A stretch of 64,000 nucleotides of DNA from Yinghuangia soli (GTDB lineage: Bacteria > Actinomycetota > Actinomycetes > Streptomycetales > Streptomycetaceae), in assembly GCF_021502675.1 (NCBI RefSeq), contig NZ_JAKFHA010000004.1:180565-244564 (forward strand), in the 5' to 3' direction. Shown in pieces: positions 1 through 64,000 of the stretch (its first letter is position 1; each line of letters starts with the position of its first letter). The notes beneath the pieces are model-generated. The model was not told the origin of the DNA and ran no database searches. It was given only the letters and a program-made list of their open reading frames with translations. Made by a program: the position numbers and the translations under genes.

Positions 1-37
1 GCGCCGACCCGCACCACGACCAGGGGGCGACTTCCCC

Positions 38-85
38 GAGAAGGCGCCCTCCGACCCCGCACCGGGGCCCGGAGGGCGCCTTCTC
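38..85. terminator. Strong intrinsic-type hairpin
   Basis: Positions 38-53 and 70-85 form a perfect 16-bp inverted repeat around a 16-nt loop. There is no long T-tract, as is common for high-GC actinobacterial terminators. It probably ends a gene lying left of the window; it could also serve the kinase gene transcribed toward it. Confidence 0.75.
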
Positions 86-218
86 GCCGTCGGGGGAGGG
101 GGGAGAGCCGCACGGAGGCGGCGGGGCCGCCCCAGGGGCTGCGGGGGCGCCGCCACACCGCGGCCGCGCGGACGGCGGTGGATGGTGGAGCGGACCGAAC
201 TGCGGTGCGCCCGGTGCC

Positions 219-1937
219 TCAGCTGAGGGTGCCGTCCGGGCGTACCGCGTACCGGGTGACGACGTCGGGCTGCCCCGGGACGGTGGCGGTGCGCAGGATG
301 GCGCCCGGTTCGACTGACCACTTCGCGGCGGTCATCGCGGGATCGCCCTGGACGGCCTTGACGCCGAGCGGGACCGGGACGCCGCCGTCGAAGCGGAACA
401 ACTCCACGAACTGCGTGACGGGGCCGCCCGCGCCGGGCGTGCGGGTCAGCACCACCACGACCGCCGGTTCGCCCGCGAAGGTGGCCGGGACGGTCTCCGA
501 CAGGTCCACGCGGTCCGCGCCGACCGTGGCCGAGCCGCCGATCAGGGTGAGCGACGCGCCGCCCGCGGTCGGGTCCGCATAGGTGCGGTTGGCCCAGTCC
601 GCGGCGGGCGCCGACGCCGCGGGCGCGAGCGCGCCGACGCCCTCGGAGACCACCGGCTTCGGACTGCCGGCCGGCTTCCCGGAGTCGCCGCCCTGGAACG
701 CCGCGATGGCCAGCGCCACCACGGCCGTCACGATCACGAAGACGATGGCCTGGTGCACCAGGATCCGGCGGCGGCGCTGCTGCGCGCTGGGACGGGCGCC
801 GGACGTCGAACCGCCCCGCGAGCGCGGACCGGGACCCGCACTCGGGCGGCCGGCGGCCCCGTTCCGCGCGGCGCGGTTGCGGCCGGTGTCCGGGCCCGAG
901 GCGCTCCCGCCGCCACCGGTACGCCCGTTGGGGGAGTCCGCGGCGCCGCCGGGGCGCGGCGGGTGCACGGCATCGGGCTTGGCGTCCGGGGCCGGTGCCG
1001 ACGTACTGCCCGGCTTCGCGGTGCCGACCCGCTGCGACCCCGAGGGGGAACGCGCATCGCGGCCGGACGAGGACGCGATGCGCTGCGGACCGGAGCGCGG
1101 CCCGGCATCCGGCTCGCCGGCCTGGCGCCGGGCCAGCACGGCCAGCCGGTCGCGCACCTCTTCGGCCTTGGGCCGCATCAGCGGGTCCTTCGACAGGCAC
1201 GCCGAGATGAGCGGCACCGCAGGCCCGGGCACGCCGTCGAGATCCGGCTCCTCGTGCACCACGCGGTACAGCAGCGCGTCGACCGGGCCCGAGCCGAACG
1301 GCGAACTCCCGCGCCCCGCGTACGCGAGCGTCACGCCCAGCGCGAAGACGTCGGTGGCCGGGGTGACCGGCTGGCCGCGCACCTGCTCGGGCGCCAGGAA
1401 GCCGGGAGAGCCCACCGCGGTACCCGTATGGGTGAGCGTGCCCGCACCTTCCGAGTACGCGATGCCGAAGTCGATGATCTGCGGGCCGTCCGGGGACAGC
1501 AGGATGTTCGACGGCTTCACGTCCCGGTGCACGACGCCGGCCGCGTGCACCGACACCAGCCCGTCGGCCACCGCGGAGCCCACCCGGGCCAGTTCGACGC
1601 AGCCCAGCGGGCCGCGCTCGCCCACCCGGCGCTGCAGCGAGGGCCCCGGCACGTACGCGGTCGCCAGCCAGGGCCGGGCAGCCTCCGGATCGGCGTCCAC
1701 CAGCGGTGCGGTGCGGTTCCCGCGGACCCGGGCCGCGGCCGCCACCTCGCGGGCGAACCGGGAGCGGAACTCGGGGTTGTTGGCCAGCTCCGGCCGGATC
1801 AGCTTGAGGGCGACCTTCTGCCCGTGCCGGTCGGTGCCGAGGTAGACCACGCCCATGCCGCCCGCGCCGAGCCGGCGCAGCAGGCGGTACGACCCCACGA
1901 CGCGCGGGTCCTGCCGACGCAGCCGCACCATCGTCAT
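219..1937 (-). CDS. Transmembrane Ser/Thr protein kinase (PknB/STPK type)
   Basis: A 572-residue Hanks-type kinase that phosphorylates proteins on Ser/Thr at the cytoplasmic membrane. The kinase domain spans about residues 15-270: Gly-rich loop GAGGMGVVY (24-32), catalytic Lys45 in VALK, HRDVKPSN with Asp139, and DFG at 156-158. A long Pro/Gly/Ser-rich linker follows (about 290-385), then a basic stop-transfer cluster and one membrane span (about 390-412). An exported domain of about 160 residues has no PASTA repeats that I can see, so the sensed ligand is unknown. The ATG at 1937 is chosen because AGGAG lies 10 nt upstream; the open frame continues further 5' but without domain homology. It is divergent from the MoxR/VWA genes. 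Confidence 0.93.
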   Translation of the reverse strand: MTMVRLRRQDPRVVGSYRLLRRLGAGGMGVVYLGTDRHGQKVALKLIRPELANNPEFRSRFAREVAAAARVRGNRTAPLVDADPEAARPWLATAYVPGPSLQRRVGERGPLGCVELARVGSAVADGLVSVHAAGVVHRDVKPSNILLSPDGPQIIDFGIAYSEGAGTLTHTGTAVGSPGFLAPEQVRGQPVTPATDVFALGVTLAYAGRGSSPFGSGPVDALLYRVVHEEPDLDGVPGPAVPLISACLSKDPLMRPKAEEVRDRLAVLARRQAGEPDAGPRSGPQRIASSSGRDARSPSGSQRVGTAKPGSTSAPAPDAKPDAVHPPRPGGAADSPNGRTGGGGSASGPDTGRNRAARNGAAGRPSAGPGPRSRGGSTSGARPSAQQRRRRILVHQAIVFVIVTAVVALAIAAFQGGDSGKPAGSPKPVVSEGVGALAPAASAPAADWANRTYADPTAGGASLTLIGGSATVGADRVDLSETVPATFAGEPAVVVVLTRTPGAGGPVTQFVELFRFDGGVPVPLGVKAVQGDPAMTAAKWSVEPGAILRTATVPGQPDVVTRYAVRPDGTLS

Positions 1938-2249
1938 AGGGGGCGTTCTCCTAGTACCTGGTCGTTCCGGCCTGCACGGCCGGGTCCGGCCCGGCGGCCT
2001 GCACGGCTGCCATGGGACACACGTTAGAGGAATGTCGACGCTTCCAGCGGCAACCACGCCCCGGCGCGAGCCCGCGCCGAACCGCCGCCCCCGCCCGCGG
2101 TACGCAAAACCGGGTGACATCGTACGGCCGGAGCGCGACCCTGGTCCCGGCGCCGCAGCGTGAACCCCCGCTCCGGCGCCGTCCCTTGCGCACCTTCGCC
2201 GCCGGACACCTCCCGCGTCCCCCGGACGCCGCCCCCTCAAGGACCCTTT
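1938..2249. other. 312-bp divergent intergenic region
   Basis: This separates the kinase (minus) from the MoxR ATPase (plus). On the minus strand a -10-like TAACGT lies at 2021-2026, which would give the kinase a leader of about 75 nt. I found no convincing -35 element and no long inverted repeat. No gene is supported here. Confidence 0.4.
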
Positions 2250-3329
2250 GTGCAGTCTTCCGTGACCGTCACCCCCGCCGCGCTGCCCGAGGTGCTGCTC
2301 CATGTGGCCGTCGTGCGGCCGGTGTTCCTGTGGGGCGCGCCGGGCATCGGGAAGTCCGCCATGGTCCGGCAGTTCGCCGACCAACTGGGCCTGGAGTGCG
2401 TCTCGCTGCTGGGCACCCAGTTGGCCCCCGAGGACCTGATCGGCGTCCCGCAGATCGCGGACGGCCGCAGCCGGTTCTGCCCGCCCGAGCAGATCGCCCG
2501 CGACGAGCCGTACTGCCTGTTCCTCGACGAGCTCAACGCCGCCGCGCCGGACGTCCAGAAGGCCTTCTACTCGCTGATCCTGGACCGCCGCATCGGCACC
2601 TACGAACTGCCCGCGGGCTCGGTCGTCATCGGCGCCGGGAACCGGGCCACCGACAACGCGCTGGCCCGGCCCATGTCCTCGGCGCTGGCGAACCGCCTCG
2701 TGCACGTCCACCTGCGCGCGTCCGCGGCCGACTGGCTGACCTGGGCGGTGCACGCGGGCATCCACCCGTGGATCGTCGAATACCTCACGCAGCGCCCCGA
2801 CCACCTGTGGAGCGCGCCGCCGAAGACCGAGGAGCCGTTCTCCACGCCGCGCAGCTGGCACATGCTGTCCGACACCCTCACGTCGTACGGCGACGCCGTG
2901 AACGGCCCGCGCGGCACCGAGATCGTCGGCCTCCTCGCGCACGGCACGCTCACCGCGACGCACGCCGCGGGCTTCCTCGCCTACCTCAAGACCGTGCGCA
3001 ACGCCTACGGACTGGAGGCCATCCTCAAGGGCGACGCCCGCTGGCCCGCCGCGCCCGCCGACCGCGACCTGCTCTACTTCCTCGCCGAGACCTTCCGGGC
3101 CCGGCTGGCCAAGGACCTGCCCGCGGACAAGCGGCACGCCTCGGCTTCCGTACGCCAGTTCGCCTTCCGGGCCAAGGGCCTGCTGGTCGAACTGGCCGAG
3201 ATATCCCTGGAGATCGCCCAGCTCGTGATCGCCGACGACGACGCGGGCAACACGCCGCTGCCCGGCTGGTTCCTCATCGACGCGGCCAAGGACATGCCGC
3301 GCCTGGTCGCGGCCCGCGCGGGGAAGTGA
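2250..3329 (+). CDS. MoxR-type AAA+ ATPase
   Basis: A 359-residue AAA+ ATPase of the MoxR class, which typically works as a chaperone with a partner VWA protein. Walker A is GAPGIGKS at residues 29-36 and Walker B is CLFLDE at about 90-95. The GTG start at 2250 is preceded by AAGGA six bases upstream, and it begins just before the ATPase core, so the domain is complete. The stop is 5 nt before the GTG of the VWA/metallopeptidase gene, so the two are almost certainly one operon and one functional pair. The substrate is unknown; MoxR-VWA pairs are generally implicated in metal-centre or complex maturation. Confidence 0.9.
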   Translation: MQSSVTVTPAALPEVLLHVAVVRPVFLWGAPGIGKSAMVRQFADQLGLECVSLLGTQLAPEDLIGVPQIADGRSRFCPPEQIARDEPYCLFLDELNAAAPDVQKAFYSLILDRRIGTYELPAGSVVIGAGNRATDNALARPMSSALANRLVHVHLRASAADWLTWAVHAGIHPWIVEYLTQRPDHLWSAPPKTEEPFSTPRSWHMLSDTLTSYGDAVNGPRGTEIVGLLAHGTLTATHAAGFLAYLKTVRNAYGLEAILKGDARWPAAPADRDLLYFLAETFRARLAKDLPADKRHASASVRQFAFRAKGLLVELAEISLEIAQLVIADDDAGNTPLPGWFLIDAAKDMPRLVAARAGK

Positions 3330-3334
3330 GGCCG

Positions 3335-5242
3335 GTGTCCCGCGCGAAGGCGAAGGAGCAGGCCGCCCGCCGCGCCGCCGCCCGCGCGGCCGGCCAGGAG
3401 ATCGTGCGCGGCCAGGGGACGCTGAGCAGTCTGCTGGGCAGCCCCCACCAGGACGCCGCAGGCCCCGAGCCGGTCGCCTGGGCGCGTGTCGGTTCGCGCG
3501 GCGGGATCGAGGTCAACCCGTACCAGGAAGGCCGGCCCGAGGAATGGGCCTGGGTGTTCACCCATCTGCTCCTGCACCTCGGACTCGGGCACACGGCTCC
3601 CGACCGGCTGCGCGAAGCCGGCATCGACCCGGGCGGCCCGGTGCCCGACGCGTACGCGGCCGCCTGCTGCGTCGCGGTCGAGCGGTTCGCCCAGGAGGCG
3701 CTGCGCATCGGGCAGCCGCTGACGCACCAGCCGCCGCTGCCGAACGGGGACGAGACCGTCCTCGCCGCGCGCTGGGCCGAGACCGGGGTCCCGCCCGAGC
3801 TGCGCGGCCTGGGCACGAACGGGAGCCGGCCCTGCTTCGTGTCCCTCCCCGAGCCCCACGGCTGGGACAGCACGTACGAGCCGTGGGACCCCGACTGGTC
3901 CGCGATCCTCGCCCGCGGCCTGGCCCGCACCGCGCAGGCGTCGATGCGCAAGGCCAACGAGCAGGCCGGCGGCGTGCAGCGCAAGACCGCGCCCGGCCCG
4001 TGGGACCGCGCGCTGAACTGGTTCGTCGCTGCGTACCCGCTGCTCGGCGCGCTGGCCGCGGGGCTGACCGTGGTCGACGATCCCGCGGTGGCCCGGGCCT
4101 GGGACATCGAGATCGCGGCGGTCAGCGCGTCCGCGGGGGAGATCTACATCAACCCCTACGCCGACCTCACCGAGCGCGAATGGCGGTTCGTGCTGGCTCA
4201 CGAGATGCTGCACGCGGCCCTCGGCCACGAGCGGCGCCTCGCCGGCCGCGATCCGGAACTCTTCAACATCGCCTGCGACTTCGTGGTCAACGACTGGCTG
4301 GTCCAGATGGGTGTCGGGGACATGCCCGACGGCCTGCTGTACGACCCGCAGCTGCGCGGGCTGTCCGCCGAGGCGGTGTACGACACGCTCGCCACCGACC
4401 TGCGCCGGGCCCGCAAGCTGCGCACGGTGGCCGGCCGCACCCACGCGGGCAAGACCGGCGACGTGCTCGGCGACTGGCTGTGCGACCCGCAGGCCGCGGA
4501 GCGCCGCGGTACCCGGCACCGGGACCGCAAGACGCTGCCGCCCGCGCCGTGGGAGCGGGGGCAGGGGCCGCGCACGACCGTGGACCTCGACGAGTTCTAC
4601 CGGCGCGCGCTGACCACCGGCCTGGCGTACCACGACTCGTCGCGCGGGCTGGTGCCCGCGGGGCTGATCGAGGAGATCCAGGCGCTCGAGCACCCGCCCT
4701 TGGCCTGGGATGCCAAGCTGGCCCGCTGGTTCGACGCGCACGTGCGCATGCCGGAGCACCGGCGGTCGTTCGCCCGGGCCTCGCGCCGCCAGGCGGCCAC
4801 GCCGGACATCCCGCGGCCCGGCCGGTACCTGCCCGAAGACGTCCTGGCGCAGTGCACGTTCGGCGTCGTCCTGGACACCTCGGGGTCGATGGACCCGGAG
4901 CTGCTCGGCAAGGCGCTGGGCGCGATCGCGTCGTACGCGAGTGCCCGGGACGTGCCGTGCGCCCGCGTGGTGTTCTGCGATGCGGCCGCGTACGACGCCG
5001 GATTCCTGCCGGTCGAGGACATCGCCGGCCGCGTCCGGGTGCGCGGCCGCGGCGGCACCCGGCTGCAGCCCGGCATCGACCTGCTGCAGCGCGCCGAGGA
5101 CTTCCCGCCCGACGGCCCGATCCTGGTGATCACCGACGGCCAGTGCGACCGCCTCGCGGTGCGCCGCGAGCATGCGTACCTGGTGCCGCGCGGCGCCCGG
5201 CTGCCCTTCACGCCGAGGGGTCCGGTCTTCCATGTCGTGTGA
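3335..5242 (+). CDS. VWA-like / zincin-like protein with duplicated metallopeptidase domain (DUF2201 type)
   Basis: A 635-residue cytoplasmic protein, partner of the preceding MoxR ATPase. An N-terminal half contains NPY...EEW...HLLLHLGLGH (about residues 60-86). A second, clearly related copy has NPY...EREW...HEMLHAALGH (about 275-300). Only the second has the zincin HExxH signature; in the first the Glu is replaced by Leu. The C-terminal third is a VWA-like domain with the MIDAS motif DTSGS (about 513-517). The GTG at 3335 follows GTGAGG and keeps a 5-nt gap to the upstream stop. Domains match the DUF2201 metallopeptidase/VWA family; the cellular substrate is not known. Confidence 0.85.
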   Translation: MSRAKAKEQAARRAAARAAGQEIVRGQGTLSSLLGSPHQDAAGPEPVAWARVGSRGGIEVNPYQEGRPEEWAWVFTHLLLHLGLGHTAPDRLREAGIDPGGPVPDAYAAACCVAVERFAQEALRIGQPLTHQPPLPNGDETVLAARWAETGVPPELRGLGTNGSRPCFVSLPEPHGWDSTYEPWDPDWSAILARGLARTAQASMRKANEQAGGVQRKTAPGPWDRALNWFVAAYPLLGALAAGLTVVDDPAVARAWDIEIAAVSASAGEIYINPYADLTEREWRFVLAHEMLHAALGHERRLAGRDPELFNIACDFVVNDWLVQMGVGDMPDGLLYDPQLRGLSAEAVYDTLATDLRRARKLRTVAGRTHAGKTGDVLGDWLCDPQAAERRGTRHRDRKTLPPAPWERGQGPRTTVDLDEFYRRALTTGLAYHDSSRGLVPAGLIEEIQALEHPPLAWDAKLARWFDAHVRMPEHRRSFARASRRQAATPDIPRPGRYLPEDVLAQCTFGVVLDTSGSMDPELLGKALGAIASYASARDVPCARVVFCDAAAYDAGFLPVEDIAGRVRVRGRGGTRLQPGIDLLQRAEDFPPDGPILVITDGQCDRLAVRREHAYLVPRGARLPFTPRGPVFHVV

Positions 5243-5290
5243 CCGGTAGCCTGACCCGGTCATCGGCGGGAAACCCGGGAGGATATGGGC

Positions 5291-5866
5291 GTGACGGACC
5301 GTCAGCGCGTCGTCGAACTACTCACGCAGACCTTCGCCTGGCGGGATACGCCGGTCGGCGTGTTCGCCGACCTGTCCGGATGGTGGCGCGATCCCGAGCT
5401 GCTCGGCATGCTCGGCCCGGCGCTCGCCGGACTGCACGCCGACCGCCCGGACACCCCGCGGCCGACCGTGGTGGCCGGCATCGAGACGCGCGGCCTGGTG
5501 CTCGGTCCGCTGACCGCGCAGCACCTGGGCGTCGGATTCGTCGAGGTGCGCAAGGAGTACCGCATCGCGGGCGAAGGGCAGCGGGACGGCGACGACCCGA
5601 TGCTGCGCGGCCGCACTCCGCCCGAGTACCAGGACGGCGGCCTCACCCTCATCGCCCCGCGGCGGTTGTTCGGGCCGCAGGACCGGGTCCTGCTGGTCGA
5701 CGAGTGGATCGAGTCCGGCGCGCAGGCCAACGCGGTCCGGCGCATGGTCGCCGAGACCGGCGCGGACTGGGCCGGCGTCGCGGTGATCGTCGACGCCTGC
5801 GAACCGCGCGTGCGCGAACGCCTCGGCGTGCGCGGACTGGTGGCCGACACGGAACTGCCCGGCTGA
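5291..5866 (+). CDS. Phosphoribosyltransferase-family protein (adenine PRTase-like)
   Basis: A 191-residue type I phosphoribosyltransferase fold protein. The PRPP-binding segment reads VLLVDEWIESGAQA (about residues 133-146), where classic enzymes have VDDxxxTG; the acidic pair is partly altered (D-E) and Ser replaces Thr. It resembles APRT-like proteins of actinobacteria, but the base substrate cannot be told. GGGAGGA (5277-5283) lies 7 nt before the GTG at 5291, whereas the in-frame ATG at 5285 is only one base from it, so the GTG is preferred. It follows the VWA gene by 48 nt and may be in the same transcript. Confidence 0.78.
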   Translation: MTDRQRVVELLTQTFAWRDTPVGVFADLSGWWRDPELLGMLGPALAGLHADRPDTPRPTVVAGIETRGLVLGPLTAQHLGVGFVEVRKEYRIAGEGQRDGDDPMLRGRTPPEYQDGGLTLIAPRRLFGPQDRVLLVDEWIESGAQANAVRRMVAETGADWAGVAVIVDACEPRVRERLGVRGLVADTELPG

Positions 5867-5925
5867 CCGGCCGCCCCCGCGACGTCCGGTCCCGCGCCCC
5901 GCGCTCCTGCCCTGCGTCCCCGCCT

Positions 5926-5950
5926 CCGCCCGGCCGCTCCGGCCGGGCGG
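5926..5950. terminator. Bidirectional terminator hairpin
   Basis: A perfect 11-bp inverted repeat, CCGCCCGGCCG / CGGCCGGGCGG, with a CTC loop. It lies between the convergent phosphoribosyltransferase and whiB-family genes and abuts the whiB stop codon at 5951. Confidence 0.8.
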
Positions 5951-6235
5951 CTAAGCCGCGTGCTCCTTTTCGCGCAGCAGCGCCGCGCGTTCCGTCTCGC
6001 CCATCCCCGCCCACACTCCGCGCCGCTCCGGAACCGTCAGCGCGTGGTCCAGGCACAGCCTCCGCACCGGGCAACTGATGCACACCTTCTTCGCGACCCG
6101 CTCGCGGGCCCGGCGCTCGCCGGGCCGCTCCTGGTCGTCCCCGAAGAACAATGCGGCATCCATCCCCCGGCAGGAAGCATCCTCCTGCCACCCGTAGCGC
6201 GGCGGTGTCGGAATGGCGATCCTCGTGGTCCCCAT
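5951..6235 (-). CDS. WhiB-family iron-sulfur regulator
   Basis: A 94-residue Wbl protein. Four cysteines that would ligate a [4Fe-4S] cluster are at 22, 52, 55 and 61 (C...CxxCxxxxxC), followed by the family turn GVWAG at 73-77. Wbl proteins usually bind a primary sigma factor and redirect transcription. The tail ends ALLREKEHAA and lacks the Arg/Lys-rich DNA-binding end found in several Wbls. The ATG at 6235 is chosen because GGAGGAG sits about 9 nt upstream; a GTG ten codons earlier has no such site. I cannot assign a specific whi/wbl paralogue. Confidence 0.9.
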   Translation of the reverse strand: MGTTRIAIPTPPRYGWQEDASCRGMDAALFFGDDQERPGERRARERVAKKVCISCPVRRLCLDHALTVPERRGVWAGMGETERAALLREKEHAA

Positions 6236-6580
6236 CGCCCCGTTCTCCTCCTGCTCGACCGGCACTCCCCGACCGGATATCCGTTTGGGCCTGTGCCGTA
6301 CGGCCCCATGTCCTTATCCGACGCGCGTCTTGCCGTATTGGTTTCCGTGCGGCAGGAGTTTTCGTGCGGGAGGATGAGGGGCCACCCGGCGCGTCATCCC
6401 CTCCGACGATGCGCGCGGGTGCTTGCGTGCCCCCGCGAGCCCTTGCGCGGCACGGCAGTTCGCGACCCGAGGCGGCGCCGCGCGGCCACCAACCGATTGG
6501 CTCCGGGCCAAGTCGAACCCCCCGTTCACGCCCGGCAGGCCGCCGGTAGGGTTCCACCTCGACCGTAGAAGGGACGGGGT
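6236..6580. promoter_or_regulatory. whiB leader region with two palindromes; otherwise empty 345-bp gap
   Basis: The gap separates the divergent whiB-family and lipoprotein genes. Two perfect 10-bp palindromes, CGGATATCCG (6274-6283) and GCCGTACGGC (6295-6304), lie in the whiB upstream region with centres exactly 21 bp apart, so on the same face of the helix. They differ in sequence, so one binding protein for both is uncertain. I see no supported gene in the remainder. Confidence 0.35.
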
Positions 6581-7234
6581 TTGGCCGTGGGATACAGACG
6601 TCTTGGCGTGATGGCGGCAGGGGCGGCGGGGGCGGCTCTGCTGGTCGCCGGGTGCGGGGACGGCGGCAGCGAGGACAAGCCGTTCGGCGCCAACAACCCG
6701 ACGATCTTCGTGACGCCGCAGGCGCAGACCGGCACGCCGGCCGCCGAGCCGCCTTCCTCGCCGCCGGCCGGCGGCCCGAGCGGCAGCGGCACGGCCACCG
6801 CGACGTCCACGGGCGCGGCCGGGGATCCCAAGCTGGAGCTGTCCAACGCGTACCCGGACGCCGACACGCCTCCGAAGACGCTGGCGCTCCCGTCCGGCTC
6901 CTGTGTGGCGTGGGGCGACAAGACCACGCCCGCGGAGGAGATCCAGACGCGCACCGCGGCACCGGCCCCCGAGCGCGAGCTGTGCTTCGACGGCACCGCC
7001 CTGCAGTACGGCACCGCGGTGCTCTCCGCGGGCGCCGCGAAGCCGGACGGCACGTGTGCAGCGCCGCTGGAGGCCAAGCTCAGCGGGCCGCGCGTATCGG
7101 GCAAGGTCGACCTCGGCAAGTTCTACTGCATCGCGCAGACCGGCCACACGGTCGCGTTCCACGCCGCCAAGAAGGACACCGGCGTCGAGGTCACCTACGC
7201 GGTGCTCGCGCTGCGGGCCCCGGCGGCGTCCTGA
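6581..7234 (+). CDS. Putative lipoprotein of unknown function
   Basis: A 217-residue exported protein. The N-terminus is a short basic start, a hydrophobic stretch and a lipobox LVAGC (Cys near residue 24), so it should be lipid-anchored to the outer face of the membrane. A Ser/Thr/Pro/Gly-rich linker covers about residues 45-85. The globular remainder has four cysteines (in SCVAW, LCFDG, TCAAP, YCIAQ) that could form two disulfides. I recognise no family. The start is TTG 6581 or GTG 6587; both have purine-rich sequence (GAAGGGACGGGG) upstream, so it is uncertain by two codons. Confidence 0.72.
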   Translation: MAVGYRRLGVMAAGAAGAALLVAGCGDGGSEDKPFGANNPTIFVTPQAQTGTPAAEPPSSPPAGGPSGSGTATATSTGAAGDPKLELSNAYPDADTPPKTLALPSGSCVAWGDKTTPAEEIQTRTAAPAPERELCFDGTALQYGTAVLSAGAAKPDGTCAAPLEAKLSGPRVSGKVDLGKFYCIAQTGHTVAFHAAKKDTGVEVTYAVLALRAPAAS

Positions 7235-7245
7235 CCCGCCGTCAC

Positions 7246-7275
7246 GCGGCCGCGGGCGAAGTTGCCCGGGGCCGC
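7246..7275. terminator. Hairpin after the lipoprotein gene
   Basis: GCGGCC (7246-7251) pairs with GGCCGC (7270-7275), and inside it GGGC (7254-7257) pairs with GCCC (7264-7267) across a small internal loop. It lies 12 nt after the stop codon. Confidence 0.5.
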
Positions 7276-7301
7276 GGAGCAACCGCGCGGCCCTGCATTG
7301 C

Positions 7302-7324
7302 GTTCATGTGATCGACACACGAAC
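7302..7324. promoter_or_regulatory. Inverted repeat upstream of the penicillin-binding protein gene
   Basis: GTTCATGTG (7302-7310) and CACACGAAC (7316-7324) form a 9-5-9 inverted repeat with one mismatch. It sits about 125 bp before the PBP start. A -10-like TAGCGT follows near 7390, so this is an operator candidate; the regulator is unknown. Confidence 0.35.
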
Positions 7325-7447
7325 ATCGACAGCTCGGTCACAACCGGGTCCGGGTCCGCCCGCGGGCGCCCTGCCGGGTTCGGCGTTGGGTAGCGTGGCG
7401 GGACGTACGGCCGGGGATCCGGCGGTTGGCGGCAACAGGAGGCTCAA

Positions 7448-9355
7448 GTGGGCAGGTCAAGGCGACGGATTCCCTCGGTGGTGCCAGTGGCGCTGTCCGT
7501 CGTGGTCGCGGTCGCGCTCACCGGATGCAGCGGCGGTGGCGGGGACGGCAAGGACGCCTCGGAGCAGACCGCCAAGGACTTCCTTGCCAAGTGGCAGGCC
7601 GGCGACATCGCCGGCGCCGCCGCCCTGACGGACGACCAGGCCAAGGCGAGCGCGCAGCTCGACGCGGCGCGCCAGCAGCTCCAGCTGAAGTCCGGCGAGT
7701 ACGTGCCCGGCGCGTACACCAAGGGCAGCGGCGACAAGCCCGGCACGCTCGCGTACAAGTCGAAGATCATGGTCGGCGGCATCGCGCAGCCGGTCGAGTT
7801 CGACGCCGTGGTGCCCGTGGTCAAGAAGGACGACAAGCCGGTCGTGCACTGGCAGTCCACGATCGTGCACCCGCAGTACGCCGAGGGCAGCAAGTTCGTG
7901 AACTCGCGCAAGCTGCCCGACCGCGCCTCGATCCTGGACCGCCAGGGCAACCAGCTGGCCGGCTCGTCGCCGGTCGTCGCGATCAGCCTGTGGCCCGCCA
8001 AGATGGGCGCCAACGCGGACGCCATCTACGCGGAGCTGTCCAAGCCGCTGTACGACGTGGACGTGCCCAAGCTCAAGGAGCGGGTGGCCAAGACCGCGAA
8101 CCAGGACCAGGCCGTCGAGGTCGTCTCGCTCAAGAAGGACGTCTTCGAGTCGCAGGCCCGCGCCAAGCTCGCGCCGTTCGCGCCGGGCGTGCAGATCAAG
8201 GAGACGACGCAGCAGACGGCGCTGGCCGCCAAGCAGCTCGTCGGTACCACGGGCGCCGCGACCGCCGAGATCCTGGCGAAGAAGGGCTACGAGAACGCCG
8301 GGGCCGGCGACACCGTGGGCACCTCCGGCCTGCAGGCCCGCTACCAGGGCACGCTGGGCGGCACCGCGACCTCGAAGCTCACCATCGAGGGGCCGAACAA
8401 GCAGCCGGTGGCGACTCTGGTGGACATCCAGGGCAAGCCGGGCACTCCGGTCAAGACGACCATCGACAAGCGCCTGCAGGAGCTCGCCGAGCAGTCGGTG
8501 AAGATCTCCTCGGACAAGAACGCCGCGCTGGTCGCCATCGACACCAAGACCGGCGAGATCCTGGCCGCCGCGAACAACCCGCCGACCGGACAGAACCGCG
8601 CCTTCGAGGGCCACTACGCGCCCGGTTCGACGTTCAAGACGGTCACCGCGGCCGCGCTGCTGCAGGCCGGCCTCAAGCCGTCCGACCCGGCGCCGTGCGT
8701 CGCCACCGTGGTCGTCAACGGCCAGACCTTCAAGAACTACGACGCGCTCGACCCCATCCCGAACGCCGACTTCGGCACCGACTTCGCGATGTCGTGCAAC
8801 ACCGGCTTCATCGACCAGCGCAGCAAGCTGCAGAACGACTCGCTGGCCAAGGTCGCCAAGGACGTCTTCGGCATCGGCGATGCGTGGGACGTCGGCGCCA
8901 GCACCTTCGACGGCTCGGTGCCCGCCGCGACGAGCGCGAACGAGCTGTCCGCGTCGATGATCGGCCAGGGCAAGGTCCAGGCCAGCCCGCTGGTCATGGC
9001 CTCGGTCGCGGCCACCGTCGACTCCGGCACGTTCAACCAGCCGGTCCTGGTGACCGAGCCCGCGCTGCCCGGCCGGGTGGCCGCCAAGCCCGTCGACCCG
9101 GCGCTGGCCCAGGAGCTCAAGGGCCTCATGCAGCGCGTCGTGCAGAGCGGCACCGCGCAGGGCCCGCTGTCCGGTTCGGGCGCCGAGGGCGCCAAGACCG
9201 GCACCGCGGAGTTCTCCGAGGGCGGCGCGACCCTGACCAACGGCTGGATGATCGCCTTCAAGGGCGACATCGCGGTCGCGGTCATCGTGGAGAAGGGCAA
9301 GTCCGGCGGCGTCGCGGCCGGTCCGCTCGTCAAGGCGTTCCTCAGCGGCGTCTGA
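7448..9355 (+). CDS. Lipid-anchored penicillin-binding protein (MecA-N / transpeptidase)
   Basis: A 635-residue class B-type PBP that cross-links peptidoglycan outside the membrane. A signal peptide ends in lipobox ALTGC with Cys27. An NTF2-like MecA-N domain (about 40-150) and a dimerisation region precede the transpeptidase domain. Active-site motifs are intact: S394-T-F-K397, S449-C-N451 and K583-T-G585. The MecA-N domain resembles that of staphylococcal PBP2a-like proteins but is common in actinobacterial PBPs, so resistance should not be inferred from it. The GTG at 7448 has AGGAGG about 7 nt upstream. A strong terminator follows, so it is probably monocistronic. Confidence 0.93.
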   Translation: MGRSRRRIPSVVPVALSVVVAVALTGCSGGGGDGKDASEQTAKDFLAKWQAGDIAGAAALTDDQAKASAQLDAARQQLQLKSGEYVPGAYTKGSGDKPGTLAYKSKIMVGGIAQPVEFDAVVPVVKKDDKPVVHWQSTIVHPQYAEGSKFVNSRKLPDRASILDRQGNQLAGSSPVVAISLWPAKMGANADAIYAELSKPLYDVDVPKLKERVAKTANQDQAVEVVSLKKDVFESQARAKLAPFAPGVQIKETTQQTALAAKQLVGTTGAATAEILAKKGYENAGAGDTVGTSGLQARYQGTLGGTATSKLTIEGPNKQPVATLVDIQGKPGTPVKTTIDKRLQELAEQSVKISSDKNAALVAIDTKTGEILAAANNPPTGQNRAFEGHYAPGSTFKTVTAAALLQAGLKPSDPAPCVATVVVNGQTFKNYDALDPIPNADFGTDFAMSCNTGFIDQRSKLQNDSLAKVAKDVFGIGDAWDVGASTFDGSVPAATSANELSASMIGQGKVQASPLVMASVAATVDSGTFNQPVLVTEPALPGRVAAKPVDPALAQELKGLMQRVVQSGTAQGPLSGSGAEGAKTGTAEFSEGGATLTNGWMIAFKGDIAVAVIVEKGKSGGVAAGPLVKAFLSGV

Positions 9356-9388
9356 TCCCCGCGCACACCACCGCACATCACGCGGACG

Positions 9389-9420
9389 CGGCCCCGGTGC
9401 TCCGGCACCGGGGCCGTTTC
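9389..9420 (+). terminator. Intrinsic terminator
   Basis: CGGCCCCGGTGC (9389-9400), loop TCCG, and GCACCGGGGCCG (9405-9416) form a perfect 12-bp stem. It is followed by a T-rich stretch (TTTCCGTTTCC), unusually canonical for this GC content. It lies between convergent genes. Confidence 0.88.
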
Positions 9421-9463
9421 CGTTTCCATTCCCGTCCCCGGTGCCGTGCGGGCCGCCGCGTCC

Positions 9464-10501
9464 TCAGTGCCGGGGGTACGAGCCGTGCGCCCGGGCCGCC
9501 GCGGCCTGCTCCAGCGCGGTCCGCAGGAACGCCGCGGCATCCGCGCTCTCGACGGGGTCCGCGGACAGCAGCGGGCCCAGCAGCTCGGTCACCGCGACCA
9601 CCGGCGGTCCCACGCCCGCGAGTTCGGCCAGCGACTGGGCGGACACCGCAAGATCCGGGCCCTCGCCGCGCCGGGCCAGCCGGTAGCGGCGGAACAGCCC
9701 CTTGCGGTCCGGGAGATAGGCGCCGTTGAGCTCGCGGGCCAGGCGTACCGCGGTCTCCGAGGGCATCTCGGCGGGCCACTCGCGCAGTTCGAAACCCGCG
9801 GCGGGAGGCTGCGCATGCCCGTTCCGCGGCGCGCTGCCGCTCCCGTTGCCGCTGTTGTCGCCGGTGCCGTGCTGCGCGGCGTCCGCGACCGCGACCGCGC
9901 TGTCGAGCAGCCGGTCCACCAGCAGCGGTCCGAGCCGCTCGGGCGGCAACGACGCGGCGTGGATCGGGGGATGGCGCTGCATCAGGTCGAACCACCGGGA
10001 TCCCACCACGCGCAGGATGCCGTGGTACGTCGGCCGCCACGCCTCGTCGGCCGGCGCCGGCGTGATGGTGCGCAGCACCGTGTCGCGGCGCTCGCAGCGG
10101 GCCATCAGCCGGTGCGCGATGCGCCGGTCGCCCGGATCGGGGGAGCGCGACAGGTGCTCCAGCTCGATCGACACGTCCGGATCCGCCACGTCCACGAGCG
10201 CCTCGAGCGCGGCCCGGCGCCGCGGCCCCGGGGTCGCGGCGAAGGCGCGCACCCACATCACCACGGCCGGATTCGCGCTGCCCGCCGCGGTGCGCACGAG
10301 ATCGGGGAACAGCTCGGGCTCGGCCACCGACAGCGCGTCCATCAGGGTGACCGAAAAGCGCGGCTGCAACTGTTCGGGCACCGCCACGCACACCAGGATC
10401 GCGAGCAGGTCCGCCCGGGTCGCGGCGTCCGGGTGGGACGCGGCGAGGTCCAGCAGACGCTCGGCGGACTCGGGTGCGAGCGGTTCGCACACGTCGATCA
10501 C
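9464..10501 (-). CDS. HEAT-like helical protein of unknown function
   Basis: A 345-residue, Ala/Leu-rich, mostly helical protein. The N-terminal two-thirds look like degenerate HEAT/ARM-type helical pairs. A Gly/Ser/Asn linker at about 210-225 breaks the helical pattern, and a second helical segment follows. It has no signal peptide or membrane span. The GTG at 10501 is preceded by GGGAGG at about 7 nt. It is divergent from the small gene at 10745 and shares the palindromic control region with it. I cannot assign a biochemical role; a scaffold or adaptor is possible. Confidence 0.7.
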   Translation of the reverse strand: MIDVCEPLAPESAERLLDLAASHPDAATRADLLAILVCVAVPEQLQPRFSVTLMDALSVAEPELFPDLVRTAAGSANPAVVMWVRAFAATPGPRRRAALEALVDVADPDVSIELEHLSRSPDPGDRRIAHRLMARCERRDTVLRTITPAPADEAWRPTYHGILRVVGSRWFDLMQRHPPIHAASLPPERLGPLLVDRLLDSAVAVADAAQHGTGDNSGNGSGSAPRNGHAQPPAAGFELREWPAEMPSETAVRLARELNGAYLPDRKGLFRRYRLARRGEGPDLAVSAQSLAELAGVGPPVVAVTELLGPLLSADPVESADAAAFLRTALEQAAAARAHGSYPRH

Positions 10502-10664
10502 GCGACAACCTCCCGGCGTCCGGGTTCCTCTTGGGTCTCCCCTTGAGTGGTACCCGCCCGCGGCCCTGCGTCATGCCCTTCCGGTCCGCCAACCCGGTTT
10601 CCGGACCGGAAGGGCGGGCAACACCGGAGTCATCCGGCCGGCCGCTCAAGAACGGTGCCGAATC

Positions 10665-10704
10665 TGTCGATAGGTGTCGATAAGTATCGACAAGTGTCCA
10701 AATA
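10665..10704. promoter_or_regulatory. Palindromic operator inside a 10-bp periodic repeat
   Basis: TGTCGATAAGTATCGACA (10675-10692) is a perfect 8-2-8 palindrome. It lies in four degenerate 10-nt steps starting at 10665, 10675, 10685 and 10695 (TGTCGATAGG, TGTCGATAAG, TATCGACAAG, TGTCCAAATA). A 10-bp period places each half-site on the same helical face. It is an AT-rich island between divergent genes at 10501 and 10745, so it probably controls one or both. Confidence 0.6.
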
Positions 10705-10744
10705 TTGCCGGGTGGCGACGCCCGCATCCGAACGGAGAACTCGC

Positions 10745-10975
10745 ATGTCGAACAACGTGACCCTGGTCGCCCGCGTCCCGGTCCTGCGCTCCACGGATGC
10801 GGAACGACCGGTGGAACTGCGCTTCGGACCGCACACCGACGAGGAGGGCCGCCCCACCGAGGAATGGACCGTGGAGCGCCTCACGCTCGCCCAGGCGGCC
10901 CACCTCGTCGAGGACCTCGCGGCCATGCTCGGCATCCCGGTCGGCGGCCCGCCGGACCTCCGCGTGGTGAGCTGA
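10745..10975 (+). CDS. Small conserved-looking protein of unknown function
   Basis: A 76-residue soluble acidic protein. An N-terminal beta-rich half (VTLVARVPVL, then VELRFGP) is followed by an amphipathic helix around LTLAQAAHLVEDLAAMLG. The ATG at 10745 is preceded by CGGAGA about 6 nt upstream. Codon use matches the surrounding genes, supporting it as real. It is the first gene after the palindromic control region at 10665-10704 and may be its target. I recognise no family. Confidence 0.68.
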   Translation: MSNNVTLVARVPVLRSTDAERPVELRFGPHTDEEGRPTEEWTVERLTLAQAAHLVEDLAAMLGIPVGGPPDLRVVS

Positions 10976-11071
10976 CCCGCCGTCACCGCGCTTGCGCCAG
11001 TCGGGTGGTTGGCGCGACCGGGCCGTCGAGGTCCGCCGGAGACAGCCCCCGGCCGCTCCACAATGTGGCGC

Positions 11072-11578
11072 GTGACCAGCAGCAAGACCGGGGCCGGCGC
11101 CGGTGCGGCACGTCGTGCCGGGCACGCCCCGCTTCACCCCCATGTCCCTGCCGCGCCCGACCGGAAGCGGGCGCGGACCGACGAACCCGCGCCCCCCGAG
11201 GCGCGGGTTCCCGGACCCGCCCCCGAACCCGCCGACGAGTCGCTGCCCGGCTCCGGCACCCCCGCCGACCTGCGCAGCACCCCCGAACTCGCGCGCCCGC
11301 ACCGGCGCATGCGGCCGCCCCGCGTCCGCATGCGCCTGCCGGACGGCCAGCACCTCGACGTGACCCTCGTCAGCTGGCACCAGTACCGCGACGGCACCTG
11401 GCGGGCCCGCGTCAGCTGGCCGGTCTGGGGCGCCGTGGCGCACGCCGGCGAGGTCCAGACGAGGACCTGCGCACAGGAGGCGTACGTCCCGGCCCGTATG
11501 CTCACCCCGCTGCCCGGAGAGGACTACCGGGCGGTACGCCGGCACCGGCCGCGGATCAGTTTTCCGCGACAAGCCTGA
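11072..11578 (+). CDS. Hypothetical protein
   Basis: A protein of about 168 residues, with a disordered Pro/Ala/Arg-rich N-terminal half and a compact basic C-terminal half (from about residue 75) containing several Trp and Arg residues in a beta-type pattern (VTLVSWHQYRDGTWRARVSW). The GTG at 11072 fits a leaderless start: a -10-like CACAAT at 11059-11064 ends 7 nt before it, and there is no Shine-Dalgarno sequence. The in-frame ATG at 11063 would lie inside that -10. No family is recognised and no operon partner is evident. Confidence 0.55.
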   Translation: MTSSKTGAGAGAARRAGHAPLHPHVPAAPDRKRARTDEPAPPEARVPGPAPEPADESLPGSGTPADLRSTPELARPHRRMRPPRVRMRLPDGQHLDVTLVSWHQYRDGTWRARVSWPVWGAVAHAGEVQTRTCAQEAYVPARMLTPLPGEDYRAVRRHRPRISFPRQA

Positions 11579-11753
11579 AACGGGCCCCCGAGGCCCTACA
11601 GTCGGGCGACGAAGCCGCCGCGTCCCGCCCCGCCACGGGCGGGCCGCGAGGCCTCGTGGACGTCGTCCGGCGTTCATGTCCGTGAAATCCTGTTGCCCCC
11701 TGATCCGGCGCGTCGGATCCTGGCGACATGTTCGATCCAGCCAGGAACAAGTC

Positions 11754-13202
11754 ATGACCAGTCGGGCACGTGCCGCGTACGAGTCGGCGGACCCCGCCGA
11801 TGCCGCAGGCACCCCGGCCGGCCACCCGCTGCAGTCCGACCTGCTCGCGCAGCTGCGCAGCGGCCACGGGGAGGGCGCCCGCCGGGCGCTCGCCGCCGAC
11901 GGCCCCGCCGCGCGCGCCGAGGTGGCCGCCGCACTCGATTCGTGCGTCCTCCGCGATCCGCGCGCCGTCCCGGCGACCGAATCGCGCTCCCTCTACTACG
12001 CACGCCTGTACCACCGGCTCGACGCCCCCCTCGACGCCCTGTCCGCGCACCTGCTGTGCGACGCCGACTGGGAGGACGAGGACGCCGAGCGCACCGCCTT
12101 GCCCTTGGCCGTGCTGGGCAACTTGGCCCGATTCGGCCGCACCGACGCCGTCGACCTGCTGCGCGCCTACGCCGCGGAAGGCCGCGACTGGACCCTCGCC
12201 CTGGAGCAGTTGGCGCACGCCGCCGACCCGCACGCGCTCACCGGCATGCTCGCGCTCGCCCTGGAACGGGCCGATGACGAGGAGCTGTACGAGTGCGTGC
12301 GCCGAGGTACCGGCATGCGCCCGTGGCGCATGTGGGGCTTCGCCAACGTGCGCATGCGGCGCATCGTGGAGAAGGTCGACCTCGACTGGTGGCGCTGGGA
12401 GCTGGCCCGCGGCAAGGCCGCCGCCCCCGAGCCCCGGCCCGCCGCCACGGTCGACCAGGTCCTGTCCGAGGCGGCCTCGAGCCCGCGCCGCAGCACGGTC
12501 TGCGGCAGAAGGCTCGCGACCCTCGCCACCCCCGAGCACCGCGGCCTGATCCTCGCCACCGCCTGGTCCGGCGCCGCGGGCGCCCGCATCGCGGCACTGC
12601 GCTACCTGGGCGACGTCGGCGACCCGGCCCTCCTGGACCTGGCCGAGACCGCGCTGGGCGCGCAGACCCCCGCACCCGTGCGCCAGGCCGCCGTGCAGGC
12701 GGTGGGCGCGCTGCGCAGCGGCGAGGCCGTCCTCCGCGCCCGGCGCTGGATGGGCGCCGACGGCCCCTTGGGCGAGGTCGCCGTCCGCATACTGGCCGGC
12801 GCCGGCGAATCCGCCGACGGACCCGCCCTCATCGCGGCCCTGCAGCGATGTCGGACCGCGGCCGCCGACGACCGCTTCACCCTGACCGACCTCGTGGACG
12901 GCATCGGCAGACTCGGCCTCACCGAGGCCCTCGACCCGGTCCGCGACGTCTACCGGGCCAGCCCCTGGGCCGGGCTGCGGTCCCGCGCCGTGGACGCCCT
13001 GGCCCGCATAGAGCCCGACTTCACCGCCACCACCGCGGTGGACTGCCTGTGGGACTGCGAGGCCGAGACCCGGCTCACCGCCGTCGAATGGGCCGACCTG
13101 AAGGTCGCCGGCGTACCCGACCGGCTCCGCGAACTCGCCCGCGACCCCGCGGAGGACGACGAGGTCCGCGAGGCGGCCCGGCAGCGGCTCGCCGCCGTGT
13201 GA
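11754..13202 (+). CDS. HEAT-repeat protein
   Basis: A 482-residue soluble protein made of helical pairs. Several repeats in the second half have the HEAT/PBS-lyase-like pattern (ALRYLGDVGDPALLDLAE, AVQAVGALRSGEAVLRARRW), consistent with a scaffold or adaptor. The ATG at 11754 has AGGAA about 6 nt upstream. It lies directly upstream of the condensin-like operon, but a hairpin (13255-13280) and a separate promoter lie between, so co-transcription is doubtful. A functional link to that operon is suggested only by adjacency. Confidence 0.78.
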   Translation: MTSRARAAYESADPADAAGTPAGHPLQSDLLAQLRSGHGEGARRALAADGPAARAEVAAALDSCVLRDPRAVPATESRSLYYARLYHRLDAPLDALSAHLLCDADWEDEDAERTALPLAVLGNLARFGRTDAVDLLRAYAAEGRDWTLALEQLAHAADPHALTGMLALALERADDEELYECVRRGTGMRPWRMWGFANVRMRRIVEKVDLDWWRWELARGKAAAPEPRPAATVDQVLSEAASSPRRSTVCGRRLATLATPEHRGLILATAWSGAAGARIAALRYLGDVGDPALLDLAETALGAQTPAPVRQAAVQAVGALRSGEAVLRARRWMGADGPLGEVAVRILAGAGESADGPALIAALQRCRTAAADDRFTLTDLVDGIGRLGLTEALDPVRDVYRASPWAGLRSRAVDALARIEPDFTATTAVDCLWDCEAETRLTAVEWADLKVAGVPDRLRELARDPAEDDEVREAARQRLAAV

Positions 13203-13254
13203 CCCGCCGCCCGGCGGCTGCGCCGATCGGGTAGCCTGACCGCTCGGCCGAACG

Positions 13255-13280
13255 GCCGACCGCCCCTTGGGCCGGTCGGC
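13255..13280 (+). terminator. Hairpin between HEAT gene and condensin-like operon
   Basis: GCCGACCG (13255-13262) pairs with CGGTCGGC (13273-13280), and the inner CCC/GGG extends the stem past a C-C mismatch. It lies about 50 nt after the HEAT-gene stop. Confidence 0.55.
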
Positions 13281-13337
13281 GCAATGCGGTCCCGGCGACA
13301 CCGGCGAGGCCTGGCCGGGAGTGTCCCCCCGACGCTC

Positions 13338-13343
13338 TACTCT
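13338..13343 (+). promoter_or_regulatory. -10 element for a leaderless condensin-like operon transcript
   Basis: TACTCT fits the TANNNT actinobacterial -10 consensus and ends 8 nt before the GTG at 13352, which has no Shine-Dalgarno sequence. This supports a leaderless mRNA starting at or near that GTG. Confidence 0.5.
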
Positions 13344-13351
13344 TGTCGACC

Positions 13352-15118
13352 GTGACCGTTTCCGCCCAGGCTGCCCGTGTTGGCACCCCCGCCATCCCCG
13401 GGGCCGCGCCGTACCGCGCCGGGGTCACCGAGGACGGCCTCGCCCGGCGCCTGAAGGCCCTCGCCTGCACCGCGCCGCTGCACGACCTGGAAGCGCGCAA
13501 GGCCAACCTGGCCGGCGAGTACTCGGTCTACGCCATGGCCGAACTCGGCCTCACCGCGATCGACCTGGTCACCGTGACCATGGACTTCGACACCGGCGCG
13601 GACCACGAAGAGGTCGTCGCGCGGCTGCGCCCCCGGGTCGCCGCGCAGGCCCCCGACCGCGGCCCCGCCGAGCACGAGCGGGTGGCCCGCTGGGTCCTCG
13701 AGAGCCTCATCAACGTCGGCAGCGTCGACCGCGGCTTCCGCGCGGTCTACGGCACCTGGACCCAGGCCGACGGCTACGTCCGCCGCGACTACGACTTCAA
13801 GCTCCTCGAAGAAGTCCCCGGCCCGGACGGCGACATCTTCCTGCGGGCCACCGACGAGGCGGTCAACGTCCTGGTCGGCGCCCTCGACACGGACGTCACC
13901 AGCGCGCAGATCGCCGCCGAGGTCAAACTCGAGCACCTCATCCGCCGCGGCCGCCTGGCCGAGGCCAGGTTCGCCGCCGAGCAGGCCCGCTACCGGACCG
14001 TGCAGTACGCCGAGACGCTGCGCCGCGCCCTGGAGGCCACCCGCCGCAACGTCCGCGCGGTCGACTGGCTCAAGGCCGTGCCCGACCTGATAGACGAGGC
14101 ACTCGACCACGTCGCCGAGCGCTACCGGCACGAGAACGCCATCCTCACCAACATCCGCCGCGCCCGCGACGAGGCCGAGGAACCCGAGCACAAGCGCAGC
14201 GCCGCCGAACTGGTCGACATCGTCCAGGACTGCATCCGCCGCCACACCCAGCTGCAGACCCGCCTCATGGAGGCCGGGCCGCTCTTCCGCGCGGAGCAGG
14301 ACCGGCAGGCGTTCGCGGCCCGCCCGCAGCGCCCCGGGCTGGACCTGTACGGGCAGCTGCTGCGCCCGGTCCTCGAACTGCCCGTGGGCGACGCGCGGGC
14401 CGTCACCGACCGGTTCTTCGCGGCCGGCACCGGCCTGCGCACCCCGGTCGCGGTCCGCCTGCACGACCTCACCGAACTGCTGCTCACCCCGCCCGTCGAG
14501 CGCGAGCACCTGGGCGCCGAGGTGCCCGAGCCGGACCTGGTGGCGACCCCGGACGACAGCCGCTTCAGCGAGGCCCAGCACGACGCCGCGGCCGCGCTGC
14601 TCGACCTGCCGCCGGACGCCCCGCGCCGGCTGTCCGGCCTCCTCGCCGAGGCCCGCGCGGGCGACCCCGACCTGCCGTACCTGGTCGCCCTGCTGGCCTT
14701 CCACGCGGCCTCCCCGCCGGTCGGCACCGCGCTGCGCCAGGGCGACCGGTCCCTGCTGGTCGCCATCGACGACGGCGTGATCCTGGACGACCCCGAGGTC
14801 GGCGGCGCCGACCTGATCGTGGGCACCGCCCTTCTGGCCGCCGAAGGCGAGCCCCAGGGGGTCGATGCCGCGGGTCCGACGGAGTCCGCCCCCGCGATGC
14901 TGCCGGACGCCGCCTTCGAGGTACCCCTGCACTCCGACGCGGTACGCCCGCCCGGCGCGCTCCCGCGCGCCGACGCGCCAGGCCCCGCGGCGGAACTCGC
15001 GGGGGAGCCGGCGCAGCCGGCCGGCGTCCCGAACCCGGGTGGTGCGGTTCAGGATTCCCCTTCCGAGCCCGGCGCGCCGGGCCCGGATGACCCCATCGAC
15101 AGGCGGAACCGCGCGTGA
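13352..15118 (+). CDS. Kleisin/MukF-JetA-like subunit of a condensin-like complex
   Basis: A 588-residue soluble protein and first gene of a three-gene operon. Residues about 20-150 could be a winged-helix-type N-terminal domain. A long helical, charged region follows (about 190-330), and the C-terminal 100 residues are Pro/Ala/Gly-rich and probably disordered. I call it kleisin-like mainly from context: it is the largest non-ATPase partner of a MukE-like gene and a giant SMC-like ATPase in the order of MukF-E-B, MksF-E-B and JetA-B-C. Its stop overlaps the next GTG in a GTGA. In this class the protein would bridge the ATPase heads. Sequence similarity to JetA/MukF is not obvious by eye, so the family call is an inference. 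Confidence 0.65.
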   Translation: MTVSAQAARVGTPAIPGAAPYRAGVTEDGLARRLKALACTAPLHDLEARKANLAGEYSVYAMAELGLTAIDLVTVTMDFDTGADHEEVVARLRPRVAAQAPDRGPAEHERVARWVLESLINVGSVDRGFRAVYGTWTQADGYVRRDYDFKLLEEVPGPDGDIFLRATDEAVNVLVGALDTDVTSAQIAAEVKLEHLIRRGRLAEARFAAEQARYRTVQYAETLRRALEATRRNVRAVDWLKAVPDLIDEALDHVAERYRHENAILTNIRRARDEAEEPEHKRSAAELVDIVQDCIRRHTQLQTRLMEAGPLFRAEQDRQAFAARPQRPGLDLYGQLLRPVLELPVGDARAVTDRFFAAGTGLRTPVAVRLHDLTELLLTPPVEREHLGAEVPEPDLVATPDDSRFSEAQHDAAAALLDLPPDAPRRLSGLLAEARAGDPDLPYLVALLAFHAASPPVGTALRQGDRSLLVAIDDGVILDDPEVGGADLIVGTALLAAEGEPQGVDAAGPTESAPAMLPDAAFEVPLHSDAVRPPGALPRADAPGPAAELAGEPAQPAGVPNPGGAVQDSPSEPGAPGPDDPIDRRNRA

Positions 15119-16017
15119 CCGACCCCAGCAGCTCCTCCACCTCCTTCCCCGGCCAGGACCGGCACGCGTCCCCGGGCGGCAGCCCCGCCGCGGCGCCGAT
15201 CACCTCCGCGGACGTCAGCGACGCCGCCCGGCTCGTCGCGTTCGGCCTGCAGCCCAAGCTGCTGCCCGCGCGCGACGCCGAGTACGCCGAGCTGGTGCGC
15301 CGGCACCGCGAGGACCCGCGCTTCGCCTCGCTCTGCGATGCGGTCGCCGCCGGGCTCGGCCTGGTCGTCCTCGAAGTGTCGCCGCGCGCCGGCATGGCGG
15401 TCACCGCCGCCGAGGACTCCGTCTTCGCGGTCCGGATGAGCGACTACGCCCGGCGCGCGTCCACCGAGTCCGCCGACCGCTTCCTGCACGGCCTGGCCCA
15501 TCTGGCCATAGCGGCACTGGCGTTCCCGCGCCCCGAGGACCTCGCCGAGGACTCCTACGTGGGCCGCATCAGCGTGCACGGCGTCGACGCCTTCGTCCGG
15601 CAGGCCTGCCGGCGCCTCGAGGAGCGCGCCGAGCAGAGCGGCGAGAACATCGACCCGGCCGTCGACGCCCCCGGGCTGGAAGCCGCCTGGCGCGTGTACG
15701 CCCGGCGCAGCGCCACCGGGGCGACCAAGGACGCCCGGCGGCTGTCCGCCTCGACCGTCGGCATCGTCGGCAAGGCCGTCGCGTTCCTGGTCGACTCCGG
15801 CTTCCTGCAGCGCGTCTCCGACGAGGCGGGCGGCACCTACCGCACCACCGCCCGCTACCAGCTCCAGGTCCGCGACATGGCCGGCAGCGCGGCGATGAGC
15901 GAACTGCTCGAACTGGGCGTCGTCCCGGTGTCGGACGGCAGCGCGACACTGGTGCCGCCCACCGACGACGCGGGCGAGCTGGTGCCCGGCGCGGGACTGC
16001 CGTTCCACGGCGTCTGA
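15115..16017 (+). CDS. MukE/JetB-like winged-helix subunit
   Basis: A 300-residue soluble protein that starts at GTG 15115, overlapping the previous stop by 4 nt, so translation is coupled. After a Ser/Ala-rich tail it has two probable winged-helix units (about 70-165 and 175-265); the second ends with a wing-like pattern (VDSGFLQRVSDEAGGTYRTT). Two tandem winged helices are typical of MukE/MksE/JetB, which bind the kleisin. The assignment rests on predicted fold, size and operon position between the kleisin-like and SMC-like genes. Confidence 0.65.
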   Translation: MTDPSSSSTSFPGQDRHASPGGSPAAAPITSADVSDAARLVAFGLQPKLLPARDAEYAELVRRHREDPRFASLCDAVAAGLGLVVLEVSPRAGMAVTAAEDSVFAVRMSDYARRASTESADRFLHGLAHLAIAALAFPRPEDLAEDSYVGRISVHGVDAFVRQACRRLEERAEQSGENIDPAVDAPGLEAAWRVYARRSATGATKDARRLSASTVGIVGKAVAFLVDSGFLQRVSDEAGGTYRTTARYQLQVRDMAGSAAMSELLELGVVPVSDGSATLVPPTDDAGELVPGAGLPFHGV

Positions 16018-16075
16018 CCTCCGCGGCCCGCGCCCCGACCCCTGTCCCTGCTGAAGCGAGAGAAGACCGCCACCG

Positions 16076-19000
16076 ATGTACGAGCTGTCCCGCGTCCGCC
16101 TGTTCTCCATCGGGCCCGCGGGTGCGCGCTACGCCGACACCGTGCTCGACCTGCGCGGCGTCGGCGAGCCGGTGCCCGACCCGGCACCCCGGCAGGCCCA
16201 GCTCTTCGAGGGCGAGCCGGTCGGCCCGCCGCGCCGCCCCGCGCCCGCGGGCGTGCTGTTCCTGGAGAACGGCGGCGGCAAGTCGGTGCTGCTCAAGCTG
16301 ATCTTCTCGGTCATGCTGCCCGGCCACCGCAACACCCTGGGCGGCGCCAGCTCCGGCGTGCTGCGCAAGTTCCTGCTCGCCGACGACTGCGGGCACGTCG
16401 CGCTGGAATGGCAGCACACCCAGACCGGCGAACTCGTCGTGGTCGGCAAGGTCAGCGAATGGCGCGGCCGCCAAGTCTCCTCCGACCCGCGCAAGTTCGC
16501 CGAGGCTTGGTACTCCTTCCGGCCCGGCCCCGGCCTGACCCTGGACGACCTGCCGGTCGTCTCGGCCGGCCGGCGCCGCACGATGCGCGGTTTCCGCGAC
16601 GCGCTCGCCGAGACCGCCAAGCTCTACCCGGACGTCGACGTGGTCTGGGAAGAGATCCACGAGCGCTGGAACGACCACCTCAACCACCTCGGCCTCGACC
16701 CCGAACTCTTCCGCTACCAGCGCGAGATGAACGCCGACGAAGGCGAGGCGGCCGGCCTGTTCGCGGTCAAGAACGACGCGGACTTCGTCGACCTGCTGCT
16801 CCGGGCGGTCACCGACACCGCGGACACCGACGGCCTCGCCGACCTGGTGGACAGCTTCGCCGCCAAGCTCTCGCAGCGCGCCGAGCTGATGGCCGAACGC
16901 GACTTCGTGGAAGGCGCCACCGGCCTCCTGAACGCCCTCTCCGATGCCGCCGACCAGCGCGGCCGGGTGCGCGCCGCGCACCACGCCGCCGAGGACGAAG
17001 CCCGGCTGCTCGGCCGCGAGTTCGCGCTGCGCGCGGACCGCGAGCGGAGCCGCGCCGCGGACCTGTCCGACCAGGTCGCCGCGGCTGCCGAGTCGGTCGA
17101 CGCCGCGCAGCGCTCCCGCGCGCACACCGCACTGGTCACCGCCGAGATCACCCACCGGCACGCCGGCATGCGGCTGGCCGCCGCGGAGGCCGACGGCGCC
17201 GCCCTCAAGCGCGAACTGACCGAGGCCCGCGGCATGCTCGCCGCCTGGCTCGGCACCGAGGCGGTGCTGCGCCAGCGCTCCGCGGCCGACCGTGCCGAGC
17301 GCGTGGCCGCCGCCATCCAGGCCGCCGAGCGCGACGCCGCCCCGGCGCTCGCCGCCCGCCAGGCCGCGGCCGGCGCCCTCGTCCGCGCGCTGAACGCCGC
17401 CGCCGCGGTCGCCGACGAACGCGCCGACCAGGAAGAGCAGCGCGCCGCCGAGCTCCAGGAGCGCGGCGAGTCCGCGCAGCGCGCCGCCACCGTTGCGGCC
17501 ACCGAGACGCAGCGCACCCGCAGCGAGGCGGTCCACCTGCGGGCCCGGCTCAGCGAGGTGGGCAGCGAACTGGGCCAGGCCGTCGAGGCGGGCTGGATCG
17601 CCGAGGACGACGACCCCGCGGAGGCCGCCGAGCGCGCCGCCGCCGAGGAGAAGTCCGCCGCGACCGCCTGGAGCGAGGCCCGGGCCGCGGTCGAGTCCGC
17701 GGCCGGCGCGGTCCGCGACGCCGAGTCCGAACACGGCCGCGCCCAGCTGGAAGCGGCCCGCGCCGCGGACCGGCTCGGTGCCGCGGAGCACGAGCTGGCC
17801 GGCGTCCGCACGTCCTCCCGCGAACTCCTCGCCGAACCCCGGGTCGCCGAACTCCTCGGCCTGGAAGGCACGTCCGGCGCGGCGGACGACGGTCCGGCGG
17901 GCCCCGTGGCGGTCCTCGACCAGGCCGCCGACATCCTCGGCGGCCGGCTCGCGGACGCGGTCGCGGACGGCGAGCGCGCGCTGTTCCAGCTGCGCACCGA
18001 GGCCGCCGAGGACAGCCGCATCCTGGCCGCACTCGGCGACGGCGGCCTGCTGCCGCCCAACCCGGACGTCCTGGCCGCCGTCGAGCACCTCGGCGAGCAC
18101 GGCATCCCGGCGCTGCCCGGCTGGCGCTACCTGGCCCAGTCCGTACCCGCCGAACGGCACGCCGCGGTCCTCGACGCGCACCCCGACCTCGTCGACGGCG
18201 TCGTCGTCACCGCCCCGAGCGAAATGCCGCGTGCCCGCGAGGTGCTGGCCGAGGCCGCGCTGCTGCCGCGGTCCGCGGTCGCGGTCGGCACCCCCGACGC
18301 ACTGCTCGCCGCCCGGGCCGCGGCACCGGCCGCCGAGACCGTCTTCCTCGTCCCGCCGAACCCCGCGATGCACGACGAACGCGCCGCGGACACCGAACGC
18401 CAGGCGCTGCGCCGCCGCGCGACGGACCGCGACGACGCGATCCGGCAGCGCGCCGCCCGCCTGGAAGGCGACCGCAACCTGGTCGGACGCCTCGCCGCCT
18501 GGCGCGCCTCGTGCCCGGCCGGGCGGGTCGGCGAACTCGTCGCCGCGGTCCAGACCGCCACGCAGGCCCTCGTCGACGCCCGCGCGGCCGGCGCCGCCGC
18601 CGAGGCCGCCGCGGCGACCGCCGAGACCGTCCGGGCCCGCGCCGTCGACCAGCGCGACCGGCGCATGGACGCCGCGCAGCTCGCCCGGCGCCGCGCCGAC
18701 ACCCTGGCCGGCCTCGCCTTCCGGCTGCGCGAACGGGCCGGCTGGACCCGGCGGATCCGCGAACTCGACCAGGAGACCGGCGAGCACGAGCGGGCCGCCG
18801 AGGCCAACCTGAACCTCGCCCGGGCCGCCGACCAGGACCGCCGGCAGGCCCAGCGGGCCGCCGACGACGCCCGGCGCACCGCCCGCGCGCTGCTCGAGGA
18901 GCGCGCCGAGATCAGCGGCGCCCCCGACGACGACGCGGCCGCGTCCGGCGAACCGCCCGCCGCGCTGCCCGCGCTGCGTGAGGCGTACCGCACCGCATCG

Positions 19001-20665
19001 GTGCTGTACGACAAGGTCGGCGTCGGCGCCGACCTGCGTGCCGAGCAGGCCCGCGCGGAGAGTGAGCAGACCGCCGCGCAGGCCGCGTTGGACCGGCTGT
19101 CGGCGCGCGTCCGCAAGCACGCCGCCGAACTCCTGGAGAGCCCGGACGGTGCGGACGGCCCGTCGCGCCTGGCGGCCGGCAGCCGCGCCGAGGAACACGT
19201 GCGGACCCTGGAAGGCCGCACCGACGCCGCCAACGAACTCCTGGGCCGGCTCCGCGGCGAGGTCGAGCGCCACGCGCCCGGCGACGGCCGCGACGCGCAC
19301 GTCGAACTGCCCGCGGACCGGATCCCGAGCGACCCCGCGCACGCGCAGGAACTCCTGCGCGAGGCGGCCGCCGAGCATGCCGCCTGCACCGAGCAGGTCG
19401 ACACCGCCCGCGACGCGCACACCCGCCTGGTCCGGGCGCTGTCCGAAGCCGAGTCGGGCGTCTCGGTGTTCGGCGAGATCTCGGTCTCGCTGACCGACAC
19501 CCTGCCGGCCGCCGAGGCGGGTCAGGACGACGACTGCACCGCGTTCGAAGGCAGCTCCACCGAGGCCCGTGAGGCCGCCACCGCCTGCCGCCGCGCGCTG
19601 CGCACCGCGGCGGGGGAGTTGTCGGCCGCCGAGGGCCAGGTCCGGGAACGCGCCGAGGCCGTCGTCCGGCACGCCGGCTCGGCGCGCTTCGAGCAGGTCC
19701 GCATGCCGGCCCGCCAGCAGATCCGCGAACTCCCGCTGTCCGCACTGCCCGAGCATGCGCTCGCCTGGGCCGCCGCGTTCGAGCCGCGGCTGCGCGTCCT
19801 CACCGACGAGCTGGCCCAGATCGAACGCAACCGCGACAGCATCGTGGACCGGCTGCGCGGCATGGTCGAGTCGTCCCTCACCACCCTGCGGGCCGCCCAG
19901 CGGCTCTCCCGGCTGCCCGAGGAACTCGGCGAGTGGTCCGGGCAGGAGTTCCTGCGCATCCGCTTCGAGGATCCGGACGCCGCACACTTGTCCGAACGCC
20001 TGGGCGAGGTCGTCGACGAGGCCACCCGGGCGGCCCGCCGCACCGGCGCCGCCGCGGTCCGCCGGGACGGCATGACGCTGCTCCTGCGCGGCGTCCACGC
20101 GGGCCTGGAGCCGCGCGGCGTCCAGGTCGAGATCCTCAAGCCGGACTCCGTCCTGCGCGCCGAACGCGTCCCGGTCGGCCAGATGGGCGACGTCTTCTCC
20201 GGCGGCCAGCTCCTCACCGCCGCCATCGCCCTCTACTGCACGATGGCCGCGCTCCGCAGCAACGACCGCGGCCGCGCCCGCCACCGCCACGCGGGCACGC
20301 TTTTCCTGGACAACCCCATCGGCCGCGCGAACGCCTCGTACCTCCTGGAGCTGCAGCGCGCGGTCGCCGACGCGCTCGGCGTCCAACTGATCTACACCAC
20401 AGGCCTCTTCGACACGACGGCGCTCGCCGAGTTCCCCCTCGTCGTCCGCCTCCGCAACGACGCGGACCTCCGCGCGGGCCTGAAGTACATCTCCGTCGAG
20501 GAGCACCTGCGCCCCGGCCTCCCGCAACCCGACCCGGAAATCCCCGAGGGCCTGGGCCAGATCCACGCCACAAGGGTCTTCCGCAAACCGGCCGACACCC
20601 CGTCCGTCCCGCCCCAGACCCCGCAACCCGCCTCGAAGGACACCCCGGGCGTCAGCGTCCCCTGA
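16076..20665 (+). CDS. SMC-like ATPase (MukB/MksB/JetC-like)
   Basis: A 1529-residue SMC-like protein. The N-terminal head has Walker A with GGGKS (about residues 66-70). Two very long Ala/Glu/Arg-rich coiled coils flank a globular hinge-like domain at about 640-775. The C-terminal head has the ABC signature FSGGQ (about 1374) and a Walker B segment TLFLDNPIG (about 1408-1416). The residue after the Walker B Asp is Asn, not the usual catalytic Glu. Such proteins entrap and extrude DNA loops with kleisin and MukE-like partners. GAGAGAAG lies upstream of ATG 16076. No JetD/MksG-type nuclease gene follows: the next gene is convergent and encodes a membrane protein. Confidence 0.82.
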   Translation: MYELSRVRLFSIGPAGARYADTVLDLRGVGEPVPDPAPRQAQLFEGEPVGPPRRPAPAGVLFLENGGGKSVLLKLIFSVMLPGHRNTLGGASSGVLRKFLLADDCGHVALEWQHTQTGELVVVGKVSEWRGRQVSSDPRKFAEAWYSFRPGPGLTLDDLPVVSAGRRRTMRGFRDALAETAKLYPDVDVVWEEIHERWNDHLNHLGLDPELFRYQREMNADEGEAAGLFAVKNDADFVDLLLRAVTDTADTDGLADLVDSFAAKLSQRAELMAERDFVEGATGLLNALSDAADQRGRVRAAHHAAEDEARLLGREFALRADRERSRAADLSDQVAAAAESVDAAQRSRAHTALVTAEITHRHAGMRLAAAEADGAALKRELTEARGMLAAWLGTEAVLRQRSAADRAERVAAAIQAAERDAAPALAARQAAAGALVRALNAAAAVADERADQEEQRAAELQERGESAQRAATVAATETQRTRSEAVHLRARLSEVGSELGQAVEAGWIAEDDDPAEAAERAAAEEKSAATAWSEARAAVESAAGAVRDAESEHGRAQLEAARAADRLGAAEHELAGVRTSSRELLAEPRVAELLGLEGTSGAADDGPAGPVAVLDQAADILGGRLADAVADGERALFQLRTEAAEDSRILAALGDGGLLPPNPDVLAAVEHLGEHGIPALPGWRYLAQSVPAERHAAVLDAHPDLVDGVVVTAPSEMPRAREVLAEAALLPRSAVAVGTPDALLAARAAAPAAETVFLVPPNPAMHDERAADTERQALRRRATDRDDAIRQRAARLEGDRNLVGRLAAWRASCPAGRVGELVAAVQTATQALVDARAAGAAAEAAAATAETVRARAVDQRDRRMDAAQLARRRADTLAGLAFRLRERAGWTRRIRELDQETGEHERAAEANLNLARAADQDRRQAQRAADDARRTARALLEERAEISGAPDDDAAASGEPPAALPALREAYRTASVLYDKVGVGADLRAEQARAESEQTAAQAALDRLSARVRKHAAELLESPDGADGPSRLAAGSRAEEHVRTLEGRTDAANELLGRLRGEVERHAPGDGRDAHVELPADRIPSDPAHAQELLREAAAEHAACTEQVDTARDAHTRLVRALSEAESGVSVFGEISVSLTDTLPAAEAGQDDDCTAFEGSSTEAREAATACRRALRTAAGELSAAEGQVRERAEAVVRHAGSARFEQVRMPARQQIRELPLSALPEHALAWAAAFEPRLRVLTDELAQIERNRDSIVDRLRGMVESSLTTLRAAQRLSRLPEELGEWSGQEFLRIRFEDPDAAHLSERLGEVVDEATRAARRTGAAAVRRDGMTLLLRGVHAGLEPRGVQVEILKPDSVLRAERVPVGQMGDVFSGGQLLTAAIALYCTMAALRSNDRGRARHRHAGTLFLDNPIGRANASYLLELQRAVADALGVQLIYTTGLFDTTALAEFPLVVRLRNDADLRAGLKYISVEEHLRPGLPQPDPEIPEGLGQIHATRVFRKPADTPSVPPQTPQPASKDTPGVSVP

Positions 20666-20675
20666 GTGGTGGCCG

Positions 20676-20704
20676 CCGTGCCGCCGCGCCGAGCGGCGGT
20701 GCGG
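20676..20704. terminator. Hairpin between convergent genes
   Basis: CCGTGCCGCCGC (20676-20687) and GCGGCGGTGCGG (20693-20704) form a 12-bp stem with two G-U pairs and a GCCGA loop. It ends the condensin-like operon and/or the YndJ-like gene. Confidence 0.6.
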
Positions 20705-21574
20705 TCAGGCGGCGAGGTGGTGGACCTTGGCGGCGGCGGTCGCGGTCGTGTCGGCGGGCGGGGTGCCGGGGCGCGGGGTCCGCAGGGCCAGCAGGGTGCA
20801 GGTGGCGAAGCCGAGGGCGTTGGCCACTCCGTGGGTGGCGGCCATCCAGGTCAGGCTCAGGTGCGGGAAGTCGCTGACCAGGCCCAGGGACCAGCTCAGC
20901 GCGAGGAGCATGCTGGGGACCGGGACCAAGGCGGCTGCGGTCAGCAGCGTGCGTGCAGTGCGGGTGGCCGCGGTGGGGCGGGCGTGGTGCCAGATGGTCC
21001 AGGCGAGGGACCACATCGCCGCGGTCAGGGCGACTGCGCCTGCCAGTTGGAGCCAGGCGCCGGCGAAGTAGCCGAGCAGGACGGCGAGCGTCCCGGCGAC
21101 CGCGGCGACGGCTGCGAAGGAGCCGTGGCCGGGGGCGTTGCGGGTGCAGAGCAGGGCGGCGACGAGCATGGCGGCGAAACCCGTGTAGTGGAAGTGCGCT
21201 TCGGTGAGCGCCAGGATCGCGAGGTCGAAGCCGAAGAGCTCGTGGCCGGTGCGTTCGGCGGTCTGGGCGGTGGCGGCGACCGCGGGGGAGGCCAGGGCGG
21301 TGAGGATGGCCAGTTCGCGCGGGGCCAGGGAGCGGGTGCGGAGCAGGCGGGCCGGGGCGCAGGCGGCCAGGGCCAGGGTGGCGGCCAGGTAGAGCGCGGC
21401 GAGCGCGGCCGCGTCCGGGCCGCGGGGCATCCAGAGGGAGACGGCGCCCGGCACGGCGGCGAGCAGCCACACCCGGGACAGCGCCACGGCGCCCGGGTCG
21501 GGCAGCAGCCGCAGGCCCGCGGGCAGGATCACGAGCATGCCGAACGTGACGAGCAGGTTCACGAGAGGAACCAT
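20705..21574 (-). CDS. YndJ-like integral membrane protein
   Basis: A protein of about 289 residues with roughly eight hydrophobic spans. HFHYTGFAAM in the middle and MAATHGVANALGF near the C-terminus match motifs of the YndJ family, whose function is unknown. ATG 21574 is preferred over the adjacent GTG 21577 because the GGGGG on the sense strand is 5 nt from the ATG but only 2 from the GTG. Two identical palindromes just upstream (21589-21632) suggest tight repression by a TetR-type protein, none of which is encoded nearby. Confidence 0.78.
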   Translation of the reverse strand: MVPLVNLLVTFGMLVILPAGLRLLPDPGAVALSRVWLLAAVPGAVSLWMPRGPDAAALAALYLAATLALAACAPARLLRTRSLAPRELAILTALASPAVAATAQTAERTGHELFGFDLAILALTEAHFHYTGFAAMLVAALLCTRNAPGHGSFAAVAAVAGTLAVLLGYFAGAWLQLAGAVALTAAMWSLAWTIWHHARPTAATRTARTLLTAAALVPVPSMLLALSWSLGLVSDFPHLSLTWMAATHGVANALGFATCTLLALRTPRPGTPPADTTATAAAKVHHLAA

Positions 21575-21588
21575 CACGACCCCCTGAA

Positions 21589-21632
21589 TTGAACGTGTTC
21601 AAAGCCTATCCAGAAGATTTGAACGTGTTCAA
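21589..21632. promoter_or_regulatory. Twin operators TTGAACGTGTTCAA
   Basis: The same 14-bp inverted repeat (TTGAAC-GT-GTTCAA) occurs at 21589-21602 and at 21619-21632. The starts are 30 bp apart, about three helical turns, so dimers would bind on one face. The pair lies directly upstream of the YndJ-like gene. TetR-family operators often look like this. Confidence 0.75.
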
Positions 21633-21872
21633 CTGGGGGTTCGGAGGGTGACACGTGTCGGCTCCGGCGACTTTGGCCGGTACGGGGAAGTTCCCTGATG
21701 GGGAGGGGTTTTCGGAGGCACGCGACAAGGGGCGGCGGGTGGGGTGGGCATCCGAAAAGCTATCTCGGTTTGCTATTGACCATCGCCGGACGCTGGTGTG
21801 TGATCGTCGCGCATCCGATGCGACCGAGACGGCCCGGTGGCATTTCCGCGACATTCTGATCGGGGGATCAGT
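21633..21872. other. Intergenic remainder before the esterase gene
   Basis: About 240 bp with lower GC than the genes. GGGGGA near 21862-21867 is the esterase ribosome-binding site. Some short AT-rich stretches could be promoter elements, but none is clear, and I see no gene. Confidence 0.35.
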
Positions 21873-22874
21873 GTGACCGAAATCCATCCCAGCCGTAGAA
21901 GCCTCATCAAGGGCGCCGGCGGCCTCGGGGCCGCTCTGGCCTTGGGCGGTGCAGGCGTCGTCGCCGCTGCCGGCACCGCGAACGCCGCCACCGTCGCCGA
22001 CGGCTTCGGCCTGCGGCTCATCGACCACAACGAGGACCACCCGCGGCTCAAGTACTACCGGGTCAAGACCGCCGAGATCGGCTGGCCGACCGGCCCCGGC
22101 ATCAACGTCCTGCTGCCGGACGGGTACGCGACCAGCGGCCTGCGCTACCCGGTGCTGTACCTGTTCCACGGCGGCGGCCCCGGGCTGGACTTCACGCAGT
22201 GGGACTGGATCGTCCCCTACACCGCCGGCCTGCCGATGATCATCGTGATGCCGGACGGCGGCCAGGTCGGCTGGCACTCCAACCCGGTCAGCTCTTTCGT
22301 GGGCCCCCGCAACTGGGAGTCCTTCCACATGAACCAGCTCGTCCCGTGGATCGACGCGAACTTCCGCACCCACGCGGAGTTCGCCGGCCGCGCCGTGTGC
22401 GGCTTTTCGATGGGCGGATTCGGCGCGCTCAAGTACGGCGCCAAGTACTACGGCCACTTCGCCTCGGTCAGCTCGCACTCCGGGCCGGCCAGCATGCGCC
22501 GCAACTTCGGCGCCGCCGGGCACTGGGCCAACGCAACCTCGGCCGCGATCGACCTGGCCGGCGGCACCATCTACGGCGTGCCGTTCTGGGACCAGGCGCG
22601 GGTCAGCGCCGACAACGCCGTGGAGAACGTCGAGCGCTACCGCGGCAAGCGCGTCTACCTGGTGGCCGGCAACGGCACCCAGGACATCCTCGCCGACTTC
22701 AAGGGCTTCACCGAGAACCAGGTCCTGCAGGGCCACCAGGAGTTCTCCGCACTGCTCACCCACGCCGGCATCCCGCACCAGCAGTTCTCCGAACAGGGCG
22801 GCCACGTCATCCGCTTCCAGCGGATCATGACGGACTTCCAGGAGATCGTCGCCCACCTGCGCCCGGCCTCCTGA
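21873..22874 (+). CDS. Secreted alpha/beta-hydrolase esterase (esterase D / antigen 85-like), Tat signal
   Basis: A 333-residue exported hydrolase. The N-terminus reads SRRSLIKG followed by a hydrophobic Ala/Gly/Leu stretch and ANAA, a Tat signal with likely cleavage near residue 32. The catalytic core has the nucleophile elbow GFSMGG with Ser179, an oxyanion-region HGGGPG upstream, and GGH near the C-terminus for the catalytic His. Family members include carboxylesterases and mycolyltransferase-like proteins; the acyl substrate cannot be named. GTG 21873 lies 5 nt after GGGGGA. It ends at a strong terminator. Confidence 0.87.
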   Translation: MTEIHPSRRSLIKGAGGLGAALALGGAGVVAAAGTANAATVADGFGLRLIDHNEDHPRLKYYRVKTAEIGWPTGPGINVLLPDGYATSGLRYPVLYLFHGGGPGLDFTQWDWIVPYTAGLPMIIVMPDGGQVGWHSNPVSSFVGPRNWESFHMNQLVPWIDANFRTHAEFAGRAVCGFSMGGFGALKYGAKYYGHFASVSSHSGPASMRRNFGAAGHWANATSAAIDLAGGTIYGVPFWDQARVSADNAVENVERYRGKRVYLVAGNGTQDILADFKGFTENQVLQGHQEFSALLTHAGIPHQQFSEQGGHVIRFQRIMTDFQEIVAHLRPAS

Positions 22875-22895
22875 GCCGACCGCGCACCCGGACCG

Positions 22896-22929
22896 CAGGG
22901 CCGTGCCGTGGGCACGCGGCACGGCCCTG
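22896..22929. terminator. Terminator between convergent genes
   Basis: CAGGGCCGTGCCG (22896-22908) and CGGCACGGCCCTG (22917-22929) form a perfect 13-bp stem with an 8-nt loop. Confidence 0.8.
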
Positions 22930-22974
22930 TGCGGTTCCCGGCGTGCTGTCCCGGCGTGCTGTCCCGGCGGCGAC

Positions 22975-23493
22975 TCAGCCGGGGAACTCCGCGTACACCG
23001 CGTCGGAGCGGTCCCGGCGCCCGGTGAGCATGCCGTCCGGGACCGGCCAGTGCGCCGCCGGGTCGTCCACCCGCACCCACTCGGTCGTCGCCACCCGCCG
23101 CGCGATGCGCCACTGCCCGTCCCGGCGCGTGAAGTCGTCGACGTAGCGGAATCCGGTGGTCAGATTGCCGCGCGGATCGTCCGTCGCACTGCGGTGGTAC
23201 GCCACCCCGTAGGTCTCCGCCCGCGCCAGGTCCGGGCCCTGGAACTCGGCCAAGTGGTTCGCGACCAGGTGCATCGTCATCGCGTACCGGGGCAGCAGCC
23301 GTCCGATCCAGGCCAGGAACTCGTCCACGGTCCCGGAGAAGCTGCCGTGGCTGTCCGTGGCATCCGGGTGGTAGCAGGCGCGCACCAGCTCCAGGTCCAT
23401 GCGGTCCACGCCCCGGCAGTAGCGCAGCACCGTCTCGTGGATGTCCTGCTTGTCCAGCAGCCGCCGCACCGCCGCGTCGTGATCATGAGCCAT
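22975..23493 (-). CDS. NTF2/SnoaL-like protein
   Basis: A 172-residue single-domain NTF2-fold protein. It opens with a helix pattern KQDIHETVLRYCRGVDRMD, then ACYHPDATD, the SnoaL-like/ring-hydroxylating-beta-like signature with a His-x-x-Ala core. Such proteins include hydratases, isomerases and cyclases; the substrate is unknown. ATG 23493 has no obvious Shine-Dalgarno site. It is divergent from the serpin genes. Confidence 0.8.
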   Translation of the reverse strand: MAHDHDAAVRRLLDKQDIHETVLRYCRGVDRMDLELVRACYHPDATDSHGSFSGTVDEFLAWIGRLLPRYAMTMHLVANHLAEFQGPDLARAETYGVAYHRSATDDPRGNLTTGFRYVDDFTRRDGQWRIARRVATTEWVRVDDPAAHWPVPDGMLTGRRDRSDAVYAEFPG

Positions 23494-23592
23494 GCGCGCA
23501 TTCTGGCGGCCGGGCGCTGCCGGTACCAGGGCGCCCGGCGGGGTAGCGTCGAAGAGAGGTCCATGATCGACGACGCCGGGGAGGCAGGCGCG

Positions 23593-24753
23593 ATGTACCA
23601 GCGCGAGGAGGAGCTGACCCTCCGCGAGTACGCCGGGGAGATCCGCGAGCTGGGCTCCCGTTGGCTGGACGGTGTCCTGTCCGACCCGCAGGTCGAGGCG
23701 GCCGGGGGAGACGCGGTCTGCTCGCCGGCCGGGCTGTGGCTCGCCCTCGCGGCGATATCCTGCGGCGCGCTGGGCGACACCGCCGACGAGCTGGCCGACC
23801 TGGTGGGCCTGGCCGGCCCCGAGGCCGCGCCGCTGGTGACCGCCGTGGCCCGCGACCTGGCCGGCACCGACGCCCTGGCCGCGGCGACGGGCATCTGGAG
23901 CCGCGCACCGCTGCGCGAGGAGTTCGCCGCCGGCCTGCCCGACGTCGGATGCGGGCCGCTGGGCGACCCCGCCGCGATCGCCGCCTGGATCCGGGACGCG
24001 ACCGGCGGACTCGTCGACAAACCCCCGGCCGCCCCCGGCCCGGACACCCGGCTGATCCTCGTGAACGCCCTGGCACTCCGGGCCCGCTGGGCCGAGGCGT
24101 TCGCACCCGCCGACACCCGCGAGGCGGTCTTCCGGCCGGCCGCCGGCGAGCCCGCCAGGGTCCGCATGATGTCCCGCACGCTGCCGCATGCCGACGTCTG
24201 GACCATCGGGGCGTACGGCGGTTCCGTACACGTCGCCGAGCTCGCGTGCGCCGGCGAGCAGCCCGCGGTGGTCCGCTTCGCGCTCGGCCCCGAGGGCATG
24301 CCGCCCGCCACGGTGATGGCCGCGGCCTGGGCCCCGCGCAGCGCGGGCAACCCCGTCCCGTACGAGGAAGTCCGGCTCTCCCTGCCGCGCTTCGAGCTGC
24401 GGACCTCGCTCGCGGTGCACGGCCACCTCCCGGCCCTGGGCGTCGAACTGGCGCTCGACGAACACGCTGCGGAGTTCGGCGGACTGTCGTCCGAACACCT
24501 GTACCTCCAGCGCGTCGACCAGGAGTGCGTCGTACGCGTGGACGAGGAAGGCGTGCAGGCTGCCGCCGTCACCGACGTGCAGATGGCCTGGATGAGCTAC
24601 ACGCCCCCGCCGCCGACCCTGAACCTCGCCTTCGACCGCCCGTTCGCCTGCGCGGTCATGGACGCCTCGGGCACCGTGCCGCTGTTCGCCGCGTACCAGG
24701 CGACCGCGCCGCGCCCCGGCGGGGAACCGGTGGCAGCGCATCCGGCCGGGTAG
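23593..24753 (+). CDS. Serpin-family protease inhibitor (paralogue 1)
   Basis: A 386-residue serpin without a signal peptide, so probably cytoplasmic. Recognisable serpin blocks: CSPAGLWLALA near residue 43, LVNALALRARW (the NAxxFKGxW block) near 157, hinge EEGVQAAA with Gly320 as P15, and the C-terminal FDRPFACAVMDASGTVPLF. Counting from P15 puts the scissile bond at Met334-Ser335, the same P1-P1' pair as human alpha-1-antitrypsin. ATG 23593 is used, not the in-frame ATG 23563: GGGGAGG precedes it at about 8 nt, and the paralogue keeps only the second ATG in frame. A -10-like TAGCGT lies at 23544-23549. Confidence 0.88.
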   Translation: MYQREEELTLREYAGEIRELGSRWLDGVLSDPQVEAAGGDAVCSPAGLWLALAAISCGALGDTADELADLVGLAGPEAAPLVTAVARDLAGTDALAAATGIWSRAPLREEFAAGLPDVGCGPLGDPAAIAAWIRDATGGLVDKPPAAPGPDTRLILVNALALRARWAEAFAPADTREAVFRPAAGEPARVRMMSRTLPHADVWTIGAYGGSVHVAELACAGEQPAVVRFALGPEGMPPATVMAAAWAPRSAGNPVPYEEVRLSLPRFELRTSLAVHGHLPALGVELALDEHAAEFGGLSSEHLYLQRVDQECVVRVDEEGVQAAAVTDVQMAWMSYTPPPPTLNLAFDRPFACAVMDASGTVPLFAAYQATAPRPGGEPVAAHPAG

Positions 24754-24797
24754 CGTCGAGGGACGGCCCATGATCACCGAGACGCGAGGCAGGTGCG

Positions 24798-26093
24798 ATG
24801 CTCCCGTACGCCGGCGAACCGCACGCGAGCGAACCACGTGCGCGCGAACCGCATCCGACTGAACCGCATCCGACCGAACCGCTCCCGGGTGACTCGTCCC
24901 CGAGCGACCTGCACGCGGGCGACCCGGACCCCACCGGGCTCTTCGACGGAGAGCCCGCGCTCCGGCAGTTCTCCGGCGAGATCCGCGAACTGGGCTCCCG
25001 GTGGCTGGACAGCGTGCTGTCCGACCCGGCGGTGGCCGCAGCCGGCGGCGACGCGGTCTGCTCCCCGGCCGGCCTCTGGCTCGCCCTCGCGGCCGTCGGA
25101 TGCGGCGCGCAGGGCGACACCGCGGACGAGCTGGCCGACCTGACCGGCCTCGCCGGACCCGAGGCCGCCCCGGTCGTGACCGCGGTGGCCCGCGAACTCG
25201 CGGCCACCGACGCGCTGGCCGCGGCGACCGGCGTCTGGACCCGCGTCCCGCTGCGCGCGTCCCTCGTCGAGGCCCTCCCGGACGTCGCCTTCGGGCCGCT
25301 GCGCGACCCGGCCGCGATCGACGCCTGGGTGGCCCGGGAGACCGCCGGGCTGATCGGCGCGCTGCCGTTCCGCCCCGGGCCCGCAACCCTGCTCGTCCTG
25401 GTCAACGCCCTTGCGCTGCAAGCCCGCTGGGCCCGGCCCTTCGCCCCGGAGCGGACCCGCGACGCACCCTTCCGCACCGCGCAGGGCACCGAGGCGACCG
25501 TCCGCATGATGTCCGCGGACGTCCCGGTCGGCGACGTCTGGACCATCGGCGCGCACGGCGGCGACGTCCACGTCGTGGAACTCGCCTGCGCCGGCGAGAA
25601 CCCCGCACTGGTGCGCTTCGCCCTGGGCCCCGAGGGGATGCCGCCCGCACCCGTGATGTCCGCCGCCTGGGCACCGCGCCGCGCCGGCACCCCCGCCCCG
25701 TACCGGCGGGCCGCCGTGCGGATACCCCGCTTCGGCCTGCGGACCGTCCTCGACGTCACCGCGCACCTGCCCGCCCTCGGCATCACCGCGGCCGCCGACC
25801 CGCGGACCGCGGACTTCGGAGGACTGGCCGAAGGGGGCGCGGACGAGGAGTTCTTCGTCGACCGGGTCGGCCAGGAAACCCTGCTGCGCGTCGCCGAGGA
25901 GGGCGTCGAGGCGGCCGCGGCCACCTGGGTCGCGACCCGCGGCGGCGCGCCCGCCGCGCCGCCGTCGTTCCTGGAGCTGGTCTACGACCGGCCGTTCGCC
26001 TGCGCGGTCATGGACGCGTCGGGCACGGTACCGCTGTTCGCCGCCTACCAGGCGACCGCCCCCGACCCGGGCGAAAACCCTGCCCGGGCCTGA
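24798..26093 (+). CDS. Serpin-family protease inhibitor (paralogue 2)
   Basis: A 431-residue tandem paralogue of the preceding serpin, with near-identical blocks around CSPAGLWLALA, LVNALALQARW and YDRPFACAVMDASGTVPLF. It has an extra N-terminal Pro/Glu/His-rich segment of about 45 residues with short EPHPT-type repeats. The hinge is EEGVEAAAAT with Gly369 as P15; the predicted P1 is Gly383 with Arg381 two residues before, so the bait differs from paralogue 1. The upstream DNA repeats that of paralogue 1 (TAGCGTCGA, then GAGGCAGG, then ATG), showing that promoter and gene were duplicated together. Confidence 0.86.
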   Translation: MLPYAGEPHASEPRAREPHPTEPHPTEPLPGDSSPSDLHAGDPDPTGLFDGEPALRQFSGEIRELGSRWLDSVLSDPAVAAAGGDAVCSPAGLWLALAAVGCGAQGDTADELADLTGLAGPEAAPVVTAVARELAATDALAAATGVWTRVPLRASLVEALPDVAFGPLRDPAAIDAWVARETAGLIGALPFRPGPATLLVLVNALALQARWARPFAPERTRDAPFRTAQGTEATVRMMSADVPVGDVWTIGAHGGDVHVVELACAGENPALVRFALGPEGMPPAPVMSAAWAPRRAGTPAPYRRAAVRIPRFGLRTVLDVTAHLPALGITAAADPRTADFGGLAEGGADEEFFVDRVGQETLLRVAEEGVEAAAATWVATRGGAPAAPPSFLELVYDRPFACAVMDASGTVPLFAAYQATAPDPGENPARA

Positions 26094-26118
26094 CGGGCTC
26101 CTCGGGTACGGTCGCGGC

Positions 26119-26847
26119 ATGGCCGAAATCCCCGTCCCCCCGATCCCGTCCACCTCCCGCACGCCGGTCTCGGCGGCGGACGTGGAGTACGCCGTCGCGC
26201 TCGCCGTCGCGGCCTTCCGCGGCGCCCCCGCGGACGCCTCGTGGCAGGCCAAGGCGGGCGGCCTGGAGTGGGACTGCTGGGAGACCGGCGAGCACCTCGC
26301 CGACGACTTGTTCATCTACGCCGCACTGCTCGCCCCCGCGGTCACCGCGCCCGGCCGGTTCGGCCCCTACCAGGCCTCGGCGGGACGCCCCGGCGGACCC
26401 GAGAACACCCTGTTCCTGGACCGCGATTCGGGCCCTGAGGGCATGTACGAGGGACTGGAGGCCATGGCCGCCTACCTGGCCGCCATGGTGGCCACCCGCC
26501 CGAACGGCCCGCGCGCGTTCGGCGGCTACGGCCTCACCGACGCCGAGGGCTTCGCGGCCATGGGCGTCGCCGAGACGCTGCTGCACGCGCACGACATCGG
26601 CGCCGGACTCGGCGTCGGCTTCACGCCGCCCGCCGACCTGTGCGACCGCACGCTCGGACGGCTCTTCCCCGACGCGCCCGCCGGCACCCAGCGGTGGCAG
26701 ACCCTGCTGTGGGCCACCGGGCGCGCCGAACTCCCCGGCCACCCGAGCCGGAAGGACGGCTGGACCTGGCACTCCGCGCCCCTGGCCGCCGAGACCGCGC
26801 ACCCCGTACCGACCGCAGAGGAAGAAGAGGACCCGCAACGTGGCTGA
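26119..26847 (+). CDS. Mycothiol-dependent maleylpyruvate isomerase-like protein (paralogue 1)
   Basis: A 242-residue member of the DinB-fold maleylpyruvate isomerase N-terminal family. Likely metal ligands are a His in GEHLADD near residue 58 and the E-x3-H of ETLLH near 155. In characterised members mycothiol is the thiol cofactor. The exact substrate is unknown. ATG 26119 has no ribosome-binding site, but TACGGT (26107-26112) ends 6 nt upstream, so a leaderless mRNA is likely. The 3' end overlaps the next gene by 8 nt. Confidence 0.82.
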   Translation: MAEIPVPPIPSTSRTPVSAADVEYAVALAVAAFRGAPADASWQAKAGGLEWDCWETGEHLADDLFIYAALLAPAVTAPGRFGPYQASAGRPGGPENTLFLDRDSGPEGMYEGLEAMAAYLAAMVATRPNGPRAFGGYGLTDAEGFAAMGVAETLLHAHDIGAGLGVGFTPPADLCDRTLGRLFPDAPAGTQRWQTLLWATGRAELPGHPSRKDGWTWHSAPLAAETAHPVPTAEEEEDPQRG

Positions 26848-27526
26848 CACGCTCGCACCGGCCGGCACCCCGCACTCCGCACCGCGCACCCCCGTCATCG
26901 CCGCGGACATCGAGGCGACCATCGCGATCGCCGTCGCCGCACTGTCCGCAGTGCCTGCCGACGCCGACTGGGGTGTGCCCGCCGGTGCCACCGACTGGAC
27001 CTGCCGCGAGTTCGCCGACCACCTCGTGGACGCACTGTTCAGCTACGCCGCCCAGCTCGCGCCCGGCCGCCCGCCGACCGACGCGTGGGTCCCGTTCCAG
27101 GAGGTCCGCGGCCGCGCCGGCGGGCCGTCCGTCATCGTGGCGGCCGACCCCGAAGCGGGCGCCGCAGGAGTGGCGCAGGCCGTCGAGGCGGTGGCCGGCA
27201 TGGTCGCCGCGCTGGTCGCGCTCCGCGGCCCCGAGGTGCGCTCGTACCACTCGTACGGGATCGCCGACCCCGAGGGCTTCGCAGCCATGACGGTGATCGA
27301 GACCCTCGTGCACACGTACGACATCGGCCAAGGCCTCGGGTTCGCGATCACCCCGCCCGAAGACCTGTGCGACCGGGCGCTCGCCCGGCTCTTCCCCGAG
27401 GCTCCTGCCGGCACCGGGCGGTGGCAGACGATGCTGTGGGCCACCGGCCGCGCCGAACTCCCCGGCCAGGAGCGCCGGGGCCCCACGTGGCGCTGGCACA
27501 GCGCCCCGCTCGGCGAGGCGGTCTGA
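26840..27526 (+). CDS. Mycothiol-dependent maleylpyruvate isomerase-like protein (paralogue 2)
   Basis: A 228-residue close relative of the preceding gene. Shared features are DHLVDALFSYAAQLAP, the metal-site ETLVH, HTYDIGQGLG, and a C-terminal RWQTMLWATGRAELPG block that is nearly identical in both. GTG 26840 overlaps the upstream stop by 8 nt, so translation is coupled; the two may act as a heteromeric pair or be redundant. The tandem copy directly follows the tandem serpins. Confidence 0.82.
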   Translation: MADTLAPAGTPHSAPRTPVIAADIEATIAIAVAALSAVPADADWGVPAGATDWTCREFADHLVDALFSYAAQLAPGRPPTDAWVPFQEVRGRAGGPSVIVAADPEAGAAGVAQAVEAVAGMVAALVALRGPEVRSYHSYGIADPEGFAAMTVIETLVHTYDIGQGLGFAITPPEDLCDRALARLFPEAPAGTGRWQTMLWATGRAELPGQERRGPTWRWHSAPLGEAV

Positions 27527-27550
27527 CCCGGGCGCAGCCGACCCGCGGCC

Positions 27551-28363
27551 TCAGCCCCAGACGCGCTGCGCCGCCGCCCAGGCCCGGCGGGCGAACTCCG
27601 CCGGGCCCAGCGCGGCCAGCTCCGGGTTGATCACCTCGACGCTGACCACCCCGTCGAACCCGACCGCGTCCAGCGCGCCGCGGAAGGCGGCCAGGTCGAA
27701 GACGCCGTCGCCGGGCATGACCCGGCTGCCCATGCACTCGGTGTAGAGGTCGGCGTCCGCGGCGAGCGCGTGCGGGTGGTCGTCGAGCTGCACGTACGCC
27801 AGCTCGTCGGCGGACAGCTCGGCCAGGTCGCCCAACTCGCCCGGGCCGTTGAAGACGTGCCACGAGTCGACCAGCACGCCCGCCCGGTCGGTGCCCGCGT
27901 GCCGGACGAGCGTGCGCGCGTCGGCGACCGTCGCGATCGGGCTGAACGGCAGGAACTCCACGGCCGCCTTGCCGCCCGCGGCCGCGATGATCTCCGCGCA
28001 GCCCGCGAAAAGGTCCTGGCAGCGGGCGTCCGCCGGGAGCGTCACCATGCCCAGGGCGAACGACGCACCGAACGCGGCCACCGCCTCGGCGACCTGCCGG
28101 GCGCCGTCCAGCGTGCCGGGCTCGTCCTCGGCGACCACGAAGCCGAGCATCTCGGGGCAGGACAGGCCGGCGGCGCGCATCTGCGCCGCGAGCTGCTCGT
28201 AGGTGCGGCCCGACTCGGCGTACGAGGCCAGCGTGAACGCGTCCAGGCTGAGCGCCTCGAAGCCGGCCGCCCGCACCCCGTCCAGGAGTTCGGCGAAGTC
28301 GACGGCCTCCTTCGCGCCCGCGAACGGCGAGAAGGTGAAGGTGTTGAGGCACAGCGTGGGCAC
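27551..28363 (-). CDS. Sugar phosphate isomerase/epimerase-type TIM barrel
   Basis: A 270-residue AP-endonuclease-2/xylose-isomerase-like TIM barrel. Strand motifs such as FEALSLDAF, VVAEDEPGTLD, VEFLPFSPIATV, VLVDSWHVF (His metal ligand), YVQLDDHPH and VVSVEVINPE match the barrel strands and divalent-metal site of sugar isomerases and inosose-type dehydratases. The substrate is unknown. GTG 28363 is preceded by GGAGT 6 nt upstream. It is divergent from the LLM oxidoreductase across a palindrome-rich region. Confidence 0.82.
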   Translation of the reverse strand: MPTLCLNTFTFSPFAGAKEAVDFAELLDGVRAAGFEALSLDAFTLASYAESGRTYEQLAAQMRAAGLSCPEMLGFVVAEDEPGTLDGARQVAEAVAAFGASFALGMVTLPADARCQDLFAGCAEIIAAAGGKAAVEFLPFSPIATVADARTLVRHAGTDRAGVLVDSWHVFNGPGELGDLAELSADELAYVQLDDHPHALAADADLYTECMGSRVMPGDGVFDLAAFRGALDAVGFDGVVSVEVINPELAALGPAEFARRAWAAAQRVWG

Positions 28364-28427
28364 GTCGGGACTCCGATCGCCAGGATCACCAGGGACCGCG
28401 CGGCAGGGGCGCGGCGCGGGCTGACGC

Positions 28428-28475
28428 TATCTCAGATACCTGCAACATTCGACGCATCGGTTCGGTTAACCGAAC
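28428..28475. promoter_or_regulatory. Divergent control region with perfect 16-bp palindrome
   Basis: GTTCGGTTAACCGAAC (28460-28475) is a perfect 16-bp palindrome. TATCTCAGATA (28428-28438) is a second, 11-bp one. Both lie in the gap between the divergent sugar isomerase and LLM oxidoreductase genes and are good operator candidates. Confidence 0.6.
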
Positions 28476-28616
28476 ACGCTCGGTCGGGTTCCGGCCCGGC
28501 CCGAGCCGCGTGCCCGGTGGCCTGCCACAGCAACGCGCCCGCGTACGACCAATGTCCCCGACGGTGTGGTACTTGTGAGAACGCTCGGACAGACGCCCAC
28601 ATCGCGGAGGCCTTCG

Positions 28617-29597
28617 GTGAGCAGTGACCGCATGCAGCGCTACGGCATCACCGTCCCGCTGAACGCACCCCTCGGCGAACACCCGCGCCTGGTGCGGGAG
28701 CTGACCGCGGCCGGCTACACCGACATCTGGTCCGCCGAGGTCGACGGCCTGGACGGCTTCGCGCCGCTCACCGTCGCCGCACTCGCCGACCCCGGGGTGC
28801 GCCTCGGCACCGCGATCGTCTCGCCCTACACGCGCGGCCCCGCGACGCTCGCCATGAGCGCCGCGTCCCTCGCGGAACTGGCCCCCGGGCGCTTCCAGCT
28901 CGGCATCGGCTCGGCCTCCCAGCTGATCGTCGAGTCGTGGAACTCCGCCGAGTTCGACCGCCCGTACAAGCGCGTGCGGGACACCGTGCGCTTCCTGCGC
29001 GCGGCCTTCAGCGGCGCGAAGGTCACCGAGGAGTACGAGACCTTCTCGGTCCGCGGCTTCCGCCTCACCCGCCCGCCGCAGGTCCCGCCGCAGATCCTGG
29101 TCGCCGCGCTGCGCGAGGGCATGCTGCGGCTGGCCGGCCGCGAGGCCGACGGCGCGATCATCAACTGGCTCTCCGCCGACGACGTGCGCGTCGTCGTGCC
29201 GCACGTGCACGCGGGCGGCCCGGGCAAGGAGATCGTGGCGCGCATCTTCGTGTGCCCGGTCGACGACCCGGTCCTGGCCCGCTCCATCGGCCGCCGCATG
29301 ATCACCTCGTACCTCAACGTCCCGGTGTACGCCGAGTTCCACCGCTGGCTGGGCCGCGGCGACGTCCTCAAGCCGATGTGGGACGCCTGGGCCGCGGGCG
29401 ACCGCAAGAAGGCCCTGGAACTCGTCCCGGACTCCCTGGTCGACGAACTCCTCGTGCACGGCAGCCCCGAGCGCTGCCGCGCGCAGATCCAGGCCTACGT
29501 CGACGCCGGCGTCACCGTCCCGGTCCTCGCCGTGATCGACCCGCGCCCCGACGCCGACCCCCTCGAAGCGGCCCTCTGGCTGGCGCCGACGGCCTGA
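28617..29597 (+). CDS. LLM-class F420-dependent oxidoreductase
   Basis: A 326-residue luciferase-like TIM barrel. The order YGITVPLNAP, then DIWSAEVDGLDGFAPL, then LGTAIVSPYTRGPATLAMSA, then GRFQLGIGSAS is typical of F420-dependent LLM enzymes of actinobacteria, which transfer hydride to or from small organic substrates. Flavin cannot be excluded as cofactor. GTG 28617 has GGAGG (28606-28610) 6 nt upstream. The substrate is not predictable from sequence. Confidence 0.86.
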   Translation: MSSDRMQRYGITVPLNAPLGEHPRLVRELTAAGYTDIWSAEVDGLDGFAPLTVAALADPGVRLGTAIVSPYTRGPATLAMSAASLAELAPGRFQLGIGSASQLIVESWNSAEFDRPYKRVRDTVRFLRAAFSGAKVTEEYETFSVRGFRLTRPPQVPPQILVAALREGMLRLAGREADGAIINWLSADDVRVVVPHVHAGGPGKEIVARIFVCPVDDPVLARSIGRRMITSYLNVPVYAEFHRWLGRGDVLKPMWDAWAAGDRKKALELVPDSLVDELLVHGSPERCRAQIQAYVDAGVTVPVLAVIDPRPDADPLEAALWLAPTA

Positions 29598-29616
29598 GCC
29601 GCGACCCGGCGGGTCG

Positions 29617-29931
29617 TCAGGGATCGACCGGTCTCACCATGAAGACCCCCGGACGGCCCGCAAGGCCCGCGACGTCGTCCGAGAACCGGGCCGGGTCGGC
29701 CAGCTTGACCCGGAACGAGGCCGGCAGGTGCTCGGGCCCGATGTCGTTCTTCTGGGCGGGGTACCGGCGCGAGAACGCGAGGTACGCCTCCTCGGGGCTC
29801 TCGTAGAACACTGCGGCGACATCGGGCGAGGACTCCAGGACGCGCCGGATCTCGTCGGTCTGCGCCGCGGCCACCCTCACCACCGCATGCTCGCAAGGCT
29901 CGGCGGCATCCTCGGCGAAACGGGACAGCAC
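29617..29931 (-). pseudogene. FtsX extracellular-domain-like protein, probably lacking its signal peptide
   Basis: The 104-residue frame carries the fold seen in the outer domain of FtsX: VAAVFYESPEEAYLAFSRRY, then LPASFRVKLADP, then a Val-rich end. Orphan copies in actinobacteria usually have an N-terminal signal or anchor. Here that part is missing from the frame, but a hydrophobic leader (MLGTIRNRTATALASGVFCLLSA) begins at ATG 30014 in another frame, preceded by G-rich sequence. A one-base shift between about 29935 and 29960 would join them. So this is either a frameshifted gene spanning 29617-30014 or a short cytosolic protein from GTG 29931. Confidence 0.5.
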
Positions 29932-30081
29932 ACCGTCCGCACCGGCGCCGAGAGCAGGCAGAACACCCCGGAGGCCAGGGCCGTTGCGGTGCGGTTTCGT
30001 ATCGTCCCGAGCATGTCCCGCCCCCGTTCCCCGGCTGCCGGTCGGCCGCCGGGGGAGCGTAGCAGCGGACCAACAGGGGTG

Positions 30082-30591
30082 TCAGAGCGGGCGGATCATG
30101 GTGGTGCGGGGCCAGCGGTCGAGGCCGTGGGCGGCTTCCGCGGTGCGGATTCGGCGTAGGCCCGGGCCCAGTTCGTCGTCGGCGAGAGGGCGGAAGCCCA
30201 GGCGGGTGTAGTACGGGGCGTTCCACGGGACGTCGCGGAATGTGGTGAGGGTGAGGGCCGGGAGGCCGTGCGCTGCGGCGTGTTCGGCGGCGTGGTCGAT
30301 GAGGGCGCGGCCGAGGCCTTGGCGGGCGTGGTCGGCGTGCACCGAGACCTGCTCGATGTGCAGGTTGCCGTCGATCTCTTCGGCGATGAGGTACGCAGCC
30401 GGCTCGGGGGAGCCGTCCGGGACCGCGACCCAGGCGCGTCCGGCCTTGGCGTACGCGGCGAGTTCGTCGGTGCCCGGCGGGGCGTCGTCGGCGACCTCGG
30501 GCATGCCGATGTCCCGGAAGCAGGCTCCGGCGGAGCGTTCGATGTCCTGCAGCCGCGCCAGATCCGGCCCGGCTGCGGTGCGGATCAGCAT
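30082..30591 (-). CDS. GNAT-family N-acetyltransferase
   Basis: A 169-residue GNAT. The acetyl-CoA site motif A reads VHADHARQGLGRALIDHA (R-x-x-G-x-G/A), and the C-terminal APYYTRLGFRPL is the conserved motif B/C. Transfers an acetyl group from acetyl-CoA to an unidentified amine. ATG 30591 has no Shine-Dalgarno site; a -10-like CACACT 6 nt upstream suggests a leaderless transcript. Confidence 0.87.
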   Translation of the reverse strand: MLIRTAAGPDLARLQDIERSAGACFRDIGMPEVADDAPPGTDELAAYAKAGRAWVAVPDGSPEPAAYLIAEEIDGNLHIEQVSVHADHARQGLGRALIDHAAEHAAAHGLPALTLTTFRDVPWNAPYYTRLGFRPLADDELGPGLRRIRTAEAAHGLDRWPRTTMIRPL

Positions 30592-30638
30592 GCGCTCAGT
30601 GTGGCACGGCGCACGGGTGCGGCCGCTTGACCGATTGT

Positions 30639-30672
30639 CTTAACGTTGAGATATATTCTCTTAGCGTTAAGA
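30639..30672. promoter_or_regulatory. AT-rich operator with direct and inverted repeats
   Basis: TTAACGTTGAGA (30640-30651) and TTAGCGTTAAGA (30661-30672) are 12-nt direct repeats, 10 of 12 identical, offset by 21 bp. CTTAACG (30639-30645) and CGTTAAG (30665-30671) also form an inverted repeat around GAGATATATTCTC. It is the most AT-rich spot nearby and sits 50 bp before the NAD(P)-binding gene. Confidence 0.65.
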
Positions 30673-30723
30673 AATTGAGAAGCGGACGGCATTTGCCGTC
30701 GGCCAGGGGAAGGGGGCGCTCGT

Positions 30724-31365
30724 ATGCGCATCACCGTGTTCGGCGCGGCGGGAAGCGTGGGCAGCAGGGTCGCCGCGGAGGCGTCGGCCCGAGGCCACGA
30801 GGTCACCGGGGTGGTACGAAGCCGGGCCAGGCTGGCCGAGTTGCCGTCCGGGGTGCACGGCCGGGTCGGCGATGCGGCCGAGCCGCAGGACGTGGCCCGG
30901 CTCGCGGCCGGGCAGGATCTCGTGGTCTCGGCCACCCGGCCCGCCCCCGGCCAGGAGGCCGAACTCGTCGCGGCCACCCGCGGCCTGCTGGCCGGACTCG
31001 CGGGCAGCGGCGTGCGCCTGCTCCTGGTAGGCGGCGCCGGCAGCCTCAGGATCCCGGGCGGCGGCGGGCTCACCGTCGTGGACGGGCCGGATTTCCCGCC
31101 GAGTTGGCGGCCCATCGCGCTCGCCTGCAACGACCAGCTGGACGCCGTCACCGCCGACTCCGGCGCAGTGGACTGGGCCTACCTGAGCCCGCCCGCGATC
31201 CTCGAGCCGGGGGAGCGCACCGGGGCCTACCGGCTCGGCACGGACGAGCTGGTCGTCGCCGCGGACGGCACCTCGTCCATCTCGGTCGAGGACCTCGCCG
31301 TCGCGCTCGTCGACGAAGCAGAGCGGCCCAAGCACCACCGGGTCCGCTTCACGGTCGGCTACTGA
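30724..31365 (+). CDS. NAD(P)-binding atypical SDR protein
   Basis: A 213-residue Rossmann protein: RITVFGAAGSVGSRV (GxxGxxG, residues 7-13), Arg near 33 in GVVRSRARL favouring NADP, then VVSATRPAPG and LLLVGGAGSL. It resembles NmrA/atypical SDR proteins that act as reductases or redox sensors. The SDR Tyr-x3-Lys pair is absent, so catalysis is not certain. ATG 30724 follows a G-rich ribosome-binding site. It is controlled from the operator at 30639-30672. Confidence 0.82.
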   Translation: MRITVFGAAGSVGSRVAAEASARGHEVTGVVRSRARLAELPSGVHGRVGDAAEPQDVARLAAGQDLVVSATRPAPGQEAELVAATRGLLAGLAGSGVRLLLVGGAGSLRIPGGGGLTVVDGPDFPPSWRPIALACNDQLDAVTADSGAVDWAYLSPPAILEPGERTGAYRLGTDELVVAADGTSSISVEDLAVALVDEAERPKHHRVRFTVGY

Positions 31366-31380
31366 GGCGGTCGCGAGCCG

Positions 31381-31632
31381 CTATCGGCGGCGGCCGGGCC
31401 GGGGCGGGCGCCGGGCGGCGCGGCACAGAGCCGACGGCCCGGACGGCTCGGGCGCTGAGAAAGGCGCGAACGGTCCGAACGCCCCGGACGGCCCGGACGG
31501 GGCCGGCTGCGGCGCGGCAGCGTCCGGCGAACTCCCGGCGTCGAAGCCGGGATACGGGACGGCCGGCACGATGACCGCCGCCGGAGGCGCGGTCGCGGGC
31601 CGGAGGGGTGCGGAGAACGATCTGCGGTACAT
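31381..31632 (-). CDS. Small Pro/Ala-rich protein (doubtful)
   Basis: An 83-residue frame with high GC3 like its neighbours, an ATG at 31632 with GGGAGA about 10 nt upstream, and a composition dominated by Pro, Ala, Ser and Gly, ending in Arg residues. No domain is visible. It may be real or a chance frame in GC-rich DNA. It is convergent with the NAD(P)-binding gene. Confidence 0.35.
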   Translation of the reverse strand: MYRRSFSAPLRPATAPPAAVIVPAVPYPGFDAGSSPDAAAPQPAPSGPSGAFGPFAPFSAPEPSGPSALCRAARRPPRPGRRR

Positions 31633-31790
31633 GGCCGATGGATCTCCCGTACGGCCCGGTTCAGACAGGCGTGCGAGTGCACGTCAGCCGCACGGTCCAT
31701 CAAGTTGACCGGCTCGGCGGTACCGATGTCATGAGTCGGCCACAAGCCCGCGTCCACCAGGGTGTCGCCTTGCGGCCGGTGGGCGCGCGG

Positions 31791-31823
31791 CCCGCCCGCG
31801 CACTGTCGGGGTGCGCGGGCGGG
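31791..31823 (-). terminator. Terminator for the amidohydrolase gene
   Basis: CCCGCCCGCGCAC (31791-31803) and GTGCGCGGGCGGG (31811-31823) make a perfect 13-bp stem 8 nt downstream of the minus-strand amidohydrolase stop. Confidence 0.8.
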
Positions 31824-31831
31824 GCGGCCGG

Positions 31832-32707
31832 TCAGAGGCCGAGGACCCGTAGCGCGTTGGTGCGCAGGAACTTCGGCCAGACCTCGTCCTTGAACGGCAC
31901 GTTGGGCAGCTCGGCGAAGATCCGGTCCAGCGTCAGGCCGTACGGGAAGTACCCGGCGTACATGATCTTGTCGGCGCCGCGCGTGTTCGCGTAGTCGACG
32001 ATCTCGCGCGGGTAGTGCTTCGGTGCGAACGCGGACGAGGACCAGTGCAGGCCGGGCCACTTGAGCATCAGCTTCACGGCCAGGTCGCACCACGGCTCGC
32101 CGCCGTGCCGCATCACCACGGTCAGCTCCGGGAAGTCGTAGCAGACCTGGTCGAACCGCATGACGTCCTGCGCGGTGGCGGGCACCCGCGGACCCGGGAT
32201 GCCGGCGTTCACGAAGACCGGCAGCCCGAGGTCGATGCACGCCGCGTACAGCGGGTAGGCGAGCCGGTCGTCGACCGGGACCGGGGGAGTGCAGCCGCAC
32301 GGGAAGAAGGACGCCGCGACCACGCCGGCCTCCTCGCGGGCCCGGCGCAGCGCCCGTACGCCTTCCATGATGTTCGTCGGGTCGACCTGGAAGCTGCCCA
32401 GCAGGCGGTCCGGGTGGCGGCGTACCGCCTCGACGGTGTCCGCATCGTCGAAGCTGACCGGAATCAGCGCCTTCTCGATGCCGAACCGGTCCATTTCATG
32501 GAGCAAATCATCAGAAGACGTGGCAGAACGCTCAACCTCAGGTAGAGCTTTGAACATGTATCCGGCCGGGTGGGTCATGCCGCTGCGGCTGTCCTCGTCG
32601 CGCAGCGTGCCCGCCATCGCGGTCGCCCACCAGCGGCGGTCGCGGTTCGGCAGGCCCATCAGCAGATCGACGACCCCCAGGTCCGAGATGTCGGACGGAA
32701 ATCCCAT
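31832..32707 (-). CDS. Amidohydrolase-family (ACMSD-like) TIM barrel
   Basis: A 291-residue member of the amidohydrolase-2 superfamily, which includes decarboxylases such as ACMSD and hydrolases acting on ring-derived acids. Features include GIEKALIPVSF, LLGSFQVDPTN, PVFVNAGIPGP, ELTVVMRHGGEPW (His metal-ligand strand) and a late DKIMYAGYFP. The N-terminal HxH is not evident, so metal binding may be reduced. ATG 32707 has GGAGGG about 10 nt upstream. It lies downstream of the thiolase/DUF35 pair on the same strand; a role in the same catabolic pathway is an inference. Confidence 0.76.
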   Translation of the reverse strand: MGFPSDISDLGVVDLLMGLPNRDRRWWATAMAGTLRDEDSRSGMTHPAGYMFKALPEVERSATSSDDLLHEMDRFGIEKALIPVSFDDADTVEAVRRHPDRLLGSFQVDPTNIMEGVRALRRAREEAGVVAASFFPCGCTPPVPVDDRLAYPLYAACIDLGLPVFVNAGIPGPRVPATAQDVMRFDQVCYDFPELTVVMRHGGEPWCDLAVKLMLKWPGLHWSSSAFAPKHYPREIVDYANTRGADKIMYAGYFPYGLTLDRIFAELPNVPFKDEVWPKFLRTNALRVLGL

Positions 32708-32850
32708 GGCTGCGCACCCTCCTGCAGGTTCCGGCGCCGCGCGGCGGCCCGGAGCCGCCCGGGGCGCCCCCGAGGCGCCCCCGAGACGCCGGAGCCCCGA
32801 CGGCGCGCGGCCGCCGGGACTCCGGAAATGAATCGATATGACGCTATGAC

Positions 32851-32900
32851 GAGATGATCATGCTGAGATGATCACGCCGAGATGATCATGGTGAGATCGG
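32851..32900. repeat. 14-bp tandem repeats between thiolase and amidohydrolase genes
   Basis: GAGATGATCATGCT, GAGATGATCACGCC and GAGATGATCATGGT follow each other at 32851, 32865 and 32879, then a partial fourth copy (GAGATCGG). Each unit includes TGATCA or TGATCAC. The array starts right after the thiolase stop (32901) on the minus strand and is the only clear element in this 193-bp gap. Confidence 0.7.
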
Positions 32901-34094
32901 CTAGCGCGTCACGATGATCGACGAGCCGTGCCCGAACAGGCCCTGGTTCGCGGTGATGCCGACCTTCGCGTTCGCCACCTGCCGGGCGCCGGCCTGGCCG
33001 CGCAGCTGCCAGGTCAGTTCGCAGACCTGGGCGATGGCCTGCGCGGGGACCGCCTCGCCGAACGAGCCGAGGCCGCCCGAGGCGTTGACCGGGATGCGGC
33101 CGGTGACCTCGGTCGCGCCGTCCCGCAGCAGCTTCTCGGCCTCGCCGCGGCCGCAGATCGCCAGGTCCTCGATCCAGTCCAGCTCGAGCGCGGTGGACAG
33201 GTCGTAGACCTCGGCCAGGCTCAGGTCCTCGGGGCCGAGGCCGGCCTCCTCGTACGCGGCGTGCGCGAGCGAGGCGCGGAAGGACAGGTCGTTCGGCTGC
33301 ACGGCGGCCGACGAGTCCGTCGCGATGTCGGGCATCTCGATGACCGCGCTGGGGAAGGTCGGGGTGACCGTGGAGACCGCCGAGATGCGCACCGGGTTGG
33401 TGGTCCGCTTGGCGGCGAACTCCTTGCTGCACAGCACGACTGCCGCGGCACCGTCCGAGGTGGCGCAGATGTCCATCAGGCGCAGCGGGTCGGCGACCAC
33501 CGGGGAGGCCGCGACGTCCTCGAGGGTGAACGCCTTCTTGTAGCGGGCGTTCGGGTTGTGCAGGCCGTTCTTGGCGTTCTTGACCTTGACCTTGGCAAAG
33601 TCCTCGACGGTCGCGCCGTACAGGTCGATGCGGCGGCGCGCGTACAGCCCGAAGTAGGTCGGGTTGGTGGCGCCGAGCACGTGGAAGCGCACCCAGTCCG
33701 GGTCGTCCGGGCGGTCGCCGCCGACCGGCGCGAAGAAGCCCTTGGGGGCGGCGTCGGCGCCGACCACCAGCGCGACGTCGACCAGGCCCGCGAGGATGTT
33801 GGCACGCGCGTTGGCGATGGCCTGCGAGCCGGACGCGCACGCGGCGTACGAGCTGGAGACGCGCGCGCCGGTCCAGCCGAGCGCCTGCGCGAAGGTGGCG
33901 CCCGCGACGAAGCCCGGGTAGCCGTTGCGGATGGTGTCCGCGCCCGCGACGTACTGGATGTCGCGCCAGTCGAGACCGGCGTCGGCGAGCGCGGCCTGCG
34001 CGGCCGTGATGCCGTACTCGACGAAGTTGCGGCCCCACTTGCCCCACGGGTGCATGCCCGCACCGAGGACGACGACCTCACGTTCGCGTGTCAT
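32901..34094 (-). CDS. Thiolase-family protein (SCP2/Ltp-type lipid-transfer thiolase)
   Basis: A 397-residue thiolase-fold protein. The acyl-accepting Cys is Cys86 in SYAACASGS. The second-half block reads NASGGLGSFGEAVPAQ where biosynthetic and degradative thiolases have GHPxG, and the C-terminal Cys motif is replaced by GLFGHGSS. This pattern fits the Ltp/SCP2-thiolase-like subfamily that pairs with DUF35 proteins, for example in steroid side-chain catabolism. Its start (ATG 34094) overlaps the stop of the DUF35 gene in an ATGA. The acyl-CoA substrate is unknown. Confidence 0.84.
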   Translation of the reverse strand: MTREREVVVLGAGMHPWGKWGRNFVEYGITAAQAALADAGLDWRDIQYVAGADTIRNGYPGFVAGATFAQALGWTGARVSSSYAACASGSQAIANARANILAGLVDVALVVGADAAPKGFFAPVGGDRPDDPDWVRFHVLGATNPTYFGLYARRRIDLYGATVEDFAKVKVKNAKNGLHNPNARYKKAFTLEDVAASPVVADPLRLMDICATSDGAAAVVLCSKEFAAKRTTNPVRISAVSTVTPTFPSAVIEMPDIATDSSAAVQPNDLSFRASLAHAAYEEAGLGPEDLSLAEVYDLSTALELDWIEDLAICGRGEAEKLLRDGATEVTGRIPVNASGGLGSFGEAVPAQAIAQVCELTWQLRGQAGARQVANAKVGITANQGLFGHGSSIIVTR

Positions 34095-34534
34095 GCGGAG
34101 GCTCCCGTCGGCTTGAACTTCCAGGTGGTGAAGACCTGGTCCTCGGTCTCGTACAGCACGCCCGGGACGATCTCGACCTCGGCGCCGACGGTCAGGTCGT
34201 CGACCGTGATGCCCGGCTCGGCCTGGCCGAGGACGATCATGCCCTCCTCGGCGAGCTGCACCGCGACGATGGTGAACGGCACCCACTCGACGTCCGGGTC
34301 GGACACGTACGGGGCGGGCGGCCGGTATCCGGCGTTGGTGTACGACCACACGGTGCCGCGGCCCGAGAGCTTGAGCTCCTCGAACTCGGTGCCCGCGCAC
34401 GCGGGGTTCTTGCAGAACGTGTCCTGCCGGGGGAAGAACACGGTCCCGCAGGCGGTACACCGGGTGCCGAGGAGGCGGAAGTCCTCGTCGTCCGTGGTGA
34501 ACCAGCCGGGGACCACAGGCTTGTGGTCCTTCAT
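34091..34534 (-). CDS. Zn-ribbon OB-fold acyl-CoA-binding protein (DUF35)
   Basis: A 147-residue DUF35 protein. A rubredoxin-like zinc ribbon is formed by Cys26, Cys29, Cys41 and Cys46, followed by an OB fold (GTVWSYTNAG, then VPFTIVAVQLAEEGMIVLGQ). Such proteins pair with thiolases or hydratases and help bind the acyl-CoA. AAGGAGG lies about 9 nt before ATG 34534. It is the first gene of the operon with the thiolase; translational overlap supports a complex. Confidence 0.88.
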   Translation of the reverse strand: MKDHKPVVPGWFTTDDEDFRLLGTRCTACGTVFFPRQDTFCKNPACAGTEFEELKLSGRGTVWSYTNAGYRPPAPYVSDPDVEWVPFTIVAVQLAEEGMIVLGQAEPGITVDDLTVGAEVEIVPGVLYETEDQVFTTWKFKPTGASA

Positions 34535-34657
34535 CGCCTGGGCCTCCTTCGTCTCGGGTGCAGTCCTCTCCGGGACGGGCGGCCGGGAGGGCCGGGCCGG
34601 GGCCGGTGGAGGCTGGCGGTTGCTCGGGCAGGGGCCGCGAAGGCCCCCACCCTATTC

Positions 34658-34672
34658 TGACGGTACGTCAGT
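34658..34672. promoter_or_regulatory. Palindromic operator of the DUF35-thiolase operon
   Basis: CTGACGGTACGTCAG has perfect 6-bp arms around GTA. On the minus strand a -10-like TAGGGT lies next to it (about 34648-34653), so a bound repressor would block that promoter. It is typical of TetR sites in acyl-CoA metabolism, but no regulator gene is nearby. Confidence 0.6.
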
Positions 34673-34717
34673 TACCCGAGGCAAGGTGGTGGGCAGTAGC
34701 CCTGCTCACACCCCTGC

Positions 34718-35650
34718 TCACACGCCGCGCGCGGCCGGCGGCCGGTAGTCGCGCGGGACCAGCCCGGAACGCCGCCACAGCGCCAGTCCTGGGCCGCCCA
34801 TCAGGTCGTTCTCCTCGAAGAAGCGCACCAGCCGCTTGGCCCAGTCCTGCATGGTCTGATTGCGGTGCGGGTTGGCCAGCGCCTCGCGCCGGGCGGTCTT
34901 CGGGTCCAGCCCGACCGCCGCGTAGACCTCCGGGTGGATCAGGTGCAGCGAGATGACGTGCGCCGAGCGCGCGATGATCAGCCGGGTGAGCGCCATCTCG
35001 GCCTTGTTCAGGCGCGGCGCGCGGCGGATGACCTCCTCGCGGGCATACCGCACGTGCCGGGCCTCCTCGATCACGTGGATGCGCGAGACGTTGCGGGTCA
35101 GCGGCTGGATGGCCTCGTCCTGCATCATCTCGCGCTGCGCGGTGTCCAGGATCTCCTCGGCGATCAGCGCGCACGCGAAGGTCTGGATGCCCATGCCGAC
35201 GGTCTTCATCAGCCGGCCCAGCTCGTGGGCGTGCCGGCGGGGGCGGTAGTTCGGGCACTCGAACTTCTCGACCATGCGGCCGAACATCGTCGAATGCCGG
35301 CACTCGTCGGCTATCTCGGTGAAGGCGTACTGGACATGACGGCTCGTCATGTCCTGGTCGTAGGCATGCCTGATGAGCAGCTGCATCAGGATCACCTCGA
35401 ACCAGATCCCGACGCTCGCGGTGCTGGCGACCTCGTGCCGGGTCAGGTCGATGCGCTGCTGCCGGCTCATCCGCTCCCAGGTGCGGGTGCCGTAGAGCGT
35501 GCAGCGCTTCTCGTCGATGAAGAACGTGTCGGGCAGCAGCGGGGCGTCCCAGTCGATCTCGGTCAGCGGGTCGAACGAGTTCTTCGCGGACGCCGCCAGC
35601 AGGCGCTCCGCGGTCAGTTCGCGGTCCTTGGTGCCTTCCTTGACCGGCAT
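34718..35650 (-). CDS. AurF-like diiron oxygenase
   Basis: A 310-residue non-haem diiron protein with a ferritin-like helical core. Metal-ligand motifs are EIADECRHS (E-x-x-x-H) near residue 115, and EEARHVRY near 198, with further Glu residues in AEEILD. It resembles the p-aminobenzoate N-oxygenase AurF family, which oxidises amines or related substrates with O2. ATG 35650 has GAGGAGG 7-8 nt upstream. It shares a divergent promoter region, with the 35725-35741 palindrome, with acetoacetyl-CoA synthetase. Confidence 0.8.
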   Translation of the reverse strand: MPVKEGTKDRELTAERLLAASAKNSFDPLTEIDWDAPLLPDTFFIDEKRCTLYGTRTWERMSRQQRIDLTRHEVASTASVGIWFEVILMQLLIRHAYDQDMTSRHVQYAFTEIADECRHSTMFGRMVEKFECPNYRPRRHAHELGRLMKTVGMGIQTFACALIAEEILDTAQREMMQDEAIQPLTRNVSRIHVIEEARHVRYAREEVIRRAPRLNKAEMALTRLIIARSAHVISLHLIHPEVYAAVGLDPKTARREALANPHRNQTMQDWAKRLVRFFEENDLMGGPGLALWRRSGLVPRDYRPPAARGV

Positions 35651-35724
35651 ACGCGGCCTCCTCGTCGTCCGTGGCCGTCCAGGGTGGTCCGGCGGGCGCG
35701 GGGCAGCGCGGCCTCGCCGTGTGG

Positions 35725-35741
35725 TGTTACCGCAAGTAACA
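35725..35741. promoter_or_regulatory. Palindromic operator TGTTAC-N5-GTAACA
   Basis: A perfect 6-5-6 inverted repeat between the divergent diiron oxygenase and acetoacetyl-CoA synthetase starts. It sits centrally in the gap and could regulate both. Confidence 0.6.
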
Positions 35742-35858
35742 TCCCGCCTGAGGCGGCAACCTGTCAACCGTCCGGCGGCGCGCCGCAGGGTGCGCGGCGG
35801 CCCTGCGGGTGGCATCCTCGGGCCCGGTCCCGAGTACCGAACGCCCGGAGGTGTGCGC

Positions 35859-37916
35859 ATGACCGCCGTACCCGAGCCGTCCGCCGAGCCGCCCGCCGCG
35901 GCGCCCGAGATCCTGTGGCGGCCCTCCGAGGAACGCGTCCGCACCGCCCGCATCACCGACTTCGCGGCCCGGGTCGCCGAGGACCGCGGCCTGGAGCCGT
36001 TCGCGGACTACGCCGACCTGTGGGCCTGGTCGGTCTCCGAACCGGACGCCTTCTGGGGCTCGGTCTGCGCCTACTTCGACGTCGCCTTCTCGGCCCCGCC
36101 GATGCGCATCCTCGCGGCCGCCGACATGCCCGGCGCCACCTGGTTCCCCGGCGCCCGGCTCAACTACGCCCGGCACGCGCTGCGGCGCGCCGAGACCCAC
36201 CCGGACGAGACCGCCCTCGTGCACATCGACGAGACTCTCGTCCCGCGCGACGTCACCTGGGGCGAACTGCGCCGCCGCACCGCCGCCTTCGCCCACCACC
36301 TGCGCGAACTCGGGGTGGGCCCGGGGGACCGGGTCGCGGCCTACCTGCCCAACATCCCCGAGGCCGTCGTCGCCCTGCTGGCCTGCGCGAGCATCGGCGC
36401 CGTCTGGTCCTCCTGCGCCCCCGACTTCGGCGCCCGCAGCGTCCTGGACCGGCTGCAGCAGATCGAACCCGCCGTGCTCATCGCCGCGGACGGCTACCGC
36501 TACGCCGGCAAGGAGATCGACCGGCGCGCCGAAGTCGCCGAACTGCGCCGCGAACTCCCGACCGTCCGGCACACCGTGCACGTCCCGCTGCTCGGCACCC
36601 CGGCCCCCGACGGCGCCCTTGCCTGGGACGACCTGGTCAAGGGCGAGCACGAGGACGACTTCGAACCCGTCGACTTCGACTACCCGCTGTGGATCCTCTA
36701 CTCGTCCGGCACCACCGGCCTGCCCAAGGCCATCGTGCAGGGCCACGGCGGCATCCTCCTCGAGCACCTCAAGCACAACGCCCTGCATCTGGACCTCGGC
36801 CCCGGCGACCGGTTCTTCTGGTTCACCTCGACCGGCTGGATGATGTGGAACCTGCTGGTCGGCGGCCTCCTCGTCGGGTCGACGATCGTGCTCTACGACG
36901 GCAGCCCCGGCCACCCCGGCCCCGACGTCCAGTGGACCGTCGCGGAACGCACCGGCGCGACGGTCTACGGCACCTCCGCTGCGTACGTCATGGCCTGCCG
37001 CAAGCGCGGCCTGCGCCCCCGCGAGACCCACGACCTGGCCAAGGTCCGCTGCATCGGCACCACCGGCTCGCCGCTCCCGCCGGACGGCTTCCGCTGGGTC
37101 TACGAGGACGCCGCCCCCGACGTCTGGCTCGCCTCGGTCAGCGGTGGCACCGACGTGTGCAGCGCCTTCATCGGCGGCGTCCCCACCCTCCCCGTCCACC
37201 TCGGCGAACTGCAGGCCCGGCACCTCGGCTGCGCGGTGCACGCCTGGGACGAGAACGGCAACCCGGTCGTCGACCAGGTCGGCGAACTGGTCCTCACCGC
37301 CCCCATGCCGTCCATGCCCACCCGCTTCTGGAACGACCCGGACAACGAGCGGTACAAGGCCAGCTACTTCGACACGTACCCCGGCGTCTGGCGGCACGGC
37401 GACTGGATCACCGTCACCTCCCGCGGCACTGTCGTGGTGCACGGCCGCTCCGACTCCACCCTCAACCGGCAGGGCGTCCGGATGGGCTCCGCGGACATCT
37501 ACGAGGCCGTCGAGCGCATCCCCGAGATCGCCGAATCCCTCGTCGTCGGCATCGAGCAGGCCGACGGCGGCTACTGGATGCCGCTCTTCGTCGTCCCCGC
37601 CCCCGGCATCGAACTCGACGACGCGCTGCGCGAGCGCATCAAGCACGTCATCCGCACCGAGGTCTCCCCGCGGCACGTCCCCGACGAGATCATCGCGGCG
37701 CCCGGCGTTCCGCACACCCTCACCGGCAAGCGCATCGAGATCCCGGTCAAGAAGCTGCTGCAAGGCCGCGCCCTCGACGACGCGGTCAACCCGGGATCGG
37801 TGGACGACATGGAGGTGCTGGGCTTCTACGCCCGCCTCGGCGCGGCCCGCAGCGCGGCGAAAGCCGGTCCCGAGCAGCCGCCGCAGGCGGGCCCCGAGGC
37901 ACCGCCGCAGGAGTGA
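35859..37916 (+). CDS. Acetoacetate-CoA ligase
   Basis: A 685-residue ANL-superfamily enzyme that activates acetoacetate (or another 3-oxoacid) with ATP and CoA. Motifs: YSSGTTGLPKAIVQ (phosphate loop, about residues 281-294), FTSTGWMMWN, GRSDSTLNRQGVRMG (hinge), and the C-terminal catalytic Lys in TLTGKRIE. Length and the N-terminal ACAS-N-like region fit acetoacetyl-CoA synthetases rather than shorter acyl ligases. GGAGG precedes ATG 35859 by 7 nt. Acetoacetyl-CoA would be a thiolase substrate, in line with the neighbouring genes. Confidence 0.88.
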   Translation: MTAVPEPSAEPPAAAPEILWRPSEERVRTARITDFAARVAEDRGLEPFADYADLWAWSVSEPDAFWGSVCAYFDVAFSAPPMRILAAADMPGATWFPGARLNYARHALRRAETHPDETALVHIDETLVPRDVTWGELRRRTAAFAHHLRELGVGPGDRVAAYLPNIPEAVVALLACASIGAVWSSCAPDFGARSVLDRLQQIEPAVLIAADGYRYAGKEIDRRAEVAELRRELPTVRHTVHVPLLGTPAPDGALAWDDLVKGEHEDDFEPVDFDYPLWILYSSGTTGLPKAIVQGHGGILLEHLKHNALHLDLGPGDRFFWFTSTGWMMWNLLVGGLLVGSTIVLYDGSPGHPGPDVQWTVAERTGATVYGTSAAYVMACRKRGLRPRETHDLAKVRCIGTTGSPLPPDGFRWVYEDAAPDVWLASVSGGTDVCSAFIGGVPTLPVHLGELQARHLGCAVHAWDENGNPVVDQVGELVLTAPMPSMPTRFWNDPDNERYKASYFDTYPGVWRHGDWITVTSRGTVVVHGRSDSTLNRQGVRMGSADIYEAVERIPEIAESLVVGIEQADGGYWMPLFVVPAPGIELDDALRERIKHVIRTEVSPRHVPDEIIAAPGVPHTLTGKRIEIPVKKLLQGRALDDAVNPGSVDDMEVLGFYARLGAARSAAKAGPEQPPQAGPEAPPQE

Positions 37917-38017
37917 ACCGGGAGCCGGTCCGGCCCTGCCGATGAGTTTCCGGGCCCGCCGCGGTCTACCACTCGACGGAGCACCAGAGGACACGACCGA
38001 CACACCGGGAGCACGCC

Positions 38018-38646
38018 ATGGGCCGCATCGGCATCGAACTGTTCGCCACCCTCGACCTCGTCGGGCAGGCCCCGGGGGCCCCGACGAGGACCCCGAGGGG
38101 TTCCCGTTCGGCGGCTGGCAGGCGCCGCTGTTCGACGAGGTCTCCGGGGCGCGCGTCCTGGCCGCCTACAAGGGCACCGACGCCCTCCTGCTCGGCCGGC
38201 GCACGTACGACATCTTCGCCGCGTACTGGCCGTACCAGGAGGGCGGCCAGGACAACGAGATCGCCGAGCTGTTCAACCGCATCCCCAAGTACGTGGCCTC
38301 GCGCGGCAAGCCCGACCTGACCTGGGCCGGGTCCACTCAGCTCGGCCCGGACCTGCCCGCCGCGGTCCGCGAGATCCGGGACCGGCACGAGCAGATCAAG
38401 GTCGTCGGCAGCCTGGACCTCGTGCAGACGCTGCTCCGCGAGCGGCTCTTCGACGAGATCGACCTGTGGCTGCACCCGGTCACGCTCGGCGTCGGCAAGA
38501 AGGTCTTCGACGGCGGCGTGGTGCCCGCGAACCTCACCCTGCTCGAACCGCCCGCGGCCGGCCCCAAGGGCGTCGTGAACCTGCGCTACGGACTCGCCGA
38601 AGGCACCCCGCAGACCGGCGACATGAGCGAGCCGCGGGAGGGCTGA
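38018..38646 (+). pseudogene. RibD/dihydrofolate reductase-like protein with frameshift
   Basis: ATG 38018 with GGGAG 7 nt upstream starts MGRIGIELFATLDLVGQAPG, the typical beginning of RibD C-terminal-domain reductases. At the five-G run 38074-38078 the frame is lost, while the rest of the protein (DPEGFPFGGWQAPLF, LLGRRTYDIFAAYW, LLRERLFDEIDLWLHP, VGKKVFDGG) continues in another frame to 38646. One extra G would restore an intact protein of about 209 residues. Either a sequencing or assembly homopolymer error, or a recent inactivation. Confidence 0.72.
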
Positions 38647-38744
38647 GCACCCGCGCCGGCCGTATCGCCGGCACCGGCGGGCGCCCCGGCCCGGCACACC
38701 CGTACGGGTGACCGCCGAATGGCAGCCGGGACGCCCGCCGGGCG

Positions 38745-40118
38745 ATGATGCCGAACATGTACCGGCCCCGAGGCAACCGGACCCTGTCCGCGCGCTTATG
38801 GCTCCCGCTCGGCCTGGTCCTCGCCGCCGCCGCGGCGACCGCCTGGGTGTGGACCGTACGGCACCAGCCCGACTGGCTGTGGCGGCTCATAGACCTCCAG
38901 GTCTACGACGCGGCCGGCGACACCCTCCAGCGCAGCCAGCACCGGCTCTACACGCGCCGCTTCGGCGACGGCAAGCTGCCCTTCATCTACCCGCCGTTCG
39001 CCGCCCTGGTCTTCTACAAACTGCCGTTCGCGTTCGGCACCCTCAAGCTCTTCGTCACCGGACTGAGCGCCGCGTCCCTCGTCGCCGTGGTCTGGGCCTC
39101 GTGGGGCATGCTCGGCTACCGCCGCGACCTCGGCCGGGCCGGCGCCACGCTGGTCGTGGCCGCCGTCGCGCTGTGGCTCGAACCGGTCCAGCAGACCCTG
39201 ATCTTCGGCCAGGTCAACCTGATCCTGATGGCCGCGGTCGTGCTCGACCTCGCCCAACCCGACGCCCGCTGGTGGAAGGGCGTCGGCATCGGCCTGGCCA
39301 CCGGCTTCAAGCTCACCCCCGCGATCTTCGTGGTCTACCTGCTGCTCACCCGGCGCTTCCGGGCTGCCGCGGTCGCGGCCGGCACCTTCGCCGCGACCGT
39401 GCTCGGCGCCTGGGCACTCGTCCCGCGCGCCTCGCGCACCTTCTGGTCCGACGTCATGGGCATCGGCGACCAGGTCGGCCAGGGCTTCATCTCGAACCAG
39501 TCGCTCAACGGCATGCTGCGCCGCGTCTTCGCCGAAGGCCCCGCCGAGAAGCCCCTGTGGCTGCTCCTCGCCGCCGCGACCGCCGTGCTCGGCATGGGCG
39601 CCGCCGTCCTCCTGTCCCGGCAGGGCCGCGAGCTCGCCGCGGTGCTCACCTGCGCGGTCACCGGACTCCTCGTCTCGCCGATCTCGTGGACCCACCACTG
39701 GGTCTGGGTCGTCCCGGCCCTGGTCCTGGCCGTGCACCTCGCCCTCACCCGGGCCCGGACCGCCGGACCGCCCCCGCTGCGCGCCGCCTGGCCGCTGCTC
39801 CCGCTCGTGCTCGCGCTGCTCGCCTTCGCCTGGCCCATGTCCCTGCCCGGCCGCCCCGCACTGACCCCGCAGGGCCTGCTGTGGCGGCTGCCGTACGACG
39901 CGGGCCGCGAGCACCACTGGACGCCGGTGCAGTTCCTGGCCGGCAACGCGTACGTCTTCGCCGGCCTCCTGATCGTCGGGCTCGCCGCCCGGACCGCCTG
40001 GCGCGGCCACCGCGCCGGAGCCGGGCGCGGCGGCCCGCACCGGGGGCGTGCGTCGGCCGGCGGCCCCCACCCGGATACGCTCGAGGCGTCAGTGCCCACC
40101 GGCGGTCGTACGCCCTGA
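38745..40118 (+). CDS. GT87-family polyprenyl-phosphate mannosyltransferase-like membrane protein
   Basis: A 457-residue membrane protein with about nine to ten hydrophobic segments. The first periplasmic-side loop has DLQVYDAAGDTLQ and FIYPPFAALVF, the DUF2029/GT87 pattern of alpha-mannosyltransferases such as PimE, which use polyprenyl-phosphate-mannose. The start may be ATG 38745, 38748 or 38757. Its position before the CDP-alcohol phosphatidyltransferase and the mannose-1-phosphate guanylyltransferase-like gene fits cell-envelope mannosylation or glycolipid synthesis. Confidence 0.8.
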   Translation: MMPNMYRPRGNRTLSARLWLPLGLVLAAAAATAWVWTVRHQPDWLWRLIDLQVYDAAGDTLQRSQHRLYTRRFGDGKLPFIYPPFAALVFYKLPFAFGTLKLFVTGLSAASLVAVVWASWGMLGYRRDLGRAGATLVVAAVALWLEPVQQTLIFGQVNLILMAAVVLDLAQPDARWWKGVGIGLATGFKLTPAIFVVYLLLTRRFRAAAVAAGTFAATVLGAWALVPRASRTFWSDVMGIGDQVGQGFISNQSLNGMLRRVFAEGPAEKPLWLLLAAATAVLGMGAAVLLSRQGRELAAVLTCAVTGLLVSPISWTHHWVWVVPALVLAVHLALTRARTAGPPPLRAAWPLLPLVLALLAFAWPMSLPGRPALTPQGLLWRLPYDAGREHHWTPVQFLAGNAYVFAGLLIVGLAARTAWRGHRAGAGRGGPHRGRASAGGPHPDTLEASVPTGGRTP

Positions 40119-40131
40119 TCAGGAGACACGA

Positions 40132-40806
40132 GTGGTCGAGGCGTCACCGTCCCGCGCATCCGAGCCCCGCGAAACCGACGGGTCCGGCCCGGCAGGCGGC
40201 AACCCGGTCACCACCGACCGGATCTTCACCATCCCGAACCTGCTGAGCTTCGCGCGCCTGCTCGGGGTGCCGGTGTTCCTGTGGCTGATCCTGTGGCCCG
40301 AGTTCGGCGGCCCCAAGCACGACGTGGCCGCGCTCGTCATCCTGATGGTCAGCGGCTTCACCGACTGGCTGGACGGCAAGCTGGCCCGCAAGTGGAACCA
40401 GATCAGCCGGCTCGGCCAGATCCTCGACCCCGCGGCCGACCGGCTCTACATCATCTCCACGCTGATCGGCCTGACCGTCCGGGACATCCTGCCGCTGTGG
40501 GTGACCGGCATCCTGGTGGCCCGGGAACTGTTCATCGCCGCGCTGTTCCCGTACCTGCGGGCGCACGGCTACGGCCTCCTCCCGGTGAGCTTCATCGGCA
40601 AGGCGGCCACCTTCAACCTCATGTACTCCTTCCCCTGCCTGCTGCTCAGCGACGGCACCGGACGTGTCGCAACTCTCGCGGCGATCTTCGGGTGGGCCTT
40701 CGCGTGGTGGGGTATCGCCCTCTACTGGTGGGCAGGAGTCCTGTACGCGGTCCAGGCCCGGCGCCTGGTGTCCGAGGTGAAACAGGCAGAGGCCGGCTAC
40801 GCGTAG
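40132..40806 (+). CDS. CDP-alcohol phosphatidyltransferase
   Basis: A 224-residue membrane enzyme that joins an alcohol to CDP-diacylglycerol. The catalytic signature D-G-x2-A-R-x8-G-x3-D-x3-D is intact (DGKLARKWNQISRLGQILD, then AAD). It has about five membrane spans. It is the positional counterpart of PgsA2 (Rv1822) in the mycobacterial order, but phosphatidylglycerol-phosphate or phosphatidylinositol-phosphate activity cannot be decided here. GTG 40132 follows AGGAG by 6 nt, just after the GT87 gene. Confidence 0.9.
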   Translation: MVEASPSRASEPRETDGSGPAGGNPVTTDRIFTIPNLLSFARLLGVPVFLWLILWPEFGGPKHDVAALVILMVSGFTDWLDGKLARKWNQISRLGQILDPAADRLYIISTLIGLTVRDILPLWVTGILVARELFIAALFPYLRAHGYGLLPVSFIGKAATFNLMYSFPCLLLSDGTGRVATLAAIFGWAFAWWGIALYWWAGVLYAVQARRLVSEVKQAEAGYA

Positions 40807-40823
40807 CACGGCCCTGCCTTGCC

Positions 40824-40866
40824 GCCCGCGAGGCTTCCGCAACGACGGAAGCCACTCCGCGCGGGC
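40824..40866 (+). terminator. Two-part hairpin in the 5' leader of the guanylyltransferase gene
   Basis: An outer stem GCCCGCG (40824-40830) / CGCGGGC (40860-40866) encloses a perfect inner stem GGCTTCCG (40832-40839) / CGGAAGCC (40846-40853). It lies between the phosphatidyltransferase stop and the next start, so it may be a terminator or an attenuator. Confidence 0.6.
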
Positions 40867-40895
40867 GAAGCGAGTGAAGAGGAGGACGTGACTCG

Positions 40896-43391
40896 ATGAA
40901 GGCCGTCGTCATGGCCGGTGGTGAGGGAACCCGCCTGCGCCCGATGACCTCCAGCATGCCCAAGCCGCTCCTGCCGGTGGTCAACCGGCCGATCATGGAG
41001 CACGTGCTGCGGCTGCTGAAGAGGCACGGGTTCTCCGAGACCGTCGTCACCGTCCAGTTCCTCGCCTCCCTCGTCCGGAACTACTTCGGCGACGGCGAAG
41101 AACTGGGCATGAGCCTGACGTACGCCAACGAGGAGACCCCGCTCGGCACCGCGGGGAGCGTCAAGAACGCCGAGGAGGCCCTCAAGGACGACAGCTTCCT
41201 GGTCATCTCCGGCGACGCGCTCACCGACTTCGACCTCACCAAGCTGGTCGAGTACCACCGCGCCAAGGGCGCCCTGGTCACGGTGTGCCTGACCCGGGTC
41301 CCCGACCCCGTCGAGTTCGGCATCACGATCATCGACGACGAAGGCCGCGTCGACCGGTTCCTGGAGAAGCCCACCTGGGGCCAGGTCTTCTCGGACACCG
41401 TCAACACCGGCATCTACGTCATGGAGCCCGAGGTCTTCGACTACGTCGCCCCCGGCGTCTCGGTCGACTGGTCCGGCGACGTCTTCCCGCGGCTGCTCCA
41501 GGAGGGAAAGCCGGTATACGGCTACGTCGCCGAGGGCTATTGGGAGGACGTCGGCACCCACGAGAGCTACGTCAAGGCCCAGGCCGACGTGCTCGACGGC
41601 AAGGTCGACGTCGACATCGACGGCTTCGAGCTCTCCCCGGGCGTCTGGGTCGCGGAAGGCGCCGAGGTGGACCGCGAGGCCGTCCTCAAGGGCCCGCTCT
41701 ACATCGGCGACTACGCCAAGGTCGAGGGCGGCGTGGAGATCCGCGAGCACACCGTGCTCGGCAGCAACGTCGTCGTCAAGCGCGGCGCGTTCCTGCACAA
41801 GGCGGTCGTCCACGACAACGTCTACGTCGGCCCGCAGACCAACCTGCGCGGCTGCGTGATCGGCAAGAACACCGACGTCATGCGCGCCGCGCGCATCGAC
41901 GAAGGCGCGGTCATCGGCGACGAATGCCTCGTCGAGGAAGAGTCCCTGGTCGCCGCCGGGGTCCGGGTCTACCCGTTCAAGACCATCGAGGCCGGCGCGG
42001 TCGTCAACACCTCGGTCATCTGGGAGTCCCGCGGCCAGAAGAACCTCTTCGGCCCGCGCGGCGTCTCCGGCATCCTCAACGTCGAGATCACCCCCGAACT
42101 CGCGGTCCGGCTGGCCGGCGCCTACGCCACCACGCTCAAGAAGGGCGCCACGGTCACCACCGCGCGCGACCACTCGCGCGGCGCCCGCGCCCTCAAGCGC
42201 GCCGTGATCTCCGCCCTCCAGGCCAGCGCCATCAACGTGCGCGACCTGGAGAACGTCCCGATGCCGGTGGCCCGCCAGGAGACCGCCCGCGGCTCGGCCG
42301 GCGGCATCATGATCCGGACCACGCCCGGCGTGCCCGACTCGGTCGACATCATGTTCTTCGACGAACGCGGCGCCGACCTCTCGCAAGCCGCGCAGCGCAA
42401 GCTCGACCGCGTCTTCGGCCGCCAGGAGTACCGCCGCGCGTTCCCCGGCGAGATCGGCGAACTCACCTTCCCGTCCCGGCCGTTCGACAGCTACGCCGGA
42501 TCGCTGCTCAAGACCGTCGACATCACCGGCGTACCCGACTCCGGCCTCAAGGTCGTCGTCGACGCCGCGCACGGCAACGCCGCACTGCTGCTGCCCAGCG
42601 TCCTGGGCCGGCTCGGCATCGACGCGCTGTCCGTCAACACCGGCCTGGACGACGCCCGCCCGACCGAGACCGCGGAGGACCGCGCGGCCGGGCTGATCCG
42701 GCTCGGCGAGATGGTCTCGTCCGCGCGCGCCGCGTTCGGCGTGCGGTTCGACCCGGTCGGCGAGCGCATGTCGCTGGTCGACGAACGCGGCCGCATCATC
42801 GACGACCACCGCGCCCTGCTGGTCTTCCTCGACCTGGTCGCCGCCGAGCGCCGCGGCGGGCGCATCGCCCTCCCGGTCACCACCACCCGCATCGCCGAGC
42901 AGGTCGCCGCGTACCACGGCGTCCAGGTCCGCTGGACGACCACCTCGCCCGACGACCTGGCCCGGGTCGCCGCGCAGGACGGCACGGTCTTCGGCGGCGA
43001 CGGCCGCGGCGGCTTCGTGGTCCCCGAGTTCAGCACCGTCTTCGACGGCACCGCCGCGTTCGTGCGCCTCATCGGCCTGGTCGCCCGCACCCAGCTGACG
43101 CTCAGCCAGATCGACGCCCGCATCCCGCGCGCCCACGTGCTGCGCCGCGACGTGCCCACCCCGTGGGCCGCCAAGGGCATGGTCATGCGCTCGGTCGTGG
43201 AGGCCGCGGGGGAGCGCGGCATCGACACCACCGACGGCGTCCGCGTGGTCGAGTCGGACGGCCGCTGGGCACTCGTCCTGCCGGACGTCGCCGAGGCCGT
43301 CACGCACGTCTGGGCGGAAGGCCCGGACGACGACGCCGCGGTCGAACTCCTCGACGAGTGGAGCGCGGTGGTCGAGCGCGCCGGCGACTAG
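40896..43391 (+). CDS. Mannose-1-phosphate guanylyltransferase-like / degenerate phosphomannomutase fusion
   Basis: An 831-residue protein. The N-terminal nucleotidyltransferase (about 1-235) has the signature [20 protein letters not shown]. Left-handed beta-helix hexapeptides follow (about 250-360). A C-terminal phosphohexomutase-like region (380-831) has lost its three catalytic loops: the Ser-His-Asn-Pro loop reads RTTPGVP (about 472), the metal loop reads DPVGER (about 618) and the sugar loop reads GGDGRGG (about 702). The guanylyl- or thymidylyl-transferase domain is likely active; the mutase-like part is probably structural or regulatory. GAGGAGG precedes ATG 40896. Confidence 0.88.
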
Positions 43392-43494
43392 CGTGTAGGC
43401 CAAGGCCGGCTGCGGCTCGGGGGCGGCGCCCCGGGCCGCGGCGCAGGCCGGACCCTGCGCGGAGTGCGCGGGCCGACATGGAACGATGGGGCCC

Positions 43495-44622
43495 ATGACG
43501 CCGAAGTCGACGCCCGGGGAGGCGCAGTACAAGCGCCCTGACGCGTCGATGTCGCTGCTGATCAACATCATGGACCACAGCCTCGACGAGGGGTACGCCG
43601 AGGCCACCGCGCGCCGGGCGGTGCGCGGCGAGGAAGGCGTGATCAGCCGGGCGCCCGGCGCCCGGCTGCTCGTCGCGGTCGGCGTGGGCCTGATCGCGGT
43701 CGTGGTGACCATGGCCGCGATGCAGGTCCGCGCCGCCGCGCCGCAGGCCGAGAAGGAACGCCGCGACCTCATCAACCGCATCCACACCCGCGAGACCGAC
43801 GCCGACGTCCTGCAGAAGGAAGTCGAGGCGCTGCGCGACCGGCTCGACGCACTGCAGGACAAGAACCTCTCCCCGGACGAACTGAAGCGCGTCCAGCAAC
43901 TCGCCATGAGCACCGGCGCCGAGGCCGTCGAAGGACCCGGCGTCAAGGTCGTGGTCGACGACGCCGAGCAGGCCGACGCCAAGGACGGCGCCAACAAGGA
44001 CCCGCGCCAGCAAGCCGAATCGCTCGCCAACGGCCGCGTCCTGGACCGCGACCTGCAGCGCGTCGTCAACGGCCTGTGGGCGGCCGGCGCCGAGGCCATC
44101 GGCATCAACGGGCAGCGCCTCACCGCGCTGTCCGCGATCCGCGCCGCGGGCGCCTCGATCCTGGTCGACAACCGGCCCCTCTCGCCGCCGTACACCGTGC
44201 TGGCCATCGGCGACGCCAAGAAGATGCAGGTCGACTTCCAGGACGGCCCCGACGGCCGCTACCTGCACGCCCTCGGCGAGCGCTACGGGATCCGGGCCAC
44301 CATCGGCACCCAGAAGAAGATCAAGCTGCCCGCCGCGATCGGGATAACGCTGCGCGTCGCCCAGCCCGAGGGCAGCACCCCGCAGGGCGGCAGCACGCCC
44401 TCGCCCGGTCCCGGGCCTTCGCCGGGCGCCGGCCCCGGTACGGTGTCCCCCTCGGCGGGCGGCACCCCGTCCCCGGGCGCCACCCGGACGGCCTCGGCAC
44501 CCACGCGTACCCCGAGTCCGGCCAAGACCGGAAAGACCACTCCGGGAGCCGGCACCGGTTCCCCCTCGAACAAGGCGGCCGCGCGGGACCCCGCACCGGC
44601 GCATGAGGAAGGACAAGCGTGA
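43495..44622 (+). CDS. DUF881 membrane-anchored protein (first copy)
   Basis: A 375-residue single-pass protein. A cytoplasmic N-terminus of about 55 residues leads to one membrane span (LLVAVGVGLIAVVVTMAAM), an extracytoplasmic coiled coil (residues about 80-125), the DUF881 domain with GPGVKVVVDDA, NGLWAAGAEAIGING, and a Pro/Thr/Ser-rich tail. DUF881 proteins lie near divisome and gcvH genes in actinobacteria (Rv1823/Rv1825). The start may be ATG 43486 or 43495; neither has a clear ribosome-binding site. The stop overlaps the next GTG (GTGA). Confidence 0.84.
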   Translation: MTPKSTPGEAQYKRPDASMSLLINIMDHSLDEGYAEATARRAVRGEEGVISRAPGARLLVAVGVGLIAVVVTMAAMQVRAAAPQAEKERRDLINRIHTRETDADVLQKEVEALRDRLDALQDKNLSPDELKRVQQLAMSTGAEAVEGPGVKVVVDDAEQADAKDGANKDPRQQAESLANGRVLDRDLQRVVNGLWAAGAEAIGINGQRLTALSAIRAAGASILVDNRPLSPPYTVLAIGDAKKMQVDFQDGPDGRYLHALGERYGIRATIGTQKKIKLPAAIGITLRVAQPEGSTPQGGSTPSPGPGPSPGAGPGTVSPSAGGTPSPGATRTASAPTRTPSPAKTGKTTPGAGTGSPSNKAAARDPAPAHEEGQA

Positions 44623-44951
44623 TCGCGGTACTCGGCCTGGTGTTGGGCGTCGTGGTCGGGTTCTTCGCCCGCCCGGTGATCCCGCACGAGCTGGAGCCGT
44701 ACCTCCCCATCGCGGTCGTCGCCGCGCTGGACGCGGTCTTCGGCGGCCTCCGCGCACTGCTCGACGGGATCTTCGACGACAAGGTGTTCGTCGTGTCCTT
44801 CCTGTCCAACGTCGTGGTCGCGGCGCTCATCGTCTTCCTCGGCGACAAGCTCGGCGTCGGCGCGCAGCTGTCCACCGGCGTCGTCGTCGTCCTCGGCATC
44901 CGCATCTTCTCCAACGCCGCGGCCATCCGCCGCCACGTCTTCCGGGCCTAG
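44619..44951 (+). CDS. Small basic protein family membrane protein (Sbp-like)
   Basis: A 110-residue membrane protein with three hydrophobic segments. It starts MIAVLGLVLGVVVGFF, then IPHELEPYLPIAVVAALDAVFGGLRALLDG. This is the small basic protein family (DUF1290; Rv1824, Bacillus Sbp), always found between DUF881 genes. AGGAAGGA lies 5 nt before GTG 44619, which overlaps the previous stop. Function is unknown; the location suggests the divisome or cell envelope. Confidence 0.9.
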   Translation: MIAVLGLVLGVVVGFFARPVIPHELEPYLPIAVVAALDAVFGGLRALLDGIFDDKVFVVSFLSNVVVAALIVFLGDKLGVGAQLSTGVVVVLGIRIFSNAAAIRRHVFRA

Positions 44952-44967
44952 GGGACAGGGGACACGG

Positions 44968-46476
44968 ATGGCAGACGAGACACCGCCGCAGCCGCCGCAC
45001 GAGGGCGACGAGCAGGCCGCCGCGCCAGGGCCGCAGCACCGGCGCCCGGGACGTCCCGTGCCGCCCGCCTTCCGGGCGTTCCGCGACATGGAGGCGGCCG
45101 ACCGCGAGGAGGCCGCCGAGGCGCCGGAGGCACCCGGGACGCCCGAGGCTCCCCAGCCCCCGCAGGCCTCCCGCGGCTCCCACGCCTCCCCGGCCCCGGA
45201 GGGCCCCGAGCCGGACCCGTCCCGCAAGCCGACCCTCGAGCAGCGCCGCCCGGACGATCTGTACGGCGCGGCCCGCGGCCGCCGCGCGGAACCGCACGGC
45301 CGGCTCGACGACGAGACCGGCGAACTGCCGCCGGTACGCGGCCCCGAGCCGGCCCCGCCGGCCGCCGGGGGCGGCTGGTTCGGCGGTCCGGGCGCGGCCC
45401 GGCGCCTCGGCCCCGACACACCGCGGGCCGGCGACACCGCGCGCCTGACGCCCCGTCCGCCGACCGTGCGCGGCCCGCGCGACACGCCCGGGAATCCGCA
45501 ACGCGGCACGGATCACACTCCGGTCCACGGCACGCATCGCGCGGAGTCCGGCGCAGCGGCGCCGGCAGCGGTCCCGGGAGCCGCCGAGGCGGTACGCGGT
45601 GCGCACGGCGGCACCCGCAGGCACGCGGGGGCCGGGAGCAAGGGCGGCGACGGAGACGGCCCCGCCGGGCCCGCCGCACCGCACGGCCCCGCCGGGTCCG
45701 GCGGCGGCGAACCGCCCGAGGACCCCAACACGCCCGAGCCCAGCGGCCGCCGCAGACTCCTGGAAGCGGTCTGGCCGCCGCGCGTCAGCCGGGCCCAACT
45801 GATCGTGGGGCTGCTGCTGTTCACCCTCGGCGCCGGACTGGCGATCCAGGTGCGGAGCAACACCGAGTCCGACCCGCTGCGCGGCGCCCGCGAATCGGAC
45901 CTCGTCCGCGTGCTGGACGAACTCGAGCAGCGCACCCAGCGCCTCGACTCCGAGAAGCGCAAGCTGGAGATCAACCGCGACCAGCTGGAGAGCAGCAACA
46001 ACCGGGCCGAGGAGGCCCGCCAGCAGACCGACCAGCGCGCGCAGGTCCTCGGCATCCTGGCGGGCACCGTGAAGGCCACCGGGCCGGGCATCACGCTCAC
46101 CATCAACGACCCGATGGGGAACGTCCGCCCGGACATGCTGCTGGACGCCCTGCAGGAGCTGCGCGCGGCCGGCGCCGAGGCGATCCAGATCAACAACGTG
46201 CGGGTCGTCGCCGAGACGTTCTTCACCGAACCCGCGCAGGGCCAGATCGAGATCGACGGCCAACGGGTCACCGCGCCTTATGTCTTCAAGGTCATCGGCA
46301 ATCCGCAGGACCTGCAGCCCGCCCTGAACATCCCCGGCGGCGTGGTGCGCACGCTGGAGAAGAAGCAGGCCCAGGCGCTCGTGGTGCCCTCCCAGCAGGT
46401 CGTCGTCGATGCCTTGCGGGTGCCGACGGCGCCTGACTACGCTCGCTCGGCACCAGGCTCGGGCAACGGCGGCTGA
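44968..46476 (+). CDS. DUF881 membrane-anchored protein (second copy)
   Basis: A 502-residue homologue of the first DUF881 protein. About 265 residues of Pro/Ala/Glu/Gly-rich disordered cytoplasmic sequence precede a single span (LIVGLLLFTLGAGLAIQV), a coiled coil (about 310-355) and the DUF881 domain with TGPGITLTINDP and IQINNVRVVAETFF. It follows the small basic protein gene by 16 nt, with AGGGGAC upstream of ATG 44968. The long acidic/Pro-rich N-terminus is longer than the family core needs. Confidence 0.85.
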   Translation: MADETPPQPPHEGDEQAAAPGPQHRRPGRPVPPAFRAFRDMEAADREEAAEAPEAPGTPEAPQPPQASRGSHASPAPEGPEPDPSRKPTLEQRRPDDLYGAARGRRAEPHGRLDDETGELPPVRGPEPAPPAAGGGWFGGPGAARRLGPDTPRAGDTARLTPRPPTVRGPRDTPGNPQRGTDHTPVHGTHRAESGAAAPAAVPGAAEAVRGAHGGTRRHAGAGSKGGDGDGPAGPAAPHGPAGSGGGEPPEDPNTPEPSGRRRLLEAVWPPRVSRAQLIVGLLLFTLGAGLAIQVRSNTESDPLRGARESDLVRVLDELEQRTQRLDSEKRKLEINRDQLESSNNRAEEARQQTDQRAQVLGILAGTVKATGPGITLTINDPMGNVRPDMLLDALQELRAAGAEAIQINNVRVVAETFFTEPAQGQIEIDGQRVTAPYVFKVIGNPQDLQPALNIPGGVVRTLEKKQAQALVVPSQQVVVDALRVPTAPDYARSAPGSGNGG

Positions 46477-46650
46477 CCCCCGGGTGATCGAGACCTGACA
46501 GAATCAGCGGCAGCGTCGGCGTGTGGGGCGCCGGCGGCCCGGACCGGCCGTCCGGTGCAGCGTCCCCACACGGCCGCGACACGGGCATCACACGGGCAGC
46601 ACACGGCGACACGAGGCGCCACGAGGCAAGGAAGGCAGGGCGGATCCGGC

Positions 46651-47037
46651 ATGTACCCCGCAGACCTCACGTACACCGCGGAGCACGAGTGGGTGCGCTC
46701 CCTCGGCGACGAGGACGGGACCGTGCGGATCGGCATCACCGAGTACGCCCAGGACGCCCTCGGCGACATCGTGTACGTGACCCTGCCGCAGACCGGCACC
46801 GCGGTCGCGGCCGGCGAGCCGTGCGGCGAACTGGAGTCCACCAAGAGCGTCAGCGACGTCTACGCTCCGGTCAGCGGTGTGGTCGTGGCCGTCAACGACG
46901 CGCTGGAGACCGCGCCCGAACTGGTCAACTCCGACCCGTACGGGGACGGTTGGATGTTCGAGGTGCGCCCGGACGACCCGGACGCGGCCGGCGCCCTGTG
47001 GGACGTCGCCGCGTACGTGAAGAGCCTGGACTCCTGA
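46651..47037 (+). CDS. gcvH: Glycine cleavage system H protein
   Basis: The 128-residue lipoyl carrier of the glycine cleavage complex; it shuttles the aminomethyl group between the P and T proteins. The lipoylation site is Lys65 in ESTKSVSDV. The N-terminal EHEWVR and the C-terminal half are complete. The next genes (FHA, MerR, bifunctional nuclease, MerR) repeat the mycobacterial Rv1826-Rv1830 order. P and T genes are not in the window, though a glycine riboswitch begins at its right end. Confidence 0.95.
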   Translation: MYPADLTYTAEHEWVRSLGDEDGTVRIGITEYAQDALGDIVYVTLPQTGTAVAAGEPCGELESTKSVSDVYAPVSGVVVAVNDALETAPELVNSDPYGDGWMFEVRPDDPDAAGALWDVAAYVKSLDS

Positions 47038-47042
47038 GCGCC

Positions 47043-47249
47043 ATGCCCGGGAACCGCCCGCGGAACCACCGCGGCACATGTAGCACTTGTGTCACCGGTC
47101 GCACGAGCAGTTGTACGACCACCGGATTTACCTGTTGCATCAGCACTGGCAGCAGCCGCAGTACCACTGGCAGCACCACAGGCATCACCACGACGACTCA
47201 TACCTGCCCGACGGGCGGGCCAGGCTTTCTCGGGGAGGTTCTCGCGTGA
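47043..47249 (+). CDS. Tiny Ser/Thr/Gly/Cys-rich frame between gcvH and the FHA gene (doubtful)
   Basis: ATG 47043 begins 5 nt after the gcvH stop and the frame ends in a GTGA overlap with the FHA start. The 68-residue product would be low-complexity (SCTTTGFTCC, STTGSTTGITTTTHTC). The DNA here has lower GC than neighbours and repeats of ACCACTGGCAGC. The coupling geometry favours translation, but there is no good ribosome-binding site and no homology I can see. Confidence 0.3.
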   Translation: MPGNRPRNHRGTCSTCVTGRTSSCTTTGFTCCISTGSSRSTTGSTTGITTTTHTCPTGGPGFLGEVLA

Positions 47250-48004
47250 AGTTGTTCGCGAGGCTGTTCGGTCGTTCGCGTCGCACCGAGCAGGAGGCAC
47301 CGCAGGCGCCTGCCGGCGGGCCGTACCCCGGGCCAGCCCAGGGCGCGCCCGGCGCGGTGCCGCCGGGCCCCGCCTACGGCGCCCCGGACCCGCGTTCCGC
47401 TCCGGACCTGTCCGAGAGCACGCAGAGCTTCCCGGCGTTCGGTGCGGCCGTCGCGGCCGCCGACCCCGGGACGGTGGTGTGCGGCAACTGCGGCAACACC
47501 AACCCGGCGGCCGGCCGCTTCTGCTCGTACTGCGGCAACCCGCTGCGCCCGGACGTCGAGCGGCCGTCCGAGCAGACCTCGACCATCTCGATCACCGGCA
47601 TCGAGGCGCTGGACGCCGAACCGGCCCCGCGCGAGGTGCTCAGCCCCGAGGCGCAGGCCGCCGTCGAGGCGCTGCCGCCCGGCACCGCCCTCCTGGTGGT
47701 CCGCCGCGGCCCGAACTCGGGCAGCCGGTTCCTGCTCGACTCGGACCGCACCACGGCCGGCCGCCACCCGGAGAGCGACATCTTCCTGGACGACGTCACG
47801 GTCTCCCGGCGGCATGCGGAATTCCGCCGCAGCGCCTCCGGATTCACGGTCGCCGACGTCGGCAGTCTGAACGGCACGTACGTCGGCCGCCAGCGGATCG
47901 ACGAGGTACCGCTCACCGCGGGCGACGAGGTGCAGATCGGCAAGTACCGCCTGGTGTTCTTCCCGAGCCGCCACGCGCAGATCGGCAGCGGGGAGCACGC
48001 GTGA
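47246..48004 (+). CDS. FHA-domain protein with zinc ribbon (GarA/OdhI-like)
   Basis: A 252-residue cytoplasmic regulator. Order: Pro/Ala-rich N-terminus, zinc ribbon with Cys79, Cys82, Cys93, Cys96, a Thr/Ser motif EQTSTIS (109-115), and a C-terminal FHA domain (about 155-245) with GRHPESDI, SRRHAEF and SLNGTYV. In GarA/OdhI a Thr before the FHA is phosphorylated by Ser/Thr kinases and controls 2-oxoglutarate metabolism; the zinc ribbon here is an addition to that core. The first gene in this window encodes such a kinase. GGGGAGG precedes GTG 47246 by 8 nt. Confidence 0.88.
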   Translation: MKLFARLFGRSRRTEQEAPQAPAGGPYPGPAQGAPGAVPPGPAYGAPDPRSAPDLSESTQSFPAFGAAVAAADPGTVVCGNCGNTNPAAGRFCSYCGNPLRPDVERPSEQTSTISITGIEALDAEPAPREVLSPEAQAAVEALPPGTALLVVRRGPNSGSRFLLDSDRTTAGRHPESDIFLDDVTVSRRHAEFRRSASGFTVADVGSLNGTYVGRQRIDEVPLTAGDEVQIGKYRLVFFPSRHAQIGSGEHA

Positions 48005-48834
48005 CGTCGGCGCCGCCGCGCCGCGGCGGCGGCCGCGCCCTCGTGGGCATCGGCGAGGTCATGGCGATGCTGCGGGCCGAGTTCCCGGACGTCAGCATCT
48101 CCAAGATCCGCTTCCTGGAGGCCGAGGGGCTGGTCGAACCGCAGCGCACGCCTTCGGGCTACCGCAAGTTCGGCCCGTCCGACATCGACCGCCTGCGGTA
48201 CGTGCTGCGCGTGCAGCGCGATCAGTACCTGCCGCTCAAGGTGATCAAGGACCACCTCGATGCGATCGACCGCGGTCTCGAACCGGACGACGACGGTCTC
48301 GGCCTGGCGCCGGCCGGGACCGCCGCCGACGGCGAGTCCGAGACCGCGCCGCCGGCCGTCCTGCTCGACCGGGCCGAGCTGCTGGCCGCGGCGGGCATAG
48401 ACGAGCCCGCGCTGGCGCGCCTGGAGGAGTTCGGCCTGATCGAGCGGCGCCGCGCGCCCGAGGCGCCGGGCGAGGAGGTGCCGGCCGATGCAGCGGCGTC
48501 CCCGCAGGCCACGGAGATCGCCGAGGCCGCGGAGGCCGCAGAGGCCGTGGAAGTCGTCGAGACGGCGTACTACGACGGTGATGCGCTGGTGGTCGCCCGG
48601 CTGGTCTCGGCGCTCGGCGAGTATGGCTTGGAACCGCGCCACCTGCGGCAGGTCAAGGCCGCCGCGGACCGCGAGGCCGCGCTGGTCGAGCAGATCGTCG
48701 CACCGCTCCTGCACCGCCGCGGTGCGGGCGCCAAATCCGGCGCGGAGGAGACCGTCCGCGATCTCCTGTCGCTCACCTCGCGGCTGCACACGGTCCTGGT
48801 CGGGGCCGCTTTGCGGCCACTCCTGGACCGCTGA
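48001..48834 (+). CDS. ftsR: MerR-family regulator FtsR-like
   Basis: A 277-residue MerR-type protein: winged-helix DNA-binding domain at about 15-85 (IGEVMAMLRAEFPDVSISKIRFLE, GYRKFGPSDIDRLRYVLRVQ), then a long helical effector region. The counterpart in Corynebacterium activates ftsZ (FtsR), and Rv1828 holds the same position. Its GTG 48001 overlaps the FHA stop, so the two are coupled. An Ala/Glu-rich insert covers about residues 160-185. Confidence 0.88.
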   Translation: MTSAPPRRGGGRALVGIGEVMAMLRAEFPDVSISKIRFLEAEGLVEPQRTPSGYRKFGPSDIDRLRYVLRVQRDQYLPLKVIKDHLDAIDRGLEPDDDGLGLAPAGTAADGESETAPPAVLLDRAELLAAAGIDEPALARLEEFGLIERRRAPEAPGEEVPADAAASPQATEIAEAAEAAEAVEVVETAYYDGDALVVARLVSALGEYGLEPRHLRQVKAAADREAALVEQIVAPLLHRRGAGAKSGAEETVRDLLSLTSRLHTVLVGAALRPLLDR

Positions 48835-48837
48835 AAA

Positions 48838-48874
48838 GCCCGCTTCGGGCGCCCCGGTTTTGCCCGGGGTTTGC
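48838..48874 (+). terminator. Two small hairpins after ftsR-like gene
   Basis: GCCCG/CGGGC (48838-48850) and CCCCGG/CCGGGG (48852-48869) follow the stop, with TTTT in the second loop and a short T-run after it. They may form a weak terminator before the bifunctional nuclease promoter. Confidence 0.4.
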
Positions 48875-48948
48875 CGGACCCGGTGAAAATGCGACGAATC
48901 CACGCGCGAATGGGCCCGGGGGGATCTGTGCTCCTCAGCTGGGCGCGC

Positions 48949-48954
48949 TAGTGT
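48949..48954 (+). promoter_or_regulatory. -10 element for leaderless bifunctional nuclease gene
   Basis: TAGTGT ends exactly 6 nt before GTG 48961, which lacks a Shine-Dalgarno site. This is the geometry of a leaderless actinobacterial transcript. Confidence 0.6.
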
Positions 48955-48960
48955 GGCGAT

Positions 48961-49434
48961 GTGAACGAGCTTGAGGTCGTGGGCGTCCGGGTGGAGATGC
49001 CTTCCAATCAGCCGATCGTGCTCCTGAAGGAAACAGGAGGCGATCGGTACCTCCCGATTTGGATCGGCCCGGTGGAGGCGACCGCGATCGCTTTCGCCCA
49101 ACAAGGCGTGGTCCCGGCGCGGCCTCTGACGCACGACCTGTTCCGCGACGTCCTCGAGGCGCTCGGCCAGGAGCTCACCCGGATCCGGATCGTCGACCTG
49201 CGCGAGGGCGTCTTCTACGCCGAGCTGGTCTTCGCCAACGGCACCGAGGTCAGCGCCCGCCCGTCCGACGCGATCGCGCTGGCCCTGCGCACCGGGACGC
49301 CGATCTTCGGCGCCGAGGCGGTGCTGGACGAGGCCGGCATCGTGATCCCGGACGAGCAGGAGGACGAGGTCGAGAAGTTCCGCGAGTTCCTCGACCAGAT
49401 CTCGCCCGAGGACTTCGGCACCACCAGCCAGTAG
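48961..49434 (+). CDS. Bifunctional nuclease-family protein
   Basis: A 157-residue member of the bifunctional nuclease (BFN, DUF151) family; plant relatives degrade RNA and DNA. Typical segments: PIVLLKETGGDRYLPIWIGPVEA, then DVLEALGQELTRIRI, FYAELVF, and RPSDAIALALRTGTPIF. It is the counterpart of Rv1829. It is soluble. Initiation is likely leaderless (see the -10 at 48949). Confidence 0.92.
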   Translation: MNELEVVGVRVEMPSNQPIVLLKETGGDRYLPIWIGPVEATAIAFAQQGVVPARPLTHDLFRDVLEALGQELTRIRIVDLREGVFYAELVFANGTEVSARPSDAIALALRTGTPIFGAEAVLDEAGIVIPDEQEDEVEKFREFLDQISPEDFGTTSQ

Positions 49435-49879
49435 GCCCCCCGCTTTTCGCCGCGCCCGCTGTCCGCCGCCCCCGCGATCTTCGGCTTTAGTCGACATTTG
49501 GGTCCCGAGACCTTGCCGGGCGCGCCGGGGAAGCACCCGACCGAGTGATCTGCGGCGAAAAAAGTCGATACAGCGATGATTCGCGACACGCCGGTGGGCT
49601 TCACCCGATCGGGGCGGTTTGATCGCACCCGGACCGGAAGCGACACGTGTGCGGTCGCCATGCGTACCCGTATAAACGCTCCGCCAAACCGCCTTTGAGA
49701 GATGCGTCACTCGGCGTGCCGAATGCGACGGTCGTTGACGCGCTGTGGGTGACTGCCTACCGTCGAAATCGACAGTTCCGGGGGTGATCCGTGCGCGTTG
49801 CACTCCGCCGCTTGCGGCCCGGAACTCACGGCATTCCTCTCGCCGCAGGCAGGTGCGGGGAGACGAAACGGAGGTCGGC
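49435..49879. promoter_or_regulatory. 445-bp gap with a consensus housekeeping promoter
   Basis: TTGACG (49735-49740), a 17-nt spacer and TACCGT (49758-49763) form an almost ideal sigma-70/HrdB promoter for the MerR gene at 49880. This gives a leader of about 110 nt. The rest of the gap holds only weak short inverted repeats and AT-richer stretches; I see no gene. Confidence 0.7.
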
Positions 49880-50491
49880 GTGAGCAGCACCGGCGACATG
49901 GCGGGCCAGGCCCGTGCGGCCCGCCCGATGCCGTCCGCGATGCCCCGGGGCGGCCCCCGCGACGAAGCCGTGCCCGGCACCCCGACACCGGCCGCCGACG
50001 AGGTCGGCTACCGCGGGCCCACCGCCTGCGCCGCGGCGGGCATCACGTACCGCCAACTCGACTACTGGGCGCGCACCGCGCTCGTCGAACCCAGCATCAG
50101 ACCCGCACACGGCTCGGGCACGCAGCGCCTCTACAGCTTCCGCGACATTCTCGTCCTGAAGATCGTCAAGCGGCTCCTGGACACCGGCGTCGGCCTGCAG
50201 AACATCCGGGTGGCGGTCGCCCATCTGCGCGGCCGCGGCGTCGCCGACCTGGCCGGCATGACGCTGATGAGCGACGGCGCGAGCGTCTACGAGTGCACGT
50301 CGTACGACGAGGTCGTCGACCTCGTGCAGGGCGGCCAGGGCGTCTTCGGCATCGCGGTGGGTGCGGTGTGGCGCGAGGTCGAGGCGTCGCTCGGCACGCT
50401 GCAGGGCGAGCGCACCGACACCGGCGAGACCCTGTTCCGGCACCATCCGGGGGACGAACTCGCCCGCCGGCGCCGCGAGCGCGCGGGCTGA
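49880..50491 (+). CDS. MerR-family transcriptional regulator (Rv1830-like)
   Basis: A 203-residue MerR-type protein. After a disordered N-terminus of about 45 residues comes the winged helix (YRGPTACAAAGITYRQLDYWAR, SGTQRLYSFRDILVLKIVKRLLD), then a helical and beta C-terminal half with SDGASVYECTSYDEVVDLVQGGQG. It completes the gcvH-FHA-MerR-BFN-MerR block. GTG 49880 has GGAGG about 5 nt upstream and the promoter at 49735-49763. Confidence 0.9.
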   Translation: MSSTGDMAGQARAARPMPSAMPRGGPRDEAVPGTPTPAADEVGYRGPTACAAAGITYRQLDYWARTALVEPSIRPAHGSGTQRLYSFRDILVLKIVKRLLDTGVGLQNIRVAVAHLRGRGVADLAGMTLMSDGASVYECTSYDEVVDLVQGGQGVFGIAVGAVWREVEASLGTLQGERTDTGETLFRHHPGDELARRRRERAG

Positions 50492-50525
50492 GCAGCGGAC
50501 CGGCGCCGCCCGGGCCCGTGACGCC

Positions 50526-50590
50526 TGGCCCGGCGCCCCCTGGACCGGCACTGCCCGGCCTGGCGCTGCCCGGCCCGGCACTGTCCGGCC
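50526..50590. repeat. Imperfect 15-bp repeats
   Basis: CCGGCACTGCCCGGC-like units (CCTGGACCGGCACTG, CCCGGCCTGGCGCTG, CCCGGCCCGGCACTG) recur three to four times between the MerR and SanA-like genes. In other frames they would encode Pro/Gly repeats, but no start signal supports translation. Confidence 0.4.
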
Positions 50591-50663
50591 GTATCGCGCG
50601 GACCGCACCGCGCACTCGGTAGCCGCGGGAACCGGCCGTACGCGGCCCGGCGTCCCCTCGCAC

Positions 50664-51356
50664 ATGGCATCACGGGTGGCGAAGTTCCTCCGCGCACGCC
50701 GCGGGCAGCGGATCATCTTCCAGGCGGCCGTCGTCGCCGCGGTCGTCGGGCTGACCCCGGTGACCTGGGTCTACGCCGCCGCGGACGGCAGAGTGCGGAC
50801 CGCCTCCGACGTGCCGCACATGCCGGTCGCGCTGGTCCTCGGCGCCGGGGTGTGGGGCGACCAGCCCTCGCGCCTGCTGGCCCGCCGCCTGGACGTCGCC
50901 CTGGAGCTGTACCGGACCGGCAAGGTCGACGTGATCCTGGTGTCCGGCGACAACAGCCGGGACTCCTACAACGAACCCGACGTCATGCGGCGGTACCTCG
51001 TGGAGCGCGGGGTGCCCGCGAAGCATGTCGTCGCCGACTATGCGGGATTCTCCACCTGGGACTCCTGCGTGCGCGCCAAGCAGATATTCGGTGTCGACAA
51101 GGCGATCGTGGTGAGCCAGAGCTTCCACGTGCGGCGCGCACTGGCCCTGTGCGACGCCGCCGGGGTGGACGCGTACGGCGTGGGCGACGACTCGATGGGC
51201 GGCGACCTGGTCGGCCCGACGGTGTTCGGCAGCGCCCGCGAGATCCTCGCGGCGTACAAGGCGGTCGGCGAGATGACGCTCAAGCCGTCACCGGCGGCCC
51301 TGGGGGCCAAGGAGACGGGCGTCGCCGAGGCGCTGGCGGACCGGACGGCCCGCTGA
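50664..51356 (+). CDS. SanA/YdcF-family membrane protein (DUF218)
   Basis: A 230-residue protein with one N-terminal span (about 20-38) and a DUF218 domain: VALVLGAGVWGD, ILVSGDNSRDSYNEPDVMRRYL, and SQSFHVRRAL. E. coli SanA (vancomycin sensitivity) and YdcF belong here; the role is in the envelope but the reaction is not settled. ATG 50664 has no good ribosome-binding site, so a leaderless or upstream start is possible. Confidence 0.86.
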   Translation: MASRVAKFLRARRGQRIIFQAAVVAAVVGLTPVTWVYAAADGRVRTASDVPHMPVALVLGAGVWGDQPSRLLARRLDVALELYRTGKVDVILVSGDNSRDSYNEPDVMRRYLVERGVPAKHVVADYAGFSTWDSCVRAKQIFGVDKAIVVSQSFHVRRALALCDAAGVDAYGVGDDSMGGDLVGPTVFGSAREILAAYKAVGEMTLKPSPAALGAKETGVAEALADRTAR

Positions 51357-51369
51357 CCCGGCGCCGCCT

Positions 51370-51783
51370 TCAGCGGGCCGCGGCGAGGTCCGCGGCGGCG
51401 GCCTGCCAGATGCGGGCCAGATCCGCGGCGGGGTCCGTGCCGCCGGCCCAGGTGTCCGCCCAGTTCGCGGTACGCGCCGAACCCCGGCTGCGGTAGCGGC
51501 GCATGATCGCCACGTGCTCCGGGAGCCCCACGAAGCCGTGCATGGCCCGCGCATCGCGCCACACGGCGACCGAACCGGCCCGGCGGGCGGCCGGCAGGGT
51601 CCACAGCCACACCCCGACCGCGCCGTCCAGTTCCGGCCACACCCGGCGCAGCCGGAACCCGGCCCGCGCGATGCCGGGAAGCGCGGTGTGCCGCTGCGCG
51701 GTGAAGTCGGTGACACTCACGAGCACGTCGCCGGCATCGGCTGCGGCCGCCCCGGCCTGCCATCCCGTCCGCAAGATCGCCAT
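51370..51783 (-). CDS. Antibiotic-biosynthesis-monooxygenase / DUF3291-like protein
   Basis: A 137-residue dimeric alpha/beta-barrel-like protein. The order VSVTDFTAQRHTALPGI, VGVWLWTLP, GSVAVWRDARAMHGFVGLPEHVAIM recalls monooxygenase-like and DUF3291 proteins, some of which act on small metabolites; catalytic residues cannot be pointed to. The start is likely leaderless: TACGCT (51790-51795, minus strand) ends 6 nt before ATG 51783. Convergent with the SanA-like gene and divergent from dinB. Confidence 0.65.
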   Translation of the reverse strand: MAILRTGWQAGAAAADAGDVLVSVTDFTAQRHTALPGIARAGFRLRRVWPELDGAVGVWLWTLPAARRAGSVAVWRDARAMHGFVGLPEHVAIMRRYRSRGSARTANWADTWAGGTDPAADLARIWQAAAADLAAAR

Positions 51784-51961
51784 CCGGCGAGCGTAGGCGC
51801 TGGGGTCGGCGGAACTCGGACCGGGCTGCTGCGGGGCCGCCTTGCGGGTCGGGTCGCGGATCGTGAGCAGGGCGCCTGGCGCGGCGGCGCGGGTGGGCGC
51901 GGCGCGGCCCGTGGGGCGCGCTGCGCTTCTGTGTCGGCGGGATGCGCCATGATCGGAGGAA

Positions 51962-53632
51962 ATGCGACAGACCCCGGCCATCCTGCACCTCGACATGGAC
52001 GCCTTCTACGCGGCCGTCGAGCAGGTCGCCAAGCCCAGCCTGCGCGGCAAGCCCGTGATCGTGGGCGGTGTCGGCGGCCGCGGGGTGGTGGCGACCGCGT
52101 CGTACGAGGCGCGGAAGTTCGGGGTGCGCTCGGCGATGTCGACAGCCGAGGCGCGCCGCCGGTGCCCGAACGCGGCGTTCCTGATCCCGCGCTTCGCCGC
52201 CTACCGCGAGGTCAGCGACCTCGTCATGGGCCTGCTCGGGCAACTGTCCCCGCTGGTCGAGCCGCTGAGCCTGGACGAGGCGTTCGTCGACCTGGCGGCC
52301 GGCCCGTACGCCGACGGGCTGGACACCGCGCGGGCCACCGCACTCGCCGTACGCCTGCGCGCCGACATCCTTGCGGCCACCGGGCTCACCGCGTCCGTCG
52401 GGCTGGCCCCGTCCAAGCTGGTCGCCAAGATCGCCTCGGAGGCCGCCAAGCCGGACGGCCTCGTCGTCGTCCCGCCCGATCAGGTCCGCGCCACGCTCGA
52501 CCCGCTCCCGGTGCGCGCGCTGTGGGGCGTCGGCCCGGCGACCGCGGAGGCGATGCGCAAGGTCGGCATCACCACCATCGCCGACATCGCCGCGACGGAC
52601 GCCGACGAACTGGTCCGGTTGTTCGGCCAGGCGCACGGGCGCGCACTGCACGAGCACGCGCTGGGCATCGACGACCGCCCGGTGGTCGCCGAACGCGACG
52701 CCAAGTCGGTCTCCGTCGAGGACACCTTCGAGGTCGACCTCGTCGACCGCACCCGGATCACCGCGGAACTCGACCGCCTCGCCGCACGCTGCGTGGAGCG
52801 GCTGCGCGCGGCCGGCCGCTCGGGCCGCACCGTGGTGGTCAAGATGCGGCGCTACGACTTCAGCACCCTCACCCGCTCCGAGACCCTGCGCGGGCCTACG
52901 GACGACCTGGCGGTCGTACGCGAGACCGTGCACCGGCTGGCCGCCCAGGTGGATTTCACGGGCGGGATAAGGCTGCTGGGCGTCGGGGTCGCGTCGCTGG
53001 CGGACTTCGCCCAGCAGGACCTGTTCGGCGACGACCACGAGGACGCCGCGGGGGACGCCGTGGGCGTCGCGGACGCGACGGAGACCACGGACGCCACGGA
53101 GATCTCGACCGGCCCGGCCGGCTCGGCCGCTGGGGCTGCGCCGCGCGCAGTCGACGCGATCGAGCCCGACGCCACCTCCGGCGCGGCCCCTGATGCCGCC
53201 CTCGCCCCCGGCGTCGACCCGGCACCCGAGTCGGCGGCCGGCGACCCCGCGGATCCGGAAGCCGGCGCGTACGGGCGCGTCCCGGTCTTCCACCCGGGCC
53301 GGTTCGGCAGCACGCGCTGGCTGCCCGGGCAGGACGTGACGCACACCGAGCACGGGCCGGGCTGGGTGCAGGGCAGCGGCGTGGGGCGCGTGACGGTCCG
53401 CTTCGAGACGCCCGGCTCGGCACCCGGCCGGATCCGCACGTATCTGGTCGACGACCCGGACCTCACCCCATCGGCAGCGCTGCCCTTGGTACGCCGCACC
53501 GAGCTGGACCCCAAGCCCGAGCCTGAGCCCCAGCTCGCACTTGAGCCCGAGCCCGAGCCGGAGCCCGCGCCCAAGCCCCCGGCCGAGCCCGAGCTTGGGG
53601 CGGACCCGCCCCCCGCCCCGGACTCGCCCTAG
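51962..53632 (+). CDS. dinB: DNA polymerase IV
   Basis: A 556-residue Y-family translesion polymerase. Catalytic signatures: LDMDAFYAAVEQ near residue 15 (metal A Asp) and SLDEAFVDL near 103 (Asp-Glu of metal B). Little-finger domain residues run to about 350. The core ends near 355; then come about 40 Ala/Asp-rich residues and an actinobacterial C-terminal block (GRFGSTRWLPGQDVTHTEHG). An unusual (E/P)-rich repeat tail of about 40 residues ends the protein. GGAGGA precedes ATG 51962. Confidence 0.92.
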   Translation: MRQTPAILHLDMDAFYAAVEQVAKPSLRGKPVIVGGVGGRGVVATASYEARKFGVRSAMSTAEARRRCPNAAFLIPRFAAYREVSDLVMGLLGQLSPLVEPLSLDEAFVDLAAGPYADGLDTARATALAVRLRADILAATGLTASVGLAPSKLVAKIASEAAKPDGLVVVPPDQVRATLDPLPVRALWGVGPATAEAMRKVGITTIADIAATDADELVRLFGQAHGRALHEHALGIDDRPVVAERDAKSVSVEDTFEVDLVDRTRITAELDRLAARCVERLRAAGRSGRTVVVKMRRYDFSTLTRSETLRGPTDDLAVVRETVHRLAAQVDFTGGIRLLGVGVASLADFAQQDLFGDDHEDAAGDAVGVADATETTDATEISTGPAGSAAGAAPRAVDAIEPDATSGAAPDAALAPGVDPAPESAAGDPADPEAGAYGRVPVFHPGRFGSTRWLPGQDVTHTEHGPGWVQGSGVGRVTVRFETPGSAPGRIRTYLVDDPDLTPSAALPLVRRTELDPKPEPEPQLALEPEPEPEPAPKPPAEPELGADPPPAPDSP

Positions 53633-53644
53633 GCTTCACGCCCG

Positions 53645-54253
53645 CTACTGGCCCACGCGCCCGTCGATGCGCTCGCGCAGGAAGTCGGCGTGCCCGTTGT
53701 GCCGGGAGTACTCCTCGATCATGTGCACGAGGACTTCCCGCAGTTCGACAGGCCGCCCATGGTCGACGCCGGTCACGTACAAGTCGCGGGCCTCGGCGAC
53801 GAACCGCTCCGCGAATGCCACCTCGTCCCGCCACCGCCCGAACGCCTCGGCGACCGCCTCGGGGTCCGGCACCGCGCCGTCGAACTCCTCATTCGGGGAC
53901 GCCTCGGTGCGGTAGTGCCGCACCACGCTCTCACCGGCCATCACGCGGCGGAACCAGTTCTGCTCGACCATTGCCATGTGCCGGACCAACCCCAGCAGCG
54001 ACAGGTTCGACGGCGGCACCGAGCGCCGGGCCAGCGCCGCTGCGTCCAGCCCGGCGCACTTCATCTCCAGCGTCAGCCGCTGGTTGCGCAGATAGCCGAC
54101 CAGGATCGCGTGCTCGCCGCGCACCAGCTCGCCGCCCCGCGGATCGTCCTCCGGCGCGACGAAGACGTCCCACCATCCGAATTGCCGCTCGGGCAGGCCG
54201 CCGGGCAGTTCCGCAGAGGTCTCGACAGGCTTACGGGCCGATTCGTCCGTCAT
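53645..54253 (-). CDS. DinB-fold protein (DUF664, thiol-transferase-like)
   Basis: A 202-residue four-helix DinB-superfamily protein of the DUF664 type. The triad of metal-ligand His residues is in LVRHMAMVE, and in MIEEYSRHNGHADFL. Such proteins in actinobacteria often use mycothiol or bacillithiol. Despite the name it has no relation to DNA polymerase IV next door. ATG 54253 follows GAGGA. Convergent with dinB. Confidence 0.85.
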   Translation of the reverse strand: MTDESARKPVETSAELPGGLPERQFGWWDVFVAPEDDPRGGELVRGEHAILVGYLRNQRLTLEMKCAGLDAAALARRSVPPSNLSLLGLVRHMAMVEQNWFRRVMAGESVVRHYRTEASPNEEFDGAVPDPEAVAEAFGRWRDEVAFAERFVAEARDLYVTGVDHGRPVELREVLVHMIEEYSRHNGHADFLRERIDGRVGQ

Positions 54254-54340
54254 GACGAGGATCCTCGGCGATCACCGCCGGAAGCACCACCCGCCACCCG
54301 TACAGCCGCCGCTCGCAGCCCGCGGCGTACCCTCACTCGC

Positions 54341-54676
54341 ATGAGCACGACCGAAAGCCCGGCCCAGTTGGAATGGTGGGCCAATTCGCGCACCCGCCTC
54401 GGCGTGATCCCCCTCCGGATCCGCGCGACCGGCAACGGCACCTGGCAGGCCGCCGCCACCGGCGAGACCGACGACGAACGCCGCGCCGACCTCCTGTTCC
54501 TCATCGACATGGACCCGCACTTCACGCTGCGCTTCCCCGACGAGTCCGCCGTCGAGGTGACGGTCGCCCACGACGGCGACCTCGCCCACCTGCGCCTGAC
54601 CCGGGCCGAGGCAGCCGACAGGCAGCCGGAACCTGAGCGCCCCGCCGTCCGGACCACGTTGCCGCTCGTCGAATAG
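54341..54676 (+). CDS. Hypothetical protein
   Basis: A 111-residue soluble, slightly acidic protein with an N-terminal QLEWWANSRTRLG motif and an alternating beta-type middle (FTLRFPDESAVEVTVAHDG). No family is recognised. TACCCT (54328-54333) ends 7 nt before ATG 54341, so a leaderless transcript fits; no Shine-Dalgarno site is present. Confidence 0.6.
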   Translation: MSTTESPAQLEWWANSRTRLGVIPLRIRATGNGTWQAAATGETDDERRADLLFLIDMDPHFTLRFPDESAVEVTVAHDGDLAHLRLTRAEAADRQPEPERPAVRTTLPLVE

Positions 54677-54739
54677 GACGGGAGCCGGCTGCCCGGAAAC
54701 CGAGTGCTCCGGTCCACCTCGAGCTGCGAGCATGCCGCC

Positions 54740-55370
54740 ATGGGCTACCCGGCGAACCTTGTCGTCATCGGTGAAGACGGCCAGGTGCGGATCGGCCGCG
54801 CTCCGTACACCGGCTACAAGCTCGATCTGCACCTCCTGGGCGGCCCGGCGCACGCGGCCCCGCGACTTCCTGCCGTGGGTGCCCCGCGAGCCCTTTCGCG
54901 TGGAGCCGGACGAAGTGGGCGAGTACGCCGACGAACCCGACCCGGTCATCTGCCTGGTGACCATCGACGAGGCCGGGCTCGCACCTTCCTGCTACGCGGT
55001 CTTGGGAACGGAATGCCATCCGGTGGCGCTCGGCCCTGCCCTGCTGGACGAGTTCATCCCCGAGTACGACGTGGGACCGTGGCACGGGCACGCCATGGCC
55101 GGGATCCACGTCGACGTCGCCCGCCGCCGGGTCGCCTGGTGGGGGCTGTACCCGGCGTCGCATCCCATGCCCGGCGAGGTCGAACGCCTCTGGCCCGGCT
55201 GGCAGGTCGACTTCCACGGCGATGCGTGGGAGGAGCACGTACGCCTCGCCGCAGGCGCTTTCGTGCCGCCCCGGCCCGACCCTGACCGCGCGTACGCGGC
55301 GATCCTCGAGGATATAGCCGAGATCGGCTGCTCCTTCATGCCCTGGAGTCAGGCGACGTCGACGCCGTAG
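54740..55370 (+). pseudogene. Unknown conserved-looking protein with frameshift
   Basis: The reading frame from ATG 54740 (MGYPANLVVIGEDGQVRIG) is well formed up to LLGGPAHA, but is then lost at the CCCC run 54858-54861. The remainder, RDFLPWVPREPFRVEP onward, continues coherently in another frame to 55370. Removing one C gives a continuous protein of about 209 residues. The function is unknown; the C-terminal part has WHGHAMAGIHVD and several Trp residues. Its 3' end overlaps the TerD-fusion gene by 22 bp, convergently. Confidence 0.65.
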
Positions 55371-57247
55371 TGGCGGGCCAGGGCGACCGCGTCGAACTGG
55401 TAGCCCTGGCCCCAGGCGCGGAACCGCCACGCGTCGCCGCGGCGGTAGAACTCGCCTAGTACCAGGGAACGTTCGACCGTGGCGGCGTCGAGGATGCTGC
55501 GGGTCTCGGTGGCGCCCTGGAACGGGGCGACCTGGACCTCGATCGGCCCGACCGCGTCGAAGGCGCTCGTGCCGTCGACGACCGCGGCGACCGCGATACG
55601 CGCGATCTCGGGCGGGAGGCGGTCGAAGTCGATGGTGATGCTCTGCTCGGCGGAGCCGAGGATGTCCACCGCGACCGTGCCGTCGGGCGTCGCCGGCTGG
55701 TTCCAGAAGACGAAGTCGTCGTCGCCCCGTACCTTTTCGGTGCCGTCCAGCAGGAAGGCCACGACGTCGACCTCGCCGTCCGGGCGGTCCCAGCGCCAGG
55801 AGGCCTGCAGCGTCCACACCCCGGGGCGTGCGGCGCCTGGCAGGTCGTGGACGCCGCCGCGCGGGAGCTCGCGGCCGGGTCCGGGGTCGTCGGGGCCGGC
55901 CGGCGGGGTGCCTCCGGCGACCGGTGCGTCGTCGGCCTGCCACGCGGCGAGCGGCAGGCACGTGATGCCCATGGCCGCGGCGCGGGCGGCCCGCGGGTCG
56001 GCGGCGCCGCCGGGCAGGACGATCACCAGGTCCACGGACTGCGTGAGGTTGAGGCGCAGCCGGTGGCCGCGCTCGACGAGCAGGGCGCGGACCGTCCCGG
56101 CCTCGGCGTGCTCGGAGCGTCCGTGCAGGATCAGGACGTTCGGGGTGGTCCGGGGCCTGCGTCCGGAGCGTGGCGGGGGAGTGGGGGCCGGAGCCGCGGC
56201 CGTGGGCGGTGCCGCTGGGACAGGAGCCGGTTCGGGCTTTGCCTCCGGAGTCGGGCGGGCCGCGGGTATGGGCGGCGTGGCCGCTGGAGCGGCTGCGTCC
56301 ACCCGGGCGCCCGGCCGGACGTCCGCGAGAAGGGCGACGAAGGCCTTCTCGTCGAGGATCGGCACACCCAGTTGCTGCGCCTTGCGGTTCTTGCCGGTGC
56401 CGGTCCCGGTGTCGTTGGTGACCAGGACGGAAGTCTTGCCGCTCACACTGCCGGTCGGATGCAGGCCGACGGCCACCGCGCGGGCCTCGAGGTCCTCGCG
56501 GGCGACCGCGGTCTCCCCGGTGAAGGCGACGCGCATGCCCTGCACCAGGACGCCGTCCCGGAGCGGCCCCGGATTCACGTACGCACACGGCTGCTTCGGT
56601 GCCGGCCGCGCCGCCGGGACCCGGGTGATGCCGCGCCGGCCGGGCCGGGTGACGGGCAGCGGGAAACCGCCGCCGGAGTCCAGGGCCGCCGCCTCGTGCA
56701 GGGCCGTGCGGAACGCCTCGGCGAGCACGCGGGCGTCGTCCTCCGCGGTGTGCGCGGCCAGCTGCCGGACCCCGTAGTACGCGGCGAGGCTGCCCAGCCG
56801 CCAATCCGGCAGCGGGAGTTCGAGCCGCTTGGCGAGCGTCATGGTGCACAGGCGCTCGTCCGCGGGGAACTCGCGTCCCAGGCGCCGGTATTCGGCTTCG
56901 AGCATCTTCCAGTCGAAGGACGCGTTGTGCGCCACCAGCACGCGGCCCGTGAGCAGCTCGGCGAGGTCGTCGGCGACGTCCTGGAACAGCGGCTGCCCGG
57001 TGAGGTCCGCCGCGGTCAGCCCGTGGATGTACGTGGGCCCGGGATCGCGCTGCGGGTCGACCAGCGAGGACCAGCGGCCGGTCACCGCACCGGTCGCGTC
57101 CAGCAGCACGACGGCCGCGGAGACGATCCGGTCGCGGGCGGTGAGGCCGGTGGTCTCGACGTCGACCACCGCATAGTCGCCCGGGTAGCCGGCCGGCCAG
57201 GCACGTGGGGAAAGGGCGTTCGCTGAGGCAGCACTCACGGCAGACAC
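55349..57247 (-). CDS. DEDDh exonuclease - BRCT - TerD fusion protein
   Basis: A 632-residue multidomain protein. Residues about 25-190: DEDDh 3'-5' exonuclease with VVDVETTG (Asp29, Glu31), AHNASFDWKML and HTAEDDARVL. Residues about 215-310: BRCT domain (GMRVAFTGETAVAREDLE, SVSGKTSVLVTND). A Pro/Ala linker leads to a second BRCT-like segment (LILHGRSEHAEAGTVRALL, about 365-430). The C-terminal 155 residues are TerD-like (WTLQASWRWDRPDGEVDVVAFLLD, FDRLPPEIARIAVAAVVDG, SLVLGEFYRRGDAWRFRAWGQGY). GTG 57247 is probably leaderless, with TAGCGT 8 nt upstream (57256-57261). It joins DNA processing and a Ca2+-binding stress-domain in one chain. Confidence 0.86.
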   Translation of the reverse strand: MSAVSAASANALSPRAWPAGYPGDYAVVDVETTGLTARDRIVSAAVVLLDATGAVTGRWSSLVDPQRDPGPTYIHGLTAADLTGQPLFQDVADDLAELLTGRVLVAHNASFDWKMLEAEYRRLGREFPADERLCTMTLAKRLELPLPDWRLGSLAAYYGVRQLAAHTAEDDARVLAEAFRTALHEAAALDSGGGFPLPVTRPGRRGITRVPAARPAPKQPCAYVNPGPLRDGVLVQGMRVAFTGETAVAREDLEARAVAVGLHPTGSVSGKTSVLVTNDTGTGTGKNRKAQQLGVPILDEKAFVALLADVRPGARVDAAAPAATPPIPAARPTPEAKPEPAPVPAAPPTAAAPAPTPPPRSGRRPRTTPNVLILHGRSEHAEAGTVRALLVERGHRLRLNLTQSVDLVIVLPGGAADPRAARAAAMGITCLPLAAWQADDAPVAGGTPPAGPDDPGPGRELPRGGVHDLPGAARPGVWTLQASWRWDRPDGEVDVVAFLLDGTEKVRGDDDFVFWNQPATPDGTVAVDILGSAEQSITIDFDRLPPEIARIAVAAVVDGTSAFDAVGPIEVQVAPFQGATETRSILDAATVERSLVLGEFYRRGDAWRFRAWGQGYQFDAVALARHYGVDVA

Positions 57248-57430
57248 GGCAAGCCACGCTACCCGGCCGCCGCCCGTCCGGTTGGCGATTCCGCAGAGGA
57301 GGGGCGAGGTCCTGCCGCTGCTCACGCCTTTTGTCGGTGGGGGTGCGTAGGCTCGGGGCGGCGGCCGGAGTCGGGGGGTGGCTGCCGGGTGCCTGTCCGT
57401 TTCTCGTCCGGAAGAGACTTCCTCGCCGCC

Positions 57431-60400
57431 ATGACTGATGCCGGACCCGCTGTGCCGTCCGACCCCGCGGCCGGGGCGCCGCATGTTGCCGAAGCGGGGG
57501 GTGGCCGGCTGATCGGGCGGGTGCACGCTGCCGGGTTGCTGCGCGCCGAGGTGGAGCGGGCTGCGGTGAGCCACGGCGGGCTGGTGCTGGTCACCGGCGA
57601 GGCCGGGATCGGGAAGACGACGCTGGTCACCGGGGCTGCGGACGAAGCGCGGCAGCGTGATGCGCTGGTGCTCGGCGGGTCGTGCTGGGACTCCGGCAAT
57701 GCGCCCGGCTACTGGCCTTGGGTGCAGGTGCTGCGGGCGTTGCGCCGGGCGTTGGGGGAGGCGGCGTGGCGGGGACTGGCCGATCCGTTGGGGCCCAGTC
57801 TGGGAGTGCTGGCGGGGGACGCGGTCCCGGTCGCCGAGGCGGAGGAGGCGGGCAAGCCGCAGGAGGACGCGCCGGATGCCTTCCAGATCTACGACGCGGT
57901 CACCACGCTGCTCGTCTCGGCGTCGCAGGACCGGCCGCTCGTGGTGGTCCTGGACGATCTGCACTGGGCGGACAGCGCGTCGCTGCGGCTGCTGGAGTTC
58001 GCCGCCCGGCATGCCTGGTTCGAGCGCATCCTGCTGATCGGCACGTACCGGGATGTCGAGGCCGAGTCGCCCGGGCATCCGCTGCGGCCGCTGATCCTGC
58101 CGCTGCTGGCCAAGGCCACGAGCGTGACGCTGACCGGGCTCGAACAGGCGGAAGTGGGCGCGCTGATGGCGCGTACCGCGGGGCGTATGCCCGATGCCGC
58201 GCTGGTCGCCGAGGTGCACCGGCGTACCGGCGGCAATCCGTTCTTCGTCGAGCAGACCGCCCGGCTGTGGGCGGGCGGCGGCGACGTCTCGGCGATCGCG
58301 CCCGGGGTCCGCGAGGCGGTACGCCGCCGGCTCGAACTGCTGCCCGCGCAGGTCGGCGACCTGCTGGCCACCGCGGCCGTGCTCGGCCGGGTGTTCGACC
58401 GGGGAATGCTCGCCGCCACCGCAGGCGCGCCCGTGCCGCACGTGGACCGCCTGCTCGACCATGCGGTGTCCGCGCGGCTGGTCGCCGGAGTCCGCGCCGG
58501 AACCGGGGCGTCCGAAGGCGGCACGCGCCCGGCCGGGCGCTTCGAGTTCACCCACGACCTGGTCCGCGAGACCTTGTACGAGGGGCTCGGGGAGGACGAG
58601 GTACGCCGCCGCCACGCCGCTGCCGTACGCGCCCACCGCATCGCACCGGACCGCCGCGGGGCCCGCCAGGTCCCCGCCGACGTGGCCCGGCACGCGTATC
58701 TCGCGGGCCGTGAACTCCCCGCCGAGGAAGCCCTCGACCTGCTCGTCGACGCCGCCCGCGCCGCGGAAGGGCGGCTGGCCTTCGAGGAGGCGGCCGGACA
58801 CCTGCGCCGCGCCGGAGAGGCCGCCGAACGGCTCGGCGACGCGCGGCGCCGGACCGTGGTCGTGCTCAGCCTCGGCGACACCCTGCGGCACAACGGCGCG
58901 CCGGACGCCTGGACCCACCTGCAGTCGGCCGCCGAGCAGGCCCGGGCGATCGGCGACCCCGAACTCCTGGCGCGGGTCGCGCTGACCCTCTACCGCGACC
59001 CGTCGACGACCCGCGCCGACTACATCCTCGAACTCCTGCGCGATGCGCACCGGGCGCTGATCGGCCGCGGCGACCCGGCCGCCGACGGGCTCGCCGCCGA
59101 CCGCATCGCGCGCGAACTCGCGGTCCGCTTCGCGGTCCTGGCCCGCCGCGAGGAGGACGACGAGGCGCTGGGGTTCAGCCTCTGGGCCACCCACGACACG
59201 ATCTGGGGACCCGGCAGCGCCGCCGAACGCCTGCCGCTCACCGACGAGATGATCGCCGTCGCACGCCGCATGGGCGACGTCGAGATGGAACTGCACGCCT
59301 CGTCCATGCGCTGGGTCGCCCTGCTGGAGAACGGCGACCCGGCCTACCACGAGCAGTTCCGGTCGTTCGTGGCCGACGCCGAACGCGTCGGCCAGCCCCG
59401 ATTCCTCATGGGCGCGGCCATCGACAGCAGCCTCATCGCGGCACTGACCGGCCGGTTCCCGGAGGCCGAGCAGCATTTCGACGACGCCCTCGGCGAACTG
59501 GAGCAGGCCGACCACGGCCCCTACCAGCACATGCCCGCGCACATGCGCTGGTCGCTGCTCTTCCAGCAGGGACGCTACGACGAACTCGATGCACTGCATC
59601 GCGAGTTGGTGGCCGCGGACCATCACCACACCCGCCTGCTGGCCGCGCTGGACGACGTCGAGCGCGGCCGCACCGGCGAAGCGCTGCGCTACCTGCACCG
59701 GATGATCGACGCGTCCGGCGGCGGCGAGGTGGTCGGCAGCCCCTACGCGCCGCTGTGGCTGCGCTTCCAGGCCGTCGCCGCGGCCGCGTCCGGCGACCCC
59801 GGCCTGTGCGAGCGCGCCCGGCGGGAGATCGCCCCGTACCGCGACCAGTGGACCGTGTCGCTGTACGGCTGCGACATCAGCGGTCCGATGGTCCTGTGGG
59901 CCGCGGTCGTCGAGGCCGGCCAGGAGCGCTGGGACGCGGCCGTGGACGGCTTCACCGCCGCCGTCGCGGCCGCCGACGCGCTGCGCGCCCGGCCGTGGGC
60001 GGTCCAGGCGCTGGTACGCCTCGCCGAGGCGCTCGCCGCGCGGGGCGGCCCCGGGGATGCCGCCGCGGCCGAAGAGGCCCTGCGGCGCGCCGAGTCCGAG
60101 GCGCGCGAGATCGGCATGCAGCAGGTGCCCGCATGGGCCGGGCAGGTACGCGGGACGCTCGCGGGCCGCACGGGCGATGCGCCGGCGTCGCACGGCGGGG
60201 CGGGCAACGGGACGGCGCACGGAAGCGAGCCGTACGACGGAGCATCAGGGCCGACCGGATCCGCGGCGCCCGCCCGGCCGGCACCGCAGGCCGCCCCGGC
60301 GCCGCGCGGCGTCCAGGAGTCCGGCACGCCGCGCACCGACACCGCCCGCTTCCGCCTGGACGGCCCGGTCTGGCAGCTGACGTACGCCGGCACGACCGTG

Positions 60401-60886
60401 CACATGCCGGACGCCAAGGGCCTGCGCGACCTCCACCACCTGCTCGGCCGCCCCGGCACCGAGGTCCCCGCCGTACGGCTGCTGAACCCGGCCGGCGGCG
60501 ACGTCGTGGTCGCCGCGCGCGGCATGGGCGGCGACGCGGTCCTCGACGAGGCCGCCAAGGCCGCCTACAAGCGCCGCCTGGCCCGGCTCGACGACGAGAT
60601 CGACCGGGCCGCGGAGCTGGGCGACGATGCGAAGGCCGCCGCCTACGACGCCGAACGTGCCGCCCTGCTCGACGAGTTGCGTGCCGCCGCCGGACTGGGC
60701 GGCCGGGCGCGGCGGCTCGGCGACGAGGCCGAACGCGCCCGCAAGACCGTCACCGCGCGCATCAAGGACACGCTGCGCCGCATGGACGCCGTGCACCCGG
60801 CACTCGCCGCCCACCTGCGCGCCACCGTGGCCACCGGATCGTCCTGCACGTACCGCGACGACGGCACGACGGCCTGGCGGCTGTAG
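57431..60886 (+). CDS. Large STAND-type ATPase regulator
   Basis: A 1151-residue AAA/STAND ATPase resembling MalT-like and adenylate-cyclase-associated ATPases. Walker A is GEAGIGKTT (about 55-63), Walker B is VVVLDDLHWAD (about 172-182), followed by NB-ARC-like GTYRD and a winged-helix. A long alpha-solenoid of TPR-like helices occupies about 400-900. After a Gly/Ala/Pro linker the C-terminal 190 residues form a separate helical domain (WQLTYAGTTVHMPDAKGLRDL ..., AAYKRRLARLDDEID ..., VTARIKDTLRRM). No LuxR-type HTH is present. The start is uncertain: ATG 57431 or GTG 57389. Confidence 0.8.
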   Translation: MTDAGPAVPSDPAAGAPHVAEAGGGRLIGRVHAAGLLRAEVERAAVSHGGLVLVTGEAGIGKTTLVTGAADEARQRDALVLGGSCWDSGNAPGYWPWVQVLRALRRALGEAAWRGLADPLGPSLGVLAGDAVPVAEAEEAGKPQEDAPDAFQIYDAVTTLLVSASQDRPLVVVLDDLHWADSASLRLLEFAARHAWFERILLIGTYRDVEAESPGHPLRPLILPLLAKATSVTLTGLEQAEVGALMARTAGRMPDAALVAEVHRRTGGNPFFVEQTARLWAGGGDVSAIAPGVREAVRRRLELLPAQVGDLLATAAVLGRVFDRGMLAATAGAPVPHVDRLLDHAVSARLVAGVRAGTGASEGGTRPAGRFEFTHDLVRETLYEGLGEDEVRRRHAAAVRAHRIAPDRRGARQVPADVARHAYLAGRELPAEEALDLLVDAARAAEGRLAFEEAAGHLRRAGEAAERLGDARRRTVVVLSLGDTLRHNGAPDAWTHLQSAAEQARAIGDPELLARVALTLYRDPSTTRADYILELLRDAHRALIGRGDPAADGLAADRIARELAVRFAVLARREEDDEALGFSLWATHDTIWGPGSAAERLPLTDEMIAVARRMGDVEMELHASSMRWVALLENGDPAYHEQFRSFVADAERVGQPRFLMGAAIDSSLIAALTGRFPEAEQHFDDALGELEQADHGPYQHMPAHMRWSLLFQQGRYDELDALHRELVAADHHHTRLLAALDDVERGRTGEALRYLHRMIDASGGGEVVGSPYAPLWLRFQAVAAAASGDPGLCERARREIAPYRDQWTVSLYGCDISGPMVLWAAVVEAGQERWDAAVDGFTAAVAAADALRARPWAVQALVRLAEALAARGGPGDAAAAEEALRRAESEAREIGMQQVPAWAGQVRGTLAGRTGDAPASHGGAGNGTAHGSEPYDGASGPTGSAAPARPAPQAAPAPRGVQESGTPRTDTARFRLDGPVWQLTYAGTTVHMPDAKGLRDLHHLLGRPGTEVPAVRLLNPAGGDVVVAARGMGGDAVLDEAAKAAYKRRLARLDDEIDRAAELGDDAKAAAYDAERAALLDELRAAAGLGGRARRLGDEAERARKTVTARIKDTLRRMDAVHPALAAHLRATVATGSSCTYRDDGTTAWRL

Positions 60887-60907
60887 CCGCCGGCCGTCGT
60901 GCCGTCG
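60859..60907 (+). terminator. Long hairpin across the STAND ATPase stop codon
   Basis: A 16-bp arm (60859-60874) pairs with 60892-60907. Inside it GGCGGC (60876-60881) pairs with GCCGCC (60886-60891), leaving a TGTA loop and one bulged T. The stop codon TAG is in the loop and stem. Confidence 0.78.
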
Positions 60908-60928
60908 CCGATGCGCTTGGGGATACTG

Positions 60929-61837
60929 CTACTTGCGGTTGTAGAGCCGCAACGGCAGCGGTACGAAGACCGCCACCAACGCGGCGGAGAACACCAGCAC
61001 CCACACGGTCTCGGTGGTCGCGAAGTCGCCGTCCATCAGGTCGCGCACCGCGCTCACCAGGTGGGTGATCGGGTTGACGTCGACGAACGCCTGCAGCCAG
61101 CCCGGCATCGTCTTCGGGTCGACGAAGACGTTGCTCAGGAAGGTCAGCGGGAACAGCACCATCATGCTGACCCCCATGACCGACTTCTCGCTGCGCAGCA
61201 GCAGGCCGAACATGGTCCACACCCACGAGAACGCGAACGAGAAGACCACCAGCAGCGCGACGCCGGCCAGCACGCCCGGGACCCCGCCGTCCGGCCGGAA
61301 GCCCAGGATCAGGCCGACCGTGATGATCACCGTGGAGGCCAGCACGTAGCGCAGCAGGTCGCCGAGGATCATGCCGACCAGCGCCGCGGGCCGCCAGATC
61401 GGCAGCGTGCGGAACCGGTCGAACACGCCCCGCTCGATGTCGTTGTTCAGCGAGACGCCGGTGTACATCGTGATCATCACGATGCTCTGCACCAGGATGC
61501 CCGGGATCACGAACTGCACGTACGCGTCCGTCGACCCGGCGATCGCGCCGCCGAACAGGTACGTGAACATCAGCGTCATCATGATCGGGAACGCGGTCAC
61601 GTCGAACAGCTGCTCGGGCACGTGCTTGATCTTCAGCATCGCGCGCCAGCCGAACGTCAGCGACGCGGACAGCGGGCCCGGCTTGGGCGGCCGGTGGTGC
61701 GAGACGAAAACCGCGGCCAGGTCTTCCGCGACGACCGGCGCGAGCACCTCGGAGCCCGGGTCGGCCGCGGCCTTGCCGTTCCGCTCGCCCCGGCCCTTCT
61801 CGAGGTCCTTCGGGTCCTGCGTGGCGACGGTGGTCAT
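60929..61837 (-). CDS. ABC-2 transporter permease (DrrB-like)
   Basis: A 302-residue membrane protein of the ABC-2 type with a 60-residue cytoplasmic N-terminus and about six spans. DrrB-like features: [46 protein letters not shown], and [14 protein letters not shown]. The ATG 61837 overlaps the stop of the ATPase gene (ATGA), and AAGGAG is 8 nt upstream. With the ATPase it should form an exporter of drugs or a secondary metabolite; the substrate is unknown. Confidence 0.9.
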
Positions 61838-62958
61838 GCTGCCGACTCCTTCGAGATCGCGTCGTGCTGCTCGTCGGTGGACGCCGCTTCGGAAGCGGCC
61901 GGGGATGCGGATGCGGCGCTGCCCGCCGCGAGTTCCGCCGAGGACCCTGCGGACTCTGCGGACTCTGCGGACCCTGCGGACGTCGAGGACGCCGAGGACT
62001 CGGTCAGCGCCATGAACACCTCGTCGAGGCTCGGCTGGCCGAGCGAGAAGTCGTCGACCACGATGCCCGCGCGGGCCAGCTCGCCGAGCGCCCGGGCGGC
62101 GTCCTCGGCGGCGCCCAGGTCGGTGCCGTGCCCCGGGATGGCCGCGGTGAGCGCCACCGGGTCGGTGCCGGTCTGCACCGCGCTGCCCAGCACCTTGCCG
62201 AGCAGCCGCTCGGCGTCCGGCCGCTGCGCGGCGTCGCGCAGCCGGATGTGGATCGACCCGGCGCCCACCGACGACTTGAGCTCGCCCGGAGTGCCCTCGG
62301 CGATGACCTTCCCGTGGTCGATCACCGCGATACGGGAGGCCAGCCGGTCCGCTTCCTCCAGGTACTGCGTGGTGAGCAGCACGGTGGTGCCCTGCGCGAC
62401 CACCGCCCGCACGATGTCCCACACCTGGTTGCGGCTGCGCGGGTCCAGGCCCGTCGTCGGCTCGTCCAGGAACAGCAGGTCGGGGGTGTTGAGGATGCTC
62501 GCCGCGATGTCGATGCGCCGCCGCATGCCGCCCGAGTACGTCTTGACCTGCCGGGCCGCCGCCTTGTCGAGCCCGAACGCGGCCATCAGCTCGCCGGCCC
62601 GGGAGCGCGCGAAGCTCTTCGTGTGGCCGAGCAGGCGGCCCAGCAGCACCAGGTTCTCGGTGCCCGTCAGGTCCTCGTCGACGGATGCGTACTGGCCGGT
62701 CAGGCTGACCCGGCTGCGGACGGCATCGGCATCCCGCAGCACCGATTTACCGAACACGTACGCCTCGCCGCCGTCCGGGCGCAGCAACGTCGCGAGCATC
62801 TTGACCGCAGTGGTCTTGCCGGCCCCGTTGGGTCCCAGCACGCCGTACACGGTTCCGGCCGGGACACGCAGGTCGATGCCGTCGACGGCGCGGTTGGTGC
62901 CGAAGACCTTCACCAGCCCGTGGGTCTCGATGGCCAAGCCGGTCGGATCGATGGTCAT
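61834..62958 (-). CDS. ABC transporter ATP-binding protein (DrrA-like)
   Basis: A 374-residue ATPase of the DrrA class. Walker [10 protein letters not shown] (about 43-51), signature [10 protein letters not shown], Walker B LLFLDEP, and a C-terminal Ala/Ser/Glu-rich extension with SAESAES repeats that is not part of the ATPase fold. GAGGAAAG precedes ATG 62958. Co-transcribed with the permease. Confidence 0.93.
61943..61978. repeat. Four 9-bp tandem repeats in the ATPase C-terminus
   Basis: GAC(C/T)CTGCG repeats in phase at 61943, 61952, 61961 and 61970. The repeat is in frame and encodes alternating Ser/Ala/Glu/Gly, so length changes by slippage would not disturb the frame. Confidence 0.7.
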
Positions 62959-63091
62959 GGTCTTTCCTCTTCGGGTCTCGAGTACGGGGCCTTGCCGATT
63001 TAGACGGCGGCAGTCGGCAGAACTCATCGGTGCGGCGCAAACGACGGCGGAGCAAGCCGGAGTAAAGGGGGGCGGGGATGCGGGGGAGAGG

Positions 63092-63649
63092 TCAGGCGAC
63101 ATAGGGCCGGCTCGCCCGGGCCTCGCGCAGCGCCAGCCCCCACCAGGTGAGCTGGTCCAGCAGGGCGTCGGCGTCCTGCGCATCCGGGACGGTCTCGGCG
63201 GCCAGGTCCAGCGCCACCGCGTCGCGCATCGTGACGGTGTGGAGTTCGGCGAAGACCTGCCGCAAGTGCTCGACGGCATACAGTCCTCGGGCCTTATAAC
63301 CGTAGGACACGAAGCCGACAGGCTTGGTCCGCCACTCTTCGTACGCGTAGTCGACCGCCTGCTTGAGCGACGCCGGATAGCTGCGGTTGTACTCGGGCGT
63401 CACCACCACGTACGCCTCGGCGTCGGCGACCGCCGCGCAGAAACCGGCCATGTCGGCGGTCGGCCGCTCCGGGTACCGGGCCGGGAACGCGAAGTCGGCC
63501 AGGTCGATCACGGTCGGTGCGAGACCGGCCCGTCCGGCGGCGTGCTCCGCGAACCAGCCGGCCACCTTGTCGCCGGTCCGGCCCTCGCGGGTGCTGCCCA
63601 CGATCACCGCCAGGCGCAGTGCGGCGCCCTGCTCCTGTCCTTCGTGCAT
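63092..63649 (-). CDS. NADPH-dependent FMN reductase-family protein
   Basis: A 185-residue flavodoxin-fold reductase. The FMN site reads [16 protein letters not shown], and [19 protein letters not shown] is the family signature of azoreductase/chromate-reductase-like proteins. It reduces FMN-linked quinones or dyes with NAD(P)H; the natural substrate is unknown. ATG 63649 has GAGGAGG 6-7 nt upstream. It is divergent from the riboswitch-controlled gene beyond the window. Confidence 0.88.
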
Positions 63650-63774
63650 TGCGGCCTCCTCGCCTGCTGCGTCCGATGCGGTCGTACAGAAGGCGCGAGA
63701 TGCGGCCGCGCGGCCGCCAGATCCGATCTGGCGGCCGTCTCGCGGACGGCCGGAAATCGGCCCTGGGGATCTTG

Positions 63775-63805
63775 TTGCCCGGTCCCAGGCGGGCACTGGT
63801 AGCTT
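63775..63805 (+). promoter_or_regulatory. Possible promoter of the glycine-riboswitch transcript
   Basis: TTGCCC (63775-63780) and TAGCTT (63800-63805) are separated by 19 nt, slightly long for a sigma-70 promoter. TAGCTT fits TANNNT and lies about 20 nt before the first aptamer. Confidence 0.4.
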
Positions 63806-63825
63806 TGAGGCTGCACCAACGACCA

Positions 63826-64000
63826 CGCGGGAGAGTCCCGGACCTGATCCGGGCGCCGAAGGAGCAACCCCTCCCCGGAATCTCTCAGGCACCCGTACCG
63901 CGCGGCCATGGGCACTCTGGAAAGCAGTTCCGTGCACGACGGCGGGACTCACCGACGGTGAAAGCCCCGGCCGCGACGATGCGGCGCGGGGTGAAGCTCT
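63826..64000 (+). ncRNA. Tandem glycine riboswitch (second aptamer cut by the window end)
   Basis: The first aptamer has the family core: GGGAGAG, GCGCCGAAGGAGCAA and AATCTCTCAGGCA, followed by ACTCTGGAAAGCAG. The second starts with CACCGACGGTGAAAGCC and runs into GAAGCTCT, where the conserved CTCTCAGG would be completed beyond position 64000. Two aptamers in series is the cooperative glycine-sensing arrangement that usually lies before gcvT, gcvP or glycine-transport genes. The controlled gene starts beyond the right edge. Confidence 0.92.

What the first reader, a model, noticed from the sequence alone, without database searches (positions are those of the whole stretch)
13352..20665. Three-gene condensin-like operon without its nuclease
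A kleisin-like, a tandem winged-helix (MukE-like) and a 1529-residue SMC-like ATPase gene are arranged like MukFEB, MksFEB and JetABC. Wadjet and MksBEFG also need a fourth gene (JetD/MksG, a Toprim/topo-VI-like nuclease) to cut plasmids. Here the operon ends in a hairpin and a convergent membrane-protein gene, and I see no such nuclease in the whole 64 kb. It could be a chromosomal condensin-like complex, a defence system using an unlinked nuclease, or a variant with another effector. The first two proteins are not obviously similar to known JetA/JetB by eye, so this may be a distinct family.
Basis: partly seen in the sequence, partly recalled or inferred. Interest (0 to 1): 0.78.

Follow-up and report, generated by a model that had tools for sequence, protein, structure and literature searches.

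The report
Core Wadjet-type motor without its nuclease
Three neighbouring genes encode a DNA-looping machine that descends from an anti-plasmid defence system but has no DNA-cutting part; nearly every sampled member of the Streptomyces family carries it, which suggests a defence machine turned into a housekeeping chromosome protein.

Summary
The trio is real: a MukF-like kleisin (JetA3), a tandem winged-helix KITE protein (JetB) and an SMC ATPase (JetC3) of the type III Wadjet family, not a new family. What stands out is the missing JetD nuclease. JetA3 occurs in 148 of 150 sampled genomes of the window's family (Streptomycetaceae); one of these, G405, the only one sampled of its genus, has just a divergent JetD-bearing copy. 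This copy is syntenic and under purifying selection. A JetD_C domain occurs in 19 of the 150, never near it; 35 of 36 tested genomes carrying it have no type III JetD anywhere. True JetABCD operons coexist as accessory elements in some of the same genomes. Trees nest the core clade among JetD-bearing operons. A second JetD-less clade (Amycolatopsis/Prauserella) sits at another locus; one common JetD-less clade is rejected. So JetD was apparently lost more than once and the motor kept. Most likely this is a defence-derived condensin acting on the chromosome beside the ScpA-containing one. That function is inferred, not shown. It resembles the proposed JetD loss behind P. aeruginosa MksBEF, but in type III and nearly fixed across a family.

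The parts
11676..13202 (+). HEAT-repeat protein gene (508 aa), upstream neighbour conserved with the locus; possible but unproven functional partner
   Evidence: PF13646 E 1.5e-5, below the gathering score; match in 148 of 150 family genomes; upstream of the core JetA in 112 of 112 genomes with both on one contig, same strand in 109
13343..15118 (+). JetA, MukF-like kleisin of Wadjet type III (591 aa from TTG 13343; alternative GTG 13352)
   Evidence: PADLOC PDLC00567 JetA3 622 bits; AlphaFold pLDDT 73.5; Foldseek first two rows are MukBEF entries, E 4e-4; VIA Z 14.0 over 142 residues to MukF 3rpu_B, with CorA tied at 13.2
15115..16017 (+). JetB, tandem winged-helix KITE subunit (300 aa)
   Evidence: AlphaFold pLDDT 80.4; Foldseek rows 1-9 all from MukEF/MukBEF or JetABC entries, best E 3.7e-3; VIA Z 8.2 / 8.1 to Wadjet chains 8as8_C / 8dk1_E
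16076..20665 (+). JetC, SMC-type ATPase of Wadjet type III (1529 aa)
   Evidence: PADLOC PDLC00588 JetC3 1432 bits, residues 1-1507
16265..16285 (+). Walker A motif ENGGGKS of JetC (residues 64-70)
20192..20209 (+). ABC signature motif VFSGGQ of JetC (residues 1373-1378)
20300..20323 (+). Walker B region LFLDNPIG of JetC (residues 1409-1416); the DN pair is in all 16 type III JetC rows aligned, JetD-bearing ones included
20681..20699 (.). GC-rich hairpin CCGCCGC-GCCGA-GCGGCGG between convergent jetC and yndJ, no T tract
   Evidence: sequence; not called as a terminator
20705..21577 (-). convergent YndJ-like membrane protein gene closing the operon; not a nuclease
   Evidence: PF14158 E 3.8e-71

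Best explanation
A type III Wadjet motor (JetABC) that lost its JetD nuclease in an ancestor of the Streptomycetaceae and was kept as a core chromosomal complex. Shown by computation: the three subunits, motif-intact ATPase, absence of type III JetD, near-universal syntenic vertical inheritance, purifying selection, and nesting among JetD-bearing operons with a second JetD-less lineage. Inferred: the complex still binds DNA and extrudes loops ATP-dependently, but instead of leading to cleavage of small circles by JetD it acts on the host chromosome, as an extra condensin beside the ScpA-containing one (compaction, arm organisation or segregation).
For: Identity. Breadth: JetA3 in 148 of 150 family genomes, 136 of them with one match; without G405 at most 147 genomes and 16 of 17 genera. 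JetD: PF09983 in 19 of 150, each on another contig or at least 300 kb from the core JetA (my comparison); type III JetD profile positive in 2 of 38 genomes: G193 at its accessory JetABCD, and G405, which lacks the core copy. Vertical: all 11 genera with two or more rows are monophyletic in the JetC tree (handles matched by eye). Constraint: dN/dS at most 0.21 in 9 pairs. Conservation: positions at least 90% conserved in JetD-bearing rows are kept (changed: 0 of 81 in A, 0 of 40 in B, 6 of 157 in C). Repeated loss: starred branches of the quick tree force 3 label changes; a joint JetD-less clade rejected, p-AU 1.2e-28. Second locus in Amycolatopsis/Prauserella near gap-pgk-tpi-like genes. Precedent: PMC10586767 (passages) says P. 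[quoted passage not shown]
Against: No functional data. The genomes also have ScpA (35 of 37 relatives), so the job is not obviously vacant. In the family of Amycolatopsis JetA3 is patchy (37 of 120). One single-contig genome (G407, L114) has JetB and JetC broken into fragments, so the complex may be dispensable or that sequence faulty. In G428 (L100) four called genes lie between JetB and JetC. Two family genomes, G480 (99% complete) and G543 (71%), have no JetA3 match. Retention of conserved JetA/JetB positions means any JetD-docking surface has not visibly decayed.
Confidence: 0.58

Rival explanations
1. A defence complex using an unlinked nuclease encoded elsewhere in the genome: JetABC still senses small circles and recruits that enzyme.
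For: JetA, JetB and most JetC positions conserved in JetD-bearing systems are kept, so a nuclease-docking surface could persist. Only JetD-type nucleases were searched. A few core-bearing genomes have a JetD_C gene of another kind elsewhere (e.g. G423, G428, G486, G544); the loci of three of these that I fetched (L135-L137: G423, G544, G486) show no type III JetA, B or C.
Against: No type III JetD in 35 of 36 core-bearing genomes tested, and no JetD_C of any kind in 131 of 150 family genomes. The near-universal, syntenic, vertical distribution is unlike that of the accessory JetABCD copies.
Confidence: 0.17
2. A non-cutting silencer: JetABC compacts or sequesters plasmids or phage DNA without cleavage, a defence without a nuclease.
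For: Motor parts intact. A passage of PMC10586767 speaks of compaction of circular DNA that prevents expression of viral genes, with the loader SIMC1/SLF2 (Smc5/6, as I read it).
Against: Near-fixation across a family is unusual for a defence gene; true JetABCD coexists in some of the same genomes, so a second plasmid sensor would be partly redundant.
Confidence: 0.13
3. The effector has been replaced: the HEAT-repeat protein encoded upstream is a new partner of the complex (a bacterial analogue of HAWK subunits).
For: Match in 148 of 150 family genomes; G405 (no core copy) and G543 (no JetA hit, 71% complete) lack it too. Upstream of JetA in 112 of 112 genomes with both on one contig. Nearly adjacent to JetA in the window, its genus, genera g240 and g250, and three named Streptomyces.
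Against: Median start-to-start distance is 7.9 kb, with unrelated metabolic genes in between, so they usually cannot be one operon. G480 has a HEAT match but no JetA3. Not found at the JetD-less loci of Amycolatopsis in the stretch held. G405 also lacks ScpA, so its gaps may be assembly. Only a weak HEAT_2 hit.
Confidence: 0.08
4. A remnant of a defence system without function that is slowly decaying.
For: Broken in G407; interrupted in G428.
Against: dN/dS at most 0.21 in 9 pairs; 148 of 150 genomes; ATPase motifs intact.
Confidence: 0.04

Closest known systems
Wadjet type III (JetABCD, PADLOC JetA3/JetC3/JetD3)
   Same: Gene order A-B-C, tight A-B coupling, JetA3 and JetC3 profiles over nearly full length, homologous JetB, same Walker/signature motifs
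   Different: No type III JetD gene in the operon or genome; near-universal syntenic gene set of a bacterial family rather than an accessory element
P. [quoted passage not shown]
   Same: MukF/MukE/MukB-like trio without nuclease, in a genome that also has Smc-ScpAB (the latter for P. aeruginosa recalled)
   Different: Type III lineage with no Pfam or NCBIfam match; more than one loss of JetD; nearly fixed throughout Streptomycetaceae
MukBEF
   Same: Folds of A and B and kleisin-KITE-SMC arrangement
   Different: No sequence match to solved MukF/E/B chains or Pfam models; here it coexists with ScpA
MksBEFG of Corynebacterium glutamicum
   Same: Actinobacterial SMC-like complex of the same general architecture
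   Different: That system keeps the MksG nuclease and restricts plasmids (PMC10123090, passages). The profile of type III JetD from other loci shows only a weak hit to MksG (8b7f, E 0.1)

Membership tests
Wadjet type III defence system | JetA kleisin of type III | tested here: met
   PDLC00567 622 bits, residues 27-510
Wadjet type III defence system | JetC SMC ATPase of type III with intact motifs | tested here: met
   PDLC00588 1432 bits, residues 1-1507; motifs
Wadjet type III defence system | JetB tandem winged-helix subunit | tested here: met
   Homologous to JetB of the JetD-bearing operon L081 (46% identity in the best segment); fold nearest JetB/MukE. PADLOC is silent for it and for two control JetBs
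Wadjet type III defence system | JetD nuclease in the operon | tested here: not met
   Absent at the locus and in the whole genome; controls positive (C. glutamicum; G193 and G405)
Wadjet type III defence system | Restriction of circular plasmids | not testable with these tools
   needs transformation assays
MukBEF | Folds of kleisin and KITE subunits | tested here: met
   MukF rows lead for A (CorA rows close behind), JetB and MukE rows lead for B; Z values for B are modest
MukBEF | Sequence membership in MukB/E/F families | tested here: not met
   No MukF, MukE or MukB model among Pfam or NCBIfam hits at E up to 10
MukBEF | Replaces Smc-ScpAB as the genome's condensin | tested here: not met
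   ScpA (PF02616, 198 bits) in the same genome; Smc itself was not searched
JetD-less condensin of the MksBEF kind | Kleisin-KITE-SMC trio with the nuclease absent, at a conserved chromosomal locus | tested here: met
JetD-less condensin of the MksBEF kind | Contributes to chromosome organisation | not testable with these tools
   needs Hi-C or microscopy of a deletion strain
Smc-ScpAB | ScpA-type kleisin | tested here: not met
   No PF02616 match for protein A; the genome's ScpA lies on another contig

The most novel reading that the evidence does not exclude
The Streptomycetaceae possess a second, defence-derived condensin, about as universal in the family as the ScpA-containing one, that shapes their chromosomes with a HEAT-repeat partner encoded by the ancestral upstream gene; the same conversion of a plasmid-cutting machine into a chromosome machine happened separately in Amycolatopsis and its relatives.
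Probability: 0.1. Interest if true: 0.9.

Novelty: new variant of a known kind. Interest (0 to 1): 0.7.

Why it matters
[quoted passage not shown] Here is a natural experiment: a type III motor without its nuclease, nearly fixed across a large, genetically tractable family, with nuclease-bearing relatives in some of the same genomes and a second JetD-less lineage elsewhere. Two Streptomyces chromosome-organisation papers searched by term name SMC and, in one, HupS; neither holds the word Wadjet, and the only Mks mentioned is that of Mycobacterium smegmatis. So a core SMC complex of a well-studied genus may have been overlooked. Defence-annotation profiles (PADLOC JetA3/JetC3) label these genes as Wadjet parts although the cutting part is missing.

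Tried and rejected
Pfam and NCBIfam scans of A, B and C gave only chance-level hits. PADLOC gave no JetB hit, but two control JetBs had none either, so this was not used against B. PDB sequence searches with profiles of A, B and C found no relative, only coiled-coil or chance rows. A viral-contig scan with the JetC alignment confirmed nothing. The idea that a fourth gene recurs next to JetC was rejected: downstream genes differ between genera, and the frequent ones I scanned are conservon genes (NIT/HATPase, Roadblock, DUF742), with oxoprolinase genes upstream; 3 of the 10 neighbours scanned had no Pfam match. The idea that the core lost a visible JetD-docking signature was tested and not supported. 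The HEAT gene as an obligate operon member was rejected because of the usual gap, but kept as a rival.

Limits. Only 36 core loci of the family were fetched and examined (window included); the other family genomes were judged by match score and position. Of 49 named core-type loci 3 were put on a tree. Trees: the script dropped L209, L140 and L113 (JetC too short), leaving 56 rows; one search used 34 and one search used 22 of those 56; the JetC tree kept only rows over 1300 aa. In one search L114 was labelled 'acc' by my script although it is a core copy with broken JetC; that mislabel produces the '2 changes' in the JetA tree. The place of the core clade among the accessory clades was an open fork in the JetC tree, and treekit warned of long branches and uneven letter make-up. 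The AU group was named after I had seen a tree. The tree is an unfinished IQ-TREE file without supports; supports are from FastTree, whose careful search did not finish. Sciscionella's union with Amycolatopsis has weak support (0.575). One search scored the 55 best candidates per genome and the 17 best. One search left L116, L139 and L120 out of the JetD-bearing group. dN/dS of C was skipped in 2 of 9 pairs. In one search 117 of 150 genomes were transcribed. I searched for ScpA, not for Smc. The gene names gap, pgk, tpi, secG and whiA are my reading of protein sequences, not profile hits. The JetD_C loci L132-L137 were not identified further.

Papers: search listings; passages only of PMC10482375, PMC10586767, PMC13121528, PMC8410768 and PMC10123090. 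In these listings and passages I found no paper on a JetD-less Wadjet complex in Streptomyces; most subscription papers and preprints are not covered.
Full report
What is there. Three co-directional genes encode A (13343-15118), B (15115-16017, overlapping A by 4 nt) and C (16076-20665). Pfam and NCBIfam give only chance-level hits. PADLOC does better: A is JetA3 (PDLC00567, 622 bits) and C is JetC3 (PDLC00588, 1432 bits), both over nearly the whole length. B has no PADLOC hit, but neither do the JetB proteins of two true JetABCD operons. AlphaFold models made from 54-55 rows support the roles. B (pLDDT 80.4, pTM 0.72) has chains of MukEF/MukBEF and JetABC entries as its first nine Foldseek rows, best E 3.7e-3; VIA puts chains of E. 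coli and P. aeruginosa Wadjet first (Z 8.2 over 182 residues, 8.1 over 173). These are modest values, and single winged-helix regulators follow at Z 6-7, but over about half the length. A (pLDDT 73.5, pTM 0.53) has MukBEF entries as its first two Foldseek rows and MukF as its first seven VIA rows (Z 14.0 over 142 residues). That segment (residues 182-325) is helical, CorA is tied at Z 13.2 and designed bundles follow, so specificity rests on the order of rows and on the sequence match to JetA3. C keeps Walker A, signature and Walker B motifs; the DN instead of the usual DE in Walker B (usual form recalled) is in all 16 aligned type III rows, JetD-bearing ones included.

The nuclease is missing family-wide. 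JetA3 was found in 148 of 150 genomes of the window's family, 136 of them with one match; G480 and G543 have none. G405, the only sampled member of its genus, has just a divergent JetABCD, so the core copy is in at most 147 genomes and 16 of 17 genera. Named Streptomyces and Kitasatospora loci nest in the same clade, so the family is Streptomycetaceae. JetD_C (PF09983) was found in 19 of the same 150 genomes; comparing coordinates, each lies on another contig or at least 300 kb from the core JetA. A profile of 14 type III JetD proteins (A1) searched in 38 genomes hit two: G193, at a second JetABC copy with JetD, and G405. Thirty-six of the 38 carry the core copy, so 35 of 36 have no type III JetD anywhere; three of these (G419, G423, G428) do have a JetD_C match of another kind, in G419 only in a 68-aa frame. 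None of the 36 fetched core loci of the family has JetD in the stretch held. Among 80 named loci, 14 carry JetD in the stretch held; the 49 Streptomycetaceae-type core loci carry none, though in L186 under 1 kb downstream of JetC was held.

The accessory control. Fifteen fetched loci carry a type III JetD, 12 of them in this family (L081, L116, L121-L125, L127-L131) and 3 elsewhere in the phylum (L120, L138, L139); in the 12 where A, B, C and D are all recognised, JetD abuts or overlaps the end of JetC. In G193 both kinds coexist: the accessory copy L081 (best segments A 38%, B 46%, C 31% identical to the window, with JetD) and the core copy L082 (A 76%, B 78%, C 65%, without). This shows that the JetD search works on these genomes and that the absence is specific to the core copy.

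It behaves like a core gene set. The core copies form one clade in the JetC tree (35 rows), and all 11 genera represented by two or more rows are monophyletic. dN/dS is at most 0.21 in nine pairs. An upstream HEAT-repeat gene (11676-13202) has a match in 148 of 150 genomes and lies upstream of the core JetA in 112 of 112 genomes with both on one contig (of 117 transcribed), within 25 kb in 111 and on the same strand in 109. In 12 genomes with a long contig the locus lies 8-21% from a contig end and points outward in 11. Outside the family the gene set is rare: in a phylum sample JetC3 was found in 18 of 396 genomes, 12 of them family members and one of the other six only at chance level.

Origin. 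With JetD-bearing rows as outgroup, the core clade lies among JetD-bearing operons; the midpoint-rooted JetC tree agrees. A second JetD-less group appeared unasked: Amycolatopsis, Prauserella and Sciscionella (15 loci) plus Frankia L201, and L209, which is cut by a contig end. A whole-genome JetD search hit 2 of those 15 Pseudonocardiaceae genomes; as their JetABC loci carry no JetD in the stretch held, those genes lie elsewhere. The genome of Frankia L201 has a partial JetD match. In the wider family of Amycolatopsis JetA3 is in 37 of 120 genomes, and 7 of these 37 have a type III JetD. Of 16 such loci (15 plus L201), 13 have a gene that I read as gap a few kb downstream, with pgk-, tpi- and secG-like genes in 9, 10 and 8, and 6 a whiA-like gene upstream: a housekeeping locus different from the Streptomycetaceae one. 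The starred branches of the quick JetC tree force three changes of the JetD label, and holding Streptomycetaceae and Pseudonocardiaceae JetD-less rows together costs 91 log-likelihood units (p-AU 1.2e-28, 22 rows; the group was chosen after seeing a tree). With JetD-bearing outgroups the simplest history is repeated loss of JetD; one loss with regains is formally possible.

What it probably does. Positions at least 90% conserved in 23 JetD-bearing rows are unchanged in the core clade in A (0 of 81) and B (0 of 40) and nearly so in C (6 of 157), so the motor is conserved and not decaying. The genome also has ScpA, so this would be an additional complex. PMC10586767 (passages) describes JetABC as giving shape and size sensing and JetD as the cutting part, proposes a total-extrusion model, and says that P. 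aeruginosa MksBEF likely arose by loss of JetD and contributes to chromosome organisation. By analogy I propose that the core JetABC of Streptomycetaceae is a chromosome-acting loop extruder. The step from conserved motor to chromosome function is inference; an unlinked nuclease or a non-cutting silencing role remains possible. Against the reading: G407 has fragmented JetB and JetC on a single-contig genome, and G428 has genes inserted between JetB and JetC.

Verdict. The finding is a new variant of a known kind: the motor of a type III Wadjet system without its nuclease, nearly fixed in a bacterial family, with a second JetD-less lineage elsewhere.

Noticed in passing
L147, L149, L151 and other Amycolatopsis/Prauserella loci (about 4.5-11.5 kb in most): A second JetD-less JetABC lineage at a different conserved locus: of 16 loci compared, 13 have a gap-like gene downstream and 6 a whiA-like gene upstream.
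   Followed up: partly
window 22903-24753 and 24798-26093: Two tandem serpin genes (PF00079, E 1e-37 each) downstream of the operon; proteins of the same cluster (c16) recur downstream of JetC in genera g1 and g240.
   Followed up: partly
window 11676-13202 and 9464-10501: Two HEAT-repeat-like genes (weak HEAT_2 hits) just upstream of jetA; the first is conserved family-wide with the locus.
   Followed up: partly
L114 (G407): The core JetB and JetC are split into fragments in a single-contig genome: real decay or sequence errors.
   Followed up: no
L100 (G428): Four called genes lie between an intact JetB and an intact JetC.
   Followed up: no
G405 (L116): A family member that lacks the core JetABC, the HEAT gene and ScpA but has a divergent JetABCD with JetD: an odd lineage or an incomplete assembly.
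   Followed up: partly
L140 (G279), 5735-9308: A JetA-JetB-JetC-like locus in another family where only the first part of JetC is recognisable and no type III JetD is in the genome.
   Followed up: partly
L082 666-4402 and equivalents: A conservon (NIT-HATPase, Roadblock, DUF742) follows the core JetC in many genera but not in the three loci of the window's genus.
   Followed up: partly
L132-L137: JetD_C genes in family genomes whose surroundings show no type III JetA, B or C: other JetD-type systems, not identified.
   Followed up: no
window 51962-53632: A Y-family DNA polymerase gene (IMS, PF00817) lies in the same window.
   Followed up: no
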